Below, piece after piece: positions 1 to 64,000 of a stretch of 64,000 bases of DNA. The stretch lies in contig CANIZL010000018.1 in the NCBI GenBank assembly GCA_947471985.1, forward strand, positions 1 to 64,000. The letters run 5' to 3'. Positions within the stretch are counted from its first letter, which is position 1. Every line of letters begins with the position of its first letter. The DNA is from Verrucomicrobiota bacterium (GTDB lineage Bacteria; Verrucomicrobiota; Verrucomicrobiia; Limisphaerales; UBA9464). The translations under genes were made by a program, and so were the position numbers. The notes beneath the pieces were generated by a model. That model ran no database searches. It saw only the letters and a program-made list of their open reading frames with translations, and was not told where the DNA came from.

Positions 1-3000
1 CACCAACACCGCCACCACCCCGCCGGATTGGAGTCGCCGGATGACCTCGACGAACGCAAACGGATCCGCTCCCACTACAAGCGTGTCGATGTGTTGCCGT
101 CCGCGTGCGTGGGCGCGGAGTTCCGTGAGCCCGCGCCCCGGTTCGGGCGCCGTGAGCACCAGCGGACGGATCCCGCGTTCCCGTAGCAGCACCGCGCCAA
201 ACTCCCAATTGCCCAGATGAGGCGTCACCAACAGGACGCCTTGACCGCTTGCCTGGGCGGCCTGGAAATGTTCCCAACCCGAACCGGGTTGCACGAGCTG
301 CGACACATCCACCCCGGCTTCAAACCGCCACAGGTCCACCAGCTTGATCGCAAATTCGGAAAAATTGCGCCGGCTCCAACGGGCGACGGCCAGCGGCGAA
401 TCCCCCAGCAACGGCACCAGATTCGCCCGCACGATTTGATCGCGAGAGGGATTCCCCCGCCGGTAACCTTCCACCACGACTCGCGCCAACCCCACCGCCA
501 CCCCGCGTGGGAGCCACCGGATCAACCATCCGCCCACCCGCCAGCCCACCGCCGAATACAACGCCGAAGGTCCCGCAATTTCGGAACCGGCCACGCCGGG
601 TTTTGCTGCGTCCGCGTGGGACGCGTCCCCGACCGCATCAACTCCTCCGGCAGACGACAGCTGCCGCCGACCGACGGTCGCCCACCACCACGCCGGCAAC
701 AGTCCCAAGGCCACCAGCAACACGCAAAAAACCCCGCCCGCGCAGACAATATCCAAGCTGGCGAGACCGGCGTTGTTGCTCCACGCCAACGAACCGAAGC
801 CCGCAATGTTGGCGCCGGCGCACAGTACCAAGGCCCGTCCGGTGGTCCGCCACAGGGCGATCCATCCCCCGCCCCGCCGCAGGGCAAGTTGCACGTGGAT
901 CGTGGAATCCACCGATGAACCCAACAACAAAGGGATCGCCACCAGGCTGAGGAGATTCCACTCCGCCCCCACCGCACTCATCATCGCCAACAGCAAACCC
1001 AGAGCCGTGGCCAGCGACATCAGGCCGAGGAGCACTTCCGTCCAGCGCCGAAACGCCAGGCCCAACGAGACAGTGATCACCAGCAGGATGACGCCCGTCA
1101 GCCAGCGAACCCGTCCGGAGACGCGCTCCAACAACGCCGGGCCCAGGAGATCCCATCCACTCACGATCACTTCGGGCGGCAACTCGGCGGCGGCGAAGGG
1201 AGTTCGTCCCGGCTCCACCAAGCCCAACGCCAACCAGCCACCATGTCCGTCCTCGGAGGCGAATTGTCGGCGCAGCCACGCCGCGGTGGCATTGGTGGGC
1301 CACAATGGGGCCCCGCGCGAAGACGCCTCCGTCCAAGCGGACCAGGACGCCACCATGGCTTCGTCCAGGACGAGCGATTCCGCAGTGAACCCCGCCGTCA
1401 CCGCCGCCGCCCGCAAGCGTTCCCGCGCGCCGGCGAGCGTCGCCGCCGCCGCGAGATTCGTGCGGGCATTGTCGGGGCGCGGCCAAAAATCTCGCGGCAC
1501 GGTGTACGAAATAATTTCTCCTCGAGCGAGTGAGCCCGCCAACACGCGATCCGCCGATTCGAGCGTATGCGCGACGGCGCCCGGCGAAGTGCCCGGAAAG
1601 AGCAGCCACCGCAGTTCGTTGGTCCGGCCAAGGCGCGACGTCAATTGCTCCATCGCCGTGTACGCCTGGCTTTGCCGCGGCCGCAGGGGCGTCGTCGAAC
1701 CGGTCGCCCGCGGCCACCCGCGGACCGCCAAAACCACACCCGCCAACACGAGGATAACGCCGGTGGCCACCAAACCCCAACGGGCGTGTCGCTGGAGGGC
1801 GCCCGGTTCCAACGGCACCACGGGCTTGGGTTGGAACTGCGCCTGCTGAATTCCTCGCACCGCCAACGGGAGAAATCCGAAGACCATCACCACCGCACCC
1901 AGCAACAGCCCGAGAGCGGTCAGGGTCCCGAGTTGGGCGAGTCCCGGCAAACCGGCCCAGCGCAGCAAGGCAAAGGTCCCCGCCGTGGTGACGGCCGACC
2001 ACGCGATGCCCGGCGTGGTGCGTCGACGAATCTCCCGCAACGAAAGTCCGGGATGCGCCCGCGCTTCCTGATATCCCACCAATCCGTAATCCACGACCAA
2101 CCCCAACAGCACGGCCGCAAAACCGGCACTGATGACATTGAGCGTCCCGAACCACCAGCCCCCCAAGGCAAGCGTCCCCAGCAGGGTCACCGCCAGTGCG
2201 CCGACCAATCCCACCAAGGGTCGGAAGGAACGGTGGGCGATCCAGAACAGAAGGCCGATCACCCCCAGTGTGGTCACGACGGAACTCGTCAGATCGCTCT
2301 CCATGCCCAGGGCAATTTCCGCCAGAAAAACCGGTCCGCCGGTGAACTGAACGGTGGGGAGGTTCGGCAGTGCATTCACTTCGGTGCGCACCTCAGCGAG
2401 CCAACGCGCGGCGGCTCGATACGGCAACCGGGCGACGGCGGGCTCGACTTGAATCAGACGGAACGTGCCATCGGCGTTTTGAAACGTGCCCACCCCCGCA
2501 TCCATTCCCGCCCCTGGTGGCGGCCGCGACAACGGCAGTTGGGTTAAACCCAGCGGATCATAACTGGCCCGCGCCAGCACCGCGGGATCCAGCGACGTGG
2601 CCAGGGTTTCGCGCGTCTCGGCCAATTGTCGGGCGAGCGTCGCGGGTTCCAGTCGTTGAATCAGGGCGTCCACCGCGGCCGGCGGTTGCTGCAACCACAG
2701 CCACGCCAGATTCTCCGCCGCATCGGCCGGCTTCTCCTGCCACGGCGGAAACGCGTGCACCGCCCGGACCAGATCCGGACGAGCCCGCAGCTGTCCGGCA
2801 ATCTCCCGGGCCGTGGTGGCCAGGGCTTCGGGGTCCGGACCGCTCAGGGTGATCAACAACTCCTGGGCGCCGGCGAAGTGTTGTTGATGCCACTGGAGAC
2901 CACGGACGACCGGCAGATCTCCGGGCAGCAGATTCAAGGCGTCGGCATCAAAGCGCAGCCGTGCGAGTCCCCACCCCGCCAGCACCACCACCACGAGCAG

Positions 3001-3024
3001 CCCCCACCATCCCGACCGCTTCAC
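1..3024 (-). CDS. MMPL/RND-family exporter fused to LpxL-type acyltransferase (3' end outside window)
   Basis: From a GTG at 3024 this frame stays open for 1,008 codons to position 1, so the C-terminus lies beyond the window. Residues about 1-800 have the layout of an MMPL/RND lipid exporter: one N-terminal membrane helix, a large periplasmic domain, a block of helices, a second periplasmic domain and a second block. From about residue 815 an LpxL/HtrB-type (LABLAT) acyltransferase follows, with the HX4E signature as HLGNWE. The start overlaps the stop of the upstream lipoprotein gene (GTGA), so the two are translationally coupled. MMPL exporters and LABLAT acyltransferases are both standard parts of aryl-polyene and xanthomonadin clusters, where they handle a lipid-linked pigment at the inner membrane. 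Having them in one chain is unusual. The function is inferred from the families and neighbours. Confidence 0.85.
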   Translation of the reverse strand, partial: MKRSGWWGLLVVVVLAGWGLARLRFDADALNLLPGDLPVVRGLQWHQQHFAGAQELLITLSGPDPEALATTAREIAGQLRARPDLVRAVHAFPPWQEKPADAAENLAWLWLQQPPAAVDALIQRLEPATLARQLAETRETLATSLDPAVLARASYDPLGLTQLPLSRPPPGAGMDAGVGTFQNADGTFRLIQVEPAVARLPYRAAARWLAEVRTEVNALPNLPTVQFTGGPVFLAEIALGMESDLTSSVVTTLGVIGLLFWIAHRSFRPLVGLVGALAVTLLGTLALGGWWFGTLNVISAGFAAVLLGLVVDYGLVGYQEARAHPGLSLREIRRRTTPGIAWSAVTTAGTFALLRWAGLPGLAQLGTLTALGLLLGAVVMVFGFLPLAVRGIQQAQFQPKPVVPLEPGALQRHARWGLVATGVILVLAGVVLAVRGWPRATGSTTPLRPRQSQAYTAMEQLTSRLGRTNELRWLLFPGTSPGAVAHTLESADRVLAGSLARGEIISYTVPRDFWPRPDNARTNLAAAATLAGARERLRAAAVTAGFTAESLVLDEAMVASWSAWTEASSRGAPLWPTNATAAWLRRQFASEDGHGGWLALGLVEPGRTPFAAAELPPEVIVSGWDLLGPALLERVSGRVRWLTGVILLVITVSLGLAFRRWTEVLLGLMSLATALGLLLAMMSAVGAEWNLLSLVAIPLLLGSSVDSTIHVQLALRRGGGWIALWRTTGRALVLCAGANIAGFGSLAWSNNAGLASLDIVCAGGVFCVLLVALGLLPAWWWATVGRRQLSSAGGVDAVGDASHADAAKPGVAGSEIAGPSALYSAVGWRVGGWLIRWLPRGVAVGLARVVVEGYRRGNPSRDQIVRANLVPLLGDSPLAVARWSRRNFSEFAIKLVDLWRFEAGVDVSQLVQPGSGWEHFQAAQASGQGVLLVTPHLGNWEFGAVLLRERGIRPLVLTAPEPGRGLTELRAHARGRQHIDTLVVGADPFAFVEVIRRLQSGGVVAVLV

Positions 3025-3500
3025 GGCACCCCTTCCAACCATTCCCCCGTGCGCGGATTCGCGAGGCGCCACGAACCGTCCGGCTGCGTCTCAACCCGCC
3101 AGCGTGAACCGACCCGCGGGGTCGGCGGCTGGGTGGCACAAAGGAACCAGGGCACCTGATCGGGCGGACCGGATCGGCGTAAAAATCCAGAAAACCGGTC
3201 CGATCGCAGCGCCGAAGTAATCAACCAGGAATTGGTGGTGGTCCGCGCGCTGACCAGCGGCAGTCCCTGCTTGCTGAACTGCACGAACAGCGAGCCGTCC
3301 GAATGCCGGGCCGTCAGCAACTCGCCCGCCAATTCGGGAACCGCCGCCGCGGGGCGCCACACCGCTGCGGTTTCCCGGACCTGCCAGCCCGGCTGGCTCA
3401 GATCCGTGGGCGCATCCGAGACCACCCGGCACCCGGCACCGCCGAATATCGCGCCAGCCAGCAACAACAGGCTGATCGATGACCGGAACGGAGTCTTCAC
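3021..3500 (-). CDS. Small outer-membrane lipoprotein, LolA/DUF3261-like role
   Basis: This 159-residue protein starts with GTG at 3500, overlapping the stop of the oxidoreductase gene as GTGA, and ends by overlapping the GTG of the exporter gene. It has a short basic N-terminus, a hydrophobic segment (SLLLLAGAIF) and a cysteine after GGAG near residue 23 that could be a loose lipobox. The rest is rich in alternating hydrophobic residues and aromatics and ends WRLANPRTGEWLEG, suggesting a beta-rich LolA/LolB-like fold. Aryl-polyene clusters usually encode a LolA-like protein and a DUF3261 lipoprotein next to the MMPL exporter, and this gene sits in that slot. I could not recognise a family signature with certainty, so the role in carrying lipidated product to the outer membrane is inference from position. 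Confidence 0.7.
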   Translation of the reverse strand: MKTPFRSSISLLLLAGAIFGGAGCRVVSDAPTDLSQPGWQVRETAAVWRPAAAVPELAGELLTARHSDGSLFVQFSKQGLPLVSARTTTNSWLITSALRSDRFSGFLRRSGPPDQVPWFLCATQPPTPRVGSRWRVETQPDGSWRLANPRTGEWLEGVP

Positions 3501-4777
3501 GCGACGGGGGCAAACGAAATGCGCGGCACGAGGGGGAAACGAGCCTGCAAGCGCACCAGCAGGAAAAAGAGCCGCATGCGCCAGCGCAGTTTCCAGCCAC
3601 CTTCCAGTTCTCCCGCTAACACCGCATTCACCGCCGCCGCCAAGCCCCATTTGGCGCGAGGTTCCAAAAACAACTCCATGAACGGGGTCGTGTAGAAATG
3701 GTTCACCATTTCGCGATAGATCTGCATGGCGGCGTCCACCCGGCGTTGGTATTCCGTGAACCCTACGACGCCATCATCACCGCGCACCAGCGCCGCCAAA
3801 ACCGCCTCGGCGCCCAGCTTCGCGGAAAACATCGCCAGAAAGACTCCGCTGGAAAAAATCGGGTCGATGAATCCCGCCGCATCGCCCACGCGCACCAAGC
3901 GGGGCGCGAAAAAGGAGCGGTTGCGATAACTAAAATCACTGGTGACCTGCAACGCCCCCAGTCGGGTCGCACCCGCCAGGCGATGGGCCAACGGAGGACT
4001 CTCCGCAATCGCGGTCGCCAGCAGGGCTTCCGCCTTTCCACCCGCTTCTGCCAGGGCTTCGCGATCCAGCACCAGACCCACGCTGACCTTGTTCGGTCGC
4101 CCGTCGCCACCGAGGTCCAGCGGGATCAACCAGCACCAGGAATTCTCCAGTCGCACGATCACCGTGTCCCCGGCCTGTTCTCCGGGATCCAGCGCCACCC
4201 CGTGGAAATGCGCGAAGATCGCCACCTTCTTGAGGCGCGGATCCGGCACCCGCTGCCCCTGCTGCGTGCCGGTGAGATTTCCCCGGCCCGAAGCATCGAT
4301 CAAAAACCGCCCCTGGATCCGCTCGGCTTCCCCCGTCTCGCCCAGGACATCCACGGAGATGCCCTCCGGTTCGGAACTGAAGCGCCGCACGGTGCAGCCC
4401 TCCCGCACCGTCACGCCGCAGGAGCCGGCATGCCGGAGTAGCAGCTCATCGAAGCGGGATCGCTCCACTTGGAAAGCCTCGGTATGGCGGGTGAACTGGC
4501 CGTCACGAAAAACGAAGCCGGTCTTTTTGGCGCCATTACCCAGATGGAATTGGGCGCCGCGCTTCACGGGATAACCCGCGGCCGCCAACTTGGGTAGCAC
4601 CCCCAGCTCCTCGAAGATGGGGTGATTGTAAGGCAGCAGGGATTCACCGATGTGAAAGCGCGGAAACCGCTCCTTTTCCAGCACCAGAACCCGCCGCCCG
4701 GCCCGGGCCAGCAGCGTCGCGGCGCAACTCCCCCCGGGACCTCCCCCGATGACTATTGCATCCCACACAGCCGCCAT
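3497..4777 (-). CDS. FAD-dependent oxidoreductase, flavin-halogenase-like
   Basis: This 426-residue enzyme starts at ATG 4777 (MAAVWDAIVIGGGPGG); the GGGPGG dinucleotide loop at residues 11-16 binds FAD. PRFHIGESLLP (39-49) is the signature shared by flavin-dependent halogenases and geranylgeranyl-reductase-type enzymes, and VRVGDAAGFIDPIFSSG is the second FAD-binding segment. Two halogenase features are visible: a WxWxIP-type motif at 214-219 (WCWLIP), and a lysine at 72 (VKRGAQF) at about the place of the halogenase catalytic lysine. It heads a three-gene unit with GTGA overlaps into the lipoprotein and exporter genes. Xanthomonadin and flexirubin clusters carry such a flavoenzyme, and some of those pigments are halogenated. 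A non-halogenating monooxygenase or reductase is the main alternative. Confidence 0.85.
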   Translation of the reverse strand: MAAVWDAIVIGGGPGGSCAATLLARAGRRVLVLEKERFPRFHIGESLLPYNHPIFEELGVLPKLAAAGYPVKRGAQFHLGNGAKKTGFVFRDGQFTRHTEAFQVERSRFDELLLRHAGSCGVTVREGCTVRRFSSEPEGISVDVLGETGEAERIQGRFLIDASGRGNLTGTQQGQRVPDPRLKKVAIFAHFHGVALDPGEQAGDTVIVRLENSWCWLIPLDLGGDGRPNKVSVGLVLDREALAEAGGKAEALLATAIAESPPLAHRLAGATRLGALQVTSDFSYRNRSFFAPRLVRVGDAAGFIDPIFSSGVFLAMFSAKLGAEAVLAALVRGDDGVVGFTEYQRRVDAAMQIYREMVNHFYTTPFMELFLEPRAKWGLAAAVNAVLAGELEGGWKLRWRMRLFFLLVRLQARFPLVPRISFAPVA

Positions 4778-5003
4778 CCAACCAGCGTCAGGGTGTCGCC
4801 CGCCGTGGCAAATCAAAATCCCGGCACGCCCCAATCAATCCCCGCCCGACCGGATCCTGTGTGCCTTTCCTGTCCAAAGGCCGGTCCGCCGCTAGCCCAA
4901 CTTTCGGCACTGGACCAAAATTTCGACAGTTTTCGGGCCGACCGGAAAACTCGGTGGAGGGGGGTACCGAGGGGGTCGGCCCACGCCTGCCCGGCGCAAC
5001 TCT

Positions 5004-5215
5004 GAGCCTGGCACGCCATTCGGGGATGCGCGAACGACGCAAATCCTGAACCTGCCCCCATAGTCACCCCGGCCGAATGAGGAACCTGGCACCCTATCTA
5101 ACCCTCAATCCCACGAGGCGTAATTTTGAACCTGGCACGCCATCCAGAGTGGGCGGACGTTGGCAATTCTGAACCTGGCACCGGGTTCATCCCGCCCAAA
5201 TAGGGAACCTGCCCC
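5004..5215 (+). repeat. Six degenerate copies of a GAACCTGGCACsCCAT-like repeat
   Basis: Copies begin at 5004 (GAGCCTGGCACGCCAT), 5048 (GAACCTGCCCCCAT), 5082 (GAACCTGGCACCCTAT), 5128 (GAACCTGGCACGCCAT), 5171 (GAACCTGGCACCGGGT) and 5205 (GAACCTGCCCCTCAAT). Spacings are 44, 34, 46, 43 and 34 bases. All copies point the same way, and the intervening sequence is not conserved. They lie inside the IS remnant upstream of the transposase fragment. They may be successive insertions of a short mobile repeat or a nested relic. I see no direct-repeat/spacer regularity of the CRISPR kind. Confidence 0.75.
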
Positions 5216-5376
5216 TCAATTCGGCCGCACCTCGCCAACGGGCGGGGCGATGGGGACCGAAGACGCCATCTCCCCAGCGCTGATGCCGGTGGATGGGGGC
5301 GGGGTATTCCAATTGGGACGGGGGCGTCGCCTTGTGGCGTAGCGACCGCAATCGGCAAAAGCAGTACTTGGAGATG

Positions 5377-5818
5377 AAGCTCTCCAAGGGTCACTACCTC
5401 TTGCGCCGCAACCCGCCGATCGCCAGCTCAAGCAGCCCGGGCAGATCTACCGGTTACTCTTGGAAATCGAGGCCGTCTTCCGGAACTTCAAAAACGATCT
5501 GGGTATCCGGCCGGTGCTTCATCAACTGGGTTCCCGGATCGATGCCCCCATTTTCGTCCGTTTCCTCGCATATTGCTCGCACGGAACGTTGAAACCTTGG
5601 CGCCGGAAGTTGGCACCGGGTCGGACGCCCGGGCAGGCGTTGGATCAGTTGGCCGCCGTTCAAATGATGGATTTGAATTTTCCGCCCCCCGATGGACGCC
5701 AACCGGTTTTGAGTCGCTACCCGCAACCGGAGGCTGCGGTGAAACTCCCGCTGGCGGGCATGGCGAGACCTTTCCGGAACAACCGCCCCCGCAGATCCGT
5801 GGGCACAAGGTGGTCTGA
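5377..5818 (+). pseudogene. Transposase remnant (IS4/IS1634-like), two frameshifts
   Basis: Three reading frames together spell the C-terminal part of a DDE transposase. The first piece (about 5377-5412) gives KLSKGHYLLRRN. After a frameshift the second piece (about 5442-5760) gives QIYRLLLEIEAVFRNFKNDL, then HQLGSRIDAPIFVRFLAYC and ending near VLSRYPQPE. A further shift gives PEQPPPQIRGHKVV and a stop at 5818. The (L)EIEAVFR..K.DL..RP..HQ....I.AHIF pattern, which places the last catalytic Glu, and the LPEQPPP tail are typical of IS4/IS1634-type transposases as I recall them. The N-terminal catalytic region is not found upstream, so this is a dead fragment. Confidence 0.75.
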
Positions 5819-5947
5819 ATCGGCCGGCTGAAATTGATTTTGCAGTGCCGACCCAGGAACGAGAGGGGACGGTTTGGCCAATGAATACGCGGTTACCTCA
5901 CAAAAATAGGCGCCCGCACCGAAAGTCGGGCTAGAATCGCCGCACGA

Positions 5948-6793
5948 ATGCAGACGTTTACCCTGGGTCACAGTCCGGATCCCGATGATGCCTTCATGTT
6001 TTACGGCCTGGCGAAGGACCTGATCCCAACGCCCGGGATGCGCTTCGAACACATCCTGCAGGACATCCAAACCCTTAACGAACGCGCCACCCGCGGCGAG
6101 CTCGACATCTCGGCGATCAGCATCCACGCCTACGCCCACGTGGCGGACACCTATGCCCTGTTGCCCAGCGGCGCCAGCATGGGCGACGGCTACGGACCGA
6201 TGCTCGTCGCCAAGGAACCCTTCACCCGCGAGCAGCTCGCCCGGAAACGCATTGCGATCCCCGGCACCATGACCAGCGCCTTCCTCGCCTTGCAGCTGTG
6301 GCTGAACCGGCCTGGCGCCGAACTGAACCTCGTTGTGGTCCCGTTCGATCAGATCTTTCAGGCCGTGAAATCCGGCATCGCCGACGTCGGTCTGATCATC
6401 CACGAGGGCCAACTGACCTATCGCAACGAAGGCTTGGTGCTGTGCGAAGATCTCGGTATCTGGTGGGGTCGGGAAAATGACGGACTGCCCCTGCCCCTCG
6501 GTGGCAACGTGATCCACAAACGCCACGCCCCCGCGCTCCGCAAGCAGGTCAGCGATATCCTGACCGCCAGCATTCAGTTCAGTCTCGATCACCGGACCGC
6601 CGCCGTGGCGCATTCCCTGCAGTGGGCGCGCGACATGGGCCGGGATCTGGCGGACCAGTTCGTCGGCATGTACGTGAATCACTGGACCTTGGATTACGGG
6701 GATCGCGGCCGTGAAAGCATCCGACGGTTTCTGGATCGGGGGCAAAAACTGGGCGTCGTACCGGCAATCTCCGCGCTGGAATTCGTGACCTGA
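5948..6793 (+). CDS. mqnD: 1,4-dihydroxy-6-naphthoate synthase (futalosine menaquinone pathway)
   Basis: MqnD converts cyclic dehypoxanthinyl futalosine to 1,4-dihydroxy-6-naphthoate, the naphthoquinone precursor of menaquinone. The 281-residue length is typical, and the N-terminal GHSPDPDDAFMFYGLA (7-22) is the family signature. The fold is a two-lobed periplasmic-binding-protein type, and the GTMTSAFLALQLWL and VGLIIHEGQLTY stretches are typical ligand-binding segments. The gene stands alone, about 110 bases before the next one, but mqnE lies at 22133-23317 in the same window. Together they show a futalosine rather than a classical Men pathway. The start is 10-14 bases after the right end of an IS remnant, so its promoter may lie within or beyond that element. 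Confidence 0.95.
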   Translation: MQTFTLGHSPDPDDAFMFYGLAKDLIPTPGMRFEHILQDIQTLNERATRGELDISAISIHAYAHVADTYALLPSGASMGDGYGPMLVAKEPFTREQLARKRIAIPGTMTSAFLALQLWLNRPGAELNLVVVPFDQIFQAVKSGIADVGLIIHEGQLTYRNEGLVLCEDLGIWWGRENDGLPLPLGGNVIHKRHAPALRKQVSDILTASIQFSLDHRTAAVAHSLQWARDMGRDLADQFVGMYVNHWTLDYGDRGRESIRRFLDRGQKLGVVPAISALEFVT

Positions 6794-6856
6794 CGCTCCG
6801 CGCTGACATATTTCCTCGAAGTTAAGCCCACCGGACGCCGTCGGTCATCCCGCGCG

Positions 6857-6887
6857 TTGACAGGCGGGTGCTTGAATCCGCTAGTGT
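6857..6887 (+). promoter_or_regulatory. Candidate sigma70-type promoter for the cytochrome/SUMF1 gene
   Basis: TTGACA at 6857-6862 and TAGTGT at 6882-6887 are separated by 19 bases, just upstream of the likely ATG at 6903. The spacer is longer than the ideal 17. The same TAGTGT -10 box is paired with TTGACG in front of rpmH at 35255-35282, which raises confidence in both. The implied leader is very short, about 10 bases. Confidence 0.45.
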
Positions 6888-6902
6888 GCCTTGAAGTACG
6901 AC

Positions 6903-8627
6903 ATGATGAAGACCTCACTCCGTTCATCCACCGTCGCCGCCCTTTGGTTGGCGGCGGGCTGGTTCCCGCTCACCTCGCTGGCTGCGGCGGCGAAGCCGAT
7001 TGATTTCAAACGCGATATCCGGCCCATCCTCGAAGTCAACTGTCTCTCCTGCCATGGCTCAGAGAAGAACAAGGGTGGCCTCCGGCTGCTGACCAAGGCC
7101 GATGCGGTCAAAGGCGGCGAGAACGGCACCAGCCTGGTGGACAAGAATCCGGCGAAGTCGCCGCTATATGTGTCCACCACCCTGCCGGCGGATAACGACG
7201 CCACGATGCCGCCCAAGGGTGATCGCCTCACGGCCGCCCAGCAGGGCGCGCTGAAGGAGTGGATCGAGCAGGGCGCCCCCTGGCCGGACGACGTCAAACT
7301 GGTGCAGCGCAAGAAGGTGGATTTCGTGCGCGACGTGCAGCCGATCCTGGAGTTCAACTGCGTTTCCTGCCATCGCGAAGGCAATCCCGAGGGCGATCTC
7401 CGCATGGACAGCGCACCGGAATTCTTCTCGCACAAGGCGATCGTGCGCGGCGATGCCCAAGCGTCCACCGTCTTCACCTCCACCGTTCTGGCCGCGGATC
7501 ACAAGGATCTGATGCCGCCCAAAAAGAAGAACGGCCCCTTGCCGGCGGAAAAGACCGACATCCTCCGCGAGTGGATTGATCAGGGAGCTCCCTGGCCGGC
7601 GGGCGTGACCCTGGTCGCCCGCAAGGCGGAGGAAGCGGGTCCGGCGAACGAGGGCGAAATCATCGCCGCGATGCACAAGGCCCTGCTGGAAAAGAACGAC
7701 GTCACCGACGCGGCGGCCATGAAGGCGTACACGGAGGATCTTCCGTGGGGTGGAGTTCAGTTTGATCTGGTGCCGATTCCCGCCGGAAAATTCGCGATCG
7801 GTTCGCCGGAGACCGAAGACAAGCGCAAGCCCAACGAAGGCCCCCAGCTGGAGCGGACCATCGAGCCCTTCTGGATGGGGAAGACCGAGGTCACCTGGAA
7901 CGAGTACGAGCAGTTTATGTACAAGGAGATTGAGTTCGCCGCCGTCGATCAGAGGAAGCCGAATCCGTACATCAACCCCACGGCCGATGCCGTGGCGCGT
8001 CCGACCAAGCCGTACGTGGAAATGAGTTTCGGCATGGGCAAGGGCGGCTTCCCGGCCATCTCCATGACGCATTTTGCGGCCGTGACCTACTGCAAATGGC
8101 TGTCGGCCAAGACCGGCCATTTCTATCGCCTCCCCACGGAAGCGGAATGGGAGTACGCCTGCCGCGCAGGTACGAAGACCAAGTACAGCTTCGGGGATGA
8201 CGAATCCAAGCTTGGAGAGTACGCGTGGTATTTCGCCAACGCCGACGGGAAGTATCAAAAGACGGGGACCAAAAAGCCGAATCCGTGGGGCCTGCACGAC
8301 ATGCACGGCAATGTCGCCGAATGGGTGCTGGATGCGTACGCGACCAACTACAACAACGCCGTGATTCCCTTCACCCCGGGCGTGAAGGAATACCCGCACG
8401 TCGCCCGCGGCGGCTCCTGGGATGACGAAGCTGATATTCTGCGGAGCGCGGCCCGCCGTTTTTCGAACCAAAACTGGAAGATGCGCGATCCGCAACTGCC
8501 CAAGTCCCGCTGGTACCTCACCGACGCCCAGTTCCTGGGCTTCCGCGTGGTTCGCCCGTTGAAGATTCCGCCGGCGGACGAAATTGCGAAGTACTGGACC
8601 AGCTTCACGCCGGTCAAGAAGCCGTAA
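6903..8627 (+). CDS. Secreted protein: two PSCyt1-type cytochrome c domains plus SUMF1/FGE-like domain
   Basis: I place the start at ATG 6903 (MMKTSLRSS), which gives a clean signal peptide ending LTSLAAAA; a TTG at 6891 is an alternative. Two planctomycete-type cytochrome c domains follow, with heme motifs CLSCH (about residue 49) and CVSCH (about 153), each ending in a (D)xMPPK segment and a LxEWIxQGAPWP tail. From about residue 284 comes a formylglycine-generating-enzyme-like (SUMF1) domain: FDLVPIPAGKFAIGSPE, YRLPTEAEWEYACRAG, NPWGLHDMHGNVAEW and LGFRVVR. SUMF1-fold proteins with heme domains are common in PVC bacteria and their role is largely unknown. The electron-carrying and C-type-lectin-like folds are visible, but sulfatase activation is not implied. 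It is a single gene closed by a strong terminator. Confidence 0.9.
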   Translation: MMKTSLRSSTVAALWLAAGWFPLTSLAAAAKPIDFKRDIRPILEVNCLSCHGSEKNKGGLRLLTKADAVKGGENGTSLVDKNPAKSPLYVSTTLPADNDATMPPKGDRLTAAQQGALKEWIEQGAPWPDDVKLVQRKKVDFVRDVQPILEFNCVSCHREGNPEGDLRMDSAPEFFSHKAIVRGDAQASTVFTSTVLAADHKDLMPPKKKNGPLPAEKTDILREWIDQGAPWPAGVTLVARKAEEAGPANEGEIIAAMHKALLEKNDVTDAAAMKAYTEDLPWGGVQFDLVPIPAGKFAIGSPETEDKRKPNEGPQLERTIEPFWMGKTEVTWNEYEQFMYKEIEFAAVDQRKPNPYINPTADAVARPTKPYVEMSFGMGKGGFPAISMTHFAAVTYCKWLSAKTGHFYRLPTEAEWEYACRAGTKTKYSFGDDESKLGEYAWYFANADGKYQKTGTKKPNPWGLHDMHGNVAEWVLDAYATNYNNAVIPFTPGVKEYPHVARGGSWDDEADILRSAARRFSNQNWKMRDPQLPKSRWYLTDAQFLGFRVVRPLKIPPADEIAKYWTSFTPVKKP

Positions 8628-8672
8628 CTCCCGGCGGTCCGGGGAGGCACGCCTCCCCCGACGGACTAAAAA

Positions 8673-8708
8673 AGCGCACCGGCCTCACGGCCGGTGCGCT
8701 TTTTGTTT
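8673..8708. terminator. Strong bidirectional intrinsic terminator
   Basis: The arms AGCGCACCGGCC (8673-8684) and GGCCGGTGCGCT (8689-8700) pair perfectly around a TCAC loop. An A run precedes (8668-8673) and TTTTGTTT follows (8701-8708), so it can work on both strands. It closes the cytochrome/SUMF1 gene on the plus strand. Confidence 0.9.
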
Positions 8709-8844
8709 GTACCGCTGGTTTTCCAACCGGCGAGTTCGTGGGTGTTGAAGGCTTCGAGCCAAAACCGGAAGTCCCTCAACTTTTCCACCCGCCGACTCGA
8801 GCGTCAGCGGTACCCGCGTAATCCGGCGTCGCCGCCGGACTCGA

Positions 8845-9471
8845 TTACTTCGCCGCGGCGTAGAGCGCGGCCACCTTGTTCCAATCCACCACGTTCCAAA
8901 CCGCCTTGAGGTAGTCGGCCCGCTTGTTCTGGTACTTCAGGTAGTACGCATGCTCCCAGACATCGACGCCCAGCACGGGCTTGCCTTCGATACCCGAAAC
9001 CGCTTTACCCATGACCGGGGTGTCCTGATTCGGCGTGGAGGCGATCTCCAACTTGCCACCATTGACCACCAGCCACACCCAACCGGAGCCGAAACGGCCC
9101 AAGCCAGCGGCTTCAAACTTCGCCTGAAATTCGGCGAACGAGCCGAACGTGGCGGTGATCGCCGCCGCCAACTCACCCGTCGGAGCGCCACCCGTCGCCG
9201 GTCCGAGCAGATTCCAGAAGAAAGTGTGGTTCCAGTGACCGCCACCGTTGTTGCGGACCGGGCCCCGGATCGCGTCGGGCACGGAGGGCAGATCCGCGAT
9301 CAGCGCGGCCAGGGATTTCGCTTCCAACGCCGCCTGACCCGTCAGCGCCTTGTTCAGATTGTCCACGTAGGCTTTGTGGTGGCGGCCATGGTGAATTTCC
9401 ATGGTCAGGGCATCGATGTGCGGCTCAAGCGCTTCTTTGGCGTAAGGCAGGGGAGCGAGTTCGTGGGGCAT
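8845..9471 (-). CDS. sodA: Superoxide dismutase, Mn-type
   Basis: This 208-residue protein starts at ATG 9471 ([20 protein letters not shown]) and has a normal length for Fe/Mn superoxide dismutase, which dismutates superoxide in the cytoplasm. The four metal ligands are visible: His27 in MEIHHGRHH, the His of WNHTFFW, and Asp and His in [11 protein letters not shown]. The [11 protein letters not shown] context and the Gln of NQDTPVM are the manganese-type second-sphere pattern, where an iron enzyme would carry its Gln before WNHT. Metal choice still needs assay. No signal peptide is present. The gene is divergent from the feo operon across 177 bases, an arrangement that would suit shared metal control. 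Confidence 0.95.
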
Positions 9472-9648
9472 AAGCTTTAAATTGGTATTAAACCGACAGC
9501 GGACGGTAACCGGGAGCCGCCAAGTCGCAAGCAACCAAGACAGGGCCGCCGGCAAGCCGACCCGACCACAACCCGCCGACAACCTAGGGCAATCTGTCGC
9601 TAGACCTACCGCTTGCCGGTCCAAGGTCCCGGGGTAGCCTAAGGAAAC

Positions 9649-9957
9649 GTGAGTGCACCAGAACCTACCGCCGGCGTGACGCCGACTGCCGGACCGATCC
9701 ATCGGCCCTGGCTGCCGCTCACCCGGATGCGGGCGGGTTGTGTGGTGATCATCCGACAGCTCACCGCCACACCGGACGTTAATCAGCGCCTGCGCGAACT
9801 GGGTTTCGTGGAGGAGCAGCGGGTCAAGGTGATCACCTTGCAGAACAACCTCCTGTGCCAGGTGTGCAACGCCCGACTGGGCTTGAGCGCGAAACTGGCG
9901 GAAACGATTCTGGTCGAACCCGCCGGCCCCACCCCGCCGGCGCGGCTGGCGGCCTGA
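9649..9957 (+). CDS. feoA: FeoA-domain protein, first copy
   Basis: This 102-residue protein starts at GTG 9649. After a proline-rich leader of about 22 residues comes a FeoA SH3-like domain: [33 protein letters not shown] and [13 protein letters not shown]. The pattern QRLRELGF is the family core. FeoA is thought to bind the cytoplasmic side of FeoB and tune ferrous-iron uptake. It is the first gene of a feoA-feoA-feoB operon and is 36 bases before the second copy. The CQVCN pair (residues about 68-72) is not usual in FeoA and could bind a metal or Fe-S cluster; that is inference. Confidence 0.88.
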
Positions 9958-9993
9958 GTCGTCCGTGCCAACCGAAATTTCCCACCGCCGTCC

Positions 9994-10227
9994 ATGAACC
10001 CCGTTCCCCTCGCCTCCCTCGCGCCCGGCACCAAAGCGGTCGTGACGGAAATCCGCATCCCTCCGCAGCAACGCTCCCGGTTGCTGGAAATGGGCCTGCT
10101 GGTCGGCACCACTGTCGAACTGGTCCGCTTCGCCCCCATGGGGGATCCGGTCGAATTGAAACTGCGCGGGTACAATTTGTCGCTGCGAAAACATGAGGCA
10201 GAGTTGGTCCTCGTCCGACCGGTTTAA
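9994..10227 (+). CDS. feoA: FeoA-domain protein, second copy
   Basis: This is a compact 77-residue FeoA with the full domain: [54 protein letters not shown] and a C-terminal ELVLV. The GDPVE.KLRGY.LSLRK half is better conserved than in the first copy, so this one is closer to the canonical regulator. Tandem FeoA domains are common in Gram-negative anaerobes and probably form a platform on FeoB. It is 21 bases before feoB and surely co-transcribed with it. Confidence 0.92.
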
Positions 10228-10248
10228 CCGGGGATTTTCCTGCGCCGA

Positions 10249-12432
10249 ATGTCTGCCTCCGCCCCATCGCCGGTCCCGCCTGCCTCCCGAGCCACACCCT
10301 TTACGGTGGTGCTGACCGGAAATCCCAACTGCGGCAAAACCACGCTGTTTAACGCGCTGACCGGTCTGCGGGCCAAAGTAGGCAACTACGCCGGCGTCAC
10401 CGTGGAGCGGAAGGAAGGTGCCTTGCTGGGCGCCAGCGCGGATCGTCCCATCACCATCCTGGATCTGCCCGGCACCTACAGCCTGAGCCCGCAGTCCCTT
10501 GATGAACAGATTGCCCGGGACATCCTGTTCCAACGCCTGCCCGAAGTCCCCGCCCCCGACTTGGTCGTGGTGGTCGTCGATGCCTCGAACCTGCAGCGCA
10601 ATCTCTACTACGCCACGCAGGTCGTGGAATTGGGCTACCCCACGGTGATCGGGTTGAACATGATGGACGTCGCCGAGGAAAACGGGCACGCCCTGGACCT
10701 GCCGGCGTTGTCGACCGCGCTGGGCGTCCCCGTGGTGCCGCTGGTGGCGAGTGAGCGGCAGGGCTTGGAAGAACTGCGCGCCGCCCTCCTGCAGGCGGCG
10801 CTGGGCCGACGCCCGGCAGTCCCCTCCTCCGCCGCACCGCGACAATTCCTGGAGTTGCCCGAGTCCTTTGGTCGCGAAGTTGAAGCGCTCATTCCCCAAC
10901 TGGAGGCCCATCGCCCCGGGCGTTCACGCCTCGCCGCGGCCGAAGCGGTCCTGTGGCTCAGCGACGACCATGTCCTCACCGGCCATCGCGATTACTATCC
11001 CGCCGGCATCCAATCCGCCGTGGCCGCCGCCCGCAGCCGGCTGGAATCAGCTCAGGTGGATTGGCGCAGCGCCGCCATCGAAGCCCGCTACGCCCGAATC
11101 CTGGCCATCCAACAACACGTCACCACGGAGACGGCTTCCGACGCCCCCAATTTCTCCGACCGGCTCGACACCATCCTGACCCATCGGATCTGGGGCATGG
11201 CCATCTTCGTGGCCCTGATGGGCGTGCTGTTCGTGAGCATTTTTTCGCTGGCGAAGTATCCCATGGAGGCGCTTCAGGCGGGGATCGGCTGGTTGGCGAA
11301 TCTCGTGGGCCAAGCGCTGCCCGCCGGCGACTTGAACGTCCTGCTGACCAAGGGAGTGATCAGCGGGGTCGGTGCCGTGCTGGTGTTTCTACCGCAGATT
11401 CTGCTCCTTTTCCTCTTCATCAGCCTGCTGGAAGACACCGGCTACATGGCCCGCGCGGCGTTCCTCATGGATCGACTGATGTCCCGCGTCGGCCTGCACG
11501 GAAAGAGTTTCATCCCGATGCTCTCGTCCTTTGCCTGCGCCATCCCCGGCATCATGGCGGCGCGGACGATCGAAACCCCCAAGGACCGGTTGGCGACCAT
11601 CATGGTGGCGCCGCTGATGAGTTGCTCGGCGCGCCTGCCCGTTTACACCGTCCTGATCGCCGCGTGCATCGGCGGGGGCGCGCTGCGACAAGGGGCCGTC
11701 CTGACCGCCATGTACCTGCTGGGCATCGTCGGCGCCCTGGGCATGGCCTGGATTTTCAAGCGCACCCTGCTGCGAGGCGAGCCGCCGCTCCTGGTGCTGG
11801 AATTGCCGCCGTATCGCCGCCCGGTCTGGACCGTGGTGCTGCGTCACATGTGGGATCGTTCCAAGTTGTTTGTCCGCCGGGCCGGCACCGTGATCCTCGG
11901 AATCAACATTCTCCTCTGGTTCCTCACCACCTACCCAAAACTCGACATACCGGCCGTCCCCTTCGATGCGCAAATTCCCGCCGTCGCGACCGGGGAAAGC
12001 GCGGCACTGCGGCACAGTTTCGCCGGTCGCTTGGGACACTTGATCGAGCCGGTCATCGCCCCGCTGGGCTTTGATTGGAAGATCGGCATCGGCCTGATCA
12101 CATCGTTTGCCGCCCGCGAGGTCTTCGTGAGCACGATGTCCGTGGTCTACAACATCGGCAACACGGAGGAAACCGGTGATGCCCATCAGGGTTTGGCGGC
12201 CGCCCTGCAGGCCGAGCGACGGATCGATGGCACCCCGATGTACACGCCGCTCACGGGCATCACCTTGATGGTCTTCTATGTCTTCGCGCTGCAATGCGTG
12301 AGTACGGTGTCGGTCGTGCGCCGGGAAACGAACGGTTGGAAGTGGCCGCTGTTTCAGCTCGCCTACATGACCTCGCTCGCTTGGGGCATGGCGTTCGCCA
12401 CTCACCTGATCGGGCGCCTGCTGGGCTGGTAA
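10249..12432 (+). CDS. feoB: Ferrous iron transporter FeoB
   Basis: FeoB imports Fe(II) through the inner membrane. The 727-residue protein has an N-terminal G domain with P-loop GNPNCGKTT (about 25-33), the NYAGVTVE switch I segment, DLPGTYSL (G3) and NMMD (G4). A helical linker follows to about residue 280, then the membrane part with two Gate domains ([20 protein letters not shown] and the region around [16 protein letters not shown]). The conserved [14 protein letters not shown] and [13 protein letters not shown] segments are present, including the cysteine of SCSARLP. It closes a feoA-feoA-feoB operon and ends 89 bases before a convergent gene. I saw no clear Fur or DtxR site upstream. 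Confidence 0.97.
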
Positions 12433-12521
12433 GCGCCGAATCCGCGACTCGGACGTCGGTGGCGAATGCCGGGCGGGGCTCGCCCCACCGAGGATCGATC
12501 CCGATCCCGAAATTCCGTCGG

Positions 12522-13436
12522 TCAGACGGAAGGGCGTTCGCGAGCCGCCGGCCAAAGCGCCAGCGTATCGAGCACCGCCCGAACCCGGGGCACTTCGTGC
12601 GTGCGATAGAGATCGGTCCGCCCCAAGGCCGCCAGTACCGCGAAAAACGGTTCGGCGCAGCGCACTTCCTCCCCGAACTTCTCGAAGGCGTGCGGCAGGG
12701 CGTGGCACACGGGCCATCCCAGTTTTCGCAGGCGATAGGTGTTGAGGAAAACCGTCATCTGATGCCGGATCCGCACCGCGGAATCCTGCAGATTCCGGTA
12801 GTAAAATCCGAGCCCGGGATCAATCCAGAGCCGTCGCACGCCCGCCCGCGTGGCCACTTCAATCTGGCGGGCGAAGTACTCGTACATCCCCGCCACCGGA
12901 TCGGCGGTGAAATCAAATTCGCCCACCTCCCGCACATTGGCGCCCAGCACGTAGCAAAGAATCACCGCCGCATCGTGATCCGCCACCTGACGGAACATCT
13001 CCTCCGAGCGATCGGTCCCGGTCAGATTCAGCACCCGGGCGCCGGCCTGCAAACAGGCGCGGGTGACCGTGGGATGATAGGTCTCCACCGAGATCAGCTT
13101 TCCGGCGCCGGCCAGATCGCGCACCACCGGAATCAACGCGGAAGTCTGAGCCGCTTCATCCACCCGGGCGGCGTGGGCGAGCGAGGACTCCGCCCCAATA
13201 TCGATGATATCCGCCCCCTGGGCCGCCAGCACGTGCCCCCGTTCAATCGCCGCCGCCGCCGATCCACAGACGCTTTCGCGATACCAGGAATCCACCGAAA
13301 GGTTGATGACCCCCATGATGGCCGGCCGGGCCTCGCCATCGAACCGGCGGCCCCCCAGATCGAACGCCGCCACTTGGGCGGACAAGGCCGCGGGGTCCTG
13401 CGCAATCAACGAGGCGAGAGATTCAAGACACAGCAT
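12522..13436 (-). CDS. Divergent dihydropteroate-synthase-like (pterin-binding) protein
   Basis: A 304-residue protein starting at ATG 13436 (MLCLESLASL); a TTG two codons earlier is possible. It has the TIM-barrel pterin-binding pattern of dihydropteroate synthase: IMGVINLSVDSWYRES where FolP has IMGILNVTPDSFSDGG, GADIIDIGAESS, ISVETY, the N of RVLNLTG, and WIDPGLGFYYRN for the IDPGIGF motif. The usual C-terminal GxSRK loop, which helps bind pterin diphosphate and pABA, is missing; CHALPHAF stands in its place. The final LYRTHEV matches the RVHDV end. It may be a paralogue with another substrate rather than a folate enzyme. No folate genes are adjacent, and it is convergent with feoB. Confidence 0.75.
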   Translation of the reverse strand: MLCLESLASLIAQDPAALSAQVAAFDLGGRRFDGEARPAIMGVINLSVDSWYRESVCGSAAAAIERGHVLAAQGADIIDIGAESSLAHAARVDEAAQTSALIPVVRDLAGAGKLISVETYHPTVTRACLQAGARVLNLTGTDRSEEMFRQVADHDAAVILCYVLGANVREVGEFDFTADPVAGMYEYFARQIEVATRAGVRRLWIDPGLGFYYRNLQDSAVRIRHQMTVFLNTYRLRKLGWPVCHALPHAFEKFGEEVRCAEPFFAVLAALGRTDLYRTHEVPRVRAVLDTLALWPAARERPSV

Positions 13437-13582
13437 CCGCAACGACAGTGGGCGTCATCATGGATCCGTCAAACACGCCACGGGAGCCCCACGCGGCGGA
13501 TTCCGCCAAGGGAGATAAAACACCGCAGTCCTGGACCACAATCCCATCACCAAACTCCGTCCCAACCCGCGAAATTGAGTGA

Positions 13583-14128
13583 CTATCCCTTCAGAAAAAA
13601 TCTTACCACCTGCGCGGGGTGGATGATCGCGGGAATCGCCACATCCGAACTCTCCAACGCAACCCGCAATCCCTCACGGTCAATTCCATGAATGTGGCGG
13701 TCGCTGGAAATCAAAAAGGCAGCCCCGACCAAGGCCGATTCGGCATGACCAAGGAGTCGTTAACCTCTTCGTCTGGAAGCAATCCCGCGCGCCGGATTTT
13801 CCGGCCAATTTCATCGACAATGCCGTTTCCCACCGGAACACAATCGAGCGGTTGAAAGCCCCATTCGTTAACCAGATTCCGCAGCGCCGGCAAGGAGAGC
13901 CGCCCTACGTTCCTTAACTGATTGTCCGTCCTCCGCGAGGTAAGCCAATTCCTGAATTACCGTTGGAGGAACCACAAACACGGCAACCTTTGCCCGCTGC
14001 CGAAACGTTGAGATACAATCCGTTACGTTGTCCAAACCGTTGACCAAATCGATCAAAACATTCGTATCAAGGGCGACGAGTGTTGGCTTTGGAGTTGGAG
14101 TTGGAGTTGGAGTTGTTGGTCGCCCCAT
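13583..14128 (-). pseudogene. PIN-domain toxin broken by two frameshifts
   Basis: Three frames read in order give one PIN-domain protein. Frame one (from 14128) has VALDTNVLIDLVNG, with the first catalytic Asp, and VVPPTVIQELAYL with the Glu. A shift near 13895 continues as LPALRNLVNEWGFQPLDC and IVDEIGRKIRRAGLLPDEEV, then ND. A second shift near 13742 continues as AESALVGAAFLISSDRHIHG, then IPAIIHPAQVVRFFLKG and a TAG at 13583. The NDSLVMAESALVGAAFLISSD segment supplies the late acidic residues, so only the frameshifts break an otherwise complete RNase toxin. The first shift looks like a short insertion. The partner antitoxin lies immediately upstream. The relic is dead unless both shifts are bypassed. 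Confidence 0.75.
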
Positions 14129-14255
14129 AAATGATCGCCATCCCGCGATTCATCAATTGATCGCGCTTTTCATCCGTGAATTCATTCGCCTCCGCTCGGG
14201 CTTTCTCGCCGGTCCTGGTGCCGAACGACTCCTTTTCCGGAGGGGATTTTTTCAT
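14067..14255 (-). CDS. Small antitoxin-like protein paired with the PIN relic
   Basis: A 62-residue protein starts MKKSPPEKESFGTRTGEKAR and contains ANEFTDEKRDQLMNRGMAII near its middle. Short proteins ending in ...ER/KRxxLxxRGMxxIYG directly precede PIN toxins in Verrucomicrobia and cyanobacteria, as I recall. The gene overlaps the toxin relic by 62 bases. Its C-terminus reads NSNSNSNSK because it runs through a hexanucleotide repeat. With the toxin broken, the antitoxin is probably a leftover. The function is inferred from position and this motif only. Confidence 0.5.
   Translation of the reverse strand: MKKSPPEKESFGTRTGEKARAEANEFTDEKRDQLMNRGMAIIYGATNNSNSNSNSKANTRRP
14089..14112 (+). repeat. 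Hexanucleotide microsatellite (TTGGAG)4 at the antitoxin-toxin junction
   Basis: Four perfect TTGGAG units are followed by a degenerate TTGTTGG. On the minus strand the unit codes TPTPTPTP at the toxin N-terminus and NSNSNSNS at the antitoxin C-terminus, in overlapping frames. Unit gain or loss keeps both frames. Confidence 0.85.
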
Positions 14256-14455
14256 GGTACCGGTTTGCAATGGTGCGGACCCGTGGCTTTCTGCGTCAAC
14301 CTTCTTGAGACCACGTCGGTGGCCCAGCCAAACCGACCATGAAGCGACCCAGGTCTAAGCTCAAGCCCTATCATCCATACTCGGTAAACTCCGGGGCATC
14401 GGAAACTTCAACGCGCGAATAAACACCACCTATCAAAATGTTACGGGGATAAAAA

Positions 14456-14532
14456 TGGTGCGTCCGGCGCGATTCGAACGCGCGACCATCCGCTTAGAAG
14501 GCGGATGCTCTATCCAACTGAGCTACGGACGC
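14456..14532 (-). tRNA. tRNA-Arg (anticodon TCT)
   Basis: Read on the minus strand, a 7-base acceptor stem (GCGTCCG with CGGACGC), D arm GCTC...GAGC, anticodon stem TCCGC/GCGGA with loop CTTCTAA, a five-base variable region, and T arm GCGCG-TTCGAAT-CGCGC all fold. The anticodon is TCT, reading AGA/AGG arginine codons. The CCA end is encoded (77 bases in all). These codons are rare in this GC-rich genome. No integrase or attachment-site duplication is visible next to it. Confidence 0.97.
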
Positions 14533-14703
14533 ATGAGGGGTTCCGAAACAACTCGTCCCGGCAGACCCAGTTCAAAAAACAGCCACCTGCGAGGCTCTGA
14601 TTTGCTGCCGACACTACCCTAAAACGTTGCCCCGGAAGCAGCACTTGGCAATGTTCGGTTGCCCTTGGGTTCAGGCCAATCCAGCCTCGAAAAATCCGCC
14701 GAC

Positions 14704-15234
14704 TTACTTACGCCGCAGGAAAAGCAGCCCCCCGAGGCCAAGAGCGGCGAGCGCATAGGTGCTCGGCTCTGGACAAATGTCGGGGACGTTCATGCCCATA
14801 AACGCCGGGACGATCGAATTTGGAAGCCCAGCGACGCCATTGGCATCTACCACGCCGCCGAGCACGAAAGAGGACAACGTTCTCGTTGCTCTCACGAAAG
14901 CACTATTGAAGTCAGCGCCCGTGTCCTTGTCCCAAGCGCGGATCGTGATATCGACCGCGCTGCCACCGGGCTTACCGGGCACAGTGACGGTGCCTTTGGA
15001 AAAGAGTCCGGCATTCGCCCCCGACAGCGTCAGTTGAAAGGGTTCCATCGCCCGCACTCCGTTCACGATAATTTCAACAAAGACGTTGTCAGCGGGGAGC
15101 ACATTGGCGCCGAAGATCACGATACGCGGCTTGGTTCCCGTGGCGGTACTCGCAGAGAACGTTCCCTGAGCGGAAACGGAGGCGGCAGCGGCAAATAAGA
15201 CTACACCCGCGAGGATCGTGGATTTCATATTCAT
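14704..15234 (-). CDS. PEP-CTERM protein, tandem paralogue 1
   Basis: A 176-residue exported protein starts at ATG 15234 (MNMKSTILAGVVLFAAAASV; ATG 15228 also possible) with a signal peptide cut near VSAQG. The mature part begins GTFSASTATGTKPRI, then has AFVRATRTLSSFVLGGVVDA and ends PEPSTYALAALGLGGLLFLR plus RK. That is a standard PEP-CTERM signal: the PEP motif, a hydrophobic helix and basic residues, processed by an exosortase. Two more copies with the same plan lie upstream at 15326-15895 and 16013-16531. The domain between signal and tail is not one I recognise; a small beta-rich surface or matrix protein is likely. Confidence 0.85.
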   Translation of the reverse strand: MNMKSTILAGVVLFAAAASVSAQGTFSASTATGTKPRIVIFGANVLPADNVFVEIIVNGVRAMEPFQLTLSGANAGLFSKGTVTVPGKPGGSAVDITIRAWDKDTGADFNSAFVRATRTLSSFVLGGVVDANGVAGLPNSIVPAFMGMNVPDICPEPSTYALAALGLGGLLFLRRK

Positions 15235-15325
15235 TCCGGGTTCACCGACCTGAGGCGCTGAGCTGATAGCCAAAGTTAGCAGTAGCACAAGAACCAAGCA
15301 ACCCGGCCCCGAAGAATCCGACTGC

Positions 15326-15895
15326 TTACCTGCGCCGCAGGAATAGCAGCCCCCCAAGGCCGAGAGCGGCGAGCACATAGGTGCTCGGCTCGGGGCATAT
15401 CGGCAGGCAATTCGGTGGCCCGTAGGCTGCCAGATCAAAGCCCGTAAAGGCCGGGACGATGGGCGTGGGAAGGCCAGCGATGCCGTTGGCATCAACCACG
15501 CCGCCGAGCACGAAGGAGTGCAACGTTGTGGTTGCTTTCACCAACAGTGCAGCGTCGAAACTGAAACCAGCGTCTCCATCCCAAGCGCGGATCGTGATAT
15601 CCACCGTGCTACCACCCGGCTTACCGGGAACGGTGATGATTCCCTTGGAGAAGAGTCCGGCGTTGACACCACCCAGCGTGAGTTGAAAGGGATCGATCGT
15701 CGGTGCTCCGTTCACCAGGATTTGAACGAACACGTGGTCCGCAGCGACAACATTCACACCGTCAATGCTGATGCGTGGCTTGGTTCCCGTGGCCGTACTG
15801 GCAGAGAACGTTCCCTGAGCGGTGACGGAGGTGACGGCGGCGAAAAATGCGGCGCCAACGAGAATCAGTCCGTTGAGGCAATTCTTGAGGTTCAC
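15326..15895 (-). CDS. PEP-CTERM protein, tandem paralogue 2
   Basis: A 189-residue paralogue starting with GTG 15895 (MNLKNCLNGLILVGAAFFAA) with signal peptide and the same GTFSASTATGTKPRI beginning. It differs from its neighbours by a few inserted residues (FSFDAALLVKATTTLHS) and a longer linker with two cysteines (YGPPNCLPICPEPSTY) before the PEP-CTERM helix. The Cys pair could form a disulfide near the wall anchor; that is inference. It is about 90 bases upstream of paralogue 1 and downstream of the paralogue 3 terminator, so it probably has its own promoter. Confidence 0.85.
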   Translation of the reverse strand: MNLKNCLNGLILVGAAFFAAVTSVTAQGTFSASTATGTKPRISIDGVNVVAADHVFVQILVNGAPTIDPFQLTLGGVNAGLFSKGIITVPGKPGGSTVDITIRAWDGDAGFSFDAALLVKATTTLHSFVLGGVVDANGIAGLPTPIVPAFTGFDLAAYGPPNCLPICPEPSTYVLAALGLGGLLFLRRR

Positions 15896-15961
15896 GGGCC
15901 TGAATCGAATTACTCAAACTGAAGGTTCGCTGAGGCGGCAATTGCAAGCAATCCACCAACG

Positions 15962-15997
15962 AAAAACGGCCGATCTGTTGCCAGATCGGCCGTTTTT
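15962..15997. terminator. Strong intrinsic terminator downstream of PEP-CTERM paralogue 3
   Basis: AAAAACGGCCGATCT (15962-15976) pairs perfectly with AGATCGGCCGTTTTT (15983-15997) around a GTTGCC loop. The flanking A and T runs let it act on either strand. It ends the minus-strand transcript of the gene at 16013-16531 and insulates paralogue 2. Confidence 0.92.
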
Positions 15998-16012
15998 TGA
16001 AAGTCCAACGCC

Positions 16013-16531
16013 TTACTTGCGGCGGAGGAACAGCAGGCCACCGAGGCCGAGAGCGGCGAGCGCGTACGTGCTCGGCTCAGGGGTGACCAACGTCAAGCCC
16101 GTGAAGGCCGGAACGATGGAGTTCGGGAGGCCGGCGATGCCGTTGGCATCCACCACGCCGCCGAGAACGAAGGAGGACAGCGTCGTGGACGCCTTCACCT
16201 TCGCGCTGTCGAAGTCAGCGCCCGTGTCCTTGTCCCAAGCGCGGATGGTGATGTCCACCGCGCTACCACCGACCTTACCGGCAACGGCGACAGTTCCCTT
16301 GGAGAAGAGACCGGCGTTCGCACCCGCCAGCGTCAGCTGGAAGGGGTCGATCGTGGCCGCTCCGTTCACGAGGATCTGAACGAACACGTTGTCAGCAGCA
16401 GCGACATTGGCACCGTCGAGGGTGATACGCGGCTTGGTTCCCGTGGCGGAACTCGCGGAGAATGTTCCCTGAGCGGAAACGGAGACGGCAGCGGCAAAAA
16501 ATGCCACACCAGCGAGGATAGCTTTATTCAT
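16013..16531 (-). CDS. PEP-CTERM protein, tandem paralogue 3
   Basis: A 172-residue exported protein starts at ATG 16531 (MNKAILAGVAFFAAAVSVSAQG) with a clear signal peptide. The middle DNVFVQILVNGAATIDPFQL, then TLAGANAGLFSKG and AVDITIRAWDKDTGADFD closely match the two downstream copies. It ends TPEPSTYALAALGLGGLLFL plus RRK, a PEP-CTERM sorting signal. It lies 31 bases after a different secreted-protein gene (16563-17231), so those two may be one transcript ended by the terminator at 15962. No exosortase gene is in the window. Confidence 0.88.
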   Translation of the reverse strand: MNKAILAGVAFFAAAVSVSAQGTFSASSATGTKPRITLDGANVAAADNVFVQILVNGAATIDPFQLTLAGANAGLFSKGTVAVAGKVGGSAVDITIRAWDKDTGADFDSAKVKASTTLSSFVLGGVVDANGIAGLPNSIVPAFTGLTLVTPEPSTYALAALGLGGLLFLRRK

Positions 16532-16562
16532 GCTTTTTGTGGGTTCAATTTACAGAATCAAT

Positions 16563-17231
16563 TTACTGGAGCAAAGCGCTGGCGGAGGGCTGCTTCCAGA
16601 GAGCGGCCGTACCGGTCCGCTTCACCCAGAACGCTTCAGCCACCGCGACGTTCGGTCCCTTGCCGCTGTCATCCAACCAGGAGCCAGCAGATCCGTCGGT
16701 GCCGGCGTAGGAGCCGTTGACGAACTGGAACACGCTATCGCTGTCATTGTCACCCGCGCCCAGCGGATATTCCAAGTCAGCCAGACGGCCGGCCTTGGGC
16801 AGCGTGGAGGACTGGATGCTCAAGCCGGCAGGCACGTTGTGGCCCGCGACCGCGCCCGCGATGTCAACTTCACCGACGAAGGTGATCTTGACCGCAGCCG
16901 CACCCGCGCTGGCAGCGAAGAAGCCGCCGCCCGGATTGATGACGACGTCGCCGCCGTCGAGCCATTCACCACCGGAGGCCGCCGAGGAGACGAAGCCACC
17001 GGGCGTGAAGTGGAACAACTGCAAGTCGTCCGACGCGCCGAGTTTGATGACATCCGAAACCTTGTTGCTCGTCGCTTTGAGCGGGTTGGAGATCATGCTG
17101 TACTTGGAGACGCCATTCACCTGGGCGGCCACCGTGACGTTGACGTAGCCAACGATGTTCTGAGAGACCACGTCGGCAGCGGAGACGCCACCGGCAACGA
17201 GGCCGAGGATGAGAAGTGCTTTAGCCTTCAT
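16563..17231 (-). CDS. Secreted protein of a Verrucomicrobial family, unknown function
   Basis: A 222-residue protein starts at ATG 17231 (MKAKALLILGLVAGGVSAAD) with a signal peptide ending VSA-AD. The mature N-terminus DVVSQNIVGYVNVTV resembles the (S/A)xNxVGYxNVT start of many secreted proteins in this phylum. The rest contains WLDGGDVVINPGGGFFAAS and, near the end, VAEAFWVKRTGTAALWKQ, a pattern like a beta-sandwich surface protein. No PEP-CTERM tail or lipobox is present. It precedes PEP-CTERM paralogue 3 by 31 bases and they may share a transcript. I do not know its function. Confidence 0.8.
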   Translation of the reverse strand: MKAKALLILGLVAGGVSAADVVSQNIVGYVNVTVAAQVNGVSKYSMISNPLKATSNKVSDVIKLGASDDLQLFHFTPGGFVSSAASGGEWLDGGDVVINPGGGFFAASAGAAAVKITFVGEVDIAGAVAGHNVPAGLSIQSSTLPKAGRLADLEYPLGAGDNDSDSVFQFVNGSYAGTDGSAGSWLDDSGKGPNVAVAEAFWVKRTGTAALWKQPSASALLQ

Positions 17232-17800
17232 GTGTTGATAATTGATTCCGTGTGTGGTGAAACCTTGGCCTATGGGGTCCAGCGACGTCAACGCCTTTTT
17301 ACAGATTTTTCAGAAAAACATCCACCCGCCCTTCCCGCGCAATTCCGCCGGAAAAAGCCTGTAAATAGCCACATATCAGCCCTAAAACCGCGTACTGGCG
17401 ACCCGCACCACCCCGGCATACCCGCGATCCCAACAAAATTTTCCGAACCTCAGCCTCCAACGTCGGGCCGATTGAGGCGGCGGGTTGGAGGCGAGGTTTT
17501 CGTCCGGAGCGCGGACGGGAGGACCGTGCGGTCGAGGACTGAGGCAGTCCTCGACTGCTGGGGCGATCGAGCCGGTCGTCCCCCCGCTCCGCCCGGTGGA
17601 CCCGCATTCCTGTTTTCGACCCGCCAGGACAATTTTCGTACCCTAGCCCAAAGCGGTAGGGGACTACCGCAGTCCATGACGCTGCGCGACCACCGACGCG
17701 TTTGGTAAAATTTACCGCGTCCCTTCACCAAGGCGCTCCGGTCCGTGGTTCGCCGACAATTCCTTTTGCGTGCCGAACGGCCGCCCGCTCGTTTGGCGGG
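17232..17800. repeat. 569-base intergenic region with two strong hairpins and an extragenic-repeat-like tail
   Basis: No gene is supported here. CGTCCG/CGGACG (17501-17517) forms a 6-bp hairpin. GTCGAGGACT (17531-17540) pairs perfectly with AGTCCTCGAC (17546-17555) over a five-base loop. Downstream, TAGGGGACTACCGCAGTCCA (from about 17658) has partial self-complementarity, and CACCGCAGTCCTGGACC near 13525 echoes it. The set resembles the extragenic palindromic repeats found between genes in this group. The region near 17232-17300 should also hold the promoter of the minus-strand secreted protein. Confidence 0.55.
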
Positions 17801-18175
17801 GTGACCAAGCCCCTCGCCGTCGTGTTTTATGAGCGTCTCCTTCCCGGCAGCCGGATCGCCAATCGTCTGGCAGATCTCGGCTGGCGCGTCGCGGAGGCGA
17901 AGCAGGCGGCGGACATCGTCCCACTGGTACGCTCCGAGCGTCCCTTGGTCGTCGTGGCCGAACTCGAACTGCGATCCGGCGACCTTTGCCCGATCATCGC
18001 CGAGTTGAAGCGCACCCCGGAGACGGAGCATGTCCCCTTTCTCGGGTACGGAGATCCCAAGAACCAGCGCTTGGTGGACGCCGCTCTGGCCGCCGGCGCG
18101 CGTTTGATCGTGGGGGAAGCCGGTGTGTGCGATCAGCTCCCGCAATTGCTCGACCACGTACTCGCGGTGGAGTGA
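17801..18175 (+). CDS. Response-regulator-receiver-like protein, probably lacking phosphoacceptor
   Basis: I take GTG 17801 as start (VTKPLAVVFYERLL), giving 124 residues of a single receiver-sized alpha/beta domain. Upstream in-frame codons have no plausible start context. Helix and strand order fits a CheY-like fold: PLAVVFYE, LVVVAELELRSGD, VPFLGYGDP and ARLIVGEAG. At the place of the phosphoacceptor Asp the strand ends VVVAELEL, so Glu or Leu replaces it, and there is no acidic pair after strand 1. It would be a pseudo-receiver that signals without phosphorylation. It stands 119 bases upstream of a FAD-dependent amino-acid dehydrogenase gene with no partner kinase nearby. Confidence 0.65.
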   Translation: MTKPLAVVFYERLLPGSRIANRLADLGWRVAEAKQAADIVPLVRSERPLVVVAELELRSGDLCPIIAELKRTPETEHVPFLGYGDPKNQRLVDAALAAGARLIVGEAGVCDQLPQLLDHVLAVE

Positions 18176-18294
18176 GGCAGCATCCGGCTCGCCTTCGGGT
18201 GGTCCGAAGTGGTCTTCGGTAGGGGAAATCCGCCGAGGTTTTCCCGCCCGGGGGTTGTTGAAACGCCCGGCTCGGCTACAGCTGGAAGCAGCAA

Positions 18295-19560
18295 ATGGCA
18301 CACGTATGCGTCATCGGCGCGGGCGTCATCGGACTCTGCACCGCCTACTACTGCACGCAGCGCGGTCACACGGTCACCGTGGTGGATCGCCTGCCTCCCC
18401 GCCGGAACGGCTGTTCCTTTGGCAATGCCGGAATGATCGTCCCCAGCCATTTCGTGCCCCTGGCAGCGCCGGGAATGGTCGCTCTGGGACTCAAATGGAT
18501 GTGGAATCCGGAGTCTCCATTTTACATCCAACCGCGACTCAATCCCGAACTGCTGCGCTGGGCCTACCAGTTCTGGCGGGCCGCTACTCCGGAACACGTC
18601 CGCCGCAGCGCTCCCCTGCTCCGGGACTTGAGTCTGGCCAGCCGGGCCGCTTTTGAAGCGATCGCCGCCCAGCCAGGCCACGATTTCGGCCTGGTGCAAC
18701 GCGGGCTCCTAATGTTATGCCAGACCGCGCACACGCTCGACGAGGAGGCGGCCACCGCCACCCGTGCCCGCGAACTCGGTCTCCCAGCCGAAGTACTCGA
18801 CGCGCGACAGGCAGCGGCTCTGGATCCCGGGGTCACGATGAATATTCAGGGAGCGGTCTACTTCCCGAAGGACTGTCATCTGGCGCCGGACCGTTTCATG
18901 GCGTTGCTGCAAACCCAACTGGAGGCCGCGGGCACCCGCTTCGTCTGGGACACCGAGATCACCGGTTGGCGACGGGAAGGATCACGACTGCGGGCCGTCC
19001 AAACCACCGGGACGAACGCGGCTGCCGCGGAAATCGCCGCCGATGAATTCGTTCTCGCCGGCGGTTCGTGGTCGCCCGGTCTGGGCCAGCAACTCGGTCT
19101 GCGCATTCCCCTGCAAGCCGGCAAGGGCTACAGCCTGACCCTCCGCGCCCCCCGCGAACTGCCCCAATTGTGCTCCATCCTGACGGAAGCCCGCGTGGCC
19201 GTGACGCCCATGGGTGGAAGTCTGCGCGTGGGTGGCACCATGGAAATCTCCGGCCTGAAGGAGACCATCAATCCCGCGCGGGTCCGGGGCATCATTAAAT
19301 CGATGGTCCGGTACTTCCCCAAGTTTACCGAAGCGGATTTTGCCGACGTCCAGCCGTGGTTTGGACTGCGGCCATGTTCCCCGGACGGTCTACCCTACTT
19401 GGGACGGACGACGAGGCACCAGAACCTGACTCTGGCCACCGGTCATGCCATGATGGGCCTTTCGCTGGGTCCGGTGACCGGCCAACTGGTGGCGCAAATT
19501 CTGAGCGGTGAACGACCGGATTTCGATCTGACACTGCTGTCCCCCGACCGCCTGGGTTGA
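18295..19560 (+). CDS. DadA-like FAD-dependent D-amino-acid dehydrogenase
   Basis: A 421-residue flavoprotein of the DadA/DAO family. The FAD-binding GAGVIGLCTAYYCTQRGHTV lies at residues 8-27, followed by RNGCSFGNAGMIVPSHF, the DadA-type segment after the dinucleotide fold. GLRPCSPDGLPYLGR and LATGHAMMGLSLGPVTGQLV are the C-terminal FAD-binding motifs. DadA enzymes oxidise D-amino acids at the inner membrane and pass electrons to quinone. The SPFYIQPRLNPELLRW region is like DadA and hydroxyproline-related dehydrogenases, so D-hydroxyproline is an alternative substrate. No racemase or epimerase is adjacent, so the substrate is open. Confidence 0.85.
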   Translation: MAHVCVIGAGVIGLCTAYYCTQRGHTVTVVDRLPPRRNGCSFGNAGMIVPSHFVPLAAPGMVALGLKWMWNPESPFYIQPRLNPELLRWAYQFWRAATPEHVRRSAPLLRDLSLASRAAFEAIAAQPGHDFGLVQRGLLMLCQTAHTLDEEAATATRARELGLPAEVLDARQAAALDPGVTMNIQGAVYFPKDCHLAPDRFMALLQTQLEAAGTRFVWDTEITGWRREGSRLRAVQTTGTNAAAAEIAADEFVLAGGSWSPGLGQQLGLRIPLQAGKGYSLTLRAPRELPQLCSILTEARVAVTPMGGSLRVGGTMEISGLKETINPARVRGIIKSMVRYFPKFTEADFADVQPWFGLRPCSPDGLPYLGRTTRHQNLTLATGHAMMGLSLGPVTGQLVAQILSGERPDFDLTLLSPDRLG

Positions 19561-19636
19561 TTCAGTGCAGGTCCGGCCAAACGGACTAGGAATCCACCAC
19601 GGCGGCTGCCGGGGATCGTCGCGCACTTCTATCACT

Positions 19637-20722
19637 TCAATCCAGCCGGGAAATCCAGCCGCCGCCCACGACCAGATCGTCCTGGTAACAAACGCACGCC
19701 TGCCCCGGAGTCACCGCCCGCGCGGGCTCATGCAAACGGACTTCCGCGGTGCCATTCGGCCCCGGAGTGACCGTGGCTGCAGTGCCGGGATGATTGTACC
19801 GGATCTTCGCCAGACACTCGAACGAGGCGGGCGGCACCTCGAAGGGGATCCAGTTGCAATTCGTGATGCGGAACGTGGCCCGCCTCAACTCCGCTTCCTC
19901 GCCCACCACGACCCGATTGTTCGCCACGTCCAGCTCCACTACATAGAGCATCTTCTGCGAGTTCATCCGCAGTCCCTTCCGCTGGCCGATGGTGTAAAAC
20001 TCAATGCCCTCGTGCCGGCCCAGCACCGCGCCGGACCGATCCACAATATCCCCGGCATGAGTCTTCACGAGCTGGCTCTGTTGCAGGAAGCCGCCGTAAT
20101 CGTTGTCCGGCACGAAACAGATTTCCATGCTCTCCTCCTTGTCGGCCGTGCGCAGTGCGCAGGCGCGGGCAACGTCGCGGGTGTCGGATTTGGTCTTTTC
20201 GCCCAAGGGAAACAGGACGCTCGCCAGCTGCTCCTGTTGCAGGCTGAAGAGGAAATAGCTTTGATCCTTGCGCAGATCGTGACCGCGTTTGAGCAGAACC
20301 CGGCCGGCGGGCGTCCGCTCGACCCGGGCAAAATGGCCGGTGGCCAGCCAATCACATCCCAGCTGCCGCGCCCGATCCAACAGCGTGCCGAACTTCAGGT
20401 GCTGATTGCACATGACGCACGGATTCGGGGTGCGGCCGGCCTTGTATTCGGCGGCGAAGTACCCAATCACCCGCTGCTGAAACTCGGCGGATTCATCGAT
20501 CAGGTAGTACGGAATCCCGAGCTGGGCGCAGACGCTCCGGGCATCCATGACCGCCTGGGGACCACAGCACTTGTCCTCGGCGCGGGAAACGCAGTCCTGC
20601 GGCCACAGCTTGAGGGTCACGCCGATGACGTCGTAGCCCTGGGAAAGGAGCAGTGCGGCGGTGGCTGAGGAATCCACCCCGCCGCTCATCCCGACCAGCA
20701 CGCGGGGTTTGGCGGCAGCCAT
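19637..20722 (-). CDS. mnmA: tRNA 2-thiouridine(34) synthase MnmA
   Basis: MnmA adds sulfur to U34 of tRNA-Lys, -Glu and -Gln. The 361-residue protein has the PP-loop GMSGGVDSS (11-19), the catalytic Cys105 in CVMCNQHLKFG, and the second Cys202 in SMEICFVPDNDY, all as in characterised enzymes. C-terminal RYNHPG and the GQACVCYQDDLVVGGGWI segments complete the family pattern. An extra CC pair (DKCCGPQA, 51-57) is common in deeper-branching MnmA proteins. It is the last gene of a minus-strand run tpiA-secG-mnmA, 136 bases after secG. Confidence 0.97.
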   Translation of the reverse strand: MAAAKPRVLVGMSGGVDSSATAALLLSQGYDVIGVTLKLWPQDCVSRAEDKCCGPQAVMDARSVCAQLGIPYYLIDESAEFQQRVIGYFAAEYKAGRTPNPCVMCNQHLKFGTLLDRARQLGCDWLATGHFARVERTPAGRVLLKRGHDLRKDQSYFLFSLQQEQLASVLFPLGEKTKSDTRDVARACALRTADKEESMEICFVPDNDYGGFLQQSQLVKTHAGDIVDRSGAVLGRHEGIEFYTIGQRKGLRMNSQKMLYVVELDVANNRVVVGEEAELRRATFRITNCNWIPFEVPPASFECLAKIRYNHPGTAATVTPGPNGTAEVRLHEPARAVTPGQACVCYQDDLVVGGGWISRLD

Positions 20723-20833
20723 GGGGTTAAGAAGCGAAAGGCAGGACCGGCCGGATTAAAAAGGCGAAAACGGACCGCCAAGCGGTTCGGAGCCATTCCT
20801 CGGAAGGAGCGGAACCCCGGCGGAGCAGCGAAA

Positions 20834-20853
20834 GCGGGGCGATTTCGCCCCGC
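20834..20853 (-). terminator. GC-rich hairpin after secG
   Basis: GCGGGGCG and CGCCCCGC form an 8-bp stem over a four-base loop, starting 5 bases after the secG stop. The following T run on the minus strand is weak (CTTTCG), so this may attenuate rather than fully end transcription into mnmA. Confidence 0.4.
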
Positions 20854-20858
20854 GCCGA

Positions 20859-21242
20859 TCATTTGGCCGGAACCGGCACGAGGACCGGAGCCGGGACATT
20901 CGTCGGAGCCGGCGTCCGGGCCGGAGCCGCGGGGACCACGGCCGGGGCGGTGGCGGCCAGCTTGTCCAATTGCGCACCCAAACCACGATCCTTATTGCGG
21001 TTGTAGTGGGCGGTCAGAACGGAGATCAAAAGGCACAGGAACAGGAAGATTCCGGCGGCCCACTTCGTGATGTTGGTCAGGGCGTTGCCCGAACCGGCAC
21101 CGAAAATCGCGGCGGTTTGCTCCGCCCCGAAGGCGGCCGCGAGACCCGCTTCCTTCTTGGGGAGTTGCAGCAGGATCAGCAAACCCAGAAAGAGCGAATC
21201 GACGAGCAGGATCAGCGAAAGCAGGGAAGTCCAGATGTTCAT
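20859..21242 (-). CDS. secG: SecG protein-export subunit
   Basis: A 127-residue protein with two transmembrane helices (about 5-26 and 58-80) separated by the cytoplasmic loop LPKKEAGLAAAFGAEQTAAI and FGAGSGNALTNITKW. The QxPKxxGL...G and GxxxxLTxxT elements are typical of SecG, a non-essential partner of SecYE in the translocon. The tail of about 40 residues is low-complexity Ala/Pro/Val and cytoplasmic or extended. It follows tpiA by 43 bases, an arrangement also seen in many other bacteria. Confidence 0.92.
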   Translation of the reverse strand: MNIWTSLLSLILLVDSLFLGLLILLQLPKKEAGLAAAFGAEQTAAIFGAGSGNALTNITKWAAGIFLFLCLLISVLTAHYNRNKDRGLGAQLDKLAATAPAVVPAAPARTPAPTNVPAPVLVPVPAK

Positions 21243-21285
21243 AGGCGGGGAATAAATTGGGCGGTGAGCAGCGGGGAATCCCCGT

Positions 21286-22050
21286 TCAGATCGAATTCTT
21301 CACGATCTCGACAAAACTCTTGGCTTCCAGCGACGCTCCGCCGACCAGGGCGCCATCGATATCGGGCTGGCCGAGCAGTTCACGGGCATTGCTGCCTTTG
21401 ACGCTGCCGCCGTATTGGATCCGGACCCGGCGGGCCACGGCCTCGCCGTGCAGGCTGACGAGGACCTTCCGGATGAAGGCGTGCACGTCCTGTGCTTGCT
21501 GGCTGCTGGCCGTCTTGCCGGTGCCGATCGCCCAGACGGGCTCGTACGCCAGCACCGTGGTCTCCACCTGTTCCGGGGTCAGACCGGCCAGGGAACCGCG
21601 CAACTGGCCTTCCACGACCTGCTCGGTGATGCCGGCTTCCCGCTCCGCGAGGGTCTCCCCCACGCAGACGATCGGGATCAGGCTGTTCGCATGGGCATTG
21701 GCGGCCTTCTTGGCCACCAGCGCATCCGACTCCTTCTGGAACTGGCGGCGCTCGCTGTGACCCAGGATCACGTACCGCACGGACAGCTCGCGCAGCATGC
21801 CGGGAGCGATCTCGCCGGTGAAGGCGCCGTAGCCGGTTTCGCTGAGGTTTTGCGCTCCGAGACGCAGGTTGGATTCCACAATCAACTTGGAAGTCTCCGC
21901 CAGGGCCGTGAAGGCCGGGCACACGACCACGTCCACTTCCGTTACGGCGTGGAGGTCGCGTTTAATTTCAGTCACCAAGGCGATCGCTTCGGCGTTCGTC
22001 TTGTTGCTTTTCCAGTTTCCGGCAATGATCAGGCGGCGGGCTTTGTCCAT
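21286..22050 (-). CDS. tpiA: Triosephosphate isomerase
   Basis: TpiA interconverts dihydroxyacetone phosphate and glyceraldehyde 3-phosphate. The 254-residue length is typical. Catalytic residues are visible: Lys in IAGNWKSNK (9-17), His in ILGHSERRQF and Glu in LAYEPVWAIGTGKTAS. The phosphate-binding YGGSVKGSNA and GALVGGASL motifs are at the C-terminus. It lies 43 bases upstream of secG and 82 after mqnE, forming a minus-strand run. Confidence 0.98.
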   Translation of the reverse strand: MDKARRLIIAGNWKSNKTNAEAIALVTEIKRDLHAVTEVDVVVCPAFTALAETSKLIVESNLRLGAQNLSETGYGAFTGEIAPGMLRELSVRYVILGHSERRQFQKESDALVAKKAANAHANSLIPIVCVGETLAEREAGITEQVVEGQLRGSLAGLTPEQVETTVLAYEPVWAIGTGKTASSQQAQDVHAFIRKVLVSLHGEAVARRVRIQYGGSVKGSNARELLGQPDIDGALVGGASLEAKSFVEIVKNSI

Positions 22051-22132
22051 GCAATTTCCCTTAAAAATCGAGCCCGGACGCTAGGGGGCCGAGGGGGGGC
22101 GTCAACGGGGTTTTTACAACTCCGATCAGCCG

Positions 22133-23317
22133 TCATCCGGCGGCTTGATCGGTTTCCTGCTGTCGACCGGCACTCGCCGCCCCCCCAAACTCCTCGGCGG
22201 CCACCGCGCCGGCGGCCGCTTCCTCCCACACCCGGAGCGGTTGATAAAAAGTATCCCGCTGCACCGGCACCCGGCCCGCCTCCCGGATGGCCCGGACCAG
22301 ATCCTTCTCCGTCTGGAGCTGCGGCGTGCGGGCTCCGGCCATGTGAAAAATGTGCTCCTCCACAATGGTCCCATGGAGGTCATCCGCCCCGTAACTCAGC
22401 CCAAGCTGGGCCATCTTCATGCCAAATCCCACCCAGTAGGCCGTGATGTGCTCGAAATTATCCAGATACAACCGCGCCACCGCCAGGGTGCGCAGCAGGT
22501 CAAATCCCGTCGGCGGGGTCGTCACGGGAATCGCATTATTGTCCGGCTGATACGGCAGCGGAATGAAGCCCGTGAATCCGCGGGTCTCATCCTGCAGGTC
22601 TCGGAGCTGACGCAGATGATCCACCCGGTCCGCCAGACTTTCCACGTGCCCGAAGAGCATCGTACAGGTGCTGCGACCGCCCAGCTGATGCCACTGGCGA
22701 TGGACATCCAGATACTCCGCCGCGCTTTCCTTGCCCTTGGCAATGGCGGTCCGGACCTCTTTGCGGAAGATTTCCGCGCCCCCGCCGGTCAGGGACGACA
22801 GACCCGCGGCCCGAAGTTCGGCGAGCGTCTCCGGAACCGACTTCTTCGCCAGCCACGCCAGATGCAGGATCTCGATGGCCGTGAAACATTTCAGCTGCAG
22901 CCGCGGATCCAGAGCCTTAAGCGCGCGGAGGAACTCCAGGTAATGGGAAAACGGCAACGACGGATGCAATCCGCCCACGATGTGCAGCTCCGTGATCCCC
23001 AAGGCGAGCGCTTCCCGGGCCTTCTCCACCATCTGGCTGACCGACAATTCAAACCCATCCGCATCGCGCTTCTTCCGGGAAAAAGCGCAGAACTGGCAGC
23101 TCAGGATGCAGTAATTGGAGTAATTGAGGTACCGGTTGACGATGTACGACGCCCGCCGGCCGTTGCGTCGTTGATTGGCGAAATCCGCGAGCTGGCCCAG
23201 CGCATTGAGGTCACGGGACTCGAACAGGCGCAGGGCATCGGCCTCGGTAAGGCGCTCACCGGCCTCGACCCGGGCGGCCAAGTCCCGCAGCGGACTGTGT
23301 CGTAGCGCAAAATTCAT
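22133..23317 (-). CDS. mqnE: Aminofutalosine synthase, radical SAM (menaquinone)
   Basis: MqnE joins SAM-derived adenosyl and 3-enolpyruvyl-benzoate to make aminodeoxyfutalosine, the first committed intermediate after MqnA. The 394-residue protein has the radical SAM cluster motif CILSCQFC (Cys70, 74, 77), then ELHIVGGLHPSLPFSHYLEF, the GGGAEIF segment typical of MqnE, and STCTMLFGHVES. GFIPLPYQPDNNAI near residue 250 is also shared with the MqnE/MqnC group. MqnC is the close relative; AEIF with the HRQWHQLG..STCTMLFGH stretch argues for MqnE. mqnD is elsewhere in the window, so the route is scattered. Confidence 0.88.
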   Translation of the reverse strand: MNFALRHSPLRDLAARVEAGERLTEADALRLFESRDLNALGQLADFANQRRNGRRASYIVNRYLNYSNYCILSCQFCAFSRKKRDADGFELSVSQMVEKAREALALGITELHIVGGLHPSLPFSHYLEFLRALKALDPRLQLKCFTAIEILHLAWLAKKSVPETLAELRAAGLSSLTGGGAEIFRKEVRTAIAKGKESAAEYLDVHRQWHQLGGRSTCTMLFGHVESLADRVDHLRQLRDLQDETRGFTGFIPLPYQPDNNAIPVTTPPTGFDLLRTLAVARLYLDNFEHITAYWVGFGMKMAQLGLSYGADDLHGTIVEEHIFHMAGARTPQLQTEKDLVRAIREAGRVPVQRDTFYQPLRVWEEAAAGAVAAEEFGGAASAGRQQETDQAAG

Positions 23318-23385
23318 GACTCTTGGGACCCGCCAGCACCGGCACCGGCGCCGGGGAATTCACGGTCGCCGGCTTCGCCGAAAAC

Positions 23386-25221
23386 TCAACCCTTCACCAC
23401 CTCTTTGGCCCAGGTGTCTTTCAAGGTGATCGTGCGATTGAACACCAGACACCCCGGCCGATTGTCCTCGGGATCGGGCCAAAAATAACCCAACCGCTCG
23501 AATTGGTACCGCACGTTGGGTTCGGGTTCCGCGAGGGAAGCCTCCAATTTGGCCCGCACCCGGTGCAGCGACTGCGAATTCAACACGGTGCGGAAATCGC
23601 GGCCGTCCTTTTCCGGTTCCGCTTCGGTGAACAGACGATCGTATAGCCGCACCTCGGCCTCGACCGCGTGGTCGGCACTCACCCAATGGATGGTTCCCTT
23701 GACCTTCTTGCCCGAATTGGTTCCGCCCGAGCGGGTGTCCAAATCCGCCGTGCACCGCACTTCCACCACCTGCCCCGCGGCGTCCTTGACCACCTCGTCG
23801 CAGCGGATGATGCACGCATACTTGAGCCGCACTTCGCCACCCGGACGCAGACGGAAATACTTCGGCGGCGGCGACTCCATGAAGTCGTCCTGCTCGATGT
23901 AGGTCTCCCGGGTAAAAGCCACCTTGCGCGTCCCGGAGGCGGGATCCTCGGGATTATTGACCGCATCGACCTCAATAACCTGGCCGGGCACCAGGTTGGT
24001 CAGCACCAGCTTCAAGGGGCGAAGCACCGCCAAACGGCGGGGCGCGACCTTGTTGAGATCCTCGCGGATCGATCCCTCCAGCACCGCGAGATCGGTCACG
24101 GCATTGAATTTCGTGACGCCGATGTGGTAGGCGAAATTGCGCAGGCCGGCCGGAGTGACGCCCCGGCGGCGCAATCCCGCGATGGTGGGCATGCGGGGAT
24201 CGTTCCATCCGGAAACCGTGCCCTCCTGCACCAGCGCCATGAGCTTGCGTTTGCTCAACAGGGTGTAGCCCAGGCTCAAACGGGCAAACTCGTACTGGTG
24301 CGGCAACGGACGGGGCAGACTGAGCCGGTGCAAGAGCCACTCATAGAGCGGCCGGTGCACTTCAAATTCCAGGGTGCAGATGGAATGGGTGATGCCTTCA
24401 ATGTAATCGCTCAACCCGTGGGCGAAGTCGTACATCGGGTAGATCGGCCAACCCGCCCCGGCGTGATGATGCACCACGTGGCGGATGCGGTACAGCAACG
24501 GGTCCCGCAGCCAGACATTGGACGATTCCATGTCGATCTTCGCCCGCAGGGTCCGGGCCCCGTCGGGAAATTCGCCCGCCCGCATCCGTTGAAACAGATC
24601 CAGACTCTCCGCCACCGGCCGATCCCGGAACGGACTCGGAATGCCCGGCTTATCCGGGGCGCCGCGGTACCGATCGGTATCCGCCGGGGAAAGATCGCAC
24701 ACATAGGCGTCCCCCTGCCGGATGAGCTGCAAAGCCAGTTGGTAGAGCGCTTCGAAATAGTCCGAGGCGAAGTACGGCTCCATCCCGGCGACCTGCGTCG
24801 CTTCACCCGAGACCCCGGGCTGATGAAAATCCACCCGCCCATTCGCGGCGGGCGCGGGCGCAGGCTTTTGACCGGTCGGCTTGAAGCCCAGGCACTGATC
24901 CGCCCAACCGGAAATCAACCACCGCACGTCCTCGACGATGGAATCCACGTACTCGAGGTCTTCCTTCACCGGATTGGTATCGTCGAGCCGCAGGTGACAG
25001 CGGCCACCCGTCTCGCGGGCGATGCCGAAATTCAGGCAGATCGACTTGGCGTGCCCGATGTGCAGATAGCCGTTGGGCTCGGGCGGGAACCGGGTGACGA
25101 TCTGGGGGTACCGCTGCTCGGCGAGATGGTGAGCGACGATGTCCCGGATGAAATCCCGGGGTACAGGCGGTGCCGTGGGAGCTTGGGGAGCTCCGGGCGG
25201 AGTAGGCAGCGGATTCGACAT
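23386..25221 (-). CDS. glnS: Glutaminyl-tRNA synthetase
   Basis: GlnRS charges tRNA-Gln. The start is ATG 25221 (MSNPLPTPPG), giving 611 residues with a short proline-rich lead before the usual FIRDIVAHHL start. The HIGH motif is in PEPNGYLHIGHAKSICLNFG (about 48-67), and the KMSKS equivalent is LLSKRKL. DDTNPVKEDLEYVDSI and, near the middle, DPLLYRIRHVVHHHAG are typical of bacterial GlnRS. An insertion between about 100 and 130 (QKPAPAPAANG) is low complexity. Bacteria with a GlnRS may not need the transamidation route for Gln-tRNA. It starts 69 bases before mqnE and 127 after purD. Confidence 0.97.
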   Translation of the reverse strand: MSNPLPTPPGAPQAPTAPPVPRDFIRDIVAHHLAEQRYPQIVTRFPPEPNGYLHIGHAKSICLNFGIARETGGRCHLRLDDTNPVKEDLEYVDSIVEDVRWLISGWADQCLGFKPTGQKPAPAPAANGRVDFHQPGVSGEATQVAGMEPYFASDYFEALYQLALQLIRQGDAYVCDLSPADTDRYRGAPDKPGIPSPFRDRPVAESLDLFQRMRAGEFPDGARTLRAKIDMESSNVWLRDPLLYRIRHVVHHHAGAGWPIYPMYDFAHGLSDYIEGITHSICTLEFEVHRPLYEWLLHRLSLPRPLPHQYEFARLSLGYTLLSKRKLMALVQEGTVSGWNDPRMPTIAGLRRRGVTPAGLRNFAYHIGVTKFNAVTDLAVLEGSIREDLNKVAPRRLAVLRPLKLVLTNLVPGQVIEVDAVNNPEDPASGTRKVAFTRETYIEQDDFMESPPPKYFRLRPGGEVRLKYACIIRCDEVVKDAAGQVVEVRCTADLDTRSGGTNSGKKVKGTIHWVSADHAVEAEVRLYDRLFTEAEPEKDGRDFRTVLNSQSLHRVRAKLEASLAEPEPNVRYQFERLGYFWPDPEDNRPGCLVFNRTITLKDTWAKEVVKG

Positions 25222-25347
25222 GATACGCAAAAAGGCGAGAACCTGTAACGGGGCCGGCAAACGAGGGAAAGGGCGAAGGAAACGAATTGGCGGGGGCTCG
25301 GAGGCGCCTCCGCCCCCGATTTCCGCCCTCGGCCGACCGGAAGACTC

Positions 25348-26655
25348 CTAAAATTTGGCCGCCACCCCGATTCCCTTGGCAGCGATATCCCGGCGGACGT
25401 GGGCGCCTTCAAACTGGATTCGATCGACCGCGGCGTAGGCCCGATCCCGGGCCGTCCGCAATCCGTCGCCCCAAGCGGTCACGCCCAGCACCCGTCCGCC
25501 CTGGGTCACCACGCGTCCGTCCTGGAGCGCGGTTCCGGCGTGAAACACCTTCGTATCCGGCAGCGCCGCGGCCGCCTCGAGGCCGGTGATCGGCAGTCCC
25601 TTGACATAATTGCCCGGATAACCGCCGCTGGCCATTACCACACAAACGCTGGCGTGCGGCGACCACGACATCTCCATCCGCTCCAAGGTTCCATCCACGC
25701 TGGCGCTGAGCAGTTCGACCAGGTCCGATTCGAGCCGCGTGAGGTAGACCTGGGTTTCCGGGTCGCCAAAGCGGGCGTTGAATTCCAGCACCCGGGGGCC
25801 TTCCGCGGTCAGCATCACTCCCGGGTAAAGCAGGCCGCGAAAATCAATCCCTTCGGCCACACAACCCCGGAGCCAGGGATCCAGCACCGCCCGGCCTACC
25901 GCGGCCAGTTCCGCGTCCGTCAGAAACGGCGCCGGGGAATAAGTCCCCATACCGCCCGTGTTCAAACCCTGATCGCCGTCGAGCGCGCGCTTGTGATCCT
26001 GCGCCGTCGGAAAGAGTTTGGCCACGCGTCCATCGCACAAGGCGTGGAGGGAGATTTCCATACCCTCGAGCAACTCCTGAACGACCACGCGGGCACCGGC
26101 CGCACCGAAGGCCTGTTGCACCATGATTTCGTCCACCGCGCGTTCCGCCTCCGCCGGAGAGGTGGTCAGGAGGACTCCCTTGCCCAGGGCCAGGCCATCG
26201 GCTTTGACCGCACAACGCCCGCCCAATTCCGCGCAGAAACGCCGGGCCGCCGCCGGGTCGGAAAAGGTCCCGGAACGCATCGTCGGCACGCCGTGCCGCA
26301 GCATGAAATCCTGGGAGAAGGCTTTGCTCGATTCGAATTGGGCCGCCCGCCGATTGGGCCCCCAGATGCGCAAGCCCCGTTGTTGAAACAAGTCCACGAT
26401 CCCCAACGCCAGCGGATTGTCCGGTCCCACCACGGTGAGATCGACGCGCTGCGCCGCGGCAAAGTCCGCCAAGCGCGTGAGTTCGTCGACCGCGATGGGA
26501 AGATTCTCGACCTTCGCGCCCGTGGCGCGCAGGCATTCGGTGGCGGTGCCGGCATTCCCCGGGGCGCACCACAGCTGCTGGACGTGCGGCGACTGCGCGA
26601 GCTTCCACACCAACGCGTGCTCCCGACCACCCGAGCCCAATACGAGCAATTTCAT
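25348..26655 (-). CDS. purD: Phosphoribosylamine-glycine ligase
   Basis: PurD makes glycinamide ribonucleotide, the second step of purine synthesis. The start is ATG 26655 (MKLLVLGSGGREHALVWKLA), giving 435 residues. GSGGREHAL (7-15) is the N-terminal signature, VGPDNPLALGIVD binds substrate, and the ATP-grasp part has KADGLALGKGV, FPTAQDHKRA, GGMGTYSPAP and LEFNARFGDPETQ, all near invariant. Upstream in-frame ATG codons lack a reason to be used. purB lies elsewhere in the window (43954-45330). Confidence 0.98.
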   Translation of the reverse strand: MKLLVLGSGGREHALVWKLAQSPHVQQLWCAPGNAGTATECLRATGAKVENLPIAVDELTRLADFAAAQRVDLTVVGPDNPLALGIVDLFQQRGLRIWGPNRRAAQFESSKAFSQDFMLRHGVPTMRSGTFSDPAAARRFCAELGGRCAVKADGLALGKGVLLTTSPAEAERAVDEIMVQQAFGAAGARVVVQELLEGMEISLHALCDGRVAKLFPTAQDHKRALDGDQGLNTGGMGTYSPAPFLTDAELAAVGRAVLDPWLRGCVAEGIDFRGLLYPGVMLTAEGPRVLEFNARFGDPETQVYLTRLESDLVELLSASVDGTLERMEMSWSPHASVCVVMASGGYPGNYVKGLPITGLEAAAALPDTKVFHAGTALQDGRVVTQGGRVLGVTAWGDGLRTARDRAYAAVDRIQFEGAHVRRDIAAKGIGVAAKF

Positions 26656-26718
26656 GCGGGTGGACATTCGGGGTGGACCGCCCCGGTTCAAATGATCCGT
26701 GTCACCCGCCGCGCCCAG

Positions 26719-28455
26719 TTACCGCACCCGATAGAACGCCGCGGCATCGGTGAGGAGCACTTCCTGCACCCAATTGCCGGAGCCGGCGGTCAGCGTGGCC
26801 ACCAATGCCCAAACCGGAGCGCCCAAAGCCGGACTGGATTCCAGGCGCAGCGGCGCCAGCCGTGCGCCGATTACCGTGAGGCGCAAGCGGCCATTGGCCA
26901 ACCGCTCCGCCTGCAACAACACCGGCGCCTGCGTCGTCGTCGCCGCCCGCCAGTTGGCTGGATCATTGCCGTACCCGGCGGGGTTGACCCGCTCCAAGTA
27001 GGCCCCCGTCCCGGCCGCCGCCTCGGGCCACGGTGCGGTGGGCTTGTAATCGACCTGATCCACCAAAATGTACGGCACAAAGCCGAAGTCCGGATGCTGC
27101 GGCCCTTGCGTGGCGTCCGGCCGGAACAGCTCCAACCGCTCCCCCGCGTTGCTCAAAGCATTGGTAAAAGGCCCAAAGATCTGCACCTCCTCCGAAATCC
27201 CGTACTTGAGCCGGAACGCCGCCGGATTGGTCCGCACCACCCAGGCGGTCTCGCCGGCCCCAAGTTGATGCCCCGTCGGAAACGTGAATCCAACGCCATC
27301 CCCGAGCCGCCAGGCGTTCGTGGGATACGCCGGATCGTAGAGCGGCACCGTCAATCCCGTGATGTTCTTCAACTCCAGAAACTCTTCCTGACCGGCCAGC
27401 GGCTGATATTGGATGCGATTAAAGACCACCGGCCCCACCAAGGGACCGGCATTGCTGGCACCTTTCCCAAGAATGAATTCACTCAGGAACTCCGGTGGGA
27501 ACGCGGCCGTGAGATCGGTGCCGAAGGTCTGCCGGGCGAGGGTGATCAGCGGTCCGGTGCCGTCCGGGTAACGACCAAAACTGACGCCGTTGGCACTGGC
27601 ATCAAAGGACACCGCATCCAACCAGAGCGTCGGATTGCCCGCCGCGTCCGCCGCCAGCAGCACCGCCTCATCGCCGTGGGCGGAATTGAACGTGAACGCT
27701 TCAGCCCCCTGGCTCGCACTATTGAAACTGCGTTCGTAGACCACTGCGTAACCATGTGCCGGAACGATCAGCGTCCGCGGCAGGCGGTATTTAAGCGGCG
27801 CCGCCCGGCTGTTGGACAAATAACCGCCCCCGATATTGATCGGTTGATCGGTGAGGTTCTTGAATTCGATGGCGTCTTCGAAGGGCGGATCCGTGTGCGG
27901 CAGCACCTCATTGATCACCACGGTGCGGACCCCGCCGATGCCCGCGCGGCCTGGTGAACCCTGGTACTCCGCGGAACTGCGCCAATTGAGCGGATCATTC
28001 AGATCGCCATTGGGATCCAACACCTCCAAAGAACTGCCCAAGCCATTGGCGCGCGACGGCCAGGCCCCGGAGGAATCGTACTTCACGCGAAACAATTCCG
28101 CCCCGACGGCGGAATTGAAGACGACGGTGTCGCCCGTGTCGCTGAGCTTTTTCTTATAAGGACCGAGGGCCGTAACCCCCGGATACCGGGAGGCAAACTT
28201 GCCCAGATCCCGGGCCACCACCACCCGACCGCCAGCCGGCAAGGTCAACGCCCCGAAGACGTAGTCGATGCCCGCCGTGAACTGACATCCCGTCAGCACA
28301 AAGGGCGTGGTCCCCGGATTGATCAACTCGATGAATTCGTAGTCGGATCCGTCGAGCGGATTGTAATTGATCTCGGCGACCGAAATCGGCCGGGCCATCG
28401 CAGCGATGCCCGACACGACCCCCAACACCGCGGCCCAAGCCAGTCCCAAACGCAT
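26719..28455 (-). CDS. Exported lamin-tail-domain (LTD) protein
   Basis: A 578-residue protein with a signal peptide (MRLGLAWAAVLGVVSGIAAM) and three lamin-tail-like domains at about 20-150, 175-290 and 335-470. Each has a (I/V)xEIxYNP/NRIQYQP-type opening, an E(F/E)IEL.N/EFLELKN strand and a GxTxxV(V)xN/RL-type end. The last 60 residues (LQAERLANGRLRLTVIGARL) look like another small beta domain. LTD domains are Ig-like and common on exported proteins of this phylum; they probably bind surfaces or other proteins. No catalytic motif is seen. It is 92 bases downstream of a patatin-like gene and 63 before purD. Confidence 0.85.
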   Translation of the reverse strand: MRLGLAWAAVLGVVSGIAAMARPISVAEINYNPLDGSDYEFIELINPGTTPFVLTGCQFTAGIDYVFGALTLPAGGRVVVARDLGKFASRYPGVTALGPYKKKLSDTGDTVVFNSAVGAELFRVKYDSSGAWPSRANGLGSSLEVLDPNGDLNDPLNWRSSAEYQGSPGRAGIGGVRTVVINEVLPHTDPPFEDAIEFKNLTDQPINIGGGYLSNSRAAPLKYRLPRTLIVPAHGYAVVYERSFNSASQGAEAFTFNSAHGDEAVLLAADAAGNPTLWLDAVSFDASANGVSFGRYPDGTGPLITLARQTFGTDLTAAFPPEFLSEFILGKGASNAGPLVGPVVFNRIQYQPLAGQEEFLELKNITGLTVPLYDPAYPTNAWRLGDGVGFTFPTGHQLGAGETAWVVRTNPAAFRLKYGISEEVQIFGPFTNALSNAGERLELFRPDATQGPQHPDFGFVPYILVDQVDYKPTAPWPEAAAGTGAYLERVNPAGYGNDPANWRAATTTQAPVLLQAERLANGRLRLTVIGARLAPLRLESSPALGAPVWALVATLTAGSGNWVQEVLLTDAAAFYRVR

Positions 28456-28547
28456 GTCCCAGTGTGCGGATCGAACCGGATTAATTCAAGCGTGGAGCCG
28501 GGGTGATTCCGCCCTGGCCGTGAAGGGCCCAGCGATATCCAGGCGGG

Positions 28548-29954
28548 TTAACGGCCCGCTTCCGGCAGGACCACTTTCACGGCGTCAGCGATGGCGGGCA
28601 GCTTGTTGCGCACCGCCCGTCGGGCCGCCCCGAAGAGCAGCGTCTGCGTGCGCGGAGAGATGTTCAGGCGAGTTCCCACCTCCCGGGTGTATTCGGCCAG
28701 CTTCTTCGTGCTCTCACGGTCGTTTTCGATGTCATTGAAACCGATGGTGATGTGCCGCATGGGATACTCCGGCGTCAGCCGATTAATCTCATCCTCCTGC
28801 CATTGAATTTCGTTCTCGTAGCCGGCATGCCAGGACTCCAGCGGCAGATTGGCGGCATTCAACACCTGGTTCAACAACCGGGGCGGCAGGCGCCGGGAAC
28901 TGAAGGGCGCCGGGTCCCTCTGATACGCGTCGATCACGATCAAAAGCTTCCGCGTCCGCGCATGGACGGAATTGGTGAGCAGATGCATCGCCGTCAGGAC
29001 TCCGAGATTGTCCCCCACCCCGCCATCCATCAAATGCAGGTACGTCGGCGTGGGCGCCCGCAATCCCAAGGTGGTGGCCGGGATCACGCCGGGAAAGCTG
29101 GCACTCGCCTTGACCGCCACGGAAACCGGGAAGTCATAGACGTTGGACAGCGAATGCCAGTGCCGCCGGTGGCTGTAACCATTGACCCCCAGTCCGCTGA
29201 GCGTGTCGGGCGCCAGGGGCAGGATCGCCCCGTTGCCGACGGTCGTGGCGTTGGGAAACCAGTAGGGCATCATCGGCGGCGTGGTCGCTCCAGCCGGCAC
29301 AAAGAAGTCGCCGAACTTCAGACTGCGATCCGCCGCCCCGTGCAGGAGCCGCCGATCGAGAGAACTCTGCAGGGTGTCGCCCCGATCCTGCACGCCAAGA
29401 TTGCGCGGATCCAGCAGCCCCCAGATGAACGCCTGAAAATTGTGCCGCAGCGCAATCCGCAGCGGGCTGGCATCCTCGGCTTTATCCCCGGACTCGGATT
29501 CGGCGCCGTCCCAACCCCGCCACAACGCCCGGGCAAAACGGAAGCTTTCCGGATCATGCCCCAGTTCCCGGTCCCGCTGTCGTGCCGCCAGGTACGCGCC
29601 CGCCGCGATGCCCCCGCCCGACACGGTCGAAAAATAATCCACCTCGCGCAGCAGATTGAAGGGGCGTCCCTCGATCCGGACCTGTTCCAGTTCCCGCAAT
29701 ACGGCCGCACCAAAATTTGCCGCCCGCATGCCGCCGCCGGAGATGCACACCACCACGGTCGCCCCGGCCGATTGACCCGGCCGCGCATTGACCGGGGCGT
29801 ACTGGGAGAGATCCGGCGCCACCTCGCCCCCGGTCCATCCCGACGGCCAGACCGCCGGCGGGGCCAGTGGTGTTCGGGCGGTGGACGGATGAGTGACGCA
29901 ACCGGCGACTGCGCCCGCCAGCAGCAGACACATCGCCCCCAAAACGCTCCGCAT
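28548..29954 (-). CDS. Patatin-like phospholipase lipoprotein
   Basis: The start is ATG 29954 (MRSVLGAMCLLLAGAVAGC), a lipoprotein signal peptide with Cys at residue 19; a TTG five codons earlier is possible. The 468-residue protein carries the patatin elements: oxyanion loop CISGGGMRAANFG, the nucleophile elbow region FSTVSGGGIAAGAY, and the Asp of the dyad in LMDGGVGDNLGV. It is likely a serine acyl hydrolase acting on lipid in the periplasm or at the outer membrane. Patatin-like lipoproteins in Gram-negatives can be secreted or membrane enzymes; substrate unknown. It follows nth by 83 bases on the same strand. Confidence 0.85.
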   Translation of the reverse strand: MRSVLGAMCLLLAGAVAGCVTHPSTARTPLAPPAVWPSGWTGGEVAPDLSQYAPVNARPGQSAGATVVVCISGGGMRAANFGAAVLRELEQVRIEGRPFNLLREVDYFSTVSGGGIAAGAYLAARQRDRELGHDPESFRFARALWRGWDGAESESGDKAEDASPLRIALRHNFQAFIWGLLDPRNLGVQDRGDTLQSSLDRRLLHGAADRSLKFGDFFVPAGATTPPMMPYWFPNATTVGNGAILPLAPDTLSGLGVNGYSHRRHWHSLSNVYDFPVSVAVKASASFPGVIPATTLGLRAPTPTYLHLMDGGVGDNLGVLTAMHLLTNSVHARTRKLLIVIDAYQRDPAPFSSRRLPPRLLNQVLNAANLPLESWHAGYENEIQWQEDEINRLTPEYPMRHITIGFNDIENDRESTKKLAEYTREVGTRLNISPRTQTLLFGAARRAVRNKLPAIADAVKVVLPEAGR

Positions 29955-30037
29955 GGACAAGCTCTTCAAACGGCCCGCAGCCTATCGTTCCCCCATTCGA
30001 AGGAAAGCCATTGTGCCTGGCGGGATCGAACCGGTTT

Positions 30038-30733
30038 TCAAACCGAGGCCACCGTCGCACCAGGACCAGCCCCCGGCTCGCCGGGCGGGCGACCGGTGGG
30101 ACACCACGACCGGATCTCGCACTCGGCACACTCCGGACGGCGCGCACCGCATCGCCGCCGTCCATGCCAGATGAGCCAATGACTGAAAAGGGTCCAGTCC
30201 GACTGCGGCACCAGCTTTTGCAGATCGGCTTCGATCCCTTCCGGCGTTCCCGCCGCCGAAAGGCGCAGACGGCCGGCCAAACGCGCCACGTGGGTGTCGA
30301 CGACCACACCCACATTGAGACCAAACGCATTGCCCAGAACGACGTTCGCCGTCTTGCGCCCTACTCCGGCCAGTGCAGTCAGCGCCGCCATGTCGCGCGG
30401 TACTTCCCCGCCATGGTGATCGACCAGCGCCCGGCAGCACGATTGGAGGAAGCGCGCCTTGTTCCGAAACAACCCGATTCGTCGGACGTCCCCGGCGAGC
30501 GCATCGGGATCAGCATCCGCGTAATCCCGGGCCGTGCGATAACGGACGAAAAGCTCCGCCGTGACCCGGTTCACCATCTTGTCCGTGCACTGGGCCGACA
30601 GGATGGTGGCCACCAGCAACTCCAGCGGGTTGGAGTAATTCAACTCGCACCGGGCGTGGGGATACACCCGGCGCAAGACGTCCACGATGGCCGCGGTGCG
30701 GGCCTGCTTTTGAAGGAGCGACTCCCGGGCCAT
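30038..30733 (-). CDS. nth: Endonuclease III (DNA glycosylase/AP lyase)
   Basis: Nth removes oxidised pyrimidines and cuts the abasic strand. The start is ATG 30733 (MARESLLQKQARTAAIVDVL), 231 residues. The helix-hairpin-helix LAGVGRKTANVVL holds catalytic Lys127, and Asp146 sits in VVVDTHVARL. The 4Fe-4S loop has Cys195, 202, 205 and 211 with the classic C-x6-C-x2-C-x5-C spacing. It is 28 bases after a Dabb-family gene and likely in one transcript with it. Confidence 0.97.
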   Translation of the reverse strand: MARESLLQKQARTAAIVDVLRRVYPHARCELNYSNPLELLVATILSAQCTDKMVNRVTAELFVRYRTARDYADADPDALAGDVRRIGLFRNKARFLQSCCRALVDHHGGEVPRDMAALTALAGVGRKTANVVLGNAFGLNVGVVVDTHVARLAGRLRLSAAGTPEGIEADLQKLVPQSDWTLFSHWLIWHGRRRCGARRPECAECEIRSWCPTGRPPGEPGAGPGATVASV

Positions 30734-30761
30734 GGTAAGCAAGCCGCCCCGTCACCCCCGC

Positions 30762-31067
30762 TTACTGCGGCCCGGCGAAGTCGTACACGACCACCTTGCG
30801 CCAGAATTGGCGGTTCTTGGCCACGAATTCCAGATGCCGCGGATGCACCTGATAGTCATCCTGGGTCTGCTTGTCGGGAAAAATGAGGTTCAAAGCGACC
30901 TGGTAGGACTGATCCACCACATCGCGCGGACTGCCCACCATTTTGCCCACATGGAATTGGAGCAATCCCGGAATGGTCTTCAGGTATTCATGGCAACCAG
31001 CCACCAGTTGATCAGCCGCCTGCGGATTCGCCGGATCGGTCCAAAAAATAACGACGTGTGAAAACAT
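30762..31067 (-). CDS. Dabb (stress-responsive A/B barrel) family protein
   Basis: A 101-residue protein starts MFSHVVIFWTDP and has the Dabb pattern: an N-terminal HVVIF strand, a long helix with PGLLQFHVGK, a central SYQVALNLIFPDKQ and HPRHLEFVAKN, and the final VVVYDF. These are dimeric ferredoxin-like barrels, often of unknown role and sometimes linked to stress or ring cleavage. It lies 102 bases after a CE15-like esterase and 28 before nth. I cannot assign a substrate. Confidence 0.85.
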   Translation of the reverse strand: MFSHVVIFWTDPANPQAADQLVAGCHEYLKTIPGLLQFHVGKMVGSPRDVVDQSYQVALNLIFPDKQTQDDYQVHPRHLEFVAKNRQFWRKVVVYDFAGPQ

Positions 31068-31169
31068 GCGGGCCGGAGGTTGGAACAGCCGGACCCGGCT
31101 GGCAATTTTGGAAAACCCCGGACGTGAGGCGAACCTCGAGCGCTCCCCCGATTCGCGCGGCTGCCCGCT

Positions 31170-32495
31170 TCACTTTTCCCGCAACCACCGATCCGCAAAC
31201 GCCAGGCACTGTTCCCAGTCGTACGGCAGGACGTCGTGATTGCCGGGGCGGACATGATACCCCAGACGTCCCAGCGCTGAAACTCCCGGCGCCGGCGGCC
31301 GGTTCGTCGGCAACCCGTCCCCGCTCAGCAGGCGATAAACCGGATCCGCCCCCACCAACGCGGCAAACTCACCCGCCGGATCCGCCCCGGAATCCTCCAC
31401 GGCGCTGGCCACGTAAACCGGGCGGGGAGCAATCAAGGAAATGAGTTCGTGCTGATCAAACGGCAGCGTCGCATCGCGATCGTTGTAGGCGCGGAAATTG
31501 GCGGCGTACCAGTGCGGAAATACGGTGTTGAGCCGCCGGATCTTTTCGCCCGTGTCCCGGCGGAACAATTTGGCCCCGCCCGCGCCGGATTCATTGCTGA
31601 AGACAAGCGCAAAGCGCTCATCATTGGCGGCGGCCCACAGCGCCGCCTTGCCGAGGCGGGACCAGCCAAACAAACCGACCCGGCGCGCGTCCACGGCCGG
31701 CAGCGTTGCCAGACAATCCATCGCCCGACTCAAGCCCCACGCCCACGCCCCCATGGCCGTGAAATTGTCCCCGCGACCCTGCAATTCCGGATAGGCCTGA
31801 TGCAGCGCATTGGTGAACTCATTGGGAAAGTCCGGATGCAGGTCCCCCCGATACACCGTCGCCAGGCCGTATCCCCGACGCAGGATCTCCGTCACCGGCC
31901 ATTGACGCGCATTCAGTCCCCGACACGCCTCCGTGGCCCGGTGATTGGTGACGCACGAAAGGTCCGCGTAATAGGTCTTTCCCGATTCCATCCAGGTGCG
32001 GGACAGCCGGATCGCCGGATCGGGATGAATGGCGTGATTTCCCCAAAAATTCAGGGCCAGGATGACCGGCACCGGTTGGGAAACTGCGGCGGGACGATAC
32101 AACAGCAGATCCATCGAGGGCCCGTCCGCGGCCCGCGTAAAATGGATCCGAAACTGCTGGCGCACGGCCAGGCCGTCCAGCGCCCGCGAATCCGACTCCA
32201 GCAATTCGAAACGCAGCTCGGCGGGTCTACCCGGCATCCGTCCATACATTTCGCGGGCGAAAAGCTCCCGCAATTCCGCCCGCCGAGGGGACCAGTCCGC
32301 CGGCGTGGTGATCACCGTCCCGTCGGTTCGCCGAAGCGGATCCGGCAATCCCGCCGGCAATCCCACCGCCGCCGGCAGCTCGCCAGCACCGAGTGCGCCG
32401 CACCCAATACCGACCAGCGCCAGCAGAGCCACGGCCACCCGGCCACAGCGCTCCAACCCAAAACTCCCCGGCAAAAGCCGCCGGAAGGAACTCAT
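31170..32495 (-). CDS. Exported CE15-like glucuronoyl esterase/alpha-beta hydrolase
   Basis: A 441-residue protein with a signal-like N-terminus (GRVAVALLALVGIGCGALGA). The nucleophile motif is GWSRLGKAAL with Ser279, where CE15 glucuronoyl esterases have G-C/W-S-R-x-G-K. A conserved Glu302 (FSNESGAGGAKLFRR) and His420 (HVRPGNHDVLPYDW) would complete the triad. LPFDQHELISLIAPRPVYVA is also a CE15 hallmark. CE15 enzymes cut the ester between glucuronoxylan and lignin; several studied members come from Verrucomicrobia and Acidobacteria. Its start overlaps the stop of the upstream dehydrogenase gene (ATGA), so the two are coupled. Activity on other uronate esters is possible. Confidence 0.85.
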   Translation of the reverse strand: MSSFRRLLPGSFGLERCGRVAVALLALVGIGCGALGAGELPAAVGLPAGLPDPLRRTDGTVITTPADWSPRRAELRELFAREMYGRMPGRPAELRFELLESDSRALDGLAVRQQFRIHFTRAADGPSMDLLLYRPAAVSQPVPVILALNFWGNHAIHPDPAIRLSRTWMESGKTYYADLSCVTNHRATEACRGLNARQWPVTEILRRGYGLATVYRGDLHPDFPNEFTNALHQAYPELQGRGDNFTAMGAWAWGLSRAMDCLATLPAVDARRVGLFGWSRLGKAALWAAANDERFALVFSNESGAGGAKLFRRDTGEKIRRLNTVFPHWYAANFRAYNDRDATLPFDQHELISLIAPRPVYVASAVEDSGADPAGEFAALVGADPVYRLLSGDGLPTNRPPAPGVSALGRLGYHVRPGNHDVLPYDWEQCLAFADRWLREK

Positions 32496-35116
32496 TGAAA
32501 CCCGACGGTCAGCAGTTCAGCCACATACCCCGCACCAGCTCCCTGAACCACAATATAGACCGGGCGGATCCCCTGCTTGGCGGCGGCGGGGCCGTTCACG
32601 TTCACGAGTTTTCCCACGGCATTGCCGGCCAATTCACCCTGCATCCACAGCTCGCCGTCCGGAGCGTCCAGCCGCGCCTCCAAGCGCACGGCGCCGGCGG
32701 TAAGATTGCGACCGCGCAGGCGCAGTTCCCGCACCTGTTCCAGATTGATCCGGTCGAAGCGGAACCAGCCACCGGACTCCACCCGGGTCACGAGCCCATC
32801 ACCGAGATTCTCCTGCGACGAAACCTTCGTCGCCGCGTCGAAGTGAGCGGCGCGTTGCTGCCGCGTTCGGAGGGCCACGATGGATTCACCCCGCAGCGCC
32901 GGCACGGCGCCCTGCGCATGATCGGTCGCCGCCGCCGTCCACACCAACACGCCGGACGCATTGCGCTCGTTGGCGCCCAAAGCGGTGGCCGGACGGAATT
33001 CGCCGTGCAGGCCCGCGGGTTGGGTCAAGACCTGGCGCGCCGCCAGTCCCAAAACCCAGTCCACCATCTGCCGGGCTTGATCCGGGGTGTACTGGGGATT
33101 CGGCGGCATGGCGACCTGCCCCCAGGAACCCAGCCCGCCGGAGATGATCTTCTTGGCCAGAATCTCCCGGGCGGCGGCATTCGTCGCGTAACGCCGGGCC
33201 ACTTCCAGATAGGGCGGTCCCGCCGATTTGTCAGCCGCCGCGTGACACCCAAAGCACGTGCCATTCCGCATCAGCGCGCCACCGGGATGCCCCGTCACCG
33301 CGTCGCCTTCAACGAGGCGGTCGCGTCGCTCGACCTGCACCATCACCGCGTTCGGCGCCAGCGCTCCATCCTCGGCATCCTGCGCCGTGACGTCCCAGGT
33401 CAGCGGCTGCTTCCAATCGAAGAAGCCACCGTCCACCGGCGCGGTGATCCGCACTTCCGGCGGCGAATTCCCCGCCACCACCGGCAACCGGGCCACGCTG
33501 CGGGCGCCCGCGGGATCGGTCACTTCAACCAGCACCAGCCAACGACCGGCCTTCGTGAAGACATGCTCGACCTCACGACCTTCAGCCGTGCCGCCGTCCG
33601 GAAACCGCCACTTGTACGTCAAGGCATCGCCATCGGGGTCTTGCGACGCGGCTGCCGTCGCCTTCAGGGTGAAGGGCAATCGGCCCGCCGTCACCGCTGC
33701 CGCCGCCCGGGCCAATGGCGCCCGGTTTCCGCGGCGATACACGCAGCGCACGATTTGCCCGTCCCGGTTGTTACCGAACTTGTCGCCGTACTCCACGACG
33801 TACAACGCGCCCTCCGGTCCGAGCTTCAGGTCCGTGGGTTTGCGGAAAACCGTCCCGGGCATGAAGGACTCCAAAGCCTCCATTTTCCCGTCCGCCGACA
33901 ACCGCACCACCTTGATCCAATTCCGCATCCATTCGGCAAAAATCAGGCAGCCGTCGAGCGACTGCGGCAGCTTCACCTCGGAAGCGAGCTGGGGATCGAA
34001 ATGATAGATCGGTCCGCCGGTGATGCTGCGGCCGCCGGAGCCGAGCTCGGGCCAGATCGGCGACGCCACGGTGGGATAATAGAGGATGGCTGGCCGCGCC
34101 TCGGGCAGTTCCCGCAGCCCGGTGTTCCCCCGCGAATCGTTGACGACATGCCGGGGATCAAAAGGCTCGCCCGTCGGCTTCTTCGTCGCCGGATCAAAGG
34201 TTCGCCAGGCCGCATTCGGTCCGCTCATGAAGGGCCAGCCATAAAATCCCGGGGCCTTCGCCAGATTGATCTCGTCGTAGCCTTCCGGGCCCAGCCCCAG
34301 GGTCGGATCGACATTGCCGCCGACATCGCCCCAGACAATCCAGCCCGTCTTGGGATCGGCGAAAATGCGGAAGGCATTACGGATGCCCATCGCAAACACT
34401 TCCGGCCGCCCCACCTTGGCGTCGGTAAACATATTGCCCGAAGGAATGGTGTACGACCCATCCGGCCGCGGCGTGATCCGCAGAATCTTACCCCGCAGAT
34501 CCTGCGAATTGGCCGACGAACGCCGGGCATCGAAACGTTCCTTGCCCGGGGACGGATCGAACGCCGGCACATCCTGCGGCGGCGTGTTTTCGCCGGAACC
34601 GATCACCAAATTGCCGTCCCGATCCCATTTCAAATCGCCACCGCAATGGGGCGGCTCCTCCGTATCGATGGCCCATTCCAAAATGGCTTTCTCGGACTTC
34701 AAATCCACCGCTCCGCCTTGGAGCGTGAACCGCGACACCCGCATGACGAGATGCTTGTCCTCGGGACAGCGCAGGGTGTAAAAATGTCCGGACGTGGCAA
34801 AATCCCGCGCCAGCAGCAATGACAAAAGCCCGGTATCCCACGCCACGTGGGTCGGCAGCTGGGCCAACTCGGTGGTGAGGCGGGTTCGGGGATCCCAGGT
34901 TTTGAATCCCCCCAGGCGCTCCACAAAGTAAAGGCGCCCATCGGCGACGACCTCCACCGACACGGGATCGTTGGCGGCGGTCACCAGCACTTCCCGTTCC
35001 CAGCGGGCCGGATCCAAGGTCTCGGCCGCGCCGGCGGACGGTGTTTGCAGGACGCCGACAATTGCGCAGAGCGCCGCCCAAGGGAATCGCCAAACCGGCG
35101 ACGAGGTTGATGCCAT
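32492..35116 (-). CDS. Secreted sugar-dehydrogenase-like beta-propeller with PKD, cytochrome c and C-terminal sugar-binding-like domain
   Basis: The start is ATG 35116 ([20 protein letters not shown]) with a signal peptide ending GAAE. Residues about 30-450 form a PQQ-dependent sugar-dehydrogenase-type propeller: VYFVE-like [47 protein letters not shown], and [18 protein letters not shown]-type domain follows at about 470-545 ([20 protein letters not shown]), then a cytochrome c with CFGCH near residue 622 and an AMPPNPQ methionine ligand. The last 140 residues look like a CBM6/NPCBM beta-sandwich. Such fusions are known in PVC bacteria and Bacteroidetes; quinone use is inference. The stop overlaps the start of the CE15-like gene. 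Confidence 0.88.
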
Positions 35117-35254
35117 GGCGAAGCATTTAGCGTCCACCGACCCAGCTGGCGAGTCCCGGCGTGGGAAAACTGTGTGGGAGGGAGGGGCTGGGTCGCCCGC
35201 GATCGCGCCGCCGGGGCCCAAATCTCCGGCACCTTCAATTCCTCCCGAATCTCG

Positions 35255-35282
35255 TTGACGGCTTCCGGTGTCCTCCTAGTGT
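35255..35282 (+). promoter_or_regulatory. Promoter for the rpmH operon
   Basis: TTGACG (35255-35260) and TAGTGT (35277-35282) are separated by 16 bases and lie 35 bases before rpmH. The TAGTGT -10 box repeats that of the candidate promoter at 6857-6887. The gene is highly expressed in other bacteria, and this is the only promoter-like pair in the 201-base gap. Confidence 0.6.
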
Positions 35283-35288
35283 CATCCC

Positions 35289-35310
35289 TCCCGCATTGGG
35301 CGGGATTTTT
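35289..35310 (+). promoter_or_regulatory. Terminator-like hairpin in the rpmH leader
   Basis: TCCCGC (35289-35294) pairs with GCGGGA (35300-35305) over ATTGG, followed directly by TTTTTAATTTT and the rpmH ATG. It sits at about the transcription start expected from the upstream promoter. It may be an attenuator or a stabilising 5' stem; six base pairs is short for a full terminator. Confidence 0.4.
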
Positions 35311-35317
35311 AATTTTC

Positions 35318-35455
35318 ATGAAGCGTCAGTATCAACCTTCGAAGATTCGCCGGGTGCGCCAGCACGGGTTCCGGGCGCGCAACGCCACCAAGAGCGGCCG
35401 CGGCATTCTCGCCAATCGCCGTCGCGAGGGCCGCAAACGCCTTACGCCGGTTTGA
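35318..35455 (+). CDS. rpmH: Ribosomal protein L34
   Basis: A 45-residue basic protein starting [18 protein letters not shown] and ending [12 protein letters not shown], the near-universal L34 sequence. Length and composition are normal. It is the first gene of the conserved rpmH-rnpA-yidD-yidC-khpB run. Its short leader has a T-rich stretch and a hairpin instead of an evident Shine-Dalgarno site. In many bacteria dnaA is next to rpmH on the other strand; here the divergent neighbour is a sugar dehydrogenase, so the link to the origin is broken or the origin is elsewhere. Confidence 0.98.
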
Positions 35456-35517
35456 TCTCGCGATCAGACTCCGGCCAACCATTTCCACCGCCAACCACCC
35501 CATCCGGGCGGCTACCC

Positions 35518-36042
35518 ATGGGCGGTTCCAAGATCCGGTCGTCAGTCCTCCGGTCTTTTCCAAAATCCCGCCGCCTTCAACGCAGCGGTGATTTTTTGCG
35601 TCTAAAGACCGAGGGCCAACGCCAGGTGGGCGGCAGCCTCATTTTTAATTGGAAAGTCGGCGCGGTGGATTCCCTGCCGGCCGATCCGGATTCCCCGGAC
35701 CGCATTCCCGCCATTCTGGCCCGCACCCAATTGGGCGTGGTGTCCAGCAAGAGCGTCGGAGGAGCGGTCCAGCGGAATCGGGCCCGTCGCCTGTTGCGGG
35801 AGGTTTTCCGTCTGCACCAGGCGGAACTCCAACAGCCCGTGCGCATGGTTCTGGTGGCGCGGGCCAGCATTTCCCGCCGGGATTTTGCCGCCGTGGAACG
35901 TGATTTCCTTCAATGCCTGCGCCGTTCCGGGCTGACGCGCCTTTCCGGCGTCCCCTCCGGTGTCCCCACGCGTCCGCCCGCCGGCCCACCGGCGGCACCC
36001 GCGGTATCACCAGTACCGACCGCTGTCCCTCCGGCCGCATGA
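35518..36042 (+). CDS. rnpA: Ribonuclease P protein component
   Basis: RnpA helps the RNA subunit of RNase P mature tRNA 5' ends. The start is ATG 35518 ([20 protein letters not shown]), giving 174 residues. The core has [40 protein letters not shown] and [13 protein letters not shown] with the RNR motif ([12 protein letters not shown]) that contacts the RNA. A Pro/Ala/Val-rich tail of about 40 residues is extra and overlaps the yidD start by ATGA. The N-terminal ten residues could be trimmed if a later start is used. Confidence 0.95.
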
Positions 36043-36329
36043 AATTCGCGCCCCAGCTCGCCGCGGCGGTGCAACCGGTGGAATCGGGCGTCCGCCTGCT
36101 TCTGCTGGGCGCCGTCCACGTGTATCGCTGGGGGCTTTCGCCCCTCAAGACCCATCTCCTGGGCGACGCGGCCCGCTGCCGGTTTACGCCGAGCTGCTCG
36201 CACTACGCGCTCATCGCCCTCCAGCGCCACGGCGCGCTGACCGGCACGGGACTCGCCGCCCGGCGCGTCTGCCGGTGTCATCCTTGGGGGGGCCAGGGAT
36301 GGGATCCTGTTCCGGAGGCACGCCAGTGA
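36039..36329 (+). CDS. yidD: YidD membrane-protein insertion efficiency factor
   Basis: A 96-residue protein starting [20 protein letters not shown], coupled to rnpA by an ATGA overlap. The YidD pattern is clear: [28 protein letters not shown] and C(R)[13 protein letters not shown], with the conserved cysteines. YidD is thought to help YidC insert membrane proteins, and it precedes yidC by 138 bases here, a normal arrangement. Confidence 0.95.
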
Positions 36330-36467
36330 ACCTCCCGTCCGACCTCACTCATTTTCACCACCTCCGCTCGTGGAACCCGGCCCGTGCCGAATTCCGCGGC
36401 TCAATGCGGCCGAAACAGGCGTTAATTTTCCTACTTCCCGCCGCCTGCTTCACCGCTCCCTCGCTCC

Positions 36468-38303
36468 ATGGATCGTAAAGGCCTCATTGTTCTGATCTTT
36501 GCCCTGCTGTCACTGCTGGGCATGAATTTCTTCGCCTCGCGGGTGCTGTTTCCGCCCAAACTGATTCCGTACACGAATCAGCCCACGGCAAGCAAACTGA
36601 CCACCCCGCTGGCACCCGGGACCGGCACTGAAACGGCGGCAACGCTCAACGCCCCCGGTGCGACTGCCGCCGTGTCGGCTCCGGTTCCCGACAACCAGGC
36701 CGCCCGGCGTCCGGAGCAGCTGCTGGCCTTGTCGAATGCGGCCGTTCAATTCGTGTTCACCTCCCACGGCGGTGGATTGCACCAGGCCGCGCTGCTCGGA
36801 CACACCGCCTTCATTCATTCCCGCACCAGTCCGGCCGGTCTCGACACCAATGCCGTCCTGACGTTGAACCTCAACGGACGTGAGCCCCTGCTCGCCTTCG
36901 TGAACGGAACGTCCATTGAGGGAAATGGCGATTTCACCCTGCAACGGCTCCCGGATGGCGGCATACGGGCGGAGAAGGTGATGCCGAACGGTCTCGCCAT
37001 CATCCGGGAATTCCGCCTGACGACCAATTCCTTCCTCCTTAATGCCCGGGTGCGGCTGGAAAACCGGGGCCCCTCGGACATGGCACTGCCGCCGCTGGAA
37101 GTTTCGCTCGGCACCGCCACCCCGATGAACGGACACGACAAGGGGGAAATGATCGGGGTCGACTGGTTGGATGGCGACAAGTTCCACAATGAACTGGGCT
37201 GGGTCTCGATGCCCGGGATGTTCTGCATGTCGACCAGTATCCGGGAAAGTTTCACCGGTGCCGCGCTCGACTTCAAATGGGCGGCCGTGCACAACCAATT
37301 CTTCGCCCTGGCCACGGTTCCCACCGGCCCGATCAAGCCGGAAAAGATCACGGGCACCCGGGTGCTCATGCCCCGGCCGACGGCTGCGCTTCGCGAGGCC
37401 GACCGCCTCATGCAGGAAAACCCCGTGGGCGTGGCCACCCAGATGCTGTACCCCGCCAATGCCCTCCCCCGCGGGCAGGCGCTGGAACACACCTACTCGA
37501 TCTACGCCGGGCCCAAGGACCTCAAGACATTGACCGGCCTGGGACATCAATTGGAACGTCTGATGGGTTACGGCTGGTTCGGCATCTTTGCCACCCCGTT
37601 GCTTCTGGGCATGAAGCTGCTGCACAACACCTTCGGCCTGGGCTACGGCTTCTGCATCCTGTTGGTCACGATCCTCATCCGGGCCGCCTTCTGGCCGCTG
37701 ATGGCGATGAGCACCCGGTCCGCCAAAAAGATGGCGGAAGTCGGTCCCAAGATCAAAGCGCTGCAGGAGAAGTACAAGGATGACCCGAAGAAGCAGGCGG
37801 AAAAGATGCGCGAAGTCTGGGGTGAATCCGGCGCCACGCCGCTCCTCGGCTGCCTGCCGATCTTTGTTACGTTCCCCGTTTTCATCGGCTTTTTCACCAT
37901 GCTCCGCTCCGCCATCGAATTGCGCGGCGTGCCGTTCCTGTGGTGCAGCGATCTCAGTGCCGCCGATACCCTGATGATCATCCCGGGCCTCGGGGCCATC
38001 CCCATGATTGGCATCCTCGGTCTGGGTCTGCCCATCAACATCCTGCCCTTGCTCTACGTCGGCACCGGGCTCTGGATGAACCACACGATGCCCATGTCGC
38101 CGCAGATGGATCCGGTCCAGCAGAAGCTGCTCCGCTGGATGCCGGTGTTCTTCCTTTTCCTGTTCTACAACTATGCGGCCGGGTTGATGGTCTATTGGAC
38201 GGCGAACAACCTCCTCACCATCCTACAGAACAAGCTCACCAAGACCTCGGGCAAAAAGCCCGACGGCACCTTGCCGGCCAAAGAGATCAAAGTCCGATCC
38301 TAG
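36468..38303 (+). CDS. yidC: Membrane protein insertase YidC
   Basis: YidC inserts and folds inner-membrane proteins, alone or with SecYEG. The 611-residue protein has the Gram-negative layout: an N-terminal helix (GLIVLIFALLSLLGMNFFAS), a periplasmic domain to about residue 370 (beta-super-sandwich), then five helices. The core YGWFGIFATPLLLGMKLLHN segment, RSAKKMAEVGPKIKALQEKY (the cytoplasmic hairpin) and LLGCLPIFVTFPVFIGFFTM are diagnostic. A basic tail (KLTKTSGKKPDG) completes it. It is 138 bases after yidD and 51 before khpB. Confidence 0.98.
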   Translation: MDRKGLIVLIFALLSLLGMNFFASRVLFPPKLIPYTNQPTASKLTTPLAPGTGTETAATLNAPGATAAVSAPVPDNQAARRPEQLLALSNAAVQFVFTSHGGGLHQAALLGHTAFIHSRTSPAGLDTNAVLTLNLNGREPLLAFVNGTSIEGNGDFTLQRLPDGGIRAEKVMPNGLAIIREFRLTTNSFLLNARVRLENRGPSDMALPPLEVSLGTATPMNGHDKGEMIGVDWLDGDKFHNELGWVSMPGMFCMSTSIRESFTGAALDFKWAAVHNQFFALATVPTGPIKPEKITGTRVLMPRPTAALREADRLMQENPVGVATQMLYPANALPRGQALEHTYSIYAGPKDLKTLTGLGHQLERLMGYGWFGIFATPLLLGMKLLHNTFGLGYGFCILLVTILIRAAFWPLMAMSTRSAKKMAEVGPKIKALQEKYKDDPKKQAEKMREVWGESGATPLLGCLPIFVTFPVFIGFFTMLRSAIELRGVPFLWCSDLSAADTLMIIPGLGAIPMIGILGLGLPINILPLLYVGTGLWMNHTMPMSPQMDPVQQKLLRWMPVFFLFLFYNYAAGLMVYWTANNLLTILQNKLTKTSGKKPDGTLPAKEIKVRS

Positions 38304-38354
38304 GCCGGCCGGACCGTGCGTCGGGCGCGGCGGTGTCAAAGACGAAACTATTTT

Positions 38355-38837
38355 ATGGATCCGAAGGCAACTCTGGAAACGATGCTGCGTCACCTCGGCT
38401 TCACCGACGCCACGGTGACCGACCAAACCTGGGAGGAACATCTCCTCCTCGACATCAAGACCGAAGACCCCAGCCGGCTGATCGGTCGCCAAGGGGCGAC
38501 CCTATCCGACCTCCAGTACGTGCTGAACCGCATGATCCACCGGGGCGACGACAAGACCCCGCGGATTCTCCTGGATGTGGGCGGGTACCGCACCGCCGCC
38601 CGCGAACAACTGATCAAGCGCGCGAAGGACGCCGCCGAAAAGGTCCGGCACTGGGGTGATCTGATCGAATTGGAACCGCTCGGTGCCTTTGACCGTCGGA
38701 TCGTTCACCAGGCGTTGCGCAATGATCCCGACGTGGAGACGCACAGCGTGGAACTTGAGGACAGCGACAAGAAGGTGATCATCGTCCGTCCGAAGCGGAA
38801 GCCGGAAGCGAAACCGGAAGCGAAGCCGGCGGTTTAG
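38355..38837 (+). CDS. khpB: KH/R3H RNA-binding protein (KhpB/Jag-like)
   Basis: The start is ATG 38355 (MDPKATLETMLRHLGFTDAT), giving 160 residues. It has a KH type II core (SRLIGRQGATLSDLQYVLNR, about 40-59) and an R3H domain with ELEPLGAFDRRIVHQALRND, then a Lys/Pro/Glu-rich tail. The Jag N-terminal linker is absent, as in the shorter KhpB forms. In Gram-positives KhpB works with KhpA in RNA regulation of envelope growth. As in most bacteria it follows yidC in the operon. It is convergent with the exporter operon, 26 bases away. Confidence 0.92.
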   Translation: MDPKATLETMLRHLGFTDATVTDQTWEEHLLLDIKTEDPSRLIGRQGATLSDLQYVLNRMIHRGDDKTPRILLDVGGYRTAAREQLIKRAKDAAEKVRHWGDLIELEPLGAFDRRIVHQALRNDPDVETHSVELEDSDKKVIIVRPKRKPEAKPEAKPAV

Positions 38838-38863
38838 GCCGGCCGCCGTTGGCGACGGCGAGG

Positions 38864-40237
38864 TCAGCGTTTGACCACCACGCCATCTCCCATGGCGCGC
38901 TCCAAGCGGGCCCACGCCACGGCGTGATCCCGCAGCGCGAGACTGAATGTGTTCCGCGCCTCGGTCAGCGCAGTCTGGGCGCCGAGCACATCCAACTGCG
39001 TCCCGGTACCGGCTTCGGAACGCGCCACCGCCAAGCGCAGCGCTTCCTCCCCCTGCTCGATCACCCGCTGCTGCGCCGACAGAATATCCTTCGCTTCGGT
39101 CCACCCCGAGTACGCCGTCCGTACCTGCAGATCGATCCGACGGGCCACGTCCTCCCGTTCCAAATCCGCCTTGGTTTTCCGCGCTTGGGCCGCCTGGACC
39201 TTGCCCTTGGTCAGACCGAAATCCCAGATGCTCCAGTTCAACTGGGCCCCGGCAGTCCAGCCGTGACTTTCTTCGTTCAAGCCGGGGACCGGCGTGCCGA
39301 AGGTGCGGCTCTGCGAGCCGTACCCTGCCCCCACGCTGAGGTGCGGATAGTAGTCGGCGCGGGCCTGCACGATGTCTTCGCTGCGCAGTTGGATGAATTT
39401 ACGCAACGCCTCCAATTCACTGCGTTGCTGCTGCCCGCGCGCCAGGGCGGCCGCCAACTCGACCGTCGGGGCACTGGCGGTCAACCGATCCGCCGTGTTC
39501 AACGGAATATTTTCCCCAAGATCGGCCGAGACCCGGTAGCCCAGCAGGGTCGCCAGCTGGTTCTTGGTGTTGCGCAGCGCGTTGCGCGCCTTGATCAGCC
39601 GGGGACGCGCGTTGGCCAATTCCACCTCGGCGCGCAACACATTAAACCGGGGCACCGTGCCCGCCTCGAATCGACGACGGGTGTCGGTGAGTTCCTGTTC
39701 CAACAAGCGAACCGAGGCCTCCTGCGTGCCGATCTGTTCCGCCGCCAGCAGAACGTCGAGGTACGCCGTCCGTACTTCCAACAGGGCATCGGCCACCACC
39801 GTCTGATGCTGCGCCAGGGCCGCCTCGCCGGTTAGTTTCGCGGCGCGTCCGGCGGACTTCAACTTGCCGCCCGCATACACCGGCTGGCTCAATTGCAGTC
39901 CGGCGTTCCAGTTTTTGTCAGTCTGAAATTTCACCGCCGGCTGGCCCGGAGCGAACGAGACGGCCTCGATTTTTCCGTCGTCCTGGGCATTAAACGCACC
40001 GGAGGCGTTCAATTTCGGCAGGTACACAGCCCGCTGCTGCAGGGAGATCCCGTGGGCCTCCTGCAAATCCTGCTGGCTCTTGAGGATGGCCGGACTGTGC
40101 GCCAGGGCGACCGTCAACGCCGCGTCCATCGTCAAGGGCTCGGTCGACCACGCCGCCATCGGTTCAGCCGCGCCGAGTACCGGAACCAGGGCTGCCACCA
40201 GCCCCCAACCGAGTACCCACGCCTTTTTCGACATCAT
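38864..40237 (-). CDS. TolC-family outer-membrane efflux protein
   Basis: The start is ATG 40237 (MMSKKAWVLGWGLVAALVPV; ATG 40234 also possible), with a signal peptide ending LGAAE. The 457-residue mature protein has two OEP repeats with the TolC pattern: LTMDAALTVALAHSPAILKS, the coiled-coil region TDTRRRFEAGTVPRFNVLRA, and the repeat copy with EALRLAVARSEAGTGTQLDV. It should trimerise into an outer-membrane channel. It is the last gene of the five-gene operon with TetR, permease, ATPase and adaptor (43867 to 38864), 42 bases after the adaptor. Confidence 0.93.
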   Translation of the reverse strand: MMSKKAWVLGWGLVAALVPVLGAAEPMAAWSTEPLTMDAALTVALAHSPAILKSQQDLQEAHGISLQQRAVYLPKLNASGAFNAQDDGKIEAVSFAPGQPAVKFQTDKNWNAGLQLSQPVYAGGKLKSAGRAAKLTGEAALAQHQTVVADALLEVRTAYLDVLLAAEQIGTQEASVRLLEQELTDTRRRFEAGTVPRFNVLRAEVELANARPRLIKARNALRNTKNQLATLLGYRVSADLGENIPLNTADRLTASAPTVELAAALARGQQQRSELEALRKFIQLRSEDIVQARADYYPHLSVGAGYGSQSRTFGTPVPGLNEESHGWTAGAQLNWSIWDFGLTKGKVQAAQARKTKADLEREDVARRIDLQVRTAYSGWTEAKDILSAQQRVIEQGEEALRLAVARSEAGTGTQLDVLGAQTALTEARNTFSLALRDHAVAWARLERAMGDGVVVKR

Positions 40238-40279
40238 GTGATAGAGAGTTGTAGGAATTCCTGATTTCAGCAAGCCGAC

Positions 40280-41233
40280 TCACCGCACAGCGACCCCGGC
40301 GATACCGGATCGTTCGATGAACACGTCCACCTGTTGTCCCACGTAGACCGGAAACGCCGGGCGCTCAAACTCGTAAACCACCTGAAGCACCCGGGTGTCC
40401 ACCCGTTCCAGGCTATCCCCGGTAAGGCTGCGCTTCGGCACCACAAAGGGTTCAATCCGGACAAAGCGCAGTCGCATCTTCAATTCCGCATGCCCCTTCA
40501 GACTGGCCTCCGCCGCCGCTTCGGGGCGAACGAGCAGCGCGTTCTGCTCATCGACCTCCGCCCGCACCTGCAGCTTGTCCACGTCGCCCAATAGCATCAA
40601 CGGCTCGGCAATCACCGCCGCGGGCGCAAACTCACCCTCCCGAACGTTGACCTGGAGCAGACGGCCATCCCGCGGCGCTTTGATGGTCAATATTTCCGTC
40701 TCCGTCTTGGCCAACGCCAACTGGGCTTTCATGGACCCGATCTGGGCCTCCAGAGCGGCCAGTCGCGCCTGCGCGCCCGCCCGGGCAAATTGCCGACGCT
40801 TCAGCTCGTCCGCCGTCGCGACCTGATCCTTTTCAAGGCGCTCGAAGCGGGTCAACTGATCCGTCCAATCCGCCAGGGCGTTCTGCTCGACGCCGCGCTG
40901 CGCTTCGGTCGCCACCAGTTGGGCCTCCACGTTCGTCCAACGGGCCCGCGCCTCGCGGTCGTCGAGTTGAAACAACGGATCCCCGGATTTCACCGTGTCG
41001 CCCACCTTCACCCGGACATGGGTCACCACGCCCCCTTTGGGAGCCGCAATTTTCACGTTCTCACGGGAGGCTTCGATGAGGCCCGTCGCCGCCACAGTCG
41101 TGGCAAAGGAGGCCCGGGCCGGCTCGTTCACCGGTCCCGGATCGGGGGCCTTCTGACCGGATTTTCGAATCAGGACCAGGGCTGCTGCCAGGCCCGCGAT
41201 CGCCAGATAAAAGCTCGGTTTCTTGAATAGCAT
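40280..41233 (-). CDS. HlyD/DevB-family periplasmic adaptor
   Basis: A 317-residue protein with one N-terminal helix (KPSFYLAIAGLAAALVLI), then the biotinyl-lipoyl half AAPKGGVVTHVRVKVGDTVK and SGDPLFQLDDREAR, a coiled-coil hairpin at about 95-175, and the second lipoyl half IKAPRDGRLLQVNVREGEFA. It bridges the ABC permease to the TolC channel. The DevBCA-type (heterocyst glycolipid exporter) adaptors are the closest match in gene order. It is 30 bases after the ATPase gene. Confidence 0.92.
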   Translation of the reverse strand: MLFKKPSFYLAIAGLAAALVLIRKSGQKAPDPGPVNEPARASFATTVAATGLIEASRENVKIAAPKGGVVTHVRVKVGDTVKSGDPLFQLDDREARARWTNVEAQLVATEAQRGVEQNALADWTDQLTRFERLEKDQVATADELKRRQFARAGAQARLAALEAQIGSMKAQLALAKTETEILTIKAPRDGRLLQVNVREGEFAPAAVIAEPLMLLGDVDKLQVRAEVDEQNALLVRPEAAAEASLKGHAELKMRLRFVRIEPFVVPKRSLTGDSLERVDTRVLQVVYEFERPAFPVYVGQQVDVFIERSGIAGVAVR

Positions 41234-41263
41234 GGGAGAAAACAGGTTGAGCGAGAGAGGGCC

Positions 41264-42025
41264 TCAGTGGGGTTGGTTGACAAAATGACGGAGATCTTCA
41301 CCCACCAGGATGCGTCCAACGCGTCCATCCTCCATTTCGGTGATACGATCGGCGTAGCGATAGATTCGGGAATCGTGGGTGACGATGATCACACAGCGAC
41401 CCGGCGCCCGGGCGACATGCGCCAGTAATTCCATGATCTGCCGGCCCGTGGTGGCATCCAGGGCGCTCGTCGGTTCATCGCAGATGAGCAACCGCGGCGC
41501 ATGGACCAACGCCCGGGCGATCGCCACCCGCTGCTGCTGTCCGCCCGAGAGTTGGCCGGGATGTTTGGTCAGCTTATCGGGCAATCCCACCTCCGCCAGC
41601 AACGCCGCCGCGGCCTTCTCGGCCACCGCGCGGGAGGCGCCGTTCAACAACAGCGGCACACTCACGTTCTCCACACAATTCAGGGTCGGGATCAGATTGA
41701 ACTGCTGAAAAATGAAGCCGATGTGCCGCCCCCGAAACGCCGTGATCGCCCGGGGACTCAATTCATTCAAACGTTGGCCCAGGACCTCCACCTCGCCCTC
41801 GTCCCAATTCAGCGTGCCCGCCATGACTGACAGCATCGTAGTCTTGCCGCAGCCGGAAGGTCCCACCACGAGATGCATCTCACCTTCACCCGCATGGAAA
41901 TCCGTGCTCTTCAAAGCCAGGGTCCGCGAATCCCCCAGTCCAAAGGCCTTGGAAACCCGCGTGAGGCGGACCGCCGTGGTGGCCGACGGGTTCCGGGGTG
42001 TGGTCATTTCTGGAGACGTGGTCAT
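41264..42025 (-). CDS. ABC transporter ATPase, MacB/LolD/DevA-like
   Basis: The start is ATG 42025 (MTTSPEMTTPRNPSATTAVR), giving 253 residues, 11 bases after the permease stop; ATG 42007 is possible. Walker A is GPSGCGKTT, the Q-loop is GFIFQQFNLIPTLN, the signature is LSGGQQQRVAIARAL and Walker B is RLLICDEPTSALDATT, with the His switch in VTHDSRI. This places it in the MacB/LolD/DevA group that powers lipid or peptide extraction rather than classic import. It pairs with the FtsX-type permease upstream. Confidence 0.95.
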   Translation of the reverse strand: MTTSPEMTTPRNPSATTAVRLTRVSKAFGLGDSRTLALKSTDFHAGEGEMHLVVGPSGCGKTTMLSVMAGTLNWDEGEVEVLGQRLNELSPRAITAFRGRHIGFIFQQFNLIPTLNCVENVSVPLLLNGASRAVAEKAAAALLAEVGLPDKLTKHPGQLSGGQQQRVAIARALVHAPRLLICDEPTSALDATTGRQIMELLAHVARAPGRCVIIVTHDSRIYRYADRITEMEDGRVGRILVGEDLRHFVNQPH

Positions 42026-42036
42026 GGGAGGAGAAA

Positions 42037-43176
42037 TCAGCCGCGGAACACAATGGCGGCTTCCAGTCGGGCGATCTTCCGGATGCCCAGTAAGGCGGCC
42101 AGGACGCAAATCAACAGCACCGCCCCGGCGGTCTTCCACAACGTCGCGGGCTGCAAGACAAATGGGGGCATGCCGGATTCCAGCACCATGAAGCCAAAGG
42201 CCGCCGCCAGCCCAACCCCCATTCCGTAACCGATCACTCCCACCGTCAACGCCTGCAGCAACAGCATCATCGCCAGCCGGCTGGTGCTCGCCCCCATCGC
42301 CTTGAGGGCGCCGAAGTGGCGGAGATTCTCCAGCACGAAGGAGTAAAACGTCTGCCCGCAAATCGCGATGCCTACGATGAATCCCAGAATGATGGTCGTC
42401 ATGAACGACGCCGGAATGCCGGTGTTCTTCCAGATGTAGTCGACCGTCACCGCGGCAAATTCGGCGGTCGTGTACGCCTTCATGCCGGTCTCCTGCTCGA
42501 TCCGGAGGGCGACCTCCTTGGGAGTCAGTCCCGGCTTCGGTTCCGCCAGGATCACCGACAACATTTTGCGTTGCCGGGGCGCATACTGCAGGGCCTGATC
42601 GTAACTGCTGAACACATACGGGTAGCCGAAGAAATGCCGTTCGGTGCGACAGATACCCACGATGCGCGCCTCACGGTCATTGATCTCAAACGTGTCCCCC
42701 AGACCAATGGGCCGCGCCCGCCCGCCGCTCAAGCGAGCCACGCCCAGCTCGTCAATCACCACGGTATTCGGCAGGCGCAAATCCTCGAGGAGCCCCCGCA
42801 GCATCACCGGCGGCCGACCAAACAGGGTCGCCCCGTGCAGGCCGATCATCATCACCATCTTATCCGCGCCATCGGCCGTCTTGGCCCGAAGGATTCCCTG
42901 ATACATGGGCACGGCGAAATCCACCCCCGCCACGCTGCGCACCCGGTTCACGTCCGTGTCCCGCAACGCCTTGGTTTCATTGGCGTAATCCACGTGCGCC
43001 TCCACCACCCAGATCGAGGCCCGCATGTTGCGCAGATGACTGGTCGTCCACGCCAGCAGGCCCTGAAACACCCCGGTCTGCTGGGTCATCAGCAATGAGG
43101 CAAAGGTCACGCCCCCCACCAACATGAGGTACTTGGCACGATCACCCATCAGCATCTTGAGCGCGAGGTGGAGCAT
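42037..43176 (-). CDS. FtsX/DevC-family ABC permease
   Basis: A 379-residue permease starting MLHLALKMLMGDRAKYLMLV. It has an N-terminal helix, a periplasmic domain of about 200 residues (MacB-PCD-like), and three C-terminal helices: TTIILGFIVGIAICGQTFYS, LLLQALTVGVIGYGMGVGLA and ILLICVLAALLGI-like VLLICVLAALLGIRKI. ENLRHFGALKAMGAS is the coupling motif of this family. DevC of the cyanobacterial glycolipid exporter has the same plan. It is 16 bases after the regulator gene. Confidence 0.92.
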   Translation of the reverse strand: MLHLALKMLMGDRAKYLMLVGGVTFASLLMTQQTGVFQGLLAWTTSHLRNMRASIWVVEAHVDYANETKALRDTDVNRVRSVAGVDFAVPMYQGILRAKTADGADKMVMMIGLHGATLFGRPPVMLRGLLEDLRLPNTVVIDELGVARLSGGRARPIGLGDTFEINDREARIVGICRTERHFFGYPYVFSSYDQALQYAPRQRKMLSVILAEPKPGLTPKEVALRIEQETGMKAYTTAEFAAVTVDYIWKNTGIPASFMTTIILGFIVGIAICGQTFYSFVLENLRHFGALKAMGASTSRLAMMLLLQALTVGVIGYGMGVGLAAAFGFMVLESGMPPFVLQPATLWKTAGAVLLICVLAALLGIRKIARLEAAIVFRG

Positions 43177-43192
43177 GAGCGTTAATTAAAAT

Positions 43193-43867
43193 TCAGTTCT
43201 TCCGGGCCTTGGATCGCCGGCTGCCCGCCCGCACCGCGCGCATTCCGCGCAGGGCGGCCAGGGAGAAATCCGTAATGTGCCGGGTCAAAGGTCCAACCTG
43301 GGCGGCATCCAGCGGGAGATCCGGGAAAAGTCGTTCGATGACCGGGCGGCAGTGCTTGTAGTTCAGGATCTGACTGACGATCGACAATCCGGCGAGCTGC
43401 CGTTCGCGTTCACTGAAGCCCGGTCCCAGCAATTCCCGGACAATCCCCCCCAATTCATCCGCCGCCGGACGAATGAATTCCGCCACCACCCGGTCGAGCG
43501 CCCGGGTGGGTTCGATCATCTCGCGAAACATCAGCTGGGCGTGATTGGACTCCGGCGCCCCGGCCAGCACCCGCTCCAGAAAACCCCGCACAAAAAATTC
43601 CAGCCGTTCCCCGGGGTCGGCCGAGACCACCTTCGCCGGCGGCAGCACGTGCATTTGCCGTTGCCCCTCCGCCAGCACTTCCGCGTACAAACCATCCTTG
43701 CCGCCAAAATGATAATTCACCGCCGCCACATTGGAGTCCGCCTCCCGGCAGATGTCCCGCACCGTGGCCTCCCGATACCCCCGCGCCGCAAACACGACCG
43801 CACCCGCCGCCAGCAACTGCTGGCGGGTGGCGGCCGGATGATCCACAGCGCGACGCATGCGACCCAT
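43193..43867 (-). CDS. TetR/AcrR-family regulator of the exporter operon
   Basis: A 224-residue regulator. The N-terminal HTH is AATRQQLLAAGAVVFAARGY, then REATVRDICREADSNVAAVN and YHFGGKDGLYAEVL, typical of TetR. The C-terminal part (REMIEPTRALDRVVAEFIRP) resembles the CecR/YbiH group, whose E. coli member controls the ybhGFSR HlyD-ABC exporter. Here it heads an operon of permease, ATPase, adaptor and channel, and a perfect inverted repeat covers the region directly before its start, fitting autorepression of the whole operon. The start is ATG 43867. Confidence 0.92.
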   Translation of the reverse strand: MGRMRRAVDHPAATRQQLLAAGAVVFAARGYREATVRDICREADSNVAAVNYHFGGKDGLYAEVLAEGQRQMHVLPPAKVVSADPGERLEFFVRGFLERVLAGAPESNHAQLMFREMIEPTRALDRVVAEFIRPAADELGGIVRELLGPGFSERERQLAGLSIVSQILNYKHCRPVIERLFPDLPLDAAQVGPLTRHITDFSLAALRGMRAVRAGSRRSKARKN

Positions 43868-43869
43868 AA

Positions 43870-43907
43870 TTCAAACAACCGTTTGAAATGTCAAACGGTT
43901 GTTTGAA
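43870..43907 (-). promoter_or_regulatory. TetR operator: perfect 17-bp inverted repeat containing two 16-bp palindromes
   Basis: TTCAAACAACCGTTTGA (43870-43886) is followed by AATG and its exact reverse complement TCAAACGGTTGTTTGAA (43891-43907). Each arm also contains TCAAAC-N4-GTTTGA, a palindrome in its own right, so there are two overlapping-capable dimer sites 20 bases apart. The site starts two bases before the tetR ATG, where it would cover the promoter or ribosome site. No T run follows, so it is not a terminator for purB. Confidence 0.88.
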
Positions 43908-43953
43908 ACGTTTCCCCAAACCGGGGTGCCCGGCGGGCGTCGAGCCCGGGCGT

Positions 43954-45330
43954 TTAGTCCAATCCGAGGGCCCGAAAGCGGTTCGCGACTTCCTTCAGAT
44001 GAAAGTCGAGGGAACACAGATCGCGCAATTCGCCGGGCGCGAAATGGCAGCTGACCTCCGGATCGCCTTCCAGTTGGCGGAGGAAATCCGCGTCGTCGCG
44101 CCCCGCGTGCTTCACCGCCCAGGTTTGCATCGCATTCCGCTGCACGAGCGTGTACGCCGCCTCGCGCGTCAGCCCCTTCCGGATCAGGGCCAGCAGCACG
44201 GTCTGGCTGTTCCACATGCCCAGACTCAGACCGAGATTCTTGGTCATGTTTTCCGGGTACACGTTGAGGCCGTTCATCAGCTTGACCAGCAACCCGAACA
44301 TGTAATCCAACAGCGTGCAGGAATCGGGGAAGATGATCCGCTCCACCGAGCTGTGACTGATGTCCCGCTCATGCCACAGGGCGACATTCTCCAGGGCCGC
44401 GACCGAGTTGCCCCGGATAACCCGGGCCAATCCCGTCAGGCGCTCCCAGGTGATGGGATTCCGTTTGTGCGGCATCGCGCTGCTGCCCTTCTGGCCGACG
44501 GTAAACGGTTCCTCCGCTTCCAGAACCTCCGTGCGCTGCAGATGCCGGAATTCCACCGCCCAGTTCTCAATGCTCGCCGCCACGATCGCGAGCAGGCTCA
44601 TGTACTCGGCATGCAAATCCCGCTGCACCACCTGCGTCGCCAGGGGCGCCGGACGCAAGCCCAGCTTCGCACACACCGCCGCCTCCACGGCCGGCGAAAG
44701 GTGCGCGTGGGTACCGACAGCACCCGAAAGTTTGCCCACCGCCACCACGTCCCGCGCCCGCTCCAGTCGCGTCAGCGCCCGGCGGAATTCCTCGTGCATC
44801 AACGCCAGCTTCAAACCGAAACTGGTCGGTTCCCCGTGAATTCCATGGCTGCGGCCAATGCACGGCGTCAACCGATGCTCCCGCGCCCGCCGGGCAATGA
44901 TCGGCAACAGTTCGTTGACGTCCGCAATCAGCAAATCCGCACTCTGCACCATCTGCACGCCGAAGGCCGTATCCACAATGTCACTGCTCGTGAGTCCGAA
45001 ATGCAGCCAGCGGCTGGCGTCGTGCTGGATCTGTTCCGTCACTGCCGTGGTGAAGCCGATGACATCATGGTTCAGGGTCTTCTCCAATTCCTTGGCCCGC
45101 TCCGTCAACGCCTTCAGGTCCAGCAGGCACTTGTCGACCCCCGCCTGGATGCGCGCGAAATCCGCCGCCGGGACAATCCCCTGCTGCACCAGGGCTTCAC
45201 TGGCCAGCAACTCGATCTGCAGCCAGATCCGGAACTTGTTTTCGTCCGTCCAAATCGCCCGCATCCCGGGCCGCGAATAACGTAGAATCATGTCGGCCGG
45301 GATCTTGGTGGATCCCCCGGCGTTCGTCAT
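43954..45330 (-). CDS. purB: Adenylosuccinate lyase
   Basis: PurB acts twice in purine synthesis, on SAICAR and adenylosuccinate. The 458-residue protein has the superfamily signature GSSAMPHKRNPI, with catalytic Ser in the loop, plus THAHLSPAVE-type segments and GRSHGIHGEPTSFGLKLALM, where the His is the general acid. RYSRPGMRAIWTDENKF at the start matches B. subtilis-type PurB. I use ATG 45330; ATG 45291 (MILRYSRPG) is equally possible and would match the family length better. purD is elsewhere in the window. Confidence 0.96.
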   Translation of the reverse strand: MTNAGGSTKIPADMILRYSRPGMRAIWTDENKFRIWLQIELLASEALVQQGIVPAADFARIQAGVDKCLLDLKALTERAKELEKTLNHDVIGFTTAVTEQIQHDASRWLHFGLTSSDIVDTAFGVQMVQSADLLIADVNELLPIIARRAREHRLTPCIGRSHGIHGEPTSFGLKLALMHEEFRRALTRLERARDVVAVGKLSGAVGTHAHLSPAVEAAVCAKLGLRPAPLATQVVQRDLHAEYMSLLAIVAASIENWAVEFRHLQRTEVLEAEEPFTVGQKGSSAMPHKRNPITWERLTGLARVIRGNSVAALENVALWHERDISHSSVERIIFPDSCTLLDYMFGLLVKLMNGLNVYPENMTKNLGLSLGMWNSQTVLLALIRKGLTREAAYTLVQRNAMQTWAVKHAGRDDADFLRQLEGDPEVSCHFAPGELRDLCSLDFHLKEVANRFRALGLD

Positions 45331-45370
45331 CTCAGACGCACCGTCCGTTTAGGTGAAAATTCGCCCCCAA

Positions 45371-48300
45371 CTAATCCCAGGTACCGGGGACTTCGTAGAG
45401 CCCGAACCACCGCTGGCTCGCCGCCGCCCCACCGGTAAGTTCAAAGCGGATCCAGTCCCCCGCCCCGGCGGACCCACCCGACTCCAGCTCAATTTCCAGG
45501 ATTCCGCAGCTGTCCTCGGCGTTCTGCTCGCGAACCGCGTACCGGGCCCGAACCCGCCCGTCCGTGCTGGACCAGGCGGCGTCCTCCACGGTGGCCTCCA
45601 GCAGAACCTCCGCCTGGTCGTGCACCCGCAGGCGAAAGCTCCCGGCGGGTTGGGAAACCAAGCCCGCGGCCACGGCAAAGCGAAAGCGTTGGCGACCCGG
45701 CGTTGATCCCGGCAGCGCTCGCGCTTCCCACTGCGCCCGGGAACGTCCGTCCGTTTGCCGGCAATACCGCAGGGGCAGCGGGCTTAACCACGAGGCATAC
45801 GGAAGCACCGGCTCGGTGACCGTCATCCGGCGGACCCGGCTGACGCCTTGCGTGGTCAGTTCGCGTTGAGCCACCAATCCCGCCGCCACGCCGGTGCCGC
45901 CAAACGGCGCGGGCGTGGACCGCAGCCACTGGATCAGTGCGGCCACCTCGTCCCGCGTCAGCACCTGCTCCAGTCCCTCGGGCATCAGGGAACGCTCCGC
46001 CGCGCTGATCCGGCGGATATCCCGCCGGGCCAGCGCCTCCTCGCCCCCGCCACTCGGCCGCAGCGTGAATCCCGCCGTCGATTCGCCGTCCACAATTCCC
46101 GTGAGCGTCCGGCCATCCCGCAACTCCACAATCTGGGCGGTAAAACGGGGTTCGATGGCCGAGTTGGGATCAAAGATCGCCTGCACGAAATCGGCCACTG
46201 GCTTGGCGCGAAACGTCATCAGATCCGGCCCCACCGGATGCCCAATGCCCCGCAAACGGTGGCACGCCGAACAATTCTTCTCGAACACCGGCAACCCCTG
46301 TTCCGGGGACGCGCGGGTCGGATCGATGTCCGCATACGCGGCGACCACCGCCGTCCGATTCGCGGCGGTCGGTGGGAGGACCTTCGCGGCGCGCGCCCGG
46401 AAGTCCGGGCTCGTTTTCGTCCGCCACGCCTGACGTTGTCCGGGCGACAAATCCGCCGCGGCCACCTCACCGCGTTCGAGGGCTCCCAGCAATTCCCGCT
46501 GAAAGGCCTCCCGTGAAAACAGCAATCCCAACCGCTCGGCCCGGGCCGCCGGCCCCAGCGTCGCCCAACCCGACAGTAGTTGGGCAGGCAGGTCGGAGGA
46601 TTCCACCGGCCGGAGGGCCACCAGCACCTGCTCATGAACCGCCGCCGGCAAGGGCTCTCCCAACAAATTCACCAGGTCCTTGATCGATTCCGCCGTCCGT
46701 TCCTGCCCCAACACGGTACCCGCCGCCAACCGGGACTCCAACGGCGCCTGCGCATCCAGCAGCACCGGACGCGCGCGGTTTCGCAGGGTCGACGCCCACC
46801 GGGTCCAAGCCGGCACCGCCGTCGGGGCCGCCGTGAGGCGCTCCATCAATCCCGGCACTGCAGCCAGAAGTCCATACCAGCGAAACGCTTCCGCTTCGGC
46901 CCCCGCCGCACCGATCTCCCCGCCCGGGAAACGCAGCTCCGTGACCTGTTGGCAGAGTTCGACGTCCCCCCGCCCCGCCACCGTGCGCCACACGTCGGCC
47001 GAGAATTCCGGGACCGCCACCGCCGAAGACCGCCGAACCACTTCCAGCAAATCCGCGGACGATGCCGCACCCAGTGCCGCGACCACGGCCGCGCGTTGCC
47101 AGGAGTTCGTCAATTCCCGCCGCACCAGCCGCGGCAGCATCCCGCGCACCAACTCGGACGACGGCGACGGGCCCTGCAACCGCCCGACGGTCAGCGCGAA
47201 TTGATAACGGACTCCCGCATCGGCGTCGTCGGCCAGGGCCGCGAAGTCGGCGCCGTTTGCCGGACGGACGGAAAGCGGAGCCTCGATCAAGGGCAGGATT
47301 GCCCGTCGAACACGGGGGTCCGGATGGTGCAGTTCCTCGGTGATCATTGAAGTACCACCGGACGCGGCGCTTTCCGTGCCCCGGAGCCATTCCCACTGCA
47401 CCAGTGCAGCCGGAGCCAAGGTGGGCAAGGCGGCCTGAACCGCGGCCAAGGAAAGCGGGGGAGCCGATCCATCCCCGCGACGGGTCGCCTGCAAACGGCG
47501 TCGCACCTCCCGATCCGCGAGATCCCGCAGAGGCCCGGCGTCGGACGCCAAATGTGCGGCCAGCTCCGCCACCGCCGCCTGCCGCACATTCGGCAGTTTT
47601 CGCGGCGGCGAGCGATCCGCCGCCACCCGGTAAATCCGTCCCCGCCCCGCCCCCGCCCGCGGATCCAGGTTCTTCAATCGTTCGGCCGGGATCCAGCGCG
47701 GATGCTCCACGACGAACCGGTAAAAATCCACCACCCACAAAGCCCCGTCCGGTCCCGTGCGCACTTCGACCGGACGAAACCAATTGTCGCTCGACGCCAG
47801 GAACTCCGACCGCGGTTCGCCGTCGGCCCGGCGCGCGCCAAACAACGGCCCCTCGGCCTCCAGCACGGCCCGCCGCACCAAATTGTGCACCGGTTCACAC
47901 ACAAACGCGTTGCCGTAATACTCGGGACCGAGATCCGTCGCCCGGTAAATTTCCGGACCGCACGCCGAGGTCAGCCGGTTGGCCGATCCGAAATCATTGA
48001 ACCGCTCCAAAGTCCGACTGCGCGGAAAAACCCGTCCGGGATCCGTCCCCCGCACCAGCGGGACTCGCGGCGTGGGGGGAGCGACGAACGGATTCAGCTG
48101 CGTGTAGGCGTCCGGAAACGGGAATTGCGCCAGCAGCGTGCTGTTGTCGTTGCCGAACCAATTTCCGAAATCATCCCGCGTGCGGCCCTGCTGGCTGACC
48201 CCCGCCAAACTTTCAAATTCCCCCGTCTCGGGACGAAACCGAAAATCGCGTCCGGAACAGTCCCACGTTTGATTCTTCTGCGTCCCGTGAATCTGGCCGC

Positions 48301-50161
48301 CGAACAATCCGCCCGCGCCGTAGATCCAGCCGTCATAGCCCCAGCGAAATCCGTTCACGCGAGCTTGAAAATTATGCGTGGCAAATCCGGAAAAGAGCAC
48401 CGACTTCCGCGTTGGCCGCTGCTTTAGCGGCCCGGTACCGACGGCCGCGCCCGCGCCCGCCCCCGGAAGCGGCTGGAGCCACACAATGTCCGGCGCCGCT
48501 CCGACCAACACGCCGTCGCCCCAAGCCATAAGCCCCGTCGGAAACGGCAGATCGTCCGCCCAAGTCTCAGACTGATCGAACCGACCGTCGCCGTCGGTAT
48601 CCAGCAGCCGCACGATCCGTCCGCCCGGTTGGCCTTTTCCGTCCAACCCTTCTGGATAATCCCGCATTTCCGCAACCCACAATGAGCCGTCCGGACCGAA
48701 ATCCAGCGCCACGGGCGACTGCACCAAGGCATCCCCGGCGACCAGATCAATGCGCAGACCCGGACGCGTCCGCAGCACCTGCAACGACGCTTCCGGCTCC
48801 AGCGGCGGCGGATGCTGCAGCGCCCCCGCATCGGCCAAAAACGACGCGGGCAGTTGCTCGCGCACGGTCTGCACGATGAGATCCTCGATCCCCGGAGCCA
48901 ACTGCTGCGGACGATCGTAGTACCACAAGGACGATTCCGCCTCGTACCCCCCTTCCCGCAAAATCCGACGCGACGGGATATAGCACGGAACATCGTTCAC
49001 GTAGCCATTCACCCACAAACGCCGGGGATCGAGCTCCTGCTTCAAGCGCAGGGAATAATCGACCACCACCTCGCCGCCGAGAAACACCATCGCCAGCGTA
49101 TCGCCGAAAACCCACGTCTGGACCGGATACGGTAGTGTTGGCGACGGCAATTCCCCCCGATCCACCCGCGCGAGCCATTTGCGGGCGTGGTACCCAACGA
49201 TCCCGGAATTCGTCGCCCGGGCCGCCCACTGCTCGCGGGTGAAGTGCGTTTGAAAGGGAAGCTGAATGGTTTCCAGCCGGCACCGCGGGGCGTTGGTGAT
49301 TTCCGTCAGGTCCTGCCGCACCAGCGCGCCCGCTTCCCGGGCCAGTTCGCCGCCGTGGCGCTCCACCAGCGCCAACGTTCCCCGCGGATCCGGATTCGCG
49401 TCGGCACCACAGCCTATGGCGACCAGGGCCACCGCCCCCGGCCAGGCGGCCTCCAATTCCCGGGCGCAAACCCCATTCCAATCCGGATGCGTCTGGTTGA
49501 AGTCGCCGAGCGTGGTGCAATGGCAGGCGTAGTTGAGCAACACTCCCCGGACGACCCCTTCCGGGGAAAGAATGCGCAGCAACGGCACGTCGTGATCCAC
49601 CGGCCCACCCGGGGTCCGCCGATTTGCCGCAAAGCCCACGCGTCCGACGCCCCACGCCACCCGCGCCGGCTGGCGATTGCTGAGGGCAGAAAGGGCTACC
49701 GCCACGAGTTGATCGGTAAAGAAACGCGTATAGGCCTGAATATGCCGGGATTCGTTGGGCGGGATGTCCTCGACGAAAAGGTTCGGGGCAGCCCCGGCGA
49801 GGGTGGGCGCATTGTGAGTGTGACTGACGGATATCGCCACACGCTCGGGAGCCACGCCCGCGACGGCCTGCAACCGCGCCCGCACCGTCGCTGTGATGGC
49901 GCCCGGGAGGATGCAGTTGTCCGCCGTCAGCAAGACCGCCACATCAGCCCCGGCCCCCAGCGCCAGCGCCCGGGCGTGGATGGCCGAGTGCACGTTGGTG
50001 GATTCCGTGTGCCGCGACGCGTAGCCCATCAACCGGATGGGCTCCGTGGGATTGATCTCCACCCGTGCCAATCCCACCGGCAGAAGGGCGGCCGCGAAGA
50101 CCCGCCCGGACGTGGCAAGCGCCAGTAATCCGAGCCAACCAGCAAAGCGAGAGAGATTCAC
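45371..50161 (-). CDS. Giant secreted fusion: neutral-ceramidase-like domain, PVC-type propeller, HEAT-like region, cytochrome c, C-terminal domain
   Basis: A 1,596-residue protein starting with GTG 50161 (MNLSRFAGWLGLLALATSGR) with a signal peptide. Residues about 25-455 resemble neutral/alkaline ceramidase: LLPVGLARVEINPTEPIRLM at the start, the metal-binding SHTHNAPTLAGA and NYACHCTTLGDFNQTHPDW. About 465-950 is the PVC-type membrane-bound-dehydrogenase propeller (LDFGPDGSLWVAEMRDYPEG, DTDGDGRFDQSE). A helical repeat region follows, then cytochrome c with CSACH near residue 1295 in the form NCSACHRLRGIGHPVGPDL, typical of the Pirellula/Verrucomicrobium-type heme domain. The last 180 residues are a beta-rich domain I do not recognise. 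The ceramidase half may act on polysaccharide or lipid; activity is not shown by sequence. It is divergent from rpsA. Confidence 0.88.
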   Translation of the reverse strand: MNLSRFAGWLGLLALATSGRVFAAALLPVGLARVEINPTEPIRLMGYASRHTESTNVHSAIHARALALGAGADVAVLLTADNCILPGAITATVRARLQAVAGVAPERVAISVSHTHNAPTLAGAAPNLFVEDIPPNESRHIQAYTRFFTDQLVAVALSALSNRQPARVAWGVGRVGFAANRRTPGGPVDHDVPLLRILSPEGVVRGVLLNYACHCTTLGDFNQTHPDWNGVCARELEAAWPGAVALVAIGCGADANPDPRGTLALVERHGGELAREAGALVRQDLTEITNAPRCRLETIQLPFQTHFTREQWAARATNSGIVGYHARKWLARVDRGELPSPTLPYPVQTWVFGDTLAMVFLGGEVVVDYSLRLKQELDPRRLWVNGYVNDVPCYIPSRRILREGGYEAESSLWYYDRPQQLAPGIEDLIVQTVREQLPASFLADAGALQHPPPLEPEASLQVLRTRPGLRIDLVAGDALVQSPVALDFGPDGSLWVAEMRDYPEGLDGKGQPGGRIVRLLDTDGDGRFDQSETWADDLPFPTGLMAWGDGVLVGAAPDIVWLQPLPGAGAGAAVGTGPLKQRPTRKSVLFSGFATHNFQARVNGFRWGYDGWIYGAGGLFGGQIHGTQKNQTWDCSGRDFRFRPETGEFESLAGVSQQGRTRDDFGNWFGNDNSTLLAQFPFPDAYTQLNPFVAPPTPRVPLVRGTDPGRVFPRSRTLERFNDFGSANRLTSACGPEIYRATDLGPEYYGNAFVCEPVHNLVRRAVLEAEGPLFGARRADGEPRSEFLASSDNWFRPVEVRTGPDGALWVVDFYRFVVEHPRWIPAERLKNLDPRAGAGRGRIYRVAADRSPPRKLPNVRQAAVAELAAHLASDAGPLRDLADREVRRRLQATRRGDGSAPPLSLAAVQAALPTLAPAALVQWEWLRGTESAASGGTSMITEELHHPDPRVRRAILPLIEAPLSVRPANGADFAALADDADAGVRYQFALTVGRLQGPSPSSELVRGMLPRLVRRELTNSWQRAAVVAALGAASSADLLEVVRRSSAVAVPEFSADVWRTVAGRGDVELCQQVTELRFPGGEIGAAGAEAEAFRWYGLLAAVPGLMERLTAAPTAVPAWTRWASTLRNRARPVLLDAQAPLESRLAAGTVLGQERTAESIKDLVNLLGEPLPAAVHEQVLVALRPVESSDLPAQLLSGWATLGPAARAERLGLLFSREAFQRELLGALERGEVAAADLSPGQRQAWRTKTSPDFRARAAKVLPPTAANRTAVVAAYADIDPTRASPEQGLPVFEKNCSACHRLRGIGHPVGPDLMTFRAKPVADFVQAIFDPNSAIEPRFTAQIVELRDGRTLTGIVDGESTAGFTLRPSGGGEEALARRDIRRISAAERSLMPEGLEQVLTRDEVAALIQWLRSTPAPFGGTGVAAGLVAQRELTTQGVSRVRRMTVTEPVLPYASWLSPLPLRYCRQTDGRSRAQWEARALPGSTPGRQRFRFAVAAGLVSQPAGSFRLRVHDQAEVLLEATVEDAAWSSTDGRVRARYAVREQNAEDSCGILEIELESGGSAGAGDWIRFELTGGAAASQRWFGLYEVPGTWD

Positions 50162-50529
50162 AAGAGGGTGCCTTTTGGTGCCAAACGAGTAGGAAGCGCG
50201 GGAGGATGACTCAACCTTCGTCGCAAATCACGCAAACACGGCCTCGGAGCCTTCCCGCAAAACCCTCCCTTGCCACTGCGGGGCCGCTTCCTATCCTCCC
50301 GGCGCCCGGTCCCGCTGAGCGGAGACCATTTGGGGCTGAGAAAAACCGTTTAACGCGTAACCGCACCTTTAAACCTCCGTTGCGTCCGCAACGCTGGCCA
50401 TGAGGTCAGGGACCACGGAGTCTTCGTCGGGACAATTTTCGTCCCATCCAAGCCTCCACTGCCTCCCAGTCGCAGTAAACAATGGGTTCGACCGGTCATT
50501 GTGCCGGTCAGCCAAGTCTGTTTGTAACA
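50162..50529 (+). other. 368-base intergenic region and rpsA leader
   Basis: No gene is supported. A perfect small hairpin CGTTGCG-TC-CGCAACG lies at about 50378-50393. A weak promoter-like pair TTGCCA...TATCCT with 16-base spacing lies near 50270-50300. The region also holds the start of the divergent giant gene at its left. The long leader could carry S1 autoregulation, as in other bacteria, but no specific structure was recognised. rpsA starts ATG 50530 after TAACA, with no evident Shine-Dalgarno site, which is usual for S1. Confidence 0.4.
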
Positions 50530-52209
50530 ATGGCTACCACGCAGTCGTTCGCCGAATTGCTCCGGCAGTATGAGCCGCAGTATGTGTCTGGTCAGATCGT
50601 CAAAGGCACCATCATCGAAATTCGCCCGAAAAAGGAAGTGCTCGTCGATATCGGCGGCAAGTCCGAGGGCGTCGTCTCCGCCTCGGAGTTCGAAGATTTC
50701 GAATCCGTCAAACTCGGGGACGTGATCAACGTCCTGATCGAGAAGGCTGAAGACAAAGAAGGCAACATCCATCTCTCCAAGGAGAAGGCCGAATTCCAGC
50801 AGAATTGGGACCGCATCCGCACCATCTGCAACGAAGGCGGTACGGTGATGGGTAAGGTCAAGGGCGTCGTCAAAGGCGGCCTCGTGGTCAACATCGGTGT
50901 TGAGGCGTTCGTGCCGGCCAGCCAGGTCGACGTGCTGCCCCCGAAGAACCTCGCCGCGTTCGTCGGCAACACCTACGAGTTCAAGGTCGTCAAACTGAAC
51001 CCCGAGCGCCAGAACGTGGTGCTCAGCCGCCGCGAACTCGTCGAGGCCGAACGTACCGCCCGCCGCAGCGCGCTGCTCACCGAGATGGTCCCCGGCGACG
51101 TCCGCAAGGGCACGGTCAAGAACATCACCGACTTCGGTGCGTTCATCGACCTCAACGGCCTGGATGGTCTGCTCCACATCACCGACATGACCTGGGGTCG
51201 CCTCAGCCACCCGAGCGAACTGCTCAAGGTCGGCCAGGAACTCGACGTCGTCGTCCTCGACATCAACCGCGAGAAGGAACGCGTCTCCCTCGGCCTCAAG
51301 CAGAAGAGCGCCAATCCCTGGGACAACATCGAAGCCAAGTTCCCGGTCGGAACCAAGGTCAAGGGCAAGGTCGTCAACCTGGTACCGTACGGCGCGTTCG
51401 TCGAAGTCGAACCCGGTGTCGAAGGCCTCGTGCACGTCACCGAACTCAGCTGGACCAAGCGCATCGCCAAGCCTTCCGACGTCCTCAAGCAGGGCCAGGA
51501 AGTCGAAGCCGTCGTGCTCGGCATCAACCGCGAGGAGCAGAAGATCTCCCTCGGCCTTCGCCAGCTCGAAACCAATCCGTGGGACATCGCCCACGAGAAG
51601 TATCCGCCCGGAACCAAGGTCAGCGGCCCCATCCGCAACCTCACCAGCTACGGCGCGTTCCTCGAACTCGAGGAAGGTCTCGACGGCATGGTGCACGTCT
51701 CCGACATGAGCTGGACCCGCAAGGTCAATCACCCGAGCGAAGTCCTCAAGAAGGGCGACCAGGTCGAGGCCATCGTGCTCGAAGTGGATCGCGCCAACCA
51801 ACGGATCAGCCTGGGCATGAAACAGCTCGGCACCGATCCGTGGGACGGCATCGACAAGCTGTTCAAGGTCGGTGATCTCATCACCGGCAAGGTCACCAAG
51901 CTCGCCAGCTTCGGCGCCTTCATCGGCCTGCCGAACGACATCGACGGCCTGGTGCACATCTCGCAGGTCAGCGAAGAGCGCGTCGACAAGATCAAGAACG
52001 TGCTCAAGGTCGGCCAGGAAGTGACCGCCCGCGTGATCAAGATCGATCGCTCGGATCGTCGCATCGGTCTGTCGATCAAGGCCGCGAACTACACCACGGA
52101 GCAGTTGCGTGAAGAGCAGAAGATGCTCGACCAGCTGAAGCCGGGCGAAGATCTGGTGGCGCTGGAACACGCGTTCGCCGGTCTCGAAGAGAAGATGGCG
52201 CAGAAGTAA
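50530..52209 (+). CDS. rpsA: 30S ribosomal protein S1
   Basis: S1 holds mRNA at the 30S subunit. The start is ATG 50530 (MATTQSFAELLRQYEPQYVS), giving 559 residues with six S1 (OB-fold) repeats at about 20-88, 105-170, 190-258, 275-345, 362-432 and 447-517. Repeats 3-6 share the consensus VKNITDFGAFIDL...GLLHITDMTW and (R/K)(V/I)SLGLKQ. Six repeats is the normal number for Gram-negative S1. The short acidic start has no extended N-terminal domain. A strong terminator follows directly. Confidence 0.98.
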   Translation: MATTQSFAELLRQYEPQYVSGQIVKGTIIEIRPKKEVLVDIGGKSEGVVSASEFEDFESVKLGDVINVLIEKAEDKEGNIHLSKEKAEFQQNWDRIRTICNEGGTVMGKVKGVVKGGLVVNIGVEAFVPASQVDVLPPKNLAAFVGNTYEFKVVKLNPERQNVVLSRRELVEAERTARRSALLTEMVPGDVRKGTVKNITDFGAFIDLNGLDGLLHITDMTWGRLSHPSELLKVGQELDVVVLDINREKERVSLGLKQKSANPWDNIEAKFPVGTKVKGKVVNLVPYGAFVEVEPGVEGLVHVTELSWTKRIAKPSDVLKQGQEVEAVVLGINREEQKISLGLRQLETNPWDIAHEKYPPGTKVSGPIRNLTSYGAFLELEEGLDGMVHVSDMSWTRKVNHPSEVLKKGDQVEAIVLEVDRANQRISLGMKQLGTDPWDGIDKLFKVGDLITGKVTKLASFGAFIGLPNDIDGLVHISQVSEERVDKIKNVLKVGQEVTARVIKIDRSDRRIGLSIKAANYTTEQLREEQKMLDQLKPGEDLVALEHAFAGLEEKMAQK

Positions 52210-52233
52210 TTCCCGCTCCTTCCGAATCTCTCC

Positions 52234-52264
52234 GGGCGCAGTCCTCACGGGCTGCGCCCTTTTG
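52234..52264 (+). terminator. Intrinsic terminator after rpsA
   Basis: GGGCGCAG (52234-52241) pairs with CTGCGCCC (52252-52259), extended by two inner pairs, then TTTTGCTTT. It ends the rpsA transcript 25 bases after the stop codon. Confidence 0.88.
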
Positions 52265-52427
52265 CTTTCTCCGGGCAGTCGCCCACGGATCCGACCCACC
52301 GAGCTGAGATCGATCTCCCGCGCCACCACCACCCGCCCCCTCGGTGACGGCCACCGCCCGGCCGTCTACAGATCTGCCAGGGTTTGCTTTCCTCCAGCCA
52401 CGAGATCCGCCAGCATCGGCGGATCCT

Positions 52428-53375
52428 ATGAAATCACCGCACGGAACGTCCACCCGCTGGCGCGCAGGATTCTGGCTGGGTCTGACTGCAATGCTCTTGC
52501 TCGCTGGCTGCCGCACCGCCGTGGCCCGGCAAGCCCCCCGCCGACTGGTGCTGATCGCCGGCAAGCCGTCCCATCCATCCGGGATGCACGAATTCCGCGC
52601 CGGAGCCTTGCTGTTCCAATCGGCGCTCGCCGGCTTCCCCGGGCTGCAGGTCGACGTTTATTCCAATGGCTGGCCGACCAAGGTGGACGGCGGAAAAGTG
52701 GTCCCCGACAACTCCGCGTTCGAGGGCGCCGCGGCCGTGGTTATTTTTGCCGATGGCGGCGGCGGCCATCCGGCCGTGGCTCCCGATCACCTACGCCTGC
52801 TCGACGCCCTGGCGGAACACGGCGTGGGACTGGGCTTCGCCCACTACGGAGTCGAGGTACCCGCCGGGGATCCCGGGCGGGCCTTCCAAAAATGGATCGG
52901 CGGCTACTACGAAAACCTCTACAGCGTGAACCCGATGTGGGCGCCGAAGTTCGAGACGTTTCCCTCCCACCCGGTCACCCGCGGCGTGAAACCCTTCAGC
53001 ACCCGGGACGAATGGTATTTCAACATGCGCTGGGCGGACAGCCAGGCGGGCATCACCCCGATTCTCACCGCCACACCCTCGGACGCGGTGCGCAAGGGAC
53101 CCTATGTCTGGCCCGCCGGCCCGTATGATCACGTCGTCGCCGCCTCCGGCCGCAAGGAAACCATGATGTGGGTCAAGGTGGGCCCCAAGGGCGGTCGCGG
53201 GTTCGGCTTCACCGGTGGTCATACGCACCGGAACTGGGCCGATCCCAATCAACGCAAAGTCTTCCTCAACGCCCTGGTCTGGCTCGCCGGATTGGAAGTT
53301 CCGCGCACTGGCGTGGAGGTCGCCGTGAGCGAGGACCAAATGGGCGCCAACCTCGATCCCAAGGGTAAGAAATAA
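52428..53375 (+). CDS. ThuA-domain lipoprotein
   Basis: The start is ATG 52428 (MKSPHGTSTRWRAGFWLGLT), giving 315 residues; the lipobox LLLAGC places the lipid Cys at 28. The rest is a ThuA/class-I-amidotransferase-like domain: RRLVLIAGKPSHPSGMHEFR, GAAAVVIFADGGGGHPAV, GVGLGFAHYGVEVPAG, and GFGFTGGHTHRNWADPNQRK. ThuA-like proteins are common in this phylum near sugar-metabolism or sulfatase genes, but the true reaction is unknown; the nucleophile Cys of amidotransferases is not evident. It is probably outer-membrane anchored. It stands between rpsA and convergent argA. Confidence 0.85.
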   Translation: MKSPHGTSTRWRAGFWLGLTAMLLLAGCRTAVARQAPRRLVLIAGKPSHPSGMHEFRAGALLFQSALAGFPGLQVDVYSNGWPTKVDGGKVVPDNSAFEGAAAVVIFADGGGGHPAVAPDHLRLLDALAEHGVGLGFAHYGVEVPAGDPGRAFQKWIGGYYENLYSVNPMWAPKFETFPSHPVTRGVKPFSTRDEWYFNMRWADSQAGITPILTATPSDAVRKGPYVWPAGPYDHVVAASGRKETMMWVKVGPKGGRGFGFTGGHTHRNWADPNQRKVFLNALVWLAGLEVPRTGVEVAVSEDQMGANLDPKGKK

Positions 53376-53408
53376 GGCGGGCGGGCGAGGTTCACCGCCT
53401 CCCGCCCG

Positions 53409-54689
53409 TCACCGCAGTTTCTTGATCAGCACCTTCGAATTGCGGCCGCTCGCGTCGTAGCGCTCCCGACGCAGCGGCGGCAGATCGTCCGGGGTCCCCA
53501 CACTGAAGCCACCCTTCTGCTCGAAATAGGTGAAGGCCTGCGTGCTCAGGGTGATCAGCTTTTCCAGGCCAAGTTCCCGGGCCTTCGTTTCCACGTAGGT
53601 GATCAGTTTGCGTCCGATGCCCTGATTTTCGTGGGATGGATTAACAAATAGGAACGCCAACTCCCCGACGTTCTGCTCCGGATACACGTGCAGGGCCACA
53701 CACCCGACCGGATTCTTGTCGATCTCGTACAGGAAATAGTCCCCGATCTGTTTCTCAAACGACGCCCGGGTGCGTTTGACCAGTTCCGCCGCGGCCATGG
53801 AATTCTTGGTCAACGTGATCAAGGTCCGGACATCCTTCTTCAAAGCCCGGCGGATCTGGGTGTATTCATTGGCGTAAACCAGGGTTCCGATGCCCTCGTT
53901 GCTGAAAACCTCCGCCAGCAATCCTTCGTCCACCTCGCCGCTGATCAAATGAACGCGCGGCACCCCGGCCTCACAAGCGGCCACGGCATGACGGGCCTTC
54001 GATAATTGGGTGGACGGGAGCGAGCCGGAATTGAAAGTCAGGAGTTGCTTCAGTTCCGACACCGCGATCTGATGCAGCAACTGGCCGTCGCGCATCAACC
54101 CGATGGCCGACGTGAGAAAGATCAGCTTCGCCGCCTTCAACTGCTCGGCCAACGCCAGCGCAATGGCGTCGGAATTGACCCGGTAGGTCTTGCCCTCCCC
54201 GTCGAAGCCCAACGGGGGCATGACCGGAACGAGCCCCTGAGCGAGCAATGACTGCAGCATTTCCACATCGACCCGCTCCACCTTGCCGGTAAAAAGGTGA
54301 TCGACCCCGCCCAGAATCCCCAGCGGATGAGCAATGATCGCATTGGTGGACACCGCCCGCAGATCGTTCGCCGAAAGACCTTCCAGAATTTCGTGGGTCA
54401 GCCGATTGGCCGCCGTGAGTGAAAGCTGCAACGTCGCGGCGTCGGTAATCCCCGCGCCGTCAAAATCCGAAGCCACCACGCCACGCTCCACGGCCAGGTC
54501 GGCAATCTGCCGGGCGGCACCGTGCACCAGAACTATGCGGATGTTCAGGGAACGCAGGACCGCAATATCCAGCAGCAGGTTGGGGAAATTATCATCGGTG
54601 ACGATCGCGCCATCGAGGGCCAGAACGAAGGTCTTTTCCCGAAAACGCGGGATGTAGCGGAGAATTCCCCGCAGATCTGTGGGCTTCAC
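53409..54689 (-). CDS. argA: N-acetylglutamate synthase (amino-acid kinase plus GNAT)
   Basis: ArgA catalyses the first committed step of arginine synthesis. It starts with GTG 54689 and has 426 residues. Residues 1-285 are an amino-acid-kinase domain (FVLALDGAIVTDDNFPNLLL, IVLVHGAARQI, YRVNSDAIALALAEQLKAAK) and 290-426 a GNAT domain (IDKNPVGCVALHVYPEQNVG, VNPSHENQGIGRKLITYVET). This domain order and length match classic ArgA and not separate ArgB or ArgJ. The ...NxGIGxxL acetyl-CoA loop is intact. The other arg genes are not in the window. Confidence 0.95.
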   Translation of the reverse strand: MKPTDLRGILRYIPRFREKTFVLALDGAIVTDDNFPNLLLDIAVLRSLNIRIVLVHGAARQIADLAVERGVVASDFDGAGITDAATLQLSLTAANRLTHEILEGLSANDLRAVSTNAIIAHPLGILGGVDHLFTGKVERVDVEMLQSLLAQGLVPVMPPLGFDGEGKTYRVNSDAIALALAEQLKAAKLIFLTSAIGLMRDGQLLHQIAVSELKQLLTFNSGSLPSTQLSKARHAVAACEAGVPRVHLISGEVDEGLLAEVFSNEGIGTLVYANEYTQIRRALKKDVRTLITLTKNSMAAAELVKRTRASFEKQIGDYFLYEIDKNPVGCVALHVYPEQNVGELAFLFVNPSHENQGIGRKLITYVETKARELGLEKLITLSTQAFTYFEQKGGFSVGTPDDLPPLRRERYDASGRNSKVLIKKLR

Positions 54690-54811
54690 TAGGTATGGAG
54701 GATCCGCAACAGGGGCGGACCCGCAGAAGAACTAAGCGGGAGAAGGGGCCTGTTCAATGCGGGATTGCGCCCGCTGCAGTCACCGGGACGACGGATTGCG
54801 GGCGCCCTCTG

Positions 54812-55027
54812 TCAACGCACTTCGATGCGCGGACGCTCACCGCGCCGACCCGAAATTTTCACGGACGGCGGCGGCGGACCGCTCCGATTACCGCCGGCGC
54901 ATCCGCAAGCGGTATCGCGCTGCAGACTGAAACGCCGCGGACCGAACCGCCGACGGAGCGGCCGCCAGGCAAAGGCGACCACTGTGGCCGCCACGAGGCC
55001 CAGCGCGAGGGGTTCCTGCCAATCCAT
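54812..55027 (-). CDS. Small Cys-containing membrane protein (FeoB-associated-like)
   Basis: A possible 71-residue protein: one N-terminal helix (EPLALGLVAATVVAFAWRPL), then a very basic stretch and a CGC motif (DTACGCAGGNRSG), with a disordered Pro/Arg-rich tail. Short proteins with a membrane helix and a CGC or CxxCG motif are annotated as FeoB-associated in many phyla, but here feoB is 42 kb away. A GGGGG stretch lies just before the ATG. The reading frame is short and GC-rich, so it could be chance. Confidence 0.5.
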   Translation of the reverse strand: MDWQEPLALGLVAATVVAFAWRPLRRRFGPRRFSLQRDTACGCAGGNRSGPPPPSVKISGRRGERPRIEVR

Positions 55028-55242
55028 ACCCCCAGCGTAGCGCGGGCCGGGAAAATGACGAATTTCCCGCGGTGCGGCCCTTGTTTGGGTCTATCCGCCC
55101 GCCCGGTCGGTAGCCGCCCAAACCACCTCGTGGGGCAAAAGTTTTCGTGCACCACCATGAGCGAATTTCCGGAACTCTCAGCTTGACGCTTTTGCCGGAT
55201 TAGGGGAACCTTGCGGTAGAGGTAGTCGAAACAATTTCTCAT

Positions 55243-55992
55243 ATGCATGCGTCCTTTTACAAATCCTTGGTCATCACCGGCGGGTCACTTTTGCTGACGG
55301 CGGGGCTCGTCCGGGCGCAGTCGCAGATCGTTTTCGACAACACCGCCAACCTGGTCAACAGCACGCCGGAGTTCTCCTTTGGCCGCGAGTATGGTGATGA
55401 ACTCGCCTTGGCCGGAACCGCCCGCACGGTGGTCGGGTTTGATTTCGCCTACTACGGCAATTTCGGGAACACGCCCAATGTCGGGTACAGCATCCGTTTC
55501 TACGCCAACGACGGCAGCGACGCCTTCCCCGGAACGCCCACGGCACTACGGCCGGGCTCACTCCTGTGGGAAAGCGGTTCCCAGTCCCTCCTCAATGGCA
55601 TCAATTCCGTCAGTCTGTCGGTGCCCAACGTGGTGGTTCCCGATCATTTCACGTGGTCCGTGACGTTCAGCGGCATCGATGGCACGGCGGGTAAGCAGGC
55701 GGCGTTGATGCTGGCGAATCCCGCCACCGTCGGTGCCCTCTTGCCGGGCAACGGCTCCTTGCCGGATGTCATCGGCAGCTACGAGGATTTCTGGAAGAAG
55801 GACGAACCCACGGACGCGAACAGCTGGACCCTGTACAACTTCGGCTTCAATCCCGGCGATCCGAAGGGTAACTTTTACGCCAAGGTGACCGCGACTCCCG
55901 AACCGGGTGTCTGGGCCCTCGGAGTGACGGGCGTGGCCCTGCTGTGGGTCGGCCGTCGAGCCAGCCGCAAGCCGAGCAGCGCCAACCGCTAA
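55243..55992 (+). CDS. PEP-CTERM surface protein, choice-of-anchor-like
   Basis: A 249-residue protein with a signal peptide (LVITGGSLLLTAGLVRAQS). The beta-rich middle has QIVFDNTANLVNSTPEFSFG, then GDELALAGTARTVVGFDFAY and ITNGINSVSLSVPNVVVPDH-like repeats. The C-terminus TPEPGVWALGVTGVALLWVG plus RRAS is a PEP-CTERM signal. It differs from the three tandem copies at 14704-16531 in both middle and tail. It stands alone between argA and a signalling protein gene. The cargo role is unknown; extracellular matrix or surface attachment is likely. Confidence 0.85.
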   Translation: MHASFYKSLVITGGSLLLTAGLVRAQSQIVFDNTANLVNSTPEFSFGREYGDELALAGTARTVVGFDFAYYGNFGNTPNVGYSIRFYANDGSDAFPGTPTALRPGSLLWESGSQSLLNGINSVSLSVPNVVVPDHFTWSVTFSGIDGTAGKQAALMLANPATVGALLPGNGSLPDVIGSYEDFWKKDEPTDANSWTLYNFGFNPGDPKGNFYAKVTATPEPGVWALGVTGVALLWVGRRASRKPSSANR

Positions 55993-56014
55993 TCCGGTCA
56001 TTTAATCCGAAGGC

Positions 56015-57607
56015 ATGGCCGACCTGTCGCCTTCGGTGCCCCCTCCCGCCTCCGCCGTGGGCGCGCCGCCCGTACGCAGTGGCGCCAGTGATCGACCCAC
56101 CTCCCTGCGGGTCCTGGTGGTGGAGGATTCCGAGTTTGACGCCCGGATTCTCGTCAACCTTCTCAGGAGTGGCGGCTGGGTCGTTTCCTATCGGCGGGTC
56201 GAAAATGAGGCTGCCTTGGTAGCCGCTCTGGCCTCCGAACCGTGGGATCTCGTACTGGCCGATCATCAACTGCCCGGTTTTTCCGCCCCGGAAGCCCTCG
56301 CGGTGGTGCAGCGAAGTGGACTGGATCTGCCGTTTCTGATTGTCTCCGGCGGCATTGAAGAGGGTGTCGCCATCGCCGCCATGAAGGCGGGAGCGCACGA
56401 TTTCCTGATGAAAGGTGCCTTGGGCCGGCTCGTGCCCGCGGTACAGCGGGAATTGCGGGATGCCGCCACCCGGACCGCCCGACGACGAGCCGAAGCCGAC
56501 CTTCAGCAAAGCGAACTACGCTATCGCAGTGTCTGGGAGAATTCCACCGACGCCGTCCTGTTGCTCGATCTCGCGGGGGTTCTCCGCTTTGCCAATCCCG
56601 CCTGTGAAAGCGTCTTCGGCTGGAGCCCCGAAGCCTTGGTGGGCCAAACCCTCGACGTCCTCCAACCCGCCGAAACTCCGGCCGGCGCGTGGTGGCAGCT
56701 CGCCCAGGACCCGGTGGCGCGTCGCTGCCTGGAACTGCACGCCCGGCGCCGCGATGGCCCACTGGTCGACGTGGAAATCGCCGTCACGGAAATGCGCTTG
56801 GGCCAGGAGCGCTGGATCGTCGCCTTTTGCCGCGATGTCACCGAACGTCACCGGGCTGAAGCGGAATTGCGGCGCAACCGAGAGGAGTTCGCCGCCGCCG
56901 CCGAGATTCAGCAGCGCCTGTTCCCCGCCGCACCCCCAACCATCCCCGGATACGACCTCGCCGGAATCTCCCGCCCGGCCGAAGCCGCCGGAGGGGATTA
57001 CTACAATTTCCTGCACCTCCCCGATGGATCGTGGTCCGTGGTCGTGGCGGATGTCAGCGGACACGGCATCGGTCCCGCCCTGCTGATGGCGGAGGCACGC
57101 GCGTACCTGCGGTATCTCGCCCGCTACGAATCGGATCCCGCCACCCTGCTCACCCTGGCCAATCGGGCCATGGCCGAGGACTTGGGCGCGGAAAATTACA
57201 TCACGATGCATCTCGCCCGACTGCATCCGGAAACCCGCCGGTTGGATTACGCGAGCGCCGGGCATCCCGCTACGTGCATCCTGGATGCTGAAGGCCGGCT
57301 GAAAGCCTCGCTGCGCCGGACCGGACCGCCGTTGGGCCAAAAGCCGGACCAACCCTACGCCAACGGCCCCGCCGTATTCCTCGAACGCGGCGACATTGTC
57401 CTATTTCTTACCGATGGCCTCGACGAAGCCGTCAATCCGGAAGGCACGGAGTGTTTTGGTATCGACCGGGCGTTGGACGTGATCCGGGCTGCACCCGATC
57501 GGTCGGCCCGTGAACTCGCGAACGCGCTCTGCGATTCGGTCCGGAGCTTCGGCGGTCCCGGGCCGCAGCAGGACGATCTCACCGTCGTCGTGTTGAAGGT
57601 GGTTTGA
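56015..57607 (+). CDS. Receiver-PAS-PP2C (SpoIIE/RsbU-type) response regulator
   Basis: A 530-residue protein. Receiver domain at about 30-145 (SLRVLVVEDSEFDARILVNL; phosphoacceptor Asp in VLADHQLPGF; Lys in DFLMKGAL). PAS domain at about 165-280 (RYRSVWENSTDAVLLLDLAG, WIVAFCRDVTERHRAE). A PP2C/SpoIIE phosphatase domain fills about 300-530, with metal-binding Asp and Gly in GGDYYNFL, VVADVSGHGIGPAL, LFLTDGLDEAVN and QQDDLTVVVLK. Such regulators dephosphorylate anti-sigma-antagonist proteins, turning on a partner-switching sigma response. No anti-sigma gene is adjacent. It is followed 35 bases later by iscX. Confidence 0.92.
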   Translation: MADLSPSVPPPASAVGAPPVRSGASDRPTSLRVLVVEDSEFDARILVNLLRSGGWVVSYRRVENEAALVAALASEPWDLVLADHQLPGFSAPEALAVVQRSGLDLPFLIVSGGIEEGVAIAAMKAGAHDFLMKGALGRLVPAVQRELRDAATRTARRRAEADLQQSELRYRSVWENSTDAVLLLDLAGVLRFANPACESVFGWSPEALVGQTLDVLQPAETPAGAWWQLAQDPVARRCLELHARRRDGPLVDVEIAVTEMRLGQERWIVAFCRDVTERHRAEAELRRNREEFAAAAEIQQRLFPAAPPTIPGYDLAGISRPAEAAGGDYYNFLHLPDGSWSVVVADVSGHGIGPALLMAEARAYLRYLARYESDPATLLTLANRAMAEDLGAENYITMHLARLHPETRRLDYASAGHPATCILDAEGRLKASLRRTGPPLGQKPDQPYANGPAVFLERGDIVLFLTDGLDEAVNPEGTECFGIDRALDVIRAAPDRSARELANALCDSVRSFGGPGPQQDDLTVVVLKVV

Positions 57608-57642
57608 CGCCGGCGATCGGCCCCGCGACGAATGGCGGTGAC

Positions 57643-57843
57643 ATGACACTCTCCTGGAAGGATCACGAAGAAATTGCCTGGGCCTTGATCGACAAGTTTC
57701 CCGATCAGGACCCGCTCAAACTGAGCTTTCCCAAGCTTCATAAAATGGTGCTGGAACTGGAAGGATTCAGCGATCGTCCCGAGGCTTCGAACGAAAAGGT
57801 CCTCGAAAACATCCAAATGGCTTGGTACGAGGAAAAGCAGTAG
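57643..57843 (+). CDS. iscX: IscX, Fe-S assembly accessory protein
   Basis: The start is ATG 57643 (MTLSWKDHEEIAWALIDKFP), giving 66 residues. It matches IscX in pattern: W.D...I...L....PD.DP at the start, LKLSFPKLHKMVLELEGFSD in the middle, and ASNEKVLENIQMAWYEE at the end. IscX binds IscS and iron and tunes cluster assembly. Here it is far from any isc gene, between a response-regulator phosphatase gene and ridA. The gene overlaps nothing and is 25 bases before ridA. Confidence 0.92.
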   Translation: MTLSWKDHEEIAWALIDKFPDQDPLKLSFPKLHKMVLELEGFSDRPEASNEKVLENIQMAWYEEKQ

Positions 57844-57868
57844 GCACCCTCCACCGCATCCATCTCCC

Positions 57869-58258
57869 ATGCCCATCAAAGAAGCTCCGTCGATTCCCGG
57901 TGCCGCCCCGGCCCTCGGTCCCTACAGCCACGCCATCCGCAGCGGGGACTTTTTGTTTTGTTCCGGCCAGGTGCCCATCGATCCAGCCCACCCCGGTGGC
58001 CCCTGTCCCGCCGGCATCGTGGCGCAGACGGAGCGGGTGCTGGAGAATATCCGCCTGATTCTGTCCAGTCAGGGTCTGGGATTCGCCGATGTCATCAAGA
58101 GTACCGTCTTCATGACGAATCTCGCAGAATTCACCGGCATGAATGAAGTTTACGCCCGGCACTTTCCCGCCCCGTTTCCGGCCCGATCCACCGTCCAGGT
58201 CAGTGCCCTGCCCCGCGGTGCCGCGGTCGAAATCGAGGTCGTTGCCCGAGTTCCCTGA
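57869..58258 (+). CDS. ridA: RidA/YjgF-family enamine/imine deaminase
   Basis: A 129-residue protein starting MPIKEAPSIPGAAPALGPYS. Signature residues are visible: GPYSHAIRSGDFLFCSGQVP, VFMTNLAEFTGMNEVYARHF, and the catalytic Arg in ARSTVQVSALPRGAAVEIEV. RidA removes reactive enamine intermediates such as 2-aminoacrylate made by PLP enzymes. Length and motifs are normal for the Rid archetype. It is 25 bases after iscX, which suggests one transcript. Confidence 0.96.
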   Translation: MPIKEAPSIPGAAPALGPYSHAIRSGDFLFCSGQVPIDPAHPGGPCPAGIVAQTERVLENIRLILSSQGLGFADVIKSTVFMTNLAEFTGMNEVYARHFPAPFPARSTVQVSALPRGAAVEIEVVARVP

Positions 58259-58324
58259 TCTTCTTCCGCCCGACTCCACCGCGTCCACCGCCTCCGTTCC
58301 CGCTCGCTTCGCTGCCACTCACCC

Positions 58325-60181
58325 ATGTCCGCCACCGCCAAACAAGCCGGCCCGCCCAAGGGCATCCAAGACTACATCTACATGCTGGAGGAGGGCTTGG
58401 GCCGCATTGTCCTGCAGCGAATCCTCTTCGTGTTCCTGGGGCTGGCGGTCGCGGCAATCTTCCTGCTCACGGAAGCCCGGAATTTCAGCAACCCGGAGGC
58501 CATGGACATGGCCCAGATCGGCCGGAATCTGGCGACCGGCAAGGGCTACACCACTCGCTACATCCGCCCTTTCAGCCTCAATCTGCTCACCCAACACGCC
58601 CGCGCGGAAGGCCGTTCGGACATTGGAATGCTGCGAACCGCCCACCCGGACCTGGAACATCCTCCAGTTTACCCCACGCTGCTGGCCGGTATTTTCAAGC
58701 TCACTCCGGAGCGCTACCACAATTCGGTCGGCAGCGGTAATCAGTACACCAACCGCCCCCCAATGGAGGTCCTCATCAGTATCTTCAATCTGGGGTGGGT
58801 CGCTCTCGCCACTTTTCTGGTCTACCGCCTGGGTACCCAATTATTTGAATCCGCCGTGGGCAAACTGGCGGCCTTGGCGTTCGTGGGTACGGAAGCGATC
58901 TGGCGTTTCGCCACCAACGGCCTGCCCACACCCCTGCTCCTCTGCCTCATGCTGCTGGCTGTGAGCCTGTTGATCGCCATCGAGAAGCTTGGTCGCGACG
59001 AAACCCTCCCCAGCTTCGGGCGCCGCGCCTGGCTCACCACCGGAGTGGGCGTCCTCCTCGGGATTGGCTGCCTGACCAGTTACAGCTTTGGCTGGTTGCT
59101 GTTACCGGTCGTCGGTTTCCTGCTCGCCTGCGGGGGCCTCCGCCGGATTTTTCTGGCGCCCATTGTCGTGGGGGTCTTTGCCCTGGTCGTCGCGCCGTGG
59201 GTCGTCCGCAACCTGAAGCTCTGCGGTCATCCTTTTGGCACCGCCGGGTACACCCTCTACACGCTCACCGAAAAATTCCCCGTTGATCGCCTCGAACGGA
59301 CCCAGCAGCCCCTGCTGGCGGATCAAGTGCCGAATTTCGAAAGTTTCAAAACCAAGTGGATGAAGGGTGCCGCGGAGACCTTGCGGAACCCCCTGCCCCG
59401 CTTGGGGAGCAATTGGCTCGTCGCGTTGTTTCTCGCCGGACTCATGGTCCAGTTCCAGGATGTCGGACGGCGCCGAATCCACCGCTTCGCCCTCGCCACC
59501 CTGCTTTGGTTGTTTGCCGTCGAGCCCCTGTGCCAGACTCAACTGGGGCAGCTCGTCCCGGTGGTCAATTCAGAGAATCTGCTGATCCTGGTCCTGCCGC
59601 TCACCCTGATCTTCGGCGCGGCCTTCGTAGCCATGCTGGTGGATGCCATTGAGTGGGATCACCTCCTGCTGCGCGATTTCGCCCTCGGCTTGGTGGCCTT
59701 TATTGTCTCGCTGCCGCTGCTCACCGCCCTCCTGCCTCCGCGCAAGGATACCATCATCGAGCCCCTCTACGCGCCGAGCCTCGTGCGCACCCTGTCCGAA
59801 TTCGTTGGGCCCGGCGAGTTGATCATGTCGGACATTCCCTGGGCCGTAGCGTGGTATGGCGATCGCGATTGCGTCCGAATCTCCCTCCGCGTCCAGGACA
59901 ATCAGCGTAACGACGACGCCCCCAAGGCCCCGGTCCTGCCGGAGGATTTCTTTCAGATCAACGACTACCAACGAACGATCGTCGCCTTGTATCTCTCGCC
60001 GCTCACCACCGAGGCACCGATGCGGCAGTTTTACGATTTCAATTCCGACTTCGCCTGGGGCCGCTTCTATTTTGAAGTGCTGCTGCGCAAGAACACGGCC
60101 GGTCGATTCCCGCTTTACCATACGTATCCGGGCGCGGCCAAGGGTGGGCACCTGTTTCTCACCGACCACGTCCGCTGGTGA
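58325..60181 (+). CDS. GT39/ArnT-like polyprenol-dependent membrane glycosyltransferase
   Basis: A 618-residue membrane protein with about 11-12 helices after a cytoplasmic N-terminus (MSATAKQAGPPKGIQDYIYM). NFSNPEAMDMAQIGRNLATG carries the conserved Asp/Glu just after the first helix, as in ArnT/PMT (GT39) enzymes where an early acidic residue is catalytic. TYSFGWLL-type helices and a periplasmic C-terminal domain of about 140 residues follow. Such enzymes transfer a sugar from undecaprenyl phosphate to lipid or protein. The substrate is unknown. It is followed with a GTGA overlap by a squalene/phytoene synthase, which could supply isoprenoid substrate. Confidence 0.82.
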   Translation: MSATAKQAGPPKGIQDYIYMLEEGLGRIVLQRILFVFLGLAVAAIFLLTEARNFSNPEAMDMAQIGRNLATGKGYTTRYIRPFSLNLLTQHARAEGRSDIGMLRTAHPDLEHPPVYPTLLAGIFKLTPERYHNSVGSGNQYTNRPPMEVLISIFNLGWVALATFLVYRLGTQLFESAVGKLAALAFVGTEAIWRFATNGLPTPLLLCLMLLAVSLLIAIEKLGRDETLPSFGRRAWLTTGVGVLLGIGCLTSYSFGWLLLPVVGFLLACGGLRRIFLAPIVVGVFALVVAPWVVRNLKLCGHPFGTAGYTLYTLTEKFPVDRLERTQQPLLADQVPNFESFKTKWMKGAAETLRNPLPRLGSNWLVALFLAGLMVQFQDVGRRRIHRFALATLLWLFAVEPLCQTQLGQLVPVVNSENLLILVLPLTLIFGAAFVAMLVDAIEWDHLLLRDFALGLVAFIVSLPLLTALLPPRKDTIIEPLYAPSLVRTLSEFVGPGELIMSDIPWAVAWYGDRDCVRISLRVQDNQRNDDAPKAPVLPEDFFQINDYQRTIVALYLSPLTTEAPMRQFYDFNSDFAWGRFYFEVLLRKNTAGRFPLYHTYPGAAKGGHLFLTDHVRW

Positions 60182-61221
60182 AGGCTTCGGTTCCAACACC
60201 GCCGGTACCGGGGCGGGATTTGCTCCGGGCCCTGTTGCGGGATGTTTCCCGTTCGTTCTATCGGACGCTCCAAGTGCTGCCCGGCGCCGTGCGACGGCCC
60301 ATCGGTTTGGGGTATCTGCTCGCCCGCGCCACGGATACCCTCGCGGATACCGACCTGGTCCCGGTCCCAGTCCGCCTGGCCGCACTGGAGCAATTGCGTC
60401 AGCGCATTGAGGGAGAACGGACGGATGCGGTGGATTTCCAGGTGTTCATGACGCCCGCCACGGCGGGAGACACCGCCACCGCGGCCGAACGGACACTCCT
60501 GGGGCGGATCGAGGAGGCGCTTCAGGTGCTGAACGATCTGACGCCGGACGATCGGGCCGCTGTCCGCGACGTGTTAAACACCATCACCAGCGGTCAGGTT
60601 CTCGATTTGCAACGCTTTGGTGCAGCTGCTGCGAACCGGATCACGGCGCTGGCCAACGCCGCCGAACTGAATGATTACACGTATCGGGTGGCCGGGTGTG
60701 TCGGTGACTTCTGGACGCGATTGTGCCGCCGACACCTCTTCCCCAAGGCCAACCTCGACGAGGCCGCGCTGCTGGCGGAAGGGCTCCGTTACGGTCAGGG
60801 CCTGCAACTCGTCAACATCCTCCGCGACCTGCCCAAGGACCTGCGCCTGGGACGATGCTACCTCCCGGCGGACGAGCTGGCGTGCGTGGGACTGAATCCA
60901 GCCGATCTCCTCGATCCGGCCAACGAGCCGCGCCTGCGCCCGGTTTATCAACGCTGGCTGACGGTGGCGGAAGACAATCTCATCGCCGCCTGGAGCTACA
61001 CCAATCGCCTGCCGTTTTCGCAATGGCGCCTGCGCCTGGGATGCGCGTGGCCGGTTTTGATTGGGTGGCAAACCTTGCAGCGACTTCGCTCGGCCAACGT
61101 TTTGGATGCCTCCCAGCGGATAAAAATTTCCCGGAAGGATGTCCGGCAGATTCTTCTCGGCACGCTCTGGCGCCTGCCTCTTCGCAGCCCCTGGGAGCGC
61201 CTCGGTCCGCGCCGCACCTGA
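60178..61221 (+). CDS. Squalene/phytoene synthase family protein
   Basis: A 347-residue protein starting with GTG 60178, overlapping the stop of the membrane glycosyltransferase by GTGA. It has both aspartate-rich motifs of squalene/phytoene synthases: LLARATDTLADT (about 42-53) and LVNILRDLPKDLRLGRCYLP near residue 215. RSFYRTLQVLPGAVRRPIGL at the start is the substrate-pocket helix. The family joins two FPP or GGPP molecules head to head, giving squalene, dehydrosqualene or phytoene. The eukaryotic-type extended pattern suggests squalene synthase (SQS). No shc or carotenoid genes are adjacent, so the product is open. Confidence 0.88.
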   Translation: MKASVPTPPVPGRDLLRALLRDVSRSFYRTLQVLPGAVRRPIGLGYLLARATDTLADTDLVPVPVRLAALEQLRQRIEGERTDAVDFQVFMTPATAGDTATAAERTLLGRIEEALQVLNDLTPDDRAAVRDVLNTITSGQVLDLQRFGAAAANRITALANAAELNDYTYRVAGCVGDFWTRLCRRHLFPKANLDEAALLAEGLRYGQGLQLVNILRDLPKDLRLGRCYLPADELACVGLNPADLLDPANEPRLRPVYQRWLTVAEDNLIAAWSYTNRLPFSQWRLRLGCAWPVLIGWQTLQRLRSANVLDASQRIKISRKDVRQILLGTLWRLPLRSPWERLGPRRT

Positions 61222-61226
61222 ACAAC

Positions 61227-62381
61227 TCAAGGCGCCAGGGCGAGGATGAAGTCCGCCGCGCGCCGACAGGCGCCCGGTGCGCCCAAGCGGGCCACCACCA
61301 GATCGAGCTGCCGCCGCATTTCGAGGCGACGTTCCGGCTGCTGCAAGAGTTCGATCGCCGCGCGACTCAGAGTCTCCGGCGTGGCTGCGTCCTGAATAAA
61401 TTCCGGCATCACCACCGCACCCGCCAGCAAATTGGGCATGGCCAGATAGGGCACCGTGATGATCCGCCGGCCGATCTGATAGGTGCTCCATGAAGTCCGA
61501 TACAACGCCAGCGTGGGCACCCGGAACCAGGCGCATTCCAAGGTGACCGTTCCCGTCGAAGCCAGAGCCAATTGCGCCCGACCCAAGGCCTCGGCGAGCC
61601 CTCCTACCGTGATCTCCAACCCCGGCACCGGATCCGAACCGCGACGCGCCATCTCCGCGAGTTCCTCGGTGGGCAACACCGCCAGCAAACGGACCGGCAA
61701 GGCCTGCGCCAGCAGGGCCGCCGCCCCCCGGAGCACTGGCCAGTGCCGCTGCAGTTCACCTTTTCGGCTGCCCGGAAGCAGGACCACCAACGGTCGGGAC
61801 TCGTCCTCCCTCGTCGCCCCGGAAGCGCCCGCCGCCTCCCCCCGGGAAAGGTGACGATCCACCAACGGATGCCCGACAAATTCCACGCGCAGTGTCGGTG
61901 CGTGTTCGGCGTACCACGCCTTTTCAAACGGGAGGATGCTCAGGACCAGATCATGGTTTCGCGCCAACACCTCCGCCCGGCCCGGCCGCGAGGCCCAGAC
62001 TTGGGGCGATACAAACTGCACGATCCGCGGCCGCCAGCCCGGAATCGTCGCCGCCCGGGCGCGCAGTGCCCGGGCAAATCGCAGGTTGAAGCCCCCATAA
62101 TCCACACCGATCACCACGTCCGGCCGCCGTCGCTCAGCCACCGCCAGCAGTTCGTGAAAGATGCGTCGCAGCCGGGCGTATTGAGCGACGACTTCAATCA
62201 ACCCAATCACCGCGTGCCGGGTGAGATCCACCAGCAACTCCATCCCCGCCGCCTGCAAGTGCGAGCCGCCGGCACCAAAGAATTCCGCGCCGGGCGCCTG
62301 CAAACGCAGCTGCGTCACCAACTCCGCCGCCAACTGATCTCCACTCGGATCCCCGGCGATCAGCATGAATTTCCTGGCCAC
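61227..62381 (-). CDS. lpxB: Lipid-A-disaccharide synthase
   Basis: LpxB joins UDP-2,3-diacyl-GlcN and lipid X to form the lipid A disaccharide. The 384-residue protein has the N-terminal MLIAGDPSGDQLAAELVTQL (family AGEaSGD), FFGAGGSHLQAAGMELLVDL, the DYGGFNLRFA catalytic region, and SPQVWASRPGR. LPGSRKGELQRHWPV and ASTGTVTLECAWFRVP complete the GT-B fold. I use GTG 62381; ATG 62366 (MLIAGDPSG) is equally plausible. It shows LPS synthesis. It is convergent with the squalene synthase gene (5 bases apart). Confidence 0.95.
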   Translation of the reverse strand: MARKFMLIAGDPSGDQLAAELVTQLRLQAPGAEFFGAGGSHLQAAGMELLVDLTRHAVIGLIEVVAQYARLRRIFHELLAVAERRRPDVVIGVDYGGFNLRFARALRARAATIPGWRPRIVQFVSPQVWASRPGRAEVLARNHDLVLSILPFEKAWYAEHAPTLRVEFVGHPLVDRHLSRGEAAGASGATREDESRPLVVLLPGSRKGELQRHWPVLRGAAALLAQALPVRLLAVLPTEELAEMARRGSDPVPGLEITVGGLAEALGRAQLALASTGTVTLECAWFRVPTLALYRTSWSTYQIGRRIITVPYLAMPNLLAGAVVMPEFIQDAATPETLSRAAIELLQQPERRLEMRRQLDLVVARLGAPGACRRAADFILALAP

Positions 62382-62475
62382 GCCACACGATAGCCGCTGA
62401 TCCCTTCACCGCCGAAAATCGTTGGCGCGGTTTTCCCTCACCGGGATTGCGGTTCTCAGGGGAAACTTTTCTGCC

Positions 62476-63084
62476 ATGATTCCGGCCATGGTGCTGCCTC
62501 CGCTCATCCTGGCTTCGCAATCGCCTCGCCGGGTGGATCTATTGCGACAACTGGTTCCGGAATTCGGGATCGTGGCCAGCCACGCCACCGAGTCCGAGGA
62601 CGCGGCCCAAGGCACGCGGCGACTCTGCGAACTCAATGCCCAACGCAAGGCGCTGCTGGTGGCTGAACGTTATCCGAATCATCTGATCCTCGGCGCCGAC
62701 ACGCTGGTCTTCCTGGATGAAACCCCGCTGGCCAAACCCGCGGATCTGGACGACGCGCGTCGGATGCTCGGCCTGCTGTCCGGTCGCGTGCACGAGGTGA
62801 TCACCGGCGTCTGCCTGGTCCACAAGTCGGCCAATCGCATGCGCCTTTTTGCCGAGGTTACCCGGGTGAAGTTCCGTCCGCTGACGGCCGAGTCCATCGA
62901 AGCCTATCTGGCCCGGGTGCATGTGCTCGACAAGGCCGGCGCCTACGCGGCCCAGGAGCACGGGAATCTGATCGTCGAAACCATCGAGGGCTCGTTCACC
63001 AACGTGGTCGGGCTCCCCCAGGAATCCCTACGAGTTGCCCTCGCTCAATGGGGCCAGAAGTCTCCCGCCGAGCTCCCCAACTGA
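62476..63084 (+). CDS. maf: Maf-family nucleotide pyrophosphatase
   Basis: The start is ATG 62476 (MIPAMVLPPLILASQSPRRV), giving 202 residues. The ASQSPRR motif (13-20) and GADTLVFLDET, the substrate loop and RVHEVITGVCLV are the Maf signature. Maf proteins cleave non-canonical nucleoside triphosphates such as dTTP, UTP or methylated forms, protecting the pool. KAGAYAAQEHGNLIVETIEG at 150-170 is also typical. It is divergent from lpxB over a 94-base gap. Confidence 0.94.
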   Translation: MIPAMVLPPLILASQSPRRVDLLRQLVPEFGIVASHATESEDAAQGTRRLCELNAQRKALLVAERYPNHLILGADTLVFLDETPLAKPADLDDARRMLGLLSGRVHEVITGVCLVHKSANRMRLFAEVTRVKFRPLTAESIEAYLARVHVLDKAGAYAAQEHGNLIVETIEGSFTNVVGLPQESLRVALAQWGQKSPAELPN

Positions 63085-63128
63085 GCCGATCCTGATCGGC
63101 TCCGCACTTTCGACCTCGGCCGCCGGCT

Positions 63129-63782
63129 TTAGCCCTTCAAGGCGGCAATCCGGGCCATCAACTCGTCCGCCACCTGCTGGTACATCTGCTTTAATCGAGG
63201 CTTGGTACAAGTCACCGCCTCCTCCCGGGCGGCGGCAAAGGATTCCGCCGCGCCAAAGCACACGATGATTTTTCGGGGACGCGGAAACCATTGGTGCCGG
63301 CCCAAGGATTCAAAGGAACCCAGCACCCGCACCGGCACCACGGGGGCGGCCGATTTGAGCACCGTCATGCCCACTCCCGGTTTGGCCGACAGCAGGCTGC
63401 CGTCCAGGGAACGGGTGCCTTCCGGGAAGACAATGATCAACCCGCCGGTGTGCAGGCGATCCAGGATGGCTCGCAGACCGGCGGCGCCGCTTTCCCGATC
63501 CACCGGGACGGCCTGATATTTCAGCAGGACGGCCCCAAAAATGGGGTTCCGGAAGAGCGTGTCGCGGGCCAGGAAATTGACCACCCGGGGAATCAGGCAA
63601 CCGATCACCGGGGGATCCAGGTAGCTCACATGATTCGACGCAATGATCACGGGTCCGCGCCGCGGGACATTCTCCAACCCGCGCGCCTCCAGACGAAAAT
63701 ACAGTCGGCAAAAGCCATGCACGATCCACCACGACACCCAGTAGAGGCCGCGCATTTGTTCCGGGGAGGATCCGGTGCTCAT
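63129..63782 (-). CDS. PlsC-type 1-acylglycerol-phosphate acyltransferase
   Basis: The start is ATG 63782 (MSTGSSPEQMRGLYWVSWWI), giving 217 residues. It has the HX4D motif as NHVSYLDPPV, the second block VPVDRESGAAGLRAILDRLH, and FPEGTRSLDGSLLSAKPGVG for substrate binding. An N-terminal membrane-interacting helix (WVSWWIVHGFCRLYFRLEAR) precedes. It acylates lysophosphatidate in phospholipid synthesis, or a related lipid. It follows the MBL-fold gene by 19 bases on the minus strand. Confidence 0.9.
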   Translation of the reverse strand: MSTGSSPEQMRGLYWVSWWIVHGFCRLYFRLEARGLENVPRRGPVIIASNHVSYLDPPVIGCLIPRVVNFLARDTLFRNPIFGAVLLKYQAVPVDRESGAAGLRAILDRLHTGGLIIVFPEGTRSLDGSLLSAKPGVGMTVLKSAAPVVPVRVLGSFESLGRHQWFPRPRKIIVCFGAAESFAAAREEAVTCTKPRLKQMYQQVADELMARIAALKG

Positions 63783-63801
63783 GACAGAAAACCCGTAACG
63801 T

Positions 63802-64000
63802 TTAGGAATACAGAACCCGCAGGCCGTCGTACGCGAACGCCACCCCCTCCGGCAATTCCGCCTGATCCACGTCATGATCGTAATCATGGGTCAGGTGGGT
63901 GAAATACGTCCGCCCCGCCCGCAATCGCCGCGCCACCGTCAACGCCTCGTCCAAACACATGTGCGTCGGATGCAGGTCGCGGCGCAGGGCATCCAACACC
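63802..64000 (-). CDS. MBL-fold metallohydrolase, C-terminal part (5' end outside window)
   Basis: The visible 66 residues include [20 protein letters not shown] and [20 protein letters not shown], then [12 protein letters not shown] and a stop. The [10 protein letters not shown] metal-site segment is typical of the PhnP-like MBL-fold hydrolases. The start and first metal motif (HxHxDH) lie beyond the right edge. The gene is upstream of the acyltransferase by 19 bases, so they are likely one transcript. Substrate unknown. Confidence 0.75.

Follow-up and report, generated by a model that had tools for sequence, protein, structure and literature searches.

Two overlapping reverse-strand genes

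Two overlapping genes were found near the middle of the window, the 64,000-nucleotide stretch of Limisphaerales (Verrucomicrobiota) DNA that was analysed; both, and all features of them given below, are on the reverse strand. The first (32492..35116) encodes an 874-amino-acid protein in which a GSDH propeller, a PKD domain and a cytochrome c are fused, with a weakly CBM6-like region at the C-terminus, as delimited from the open reading frame and its Pfam matches; translation from an alternative TTG at 35221 would lengthen it to 909 amino acids. The second (31170..32495) encodes a 441-amino-acid alpha/beta hydrolase of the CE15 (glucuronoyl esterase-like) type, predicted to be exported and recognised from its open reading frame, Pfam and PDB matches. 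The stop codon of the fusion gene and the start codon of the CE15 gene share the sequence ATGA at 32492..32495; this overlap had been reported in the initial annotation, and it was confirmed together with both reading frames.

Co-transcription of the two genes is plausible from the overlap. The four-base overlap itself is nothing special, since another occurs in the same window (60178-60181) and a relative of the CE15 gene shares such an overlap with another gene altogether (locus L094, 8048-8051). The pair is followed on the same strand by a Dabb (A/B barrel) gene, identified by domain match (30762..31067), which is possibly a further member of the transcript; its domain match and position do not show a functional link to the pair. 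What we take to be an endonuclease III-like gene also follows on this strand. The pair is divergent to neighbouring genes including YidD and KH/R3H, and presumably also to an L34-like open reading frame and RnpA-like and YidC-like genes. A promoter scan found none, with 0.6 expected, and terminators were at chance level (7 found, 5.8 expected). Other genes in the window include a tryptophan-halogenase-like flavoprotein (3497-4834, -), two adjacent paralogs with 71% identity over 167 columns, each ending in a PEP-CTERM motif (15326-15895 and 16013-16531, -), and a patatin-like phospholipase whose N-terminus looks lipoprotein-like by eye (28548-29969, -).

Domain architecture and distribution of the fusion

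The fusion opens with a putative hydrophobic export signal, assigned by eye (residues 1-30; 35027..35116). The part of the six-blade propeller that matched the Pfam GSDH profile (107.1 bits, cut-off 25) spans residues 49-311 (34184..34972), and is followed by a PKD domain at residues 464-540 (33497..33727; PKD_4, 59.2 bits, cut-off 27) and a c551/c552-like class I cytochrome c at residues 612-691 (33044..33283; Cytochrom_C, 28.4 bits, cut-off 21.3). The cytochrome carries both a CxxCH motif (residues 621-625; 33242-33256) and, by alignment, an axial methionine, Met670 (33107-33109). A phmmer search against PDB sequences returned c551/c552 cytochromes, collagenase PKD domains and the soluble aldose dehydrogenase 2ISM. 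The C-terminal region (residues 756-868; 32513..32851) resembled CBM_6 at 18.6 bits, below the 28.9 cut-off, although four of eight members of the fusion family matched that profile at E<=0.01 (best E 3e-13). The secreted propeller, PKD, cytochrome and sugar-binding-like arrangement originally proposed for this protein was therefore upheld for its three Pfam-matched domains; its sugar-binding part fell short of the profile cut-off, and its export is judged by eye.

An AlphaFold model built from eight sequences had a mean pLDDT of 63 and a pTM of 0.51. Because the model was poor, no pocket geometry was taken from it, and its Foldseek matches (HHIP at the top; also TTHA0570, i.e. 2ISM, and sGDH) are good for the propeller class only.

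Taken on its domain matches, the GSDH-PKD-cytochrome c fusion is a widespread and already known type of architecture. The window's own genome held 21 GSDH matches (about 19 genes), and three of its open reading frames, the window's and two paralogs (contigs C18, C46 and C3), matched the fusion from propeller through cytochrome. A match to the fusion protein was present in 126 of 146 genomes of the order, many to the propeller alone; matches running from propeller through cytochrome were counted by hand in at least 17 of the 146, among the matches listed. A scan of genome contigs added 10 relatives, from Planctomycetota, Verrucomicrobia, Larkinella, other Bacteroidota-type groups, a Rhodothermaceae bacterium and one genome labelled Kuenenia; all eight members scanned for domains (the window's and seven of those 10) contained GSDH, PKD and cytochrome c. 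Our literature search found neither a published activity for any close member nor a cofactor test of the family. Two further cytochrome fusions occur in the window: a 1596-amino-acid protein (45371-50161, -) that starts with a ceramidase-like part, scoring below the cut-off, and goes on with DUF7133 and cytochrome c, and a planctomycete-type cytochrome (PSCyt1) joined to a sulfatase-modifying-factor-like (FGE) domain (6891-8627, +).

Active site and cofactor of the fusion

Full fusions were collected from 51 loci, of which 15 proved to be repeat fetches, leaving 36 distinct places: the window and 35 others. The heme-ligating residues C621, C624, H625 and M670 were invariant in all 36. The same was true of H157, R246 and N247, the counterparts by alignment of the His and Arg-Asn used in catalysis by sGDH-type enzymes. 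The roles of these last three residues are described in PMC6881789 and PMC6881810, and their presence is what would be expected of a PQQ-dependent GSDH protein. The DEIN-type loop of the propeller is also kept.

The C-terminal arginines were a different matter. Where 2ISM has two of them, at the apparent places of sGDH Arg406 and Arg408, the window fusion has K426 and T428, according to a weak local alignment (residues 424-429, a 2.4-bit match to 2ISM). On that same weak alignment, position 428 was Arg in none of the 36 fusions, and position 426 was divided among Arg (17 fusions), Glu (12), Lys (six) and Ala (one). The motif was matched in only some of six loci from the window's own genome and was unusable as a control. 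R363 and R398 are invariant in the fusions and could substitute for the PQQ-carboxylate anchors.

The PQQ synthesis gene PqqC had no match in the window's genome, in a search that was positive elsewhere in the order: four of the 146 genomes (G008, G010, G019 and G107) were above cut-off, and none of these was among the at least 17 listed with a full fusion. No PqqE was over cut-off in the window's genome, nor in any control genome. PQQ is a candidate cofactor for the fusion; dependence on it is unproven, as PqqC was not matched and the apparent anchor place is never Arg in the 36 fusions.

These observations raise the question of whether the family is PQQ-dependent at all, or whether PQQ binding has been lost or changed and the propeller uses another cofactor or acts as a binding or electron-relay module. 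The absence of Arg at position 428 in all 36 fusions, its presence at 426 in no more than 17, and the distribution of PqqC would fit such a loss, as would HHIP being the nearest fold to the low-confidence model; to our knowledge, HHIP is a signalling propeller without enzyme activity. There is also a precedent in Teredinibacter, where PMC10916295 describes a domain (pf08450-X173) of a secreted cytochrome protein whose nearest sequence matches are annotated as PQQ-dependent GSDH, and which neither binds PQQ nor oxidises glucose. However, the catalytic His, Arg and Asn are invariant and the DEIN-type loop is retained, and the motif comparison at residues 424-429 depends on a 2.4-bit match. Moreover, fungal AA12 enzymes that lack equivalents of sGDH Arg408 and Lys377 still bind PQQ (PMC6881789), and PQQ can be scavenged from outside, as in E. 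coli (PMC6881810). On balance, a family that does not depend on PQQ is considered unlikely.

The CE15 esterase

The 441-amino-acid protein matched the Pfam GCE_fung profile at 108.6 bits (cut-off 27), and the OtCE15A structure was its phmmer match in the PDB (E 2e-117). Its N-terminus resembles an export signal by eye. Alignment to OtCE15A placed the nucleophile in the motif GWSRLGK (residues 277-283; 31647..31667), which supplies Ser279, Arg280 and Lys283, and the catalytic histidine at His420 (31236..31238). E302, E317 and D368 are present as well. Ser279, His420, E302, D368 and Arg280 make up the Ser-His-acid and oxyanion Arg set of the family, and Lys283 and E317 belong to the pocket; in OtCE15A numbering, Phe141, Ser267, Arg268, Lys271, Glu290, Glu305, Val313, Asp356, Ala359 and His408 are all kept. 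The earlier assignment as a CE15-like esterase is therefore sound at the level of family, to which both the profile match and the catalytic residues assign the protein; we do not extend the name 'glucuronoyl esterase' to its activity.

Two of the positions compared differ from OtCE15A: Lys183 is replaced by Gln198, and Trp358 by Gly370 (31386..31388). According to PMC6069808, Trp358 hydrogen-bonds to the 2-OH of glucuronate and is conserved in every CE15 enzyme characterised by 2018; a 2024 paper on PvCE15 (PMC10807430) likewise places it with the residues that bind the uronate and are highly conserved. Trp occupies this place in 34 of 36 CE15 relatives of the window esterase. The exceptions, L032 (His) and L033 (Gly), are its two closest relatives (about 61% identity), and the next, L034 (57%), keeps Trp. 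Loss of the residue therefore seems to mark a small CE15 branch.

The replacement suggests that the esterase may act on something other than a glucuronoyl ester, such as an acetyl ester, or the ester of another uronate or of an algal polymer. MZ0003 offers a comparison: its activity as a glucuronoyl esterase is low, and it hydrolyses other esters (PMC4951047). The surroundings of the three closest relatives also speak for this reading: they are dissimilar, and include an adjacent FMN oxidoreductase, a nearby BamB-like propeller, and an alginate lyase-like gene and a Gfo/Idh/MocA oxidoreductase lying alongside. Against this, the pocket residues F150, K283 and E317 are kept, with Q198 in the place of Lys183. 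We regard a different ester as a serious possibility that falls a little short of even odds, and it is compatible with the explanation preferred below. In locus L095, a 1085-amino-acid frame (9913-13170, +) joins CE15 and GDSL esterase domains and is followed by an alginate lyase-like gene.

One GH10 gene was found in the window's genome, whereas GH67 and GH115 had no match there in searches for which control genomes were positive for each. These two families are the alpha-glucuronidases that would release the uronate after de-esterification. Because GH10 is present but GH67 and GH115 were not matched, use of glucuronoxylan by this organism is not well supported.

The pairing is not conserved

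No CE15 match (E<=1e-4) was found near any of the 35 other distinct fusion loci within the flanking DNA examined, which ranged from almost nothing at contig ends to 10 kb, came to some 1.5 kb at many of the loci, and extended only 69 bp downstream at L012 and 116 bp at L079. One of these loci carries a 77% ortholog of the fusion in another genus of the same family (G155:C89:116220-118766). No CE15 gene occurs in 9.2 kb downstream or 4.9 kb upstream of it, and the locus has no other gene in common with the window save a weak lamin-tail match. Conversely, no GSDH gene was found near any of 36 CE15 relatives (flanks of up to 1.5 kb), nor within 17-20 kb of the three closest, and no other close GSDH/CE15 pair was seen by eye among the matches listed. 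A conserved fusion-CE15 operon was therefore rejected. Seven genes adjoining or close to the fusion at four other loci were also compared in search of a common partner; these were CotH/LTD, cNMP-binding, sulfatase, CBM48-esterase, propeller-like and unmatched genes, and none was shared.

A hand estimate was made of how often such genes would adjoin by chance, taking about 19 GSDH and about 5 CE15 genes among an assumed total of about 5,500. By this estimate the two kinds of gene would adjoin in any arrangement with a chance of a few percent, and in the same-strand downstream position with a chance of about 1%; no correction is included for the many other pairs of families that might have caught the eye.

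The two enzymes had been proposed to form a functional pair. In such a scheme a glycan carrying a uronate would be released by the esterase from lignin or some other ester, and the sugar so freed would be oxidised at the surface by the dehydrogenase, with electrons passing to its tethered cytochrome. The ATGA overlap on a shared strand, the export-type N-termini seen by eye on both proteins, the CE15 catalytic residues and the GH10 match are consistent with this, but the adjacency is not conserved, GH67 and GH115 were not found in the genome, and the uronate-contacting Trp is replaced by Gly. After a CE15 enzyme has cut the ester, the uronate is still attached to the polymer, and CE15 alone would therefore not provide the dehydrogenase with an aldose. 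The functional pair was thus not supported, and we consider it improbable; adjacency is all that speaks for one enzyme using the product of the other. Given the ATGA overlap and predicted export of both proteins, it would still be conceivable to have a recent functional pair in this one lineage, as the window's genome (6.4 Mb) is the sole member of its genus in the sample (1/1).

Interpretation

The preferred account of the locus is that it holds two proteins of known families, both predicted to be exported, that lie together only in this lineage as far as seen; we give this a probability of roughly 70%. As their relatives do not keep the genes together, the fusion and the esterase are probably ordinary neighbours and not a dedicated pair. 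The fusion would most likely be a surface or periplasmic quinohemoprotein-like oxidoreductase, whose GSDH propeller may use a bound cofactor to oxidise a small aldose or a comparable hydroxyl substrate. If this cofactor is PQQ, it would be taken up from outside, since no synthesis gene was found. The tethered c551-type heme would pass the electrons onward, and the PKD and CBM6-like domains may space and anchor the protein. The esterase would be a serine hydrolase of family CE15 whose sugar pocket has changed, and its target an ester in a polymer that contains uronate or in a related one.

A bolder version would see in the GSDH-PKD-cytochrome c proteins of Verrucomicrobiota, Planctomycetota and Bacteroidota a class of exported propeller-cytochrome redox proteins that has so far gone unrecognised, using a cofactor other than PQQ in hosts not making PQQ, with one member co-expressed here with a Trp-less CE15 enzyme that cuts a different ester. 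We hold it to be a long shot.

On the preferred account of ordinary neighbours, the locus illustrates that one-genome adjacency with an ATGA overlap is weak evidence for a two-enzyme pathway when the ortholog and the other fusion loci examined lack the partner. It also draws attention to a common exported propeller-cytochrome family that is annotated as PQQ dehydrogenase although the carriers examined had no PqqC match. This family and a CE15 sub-branch without the Trp thought to recognise uronate may both be of use to specialists.

Comparison with known systems

The propeller of the fusion shares its fold, catalytic His, Arg-Asn and DE(I/V/L)N loop with the soluble aldose dehydrogenases (TTHA0570, 2ISM; E. 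coli Asd, 2G8S; sGDH, 1CQ1). In contrast to the fusion, these are single-domain proteins, and the paired C-terminal Arg of 2ISM is not kept in the fusion.

A propeller, a cytochrome and a carbohydrate-binding module are also combined in the fungal AA8-AA12-CBM1 pyranose dehydrogenase CcPDH (PMC6881789), and the catalytic His and Arg-Asn common to CcPDH and bacterial GDHs are kept in the window fusion, with the likeness to AA12 judged by the residues named in that source. As described there, CcPDH differs in having a cytochrome b where the fusion has a c551-type cytochrome c, in its domain order and in having no PKD domain.

Secreted proteins in which CBMs are joined to CxxCH cytochromes are likewise described for Teredinibacter (TERTU_3803 and TERTU_2567) and Cellvibrio (Cbp2D/E), with GSDH-like domains in the two Teredinibacter proteins. 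TERTU_3803 differs from the fusion in its propeller (pf08450-X173), which does not bind PQQ, and in its hemes (X183/X132), according to PMC10916295.

The esterase is most readily compared with OtCE15A of Opitutus terrae (PDB 6grw/6syr). It has Gly370 for Trp358 and Gln198 for Lys183, whereas the E 2e-117 match extends over residues 49/50-439, and the catalytic Ser, His and Glu, the second Asp, the oxyanion Arg and the pocket Lys and Glu are all present.
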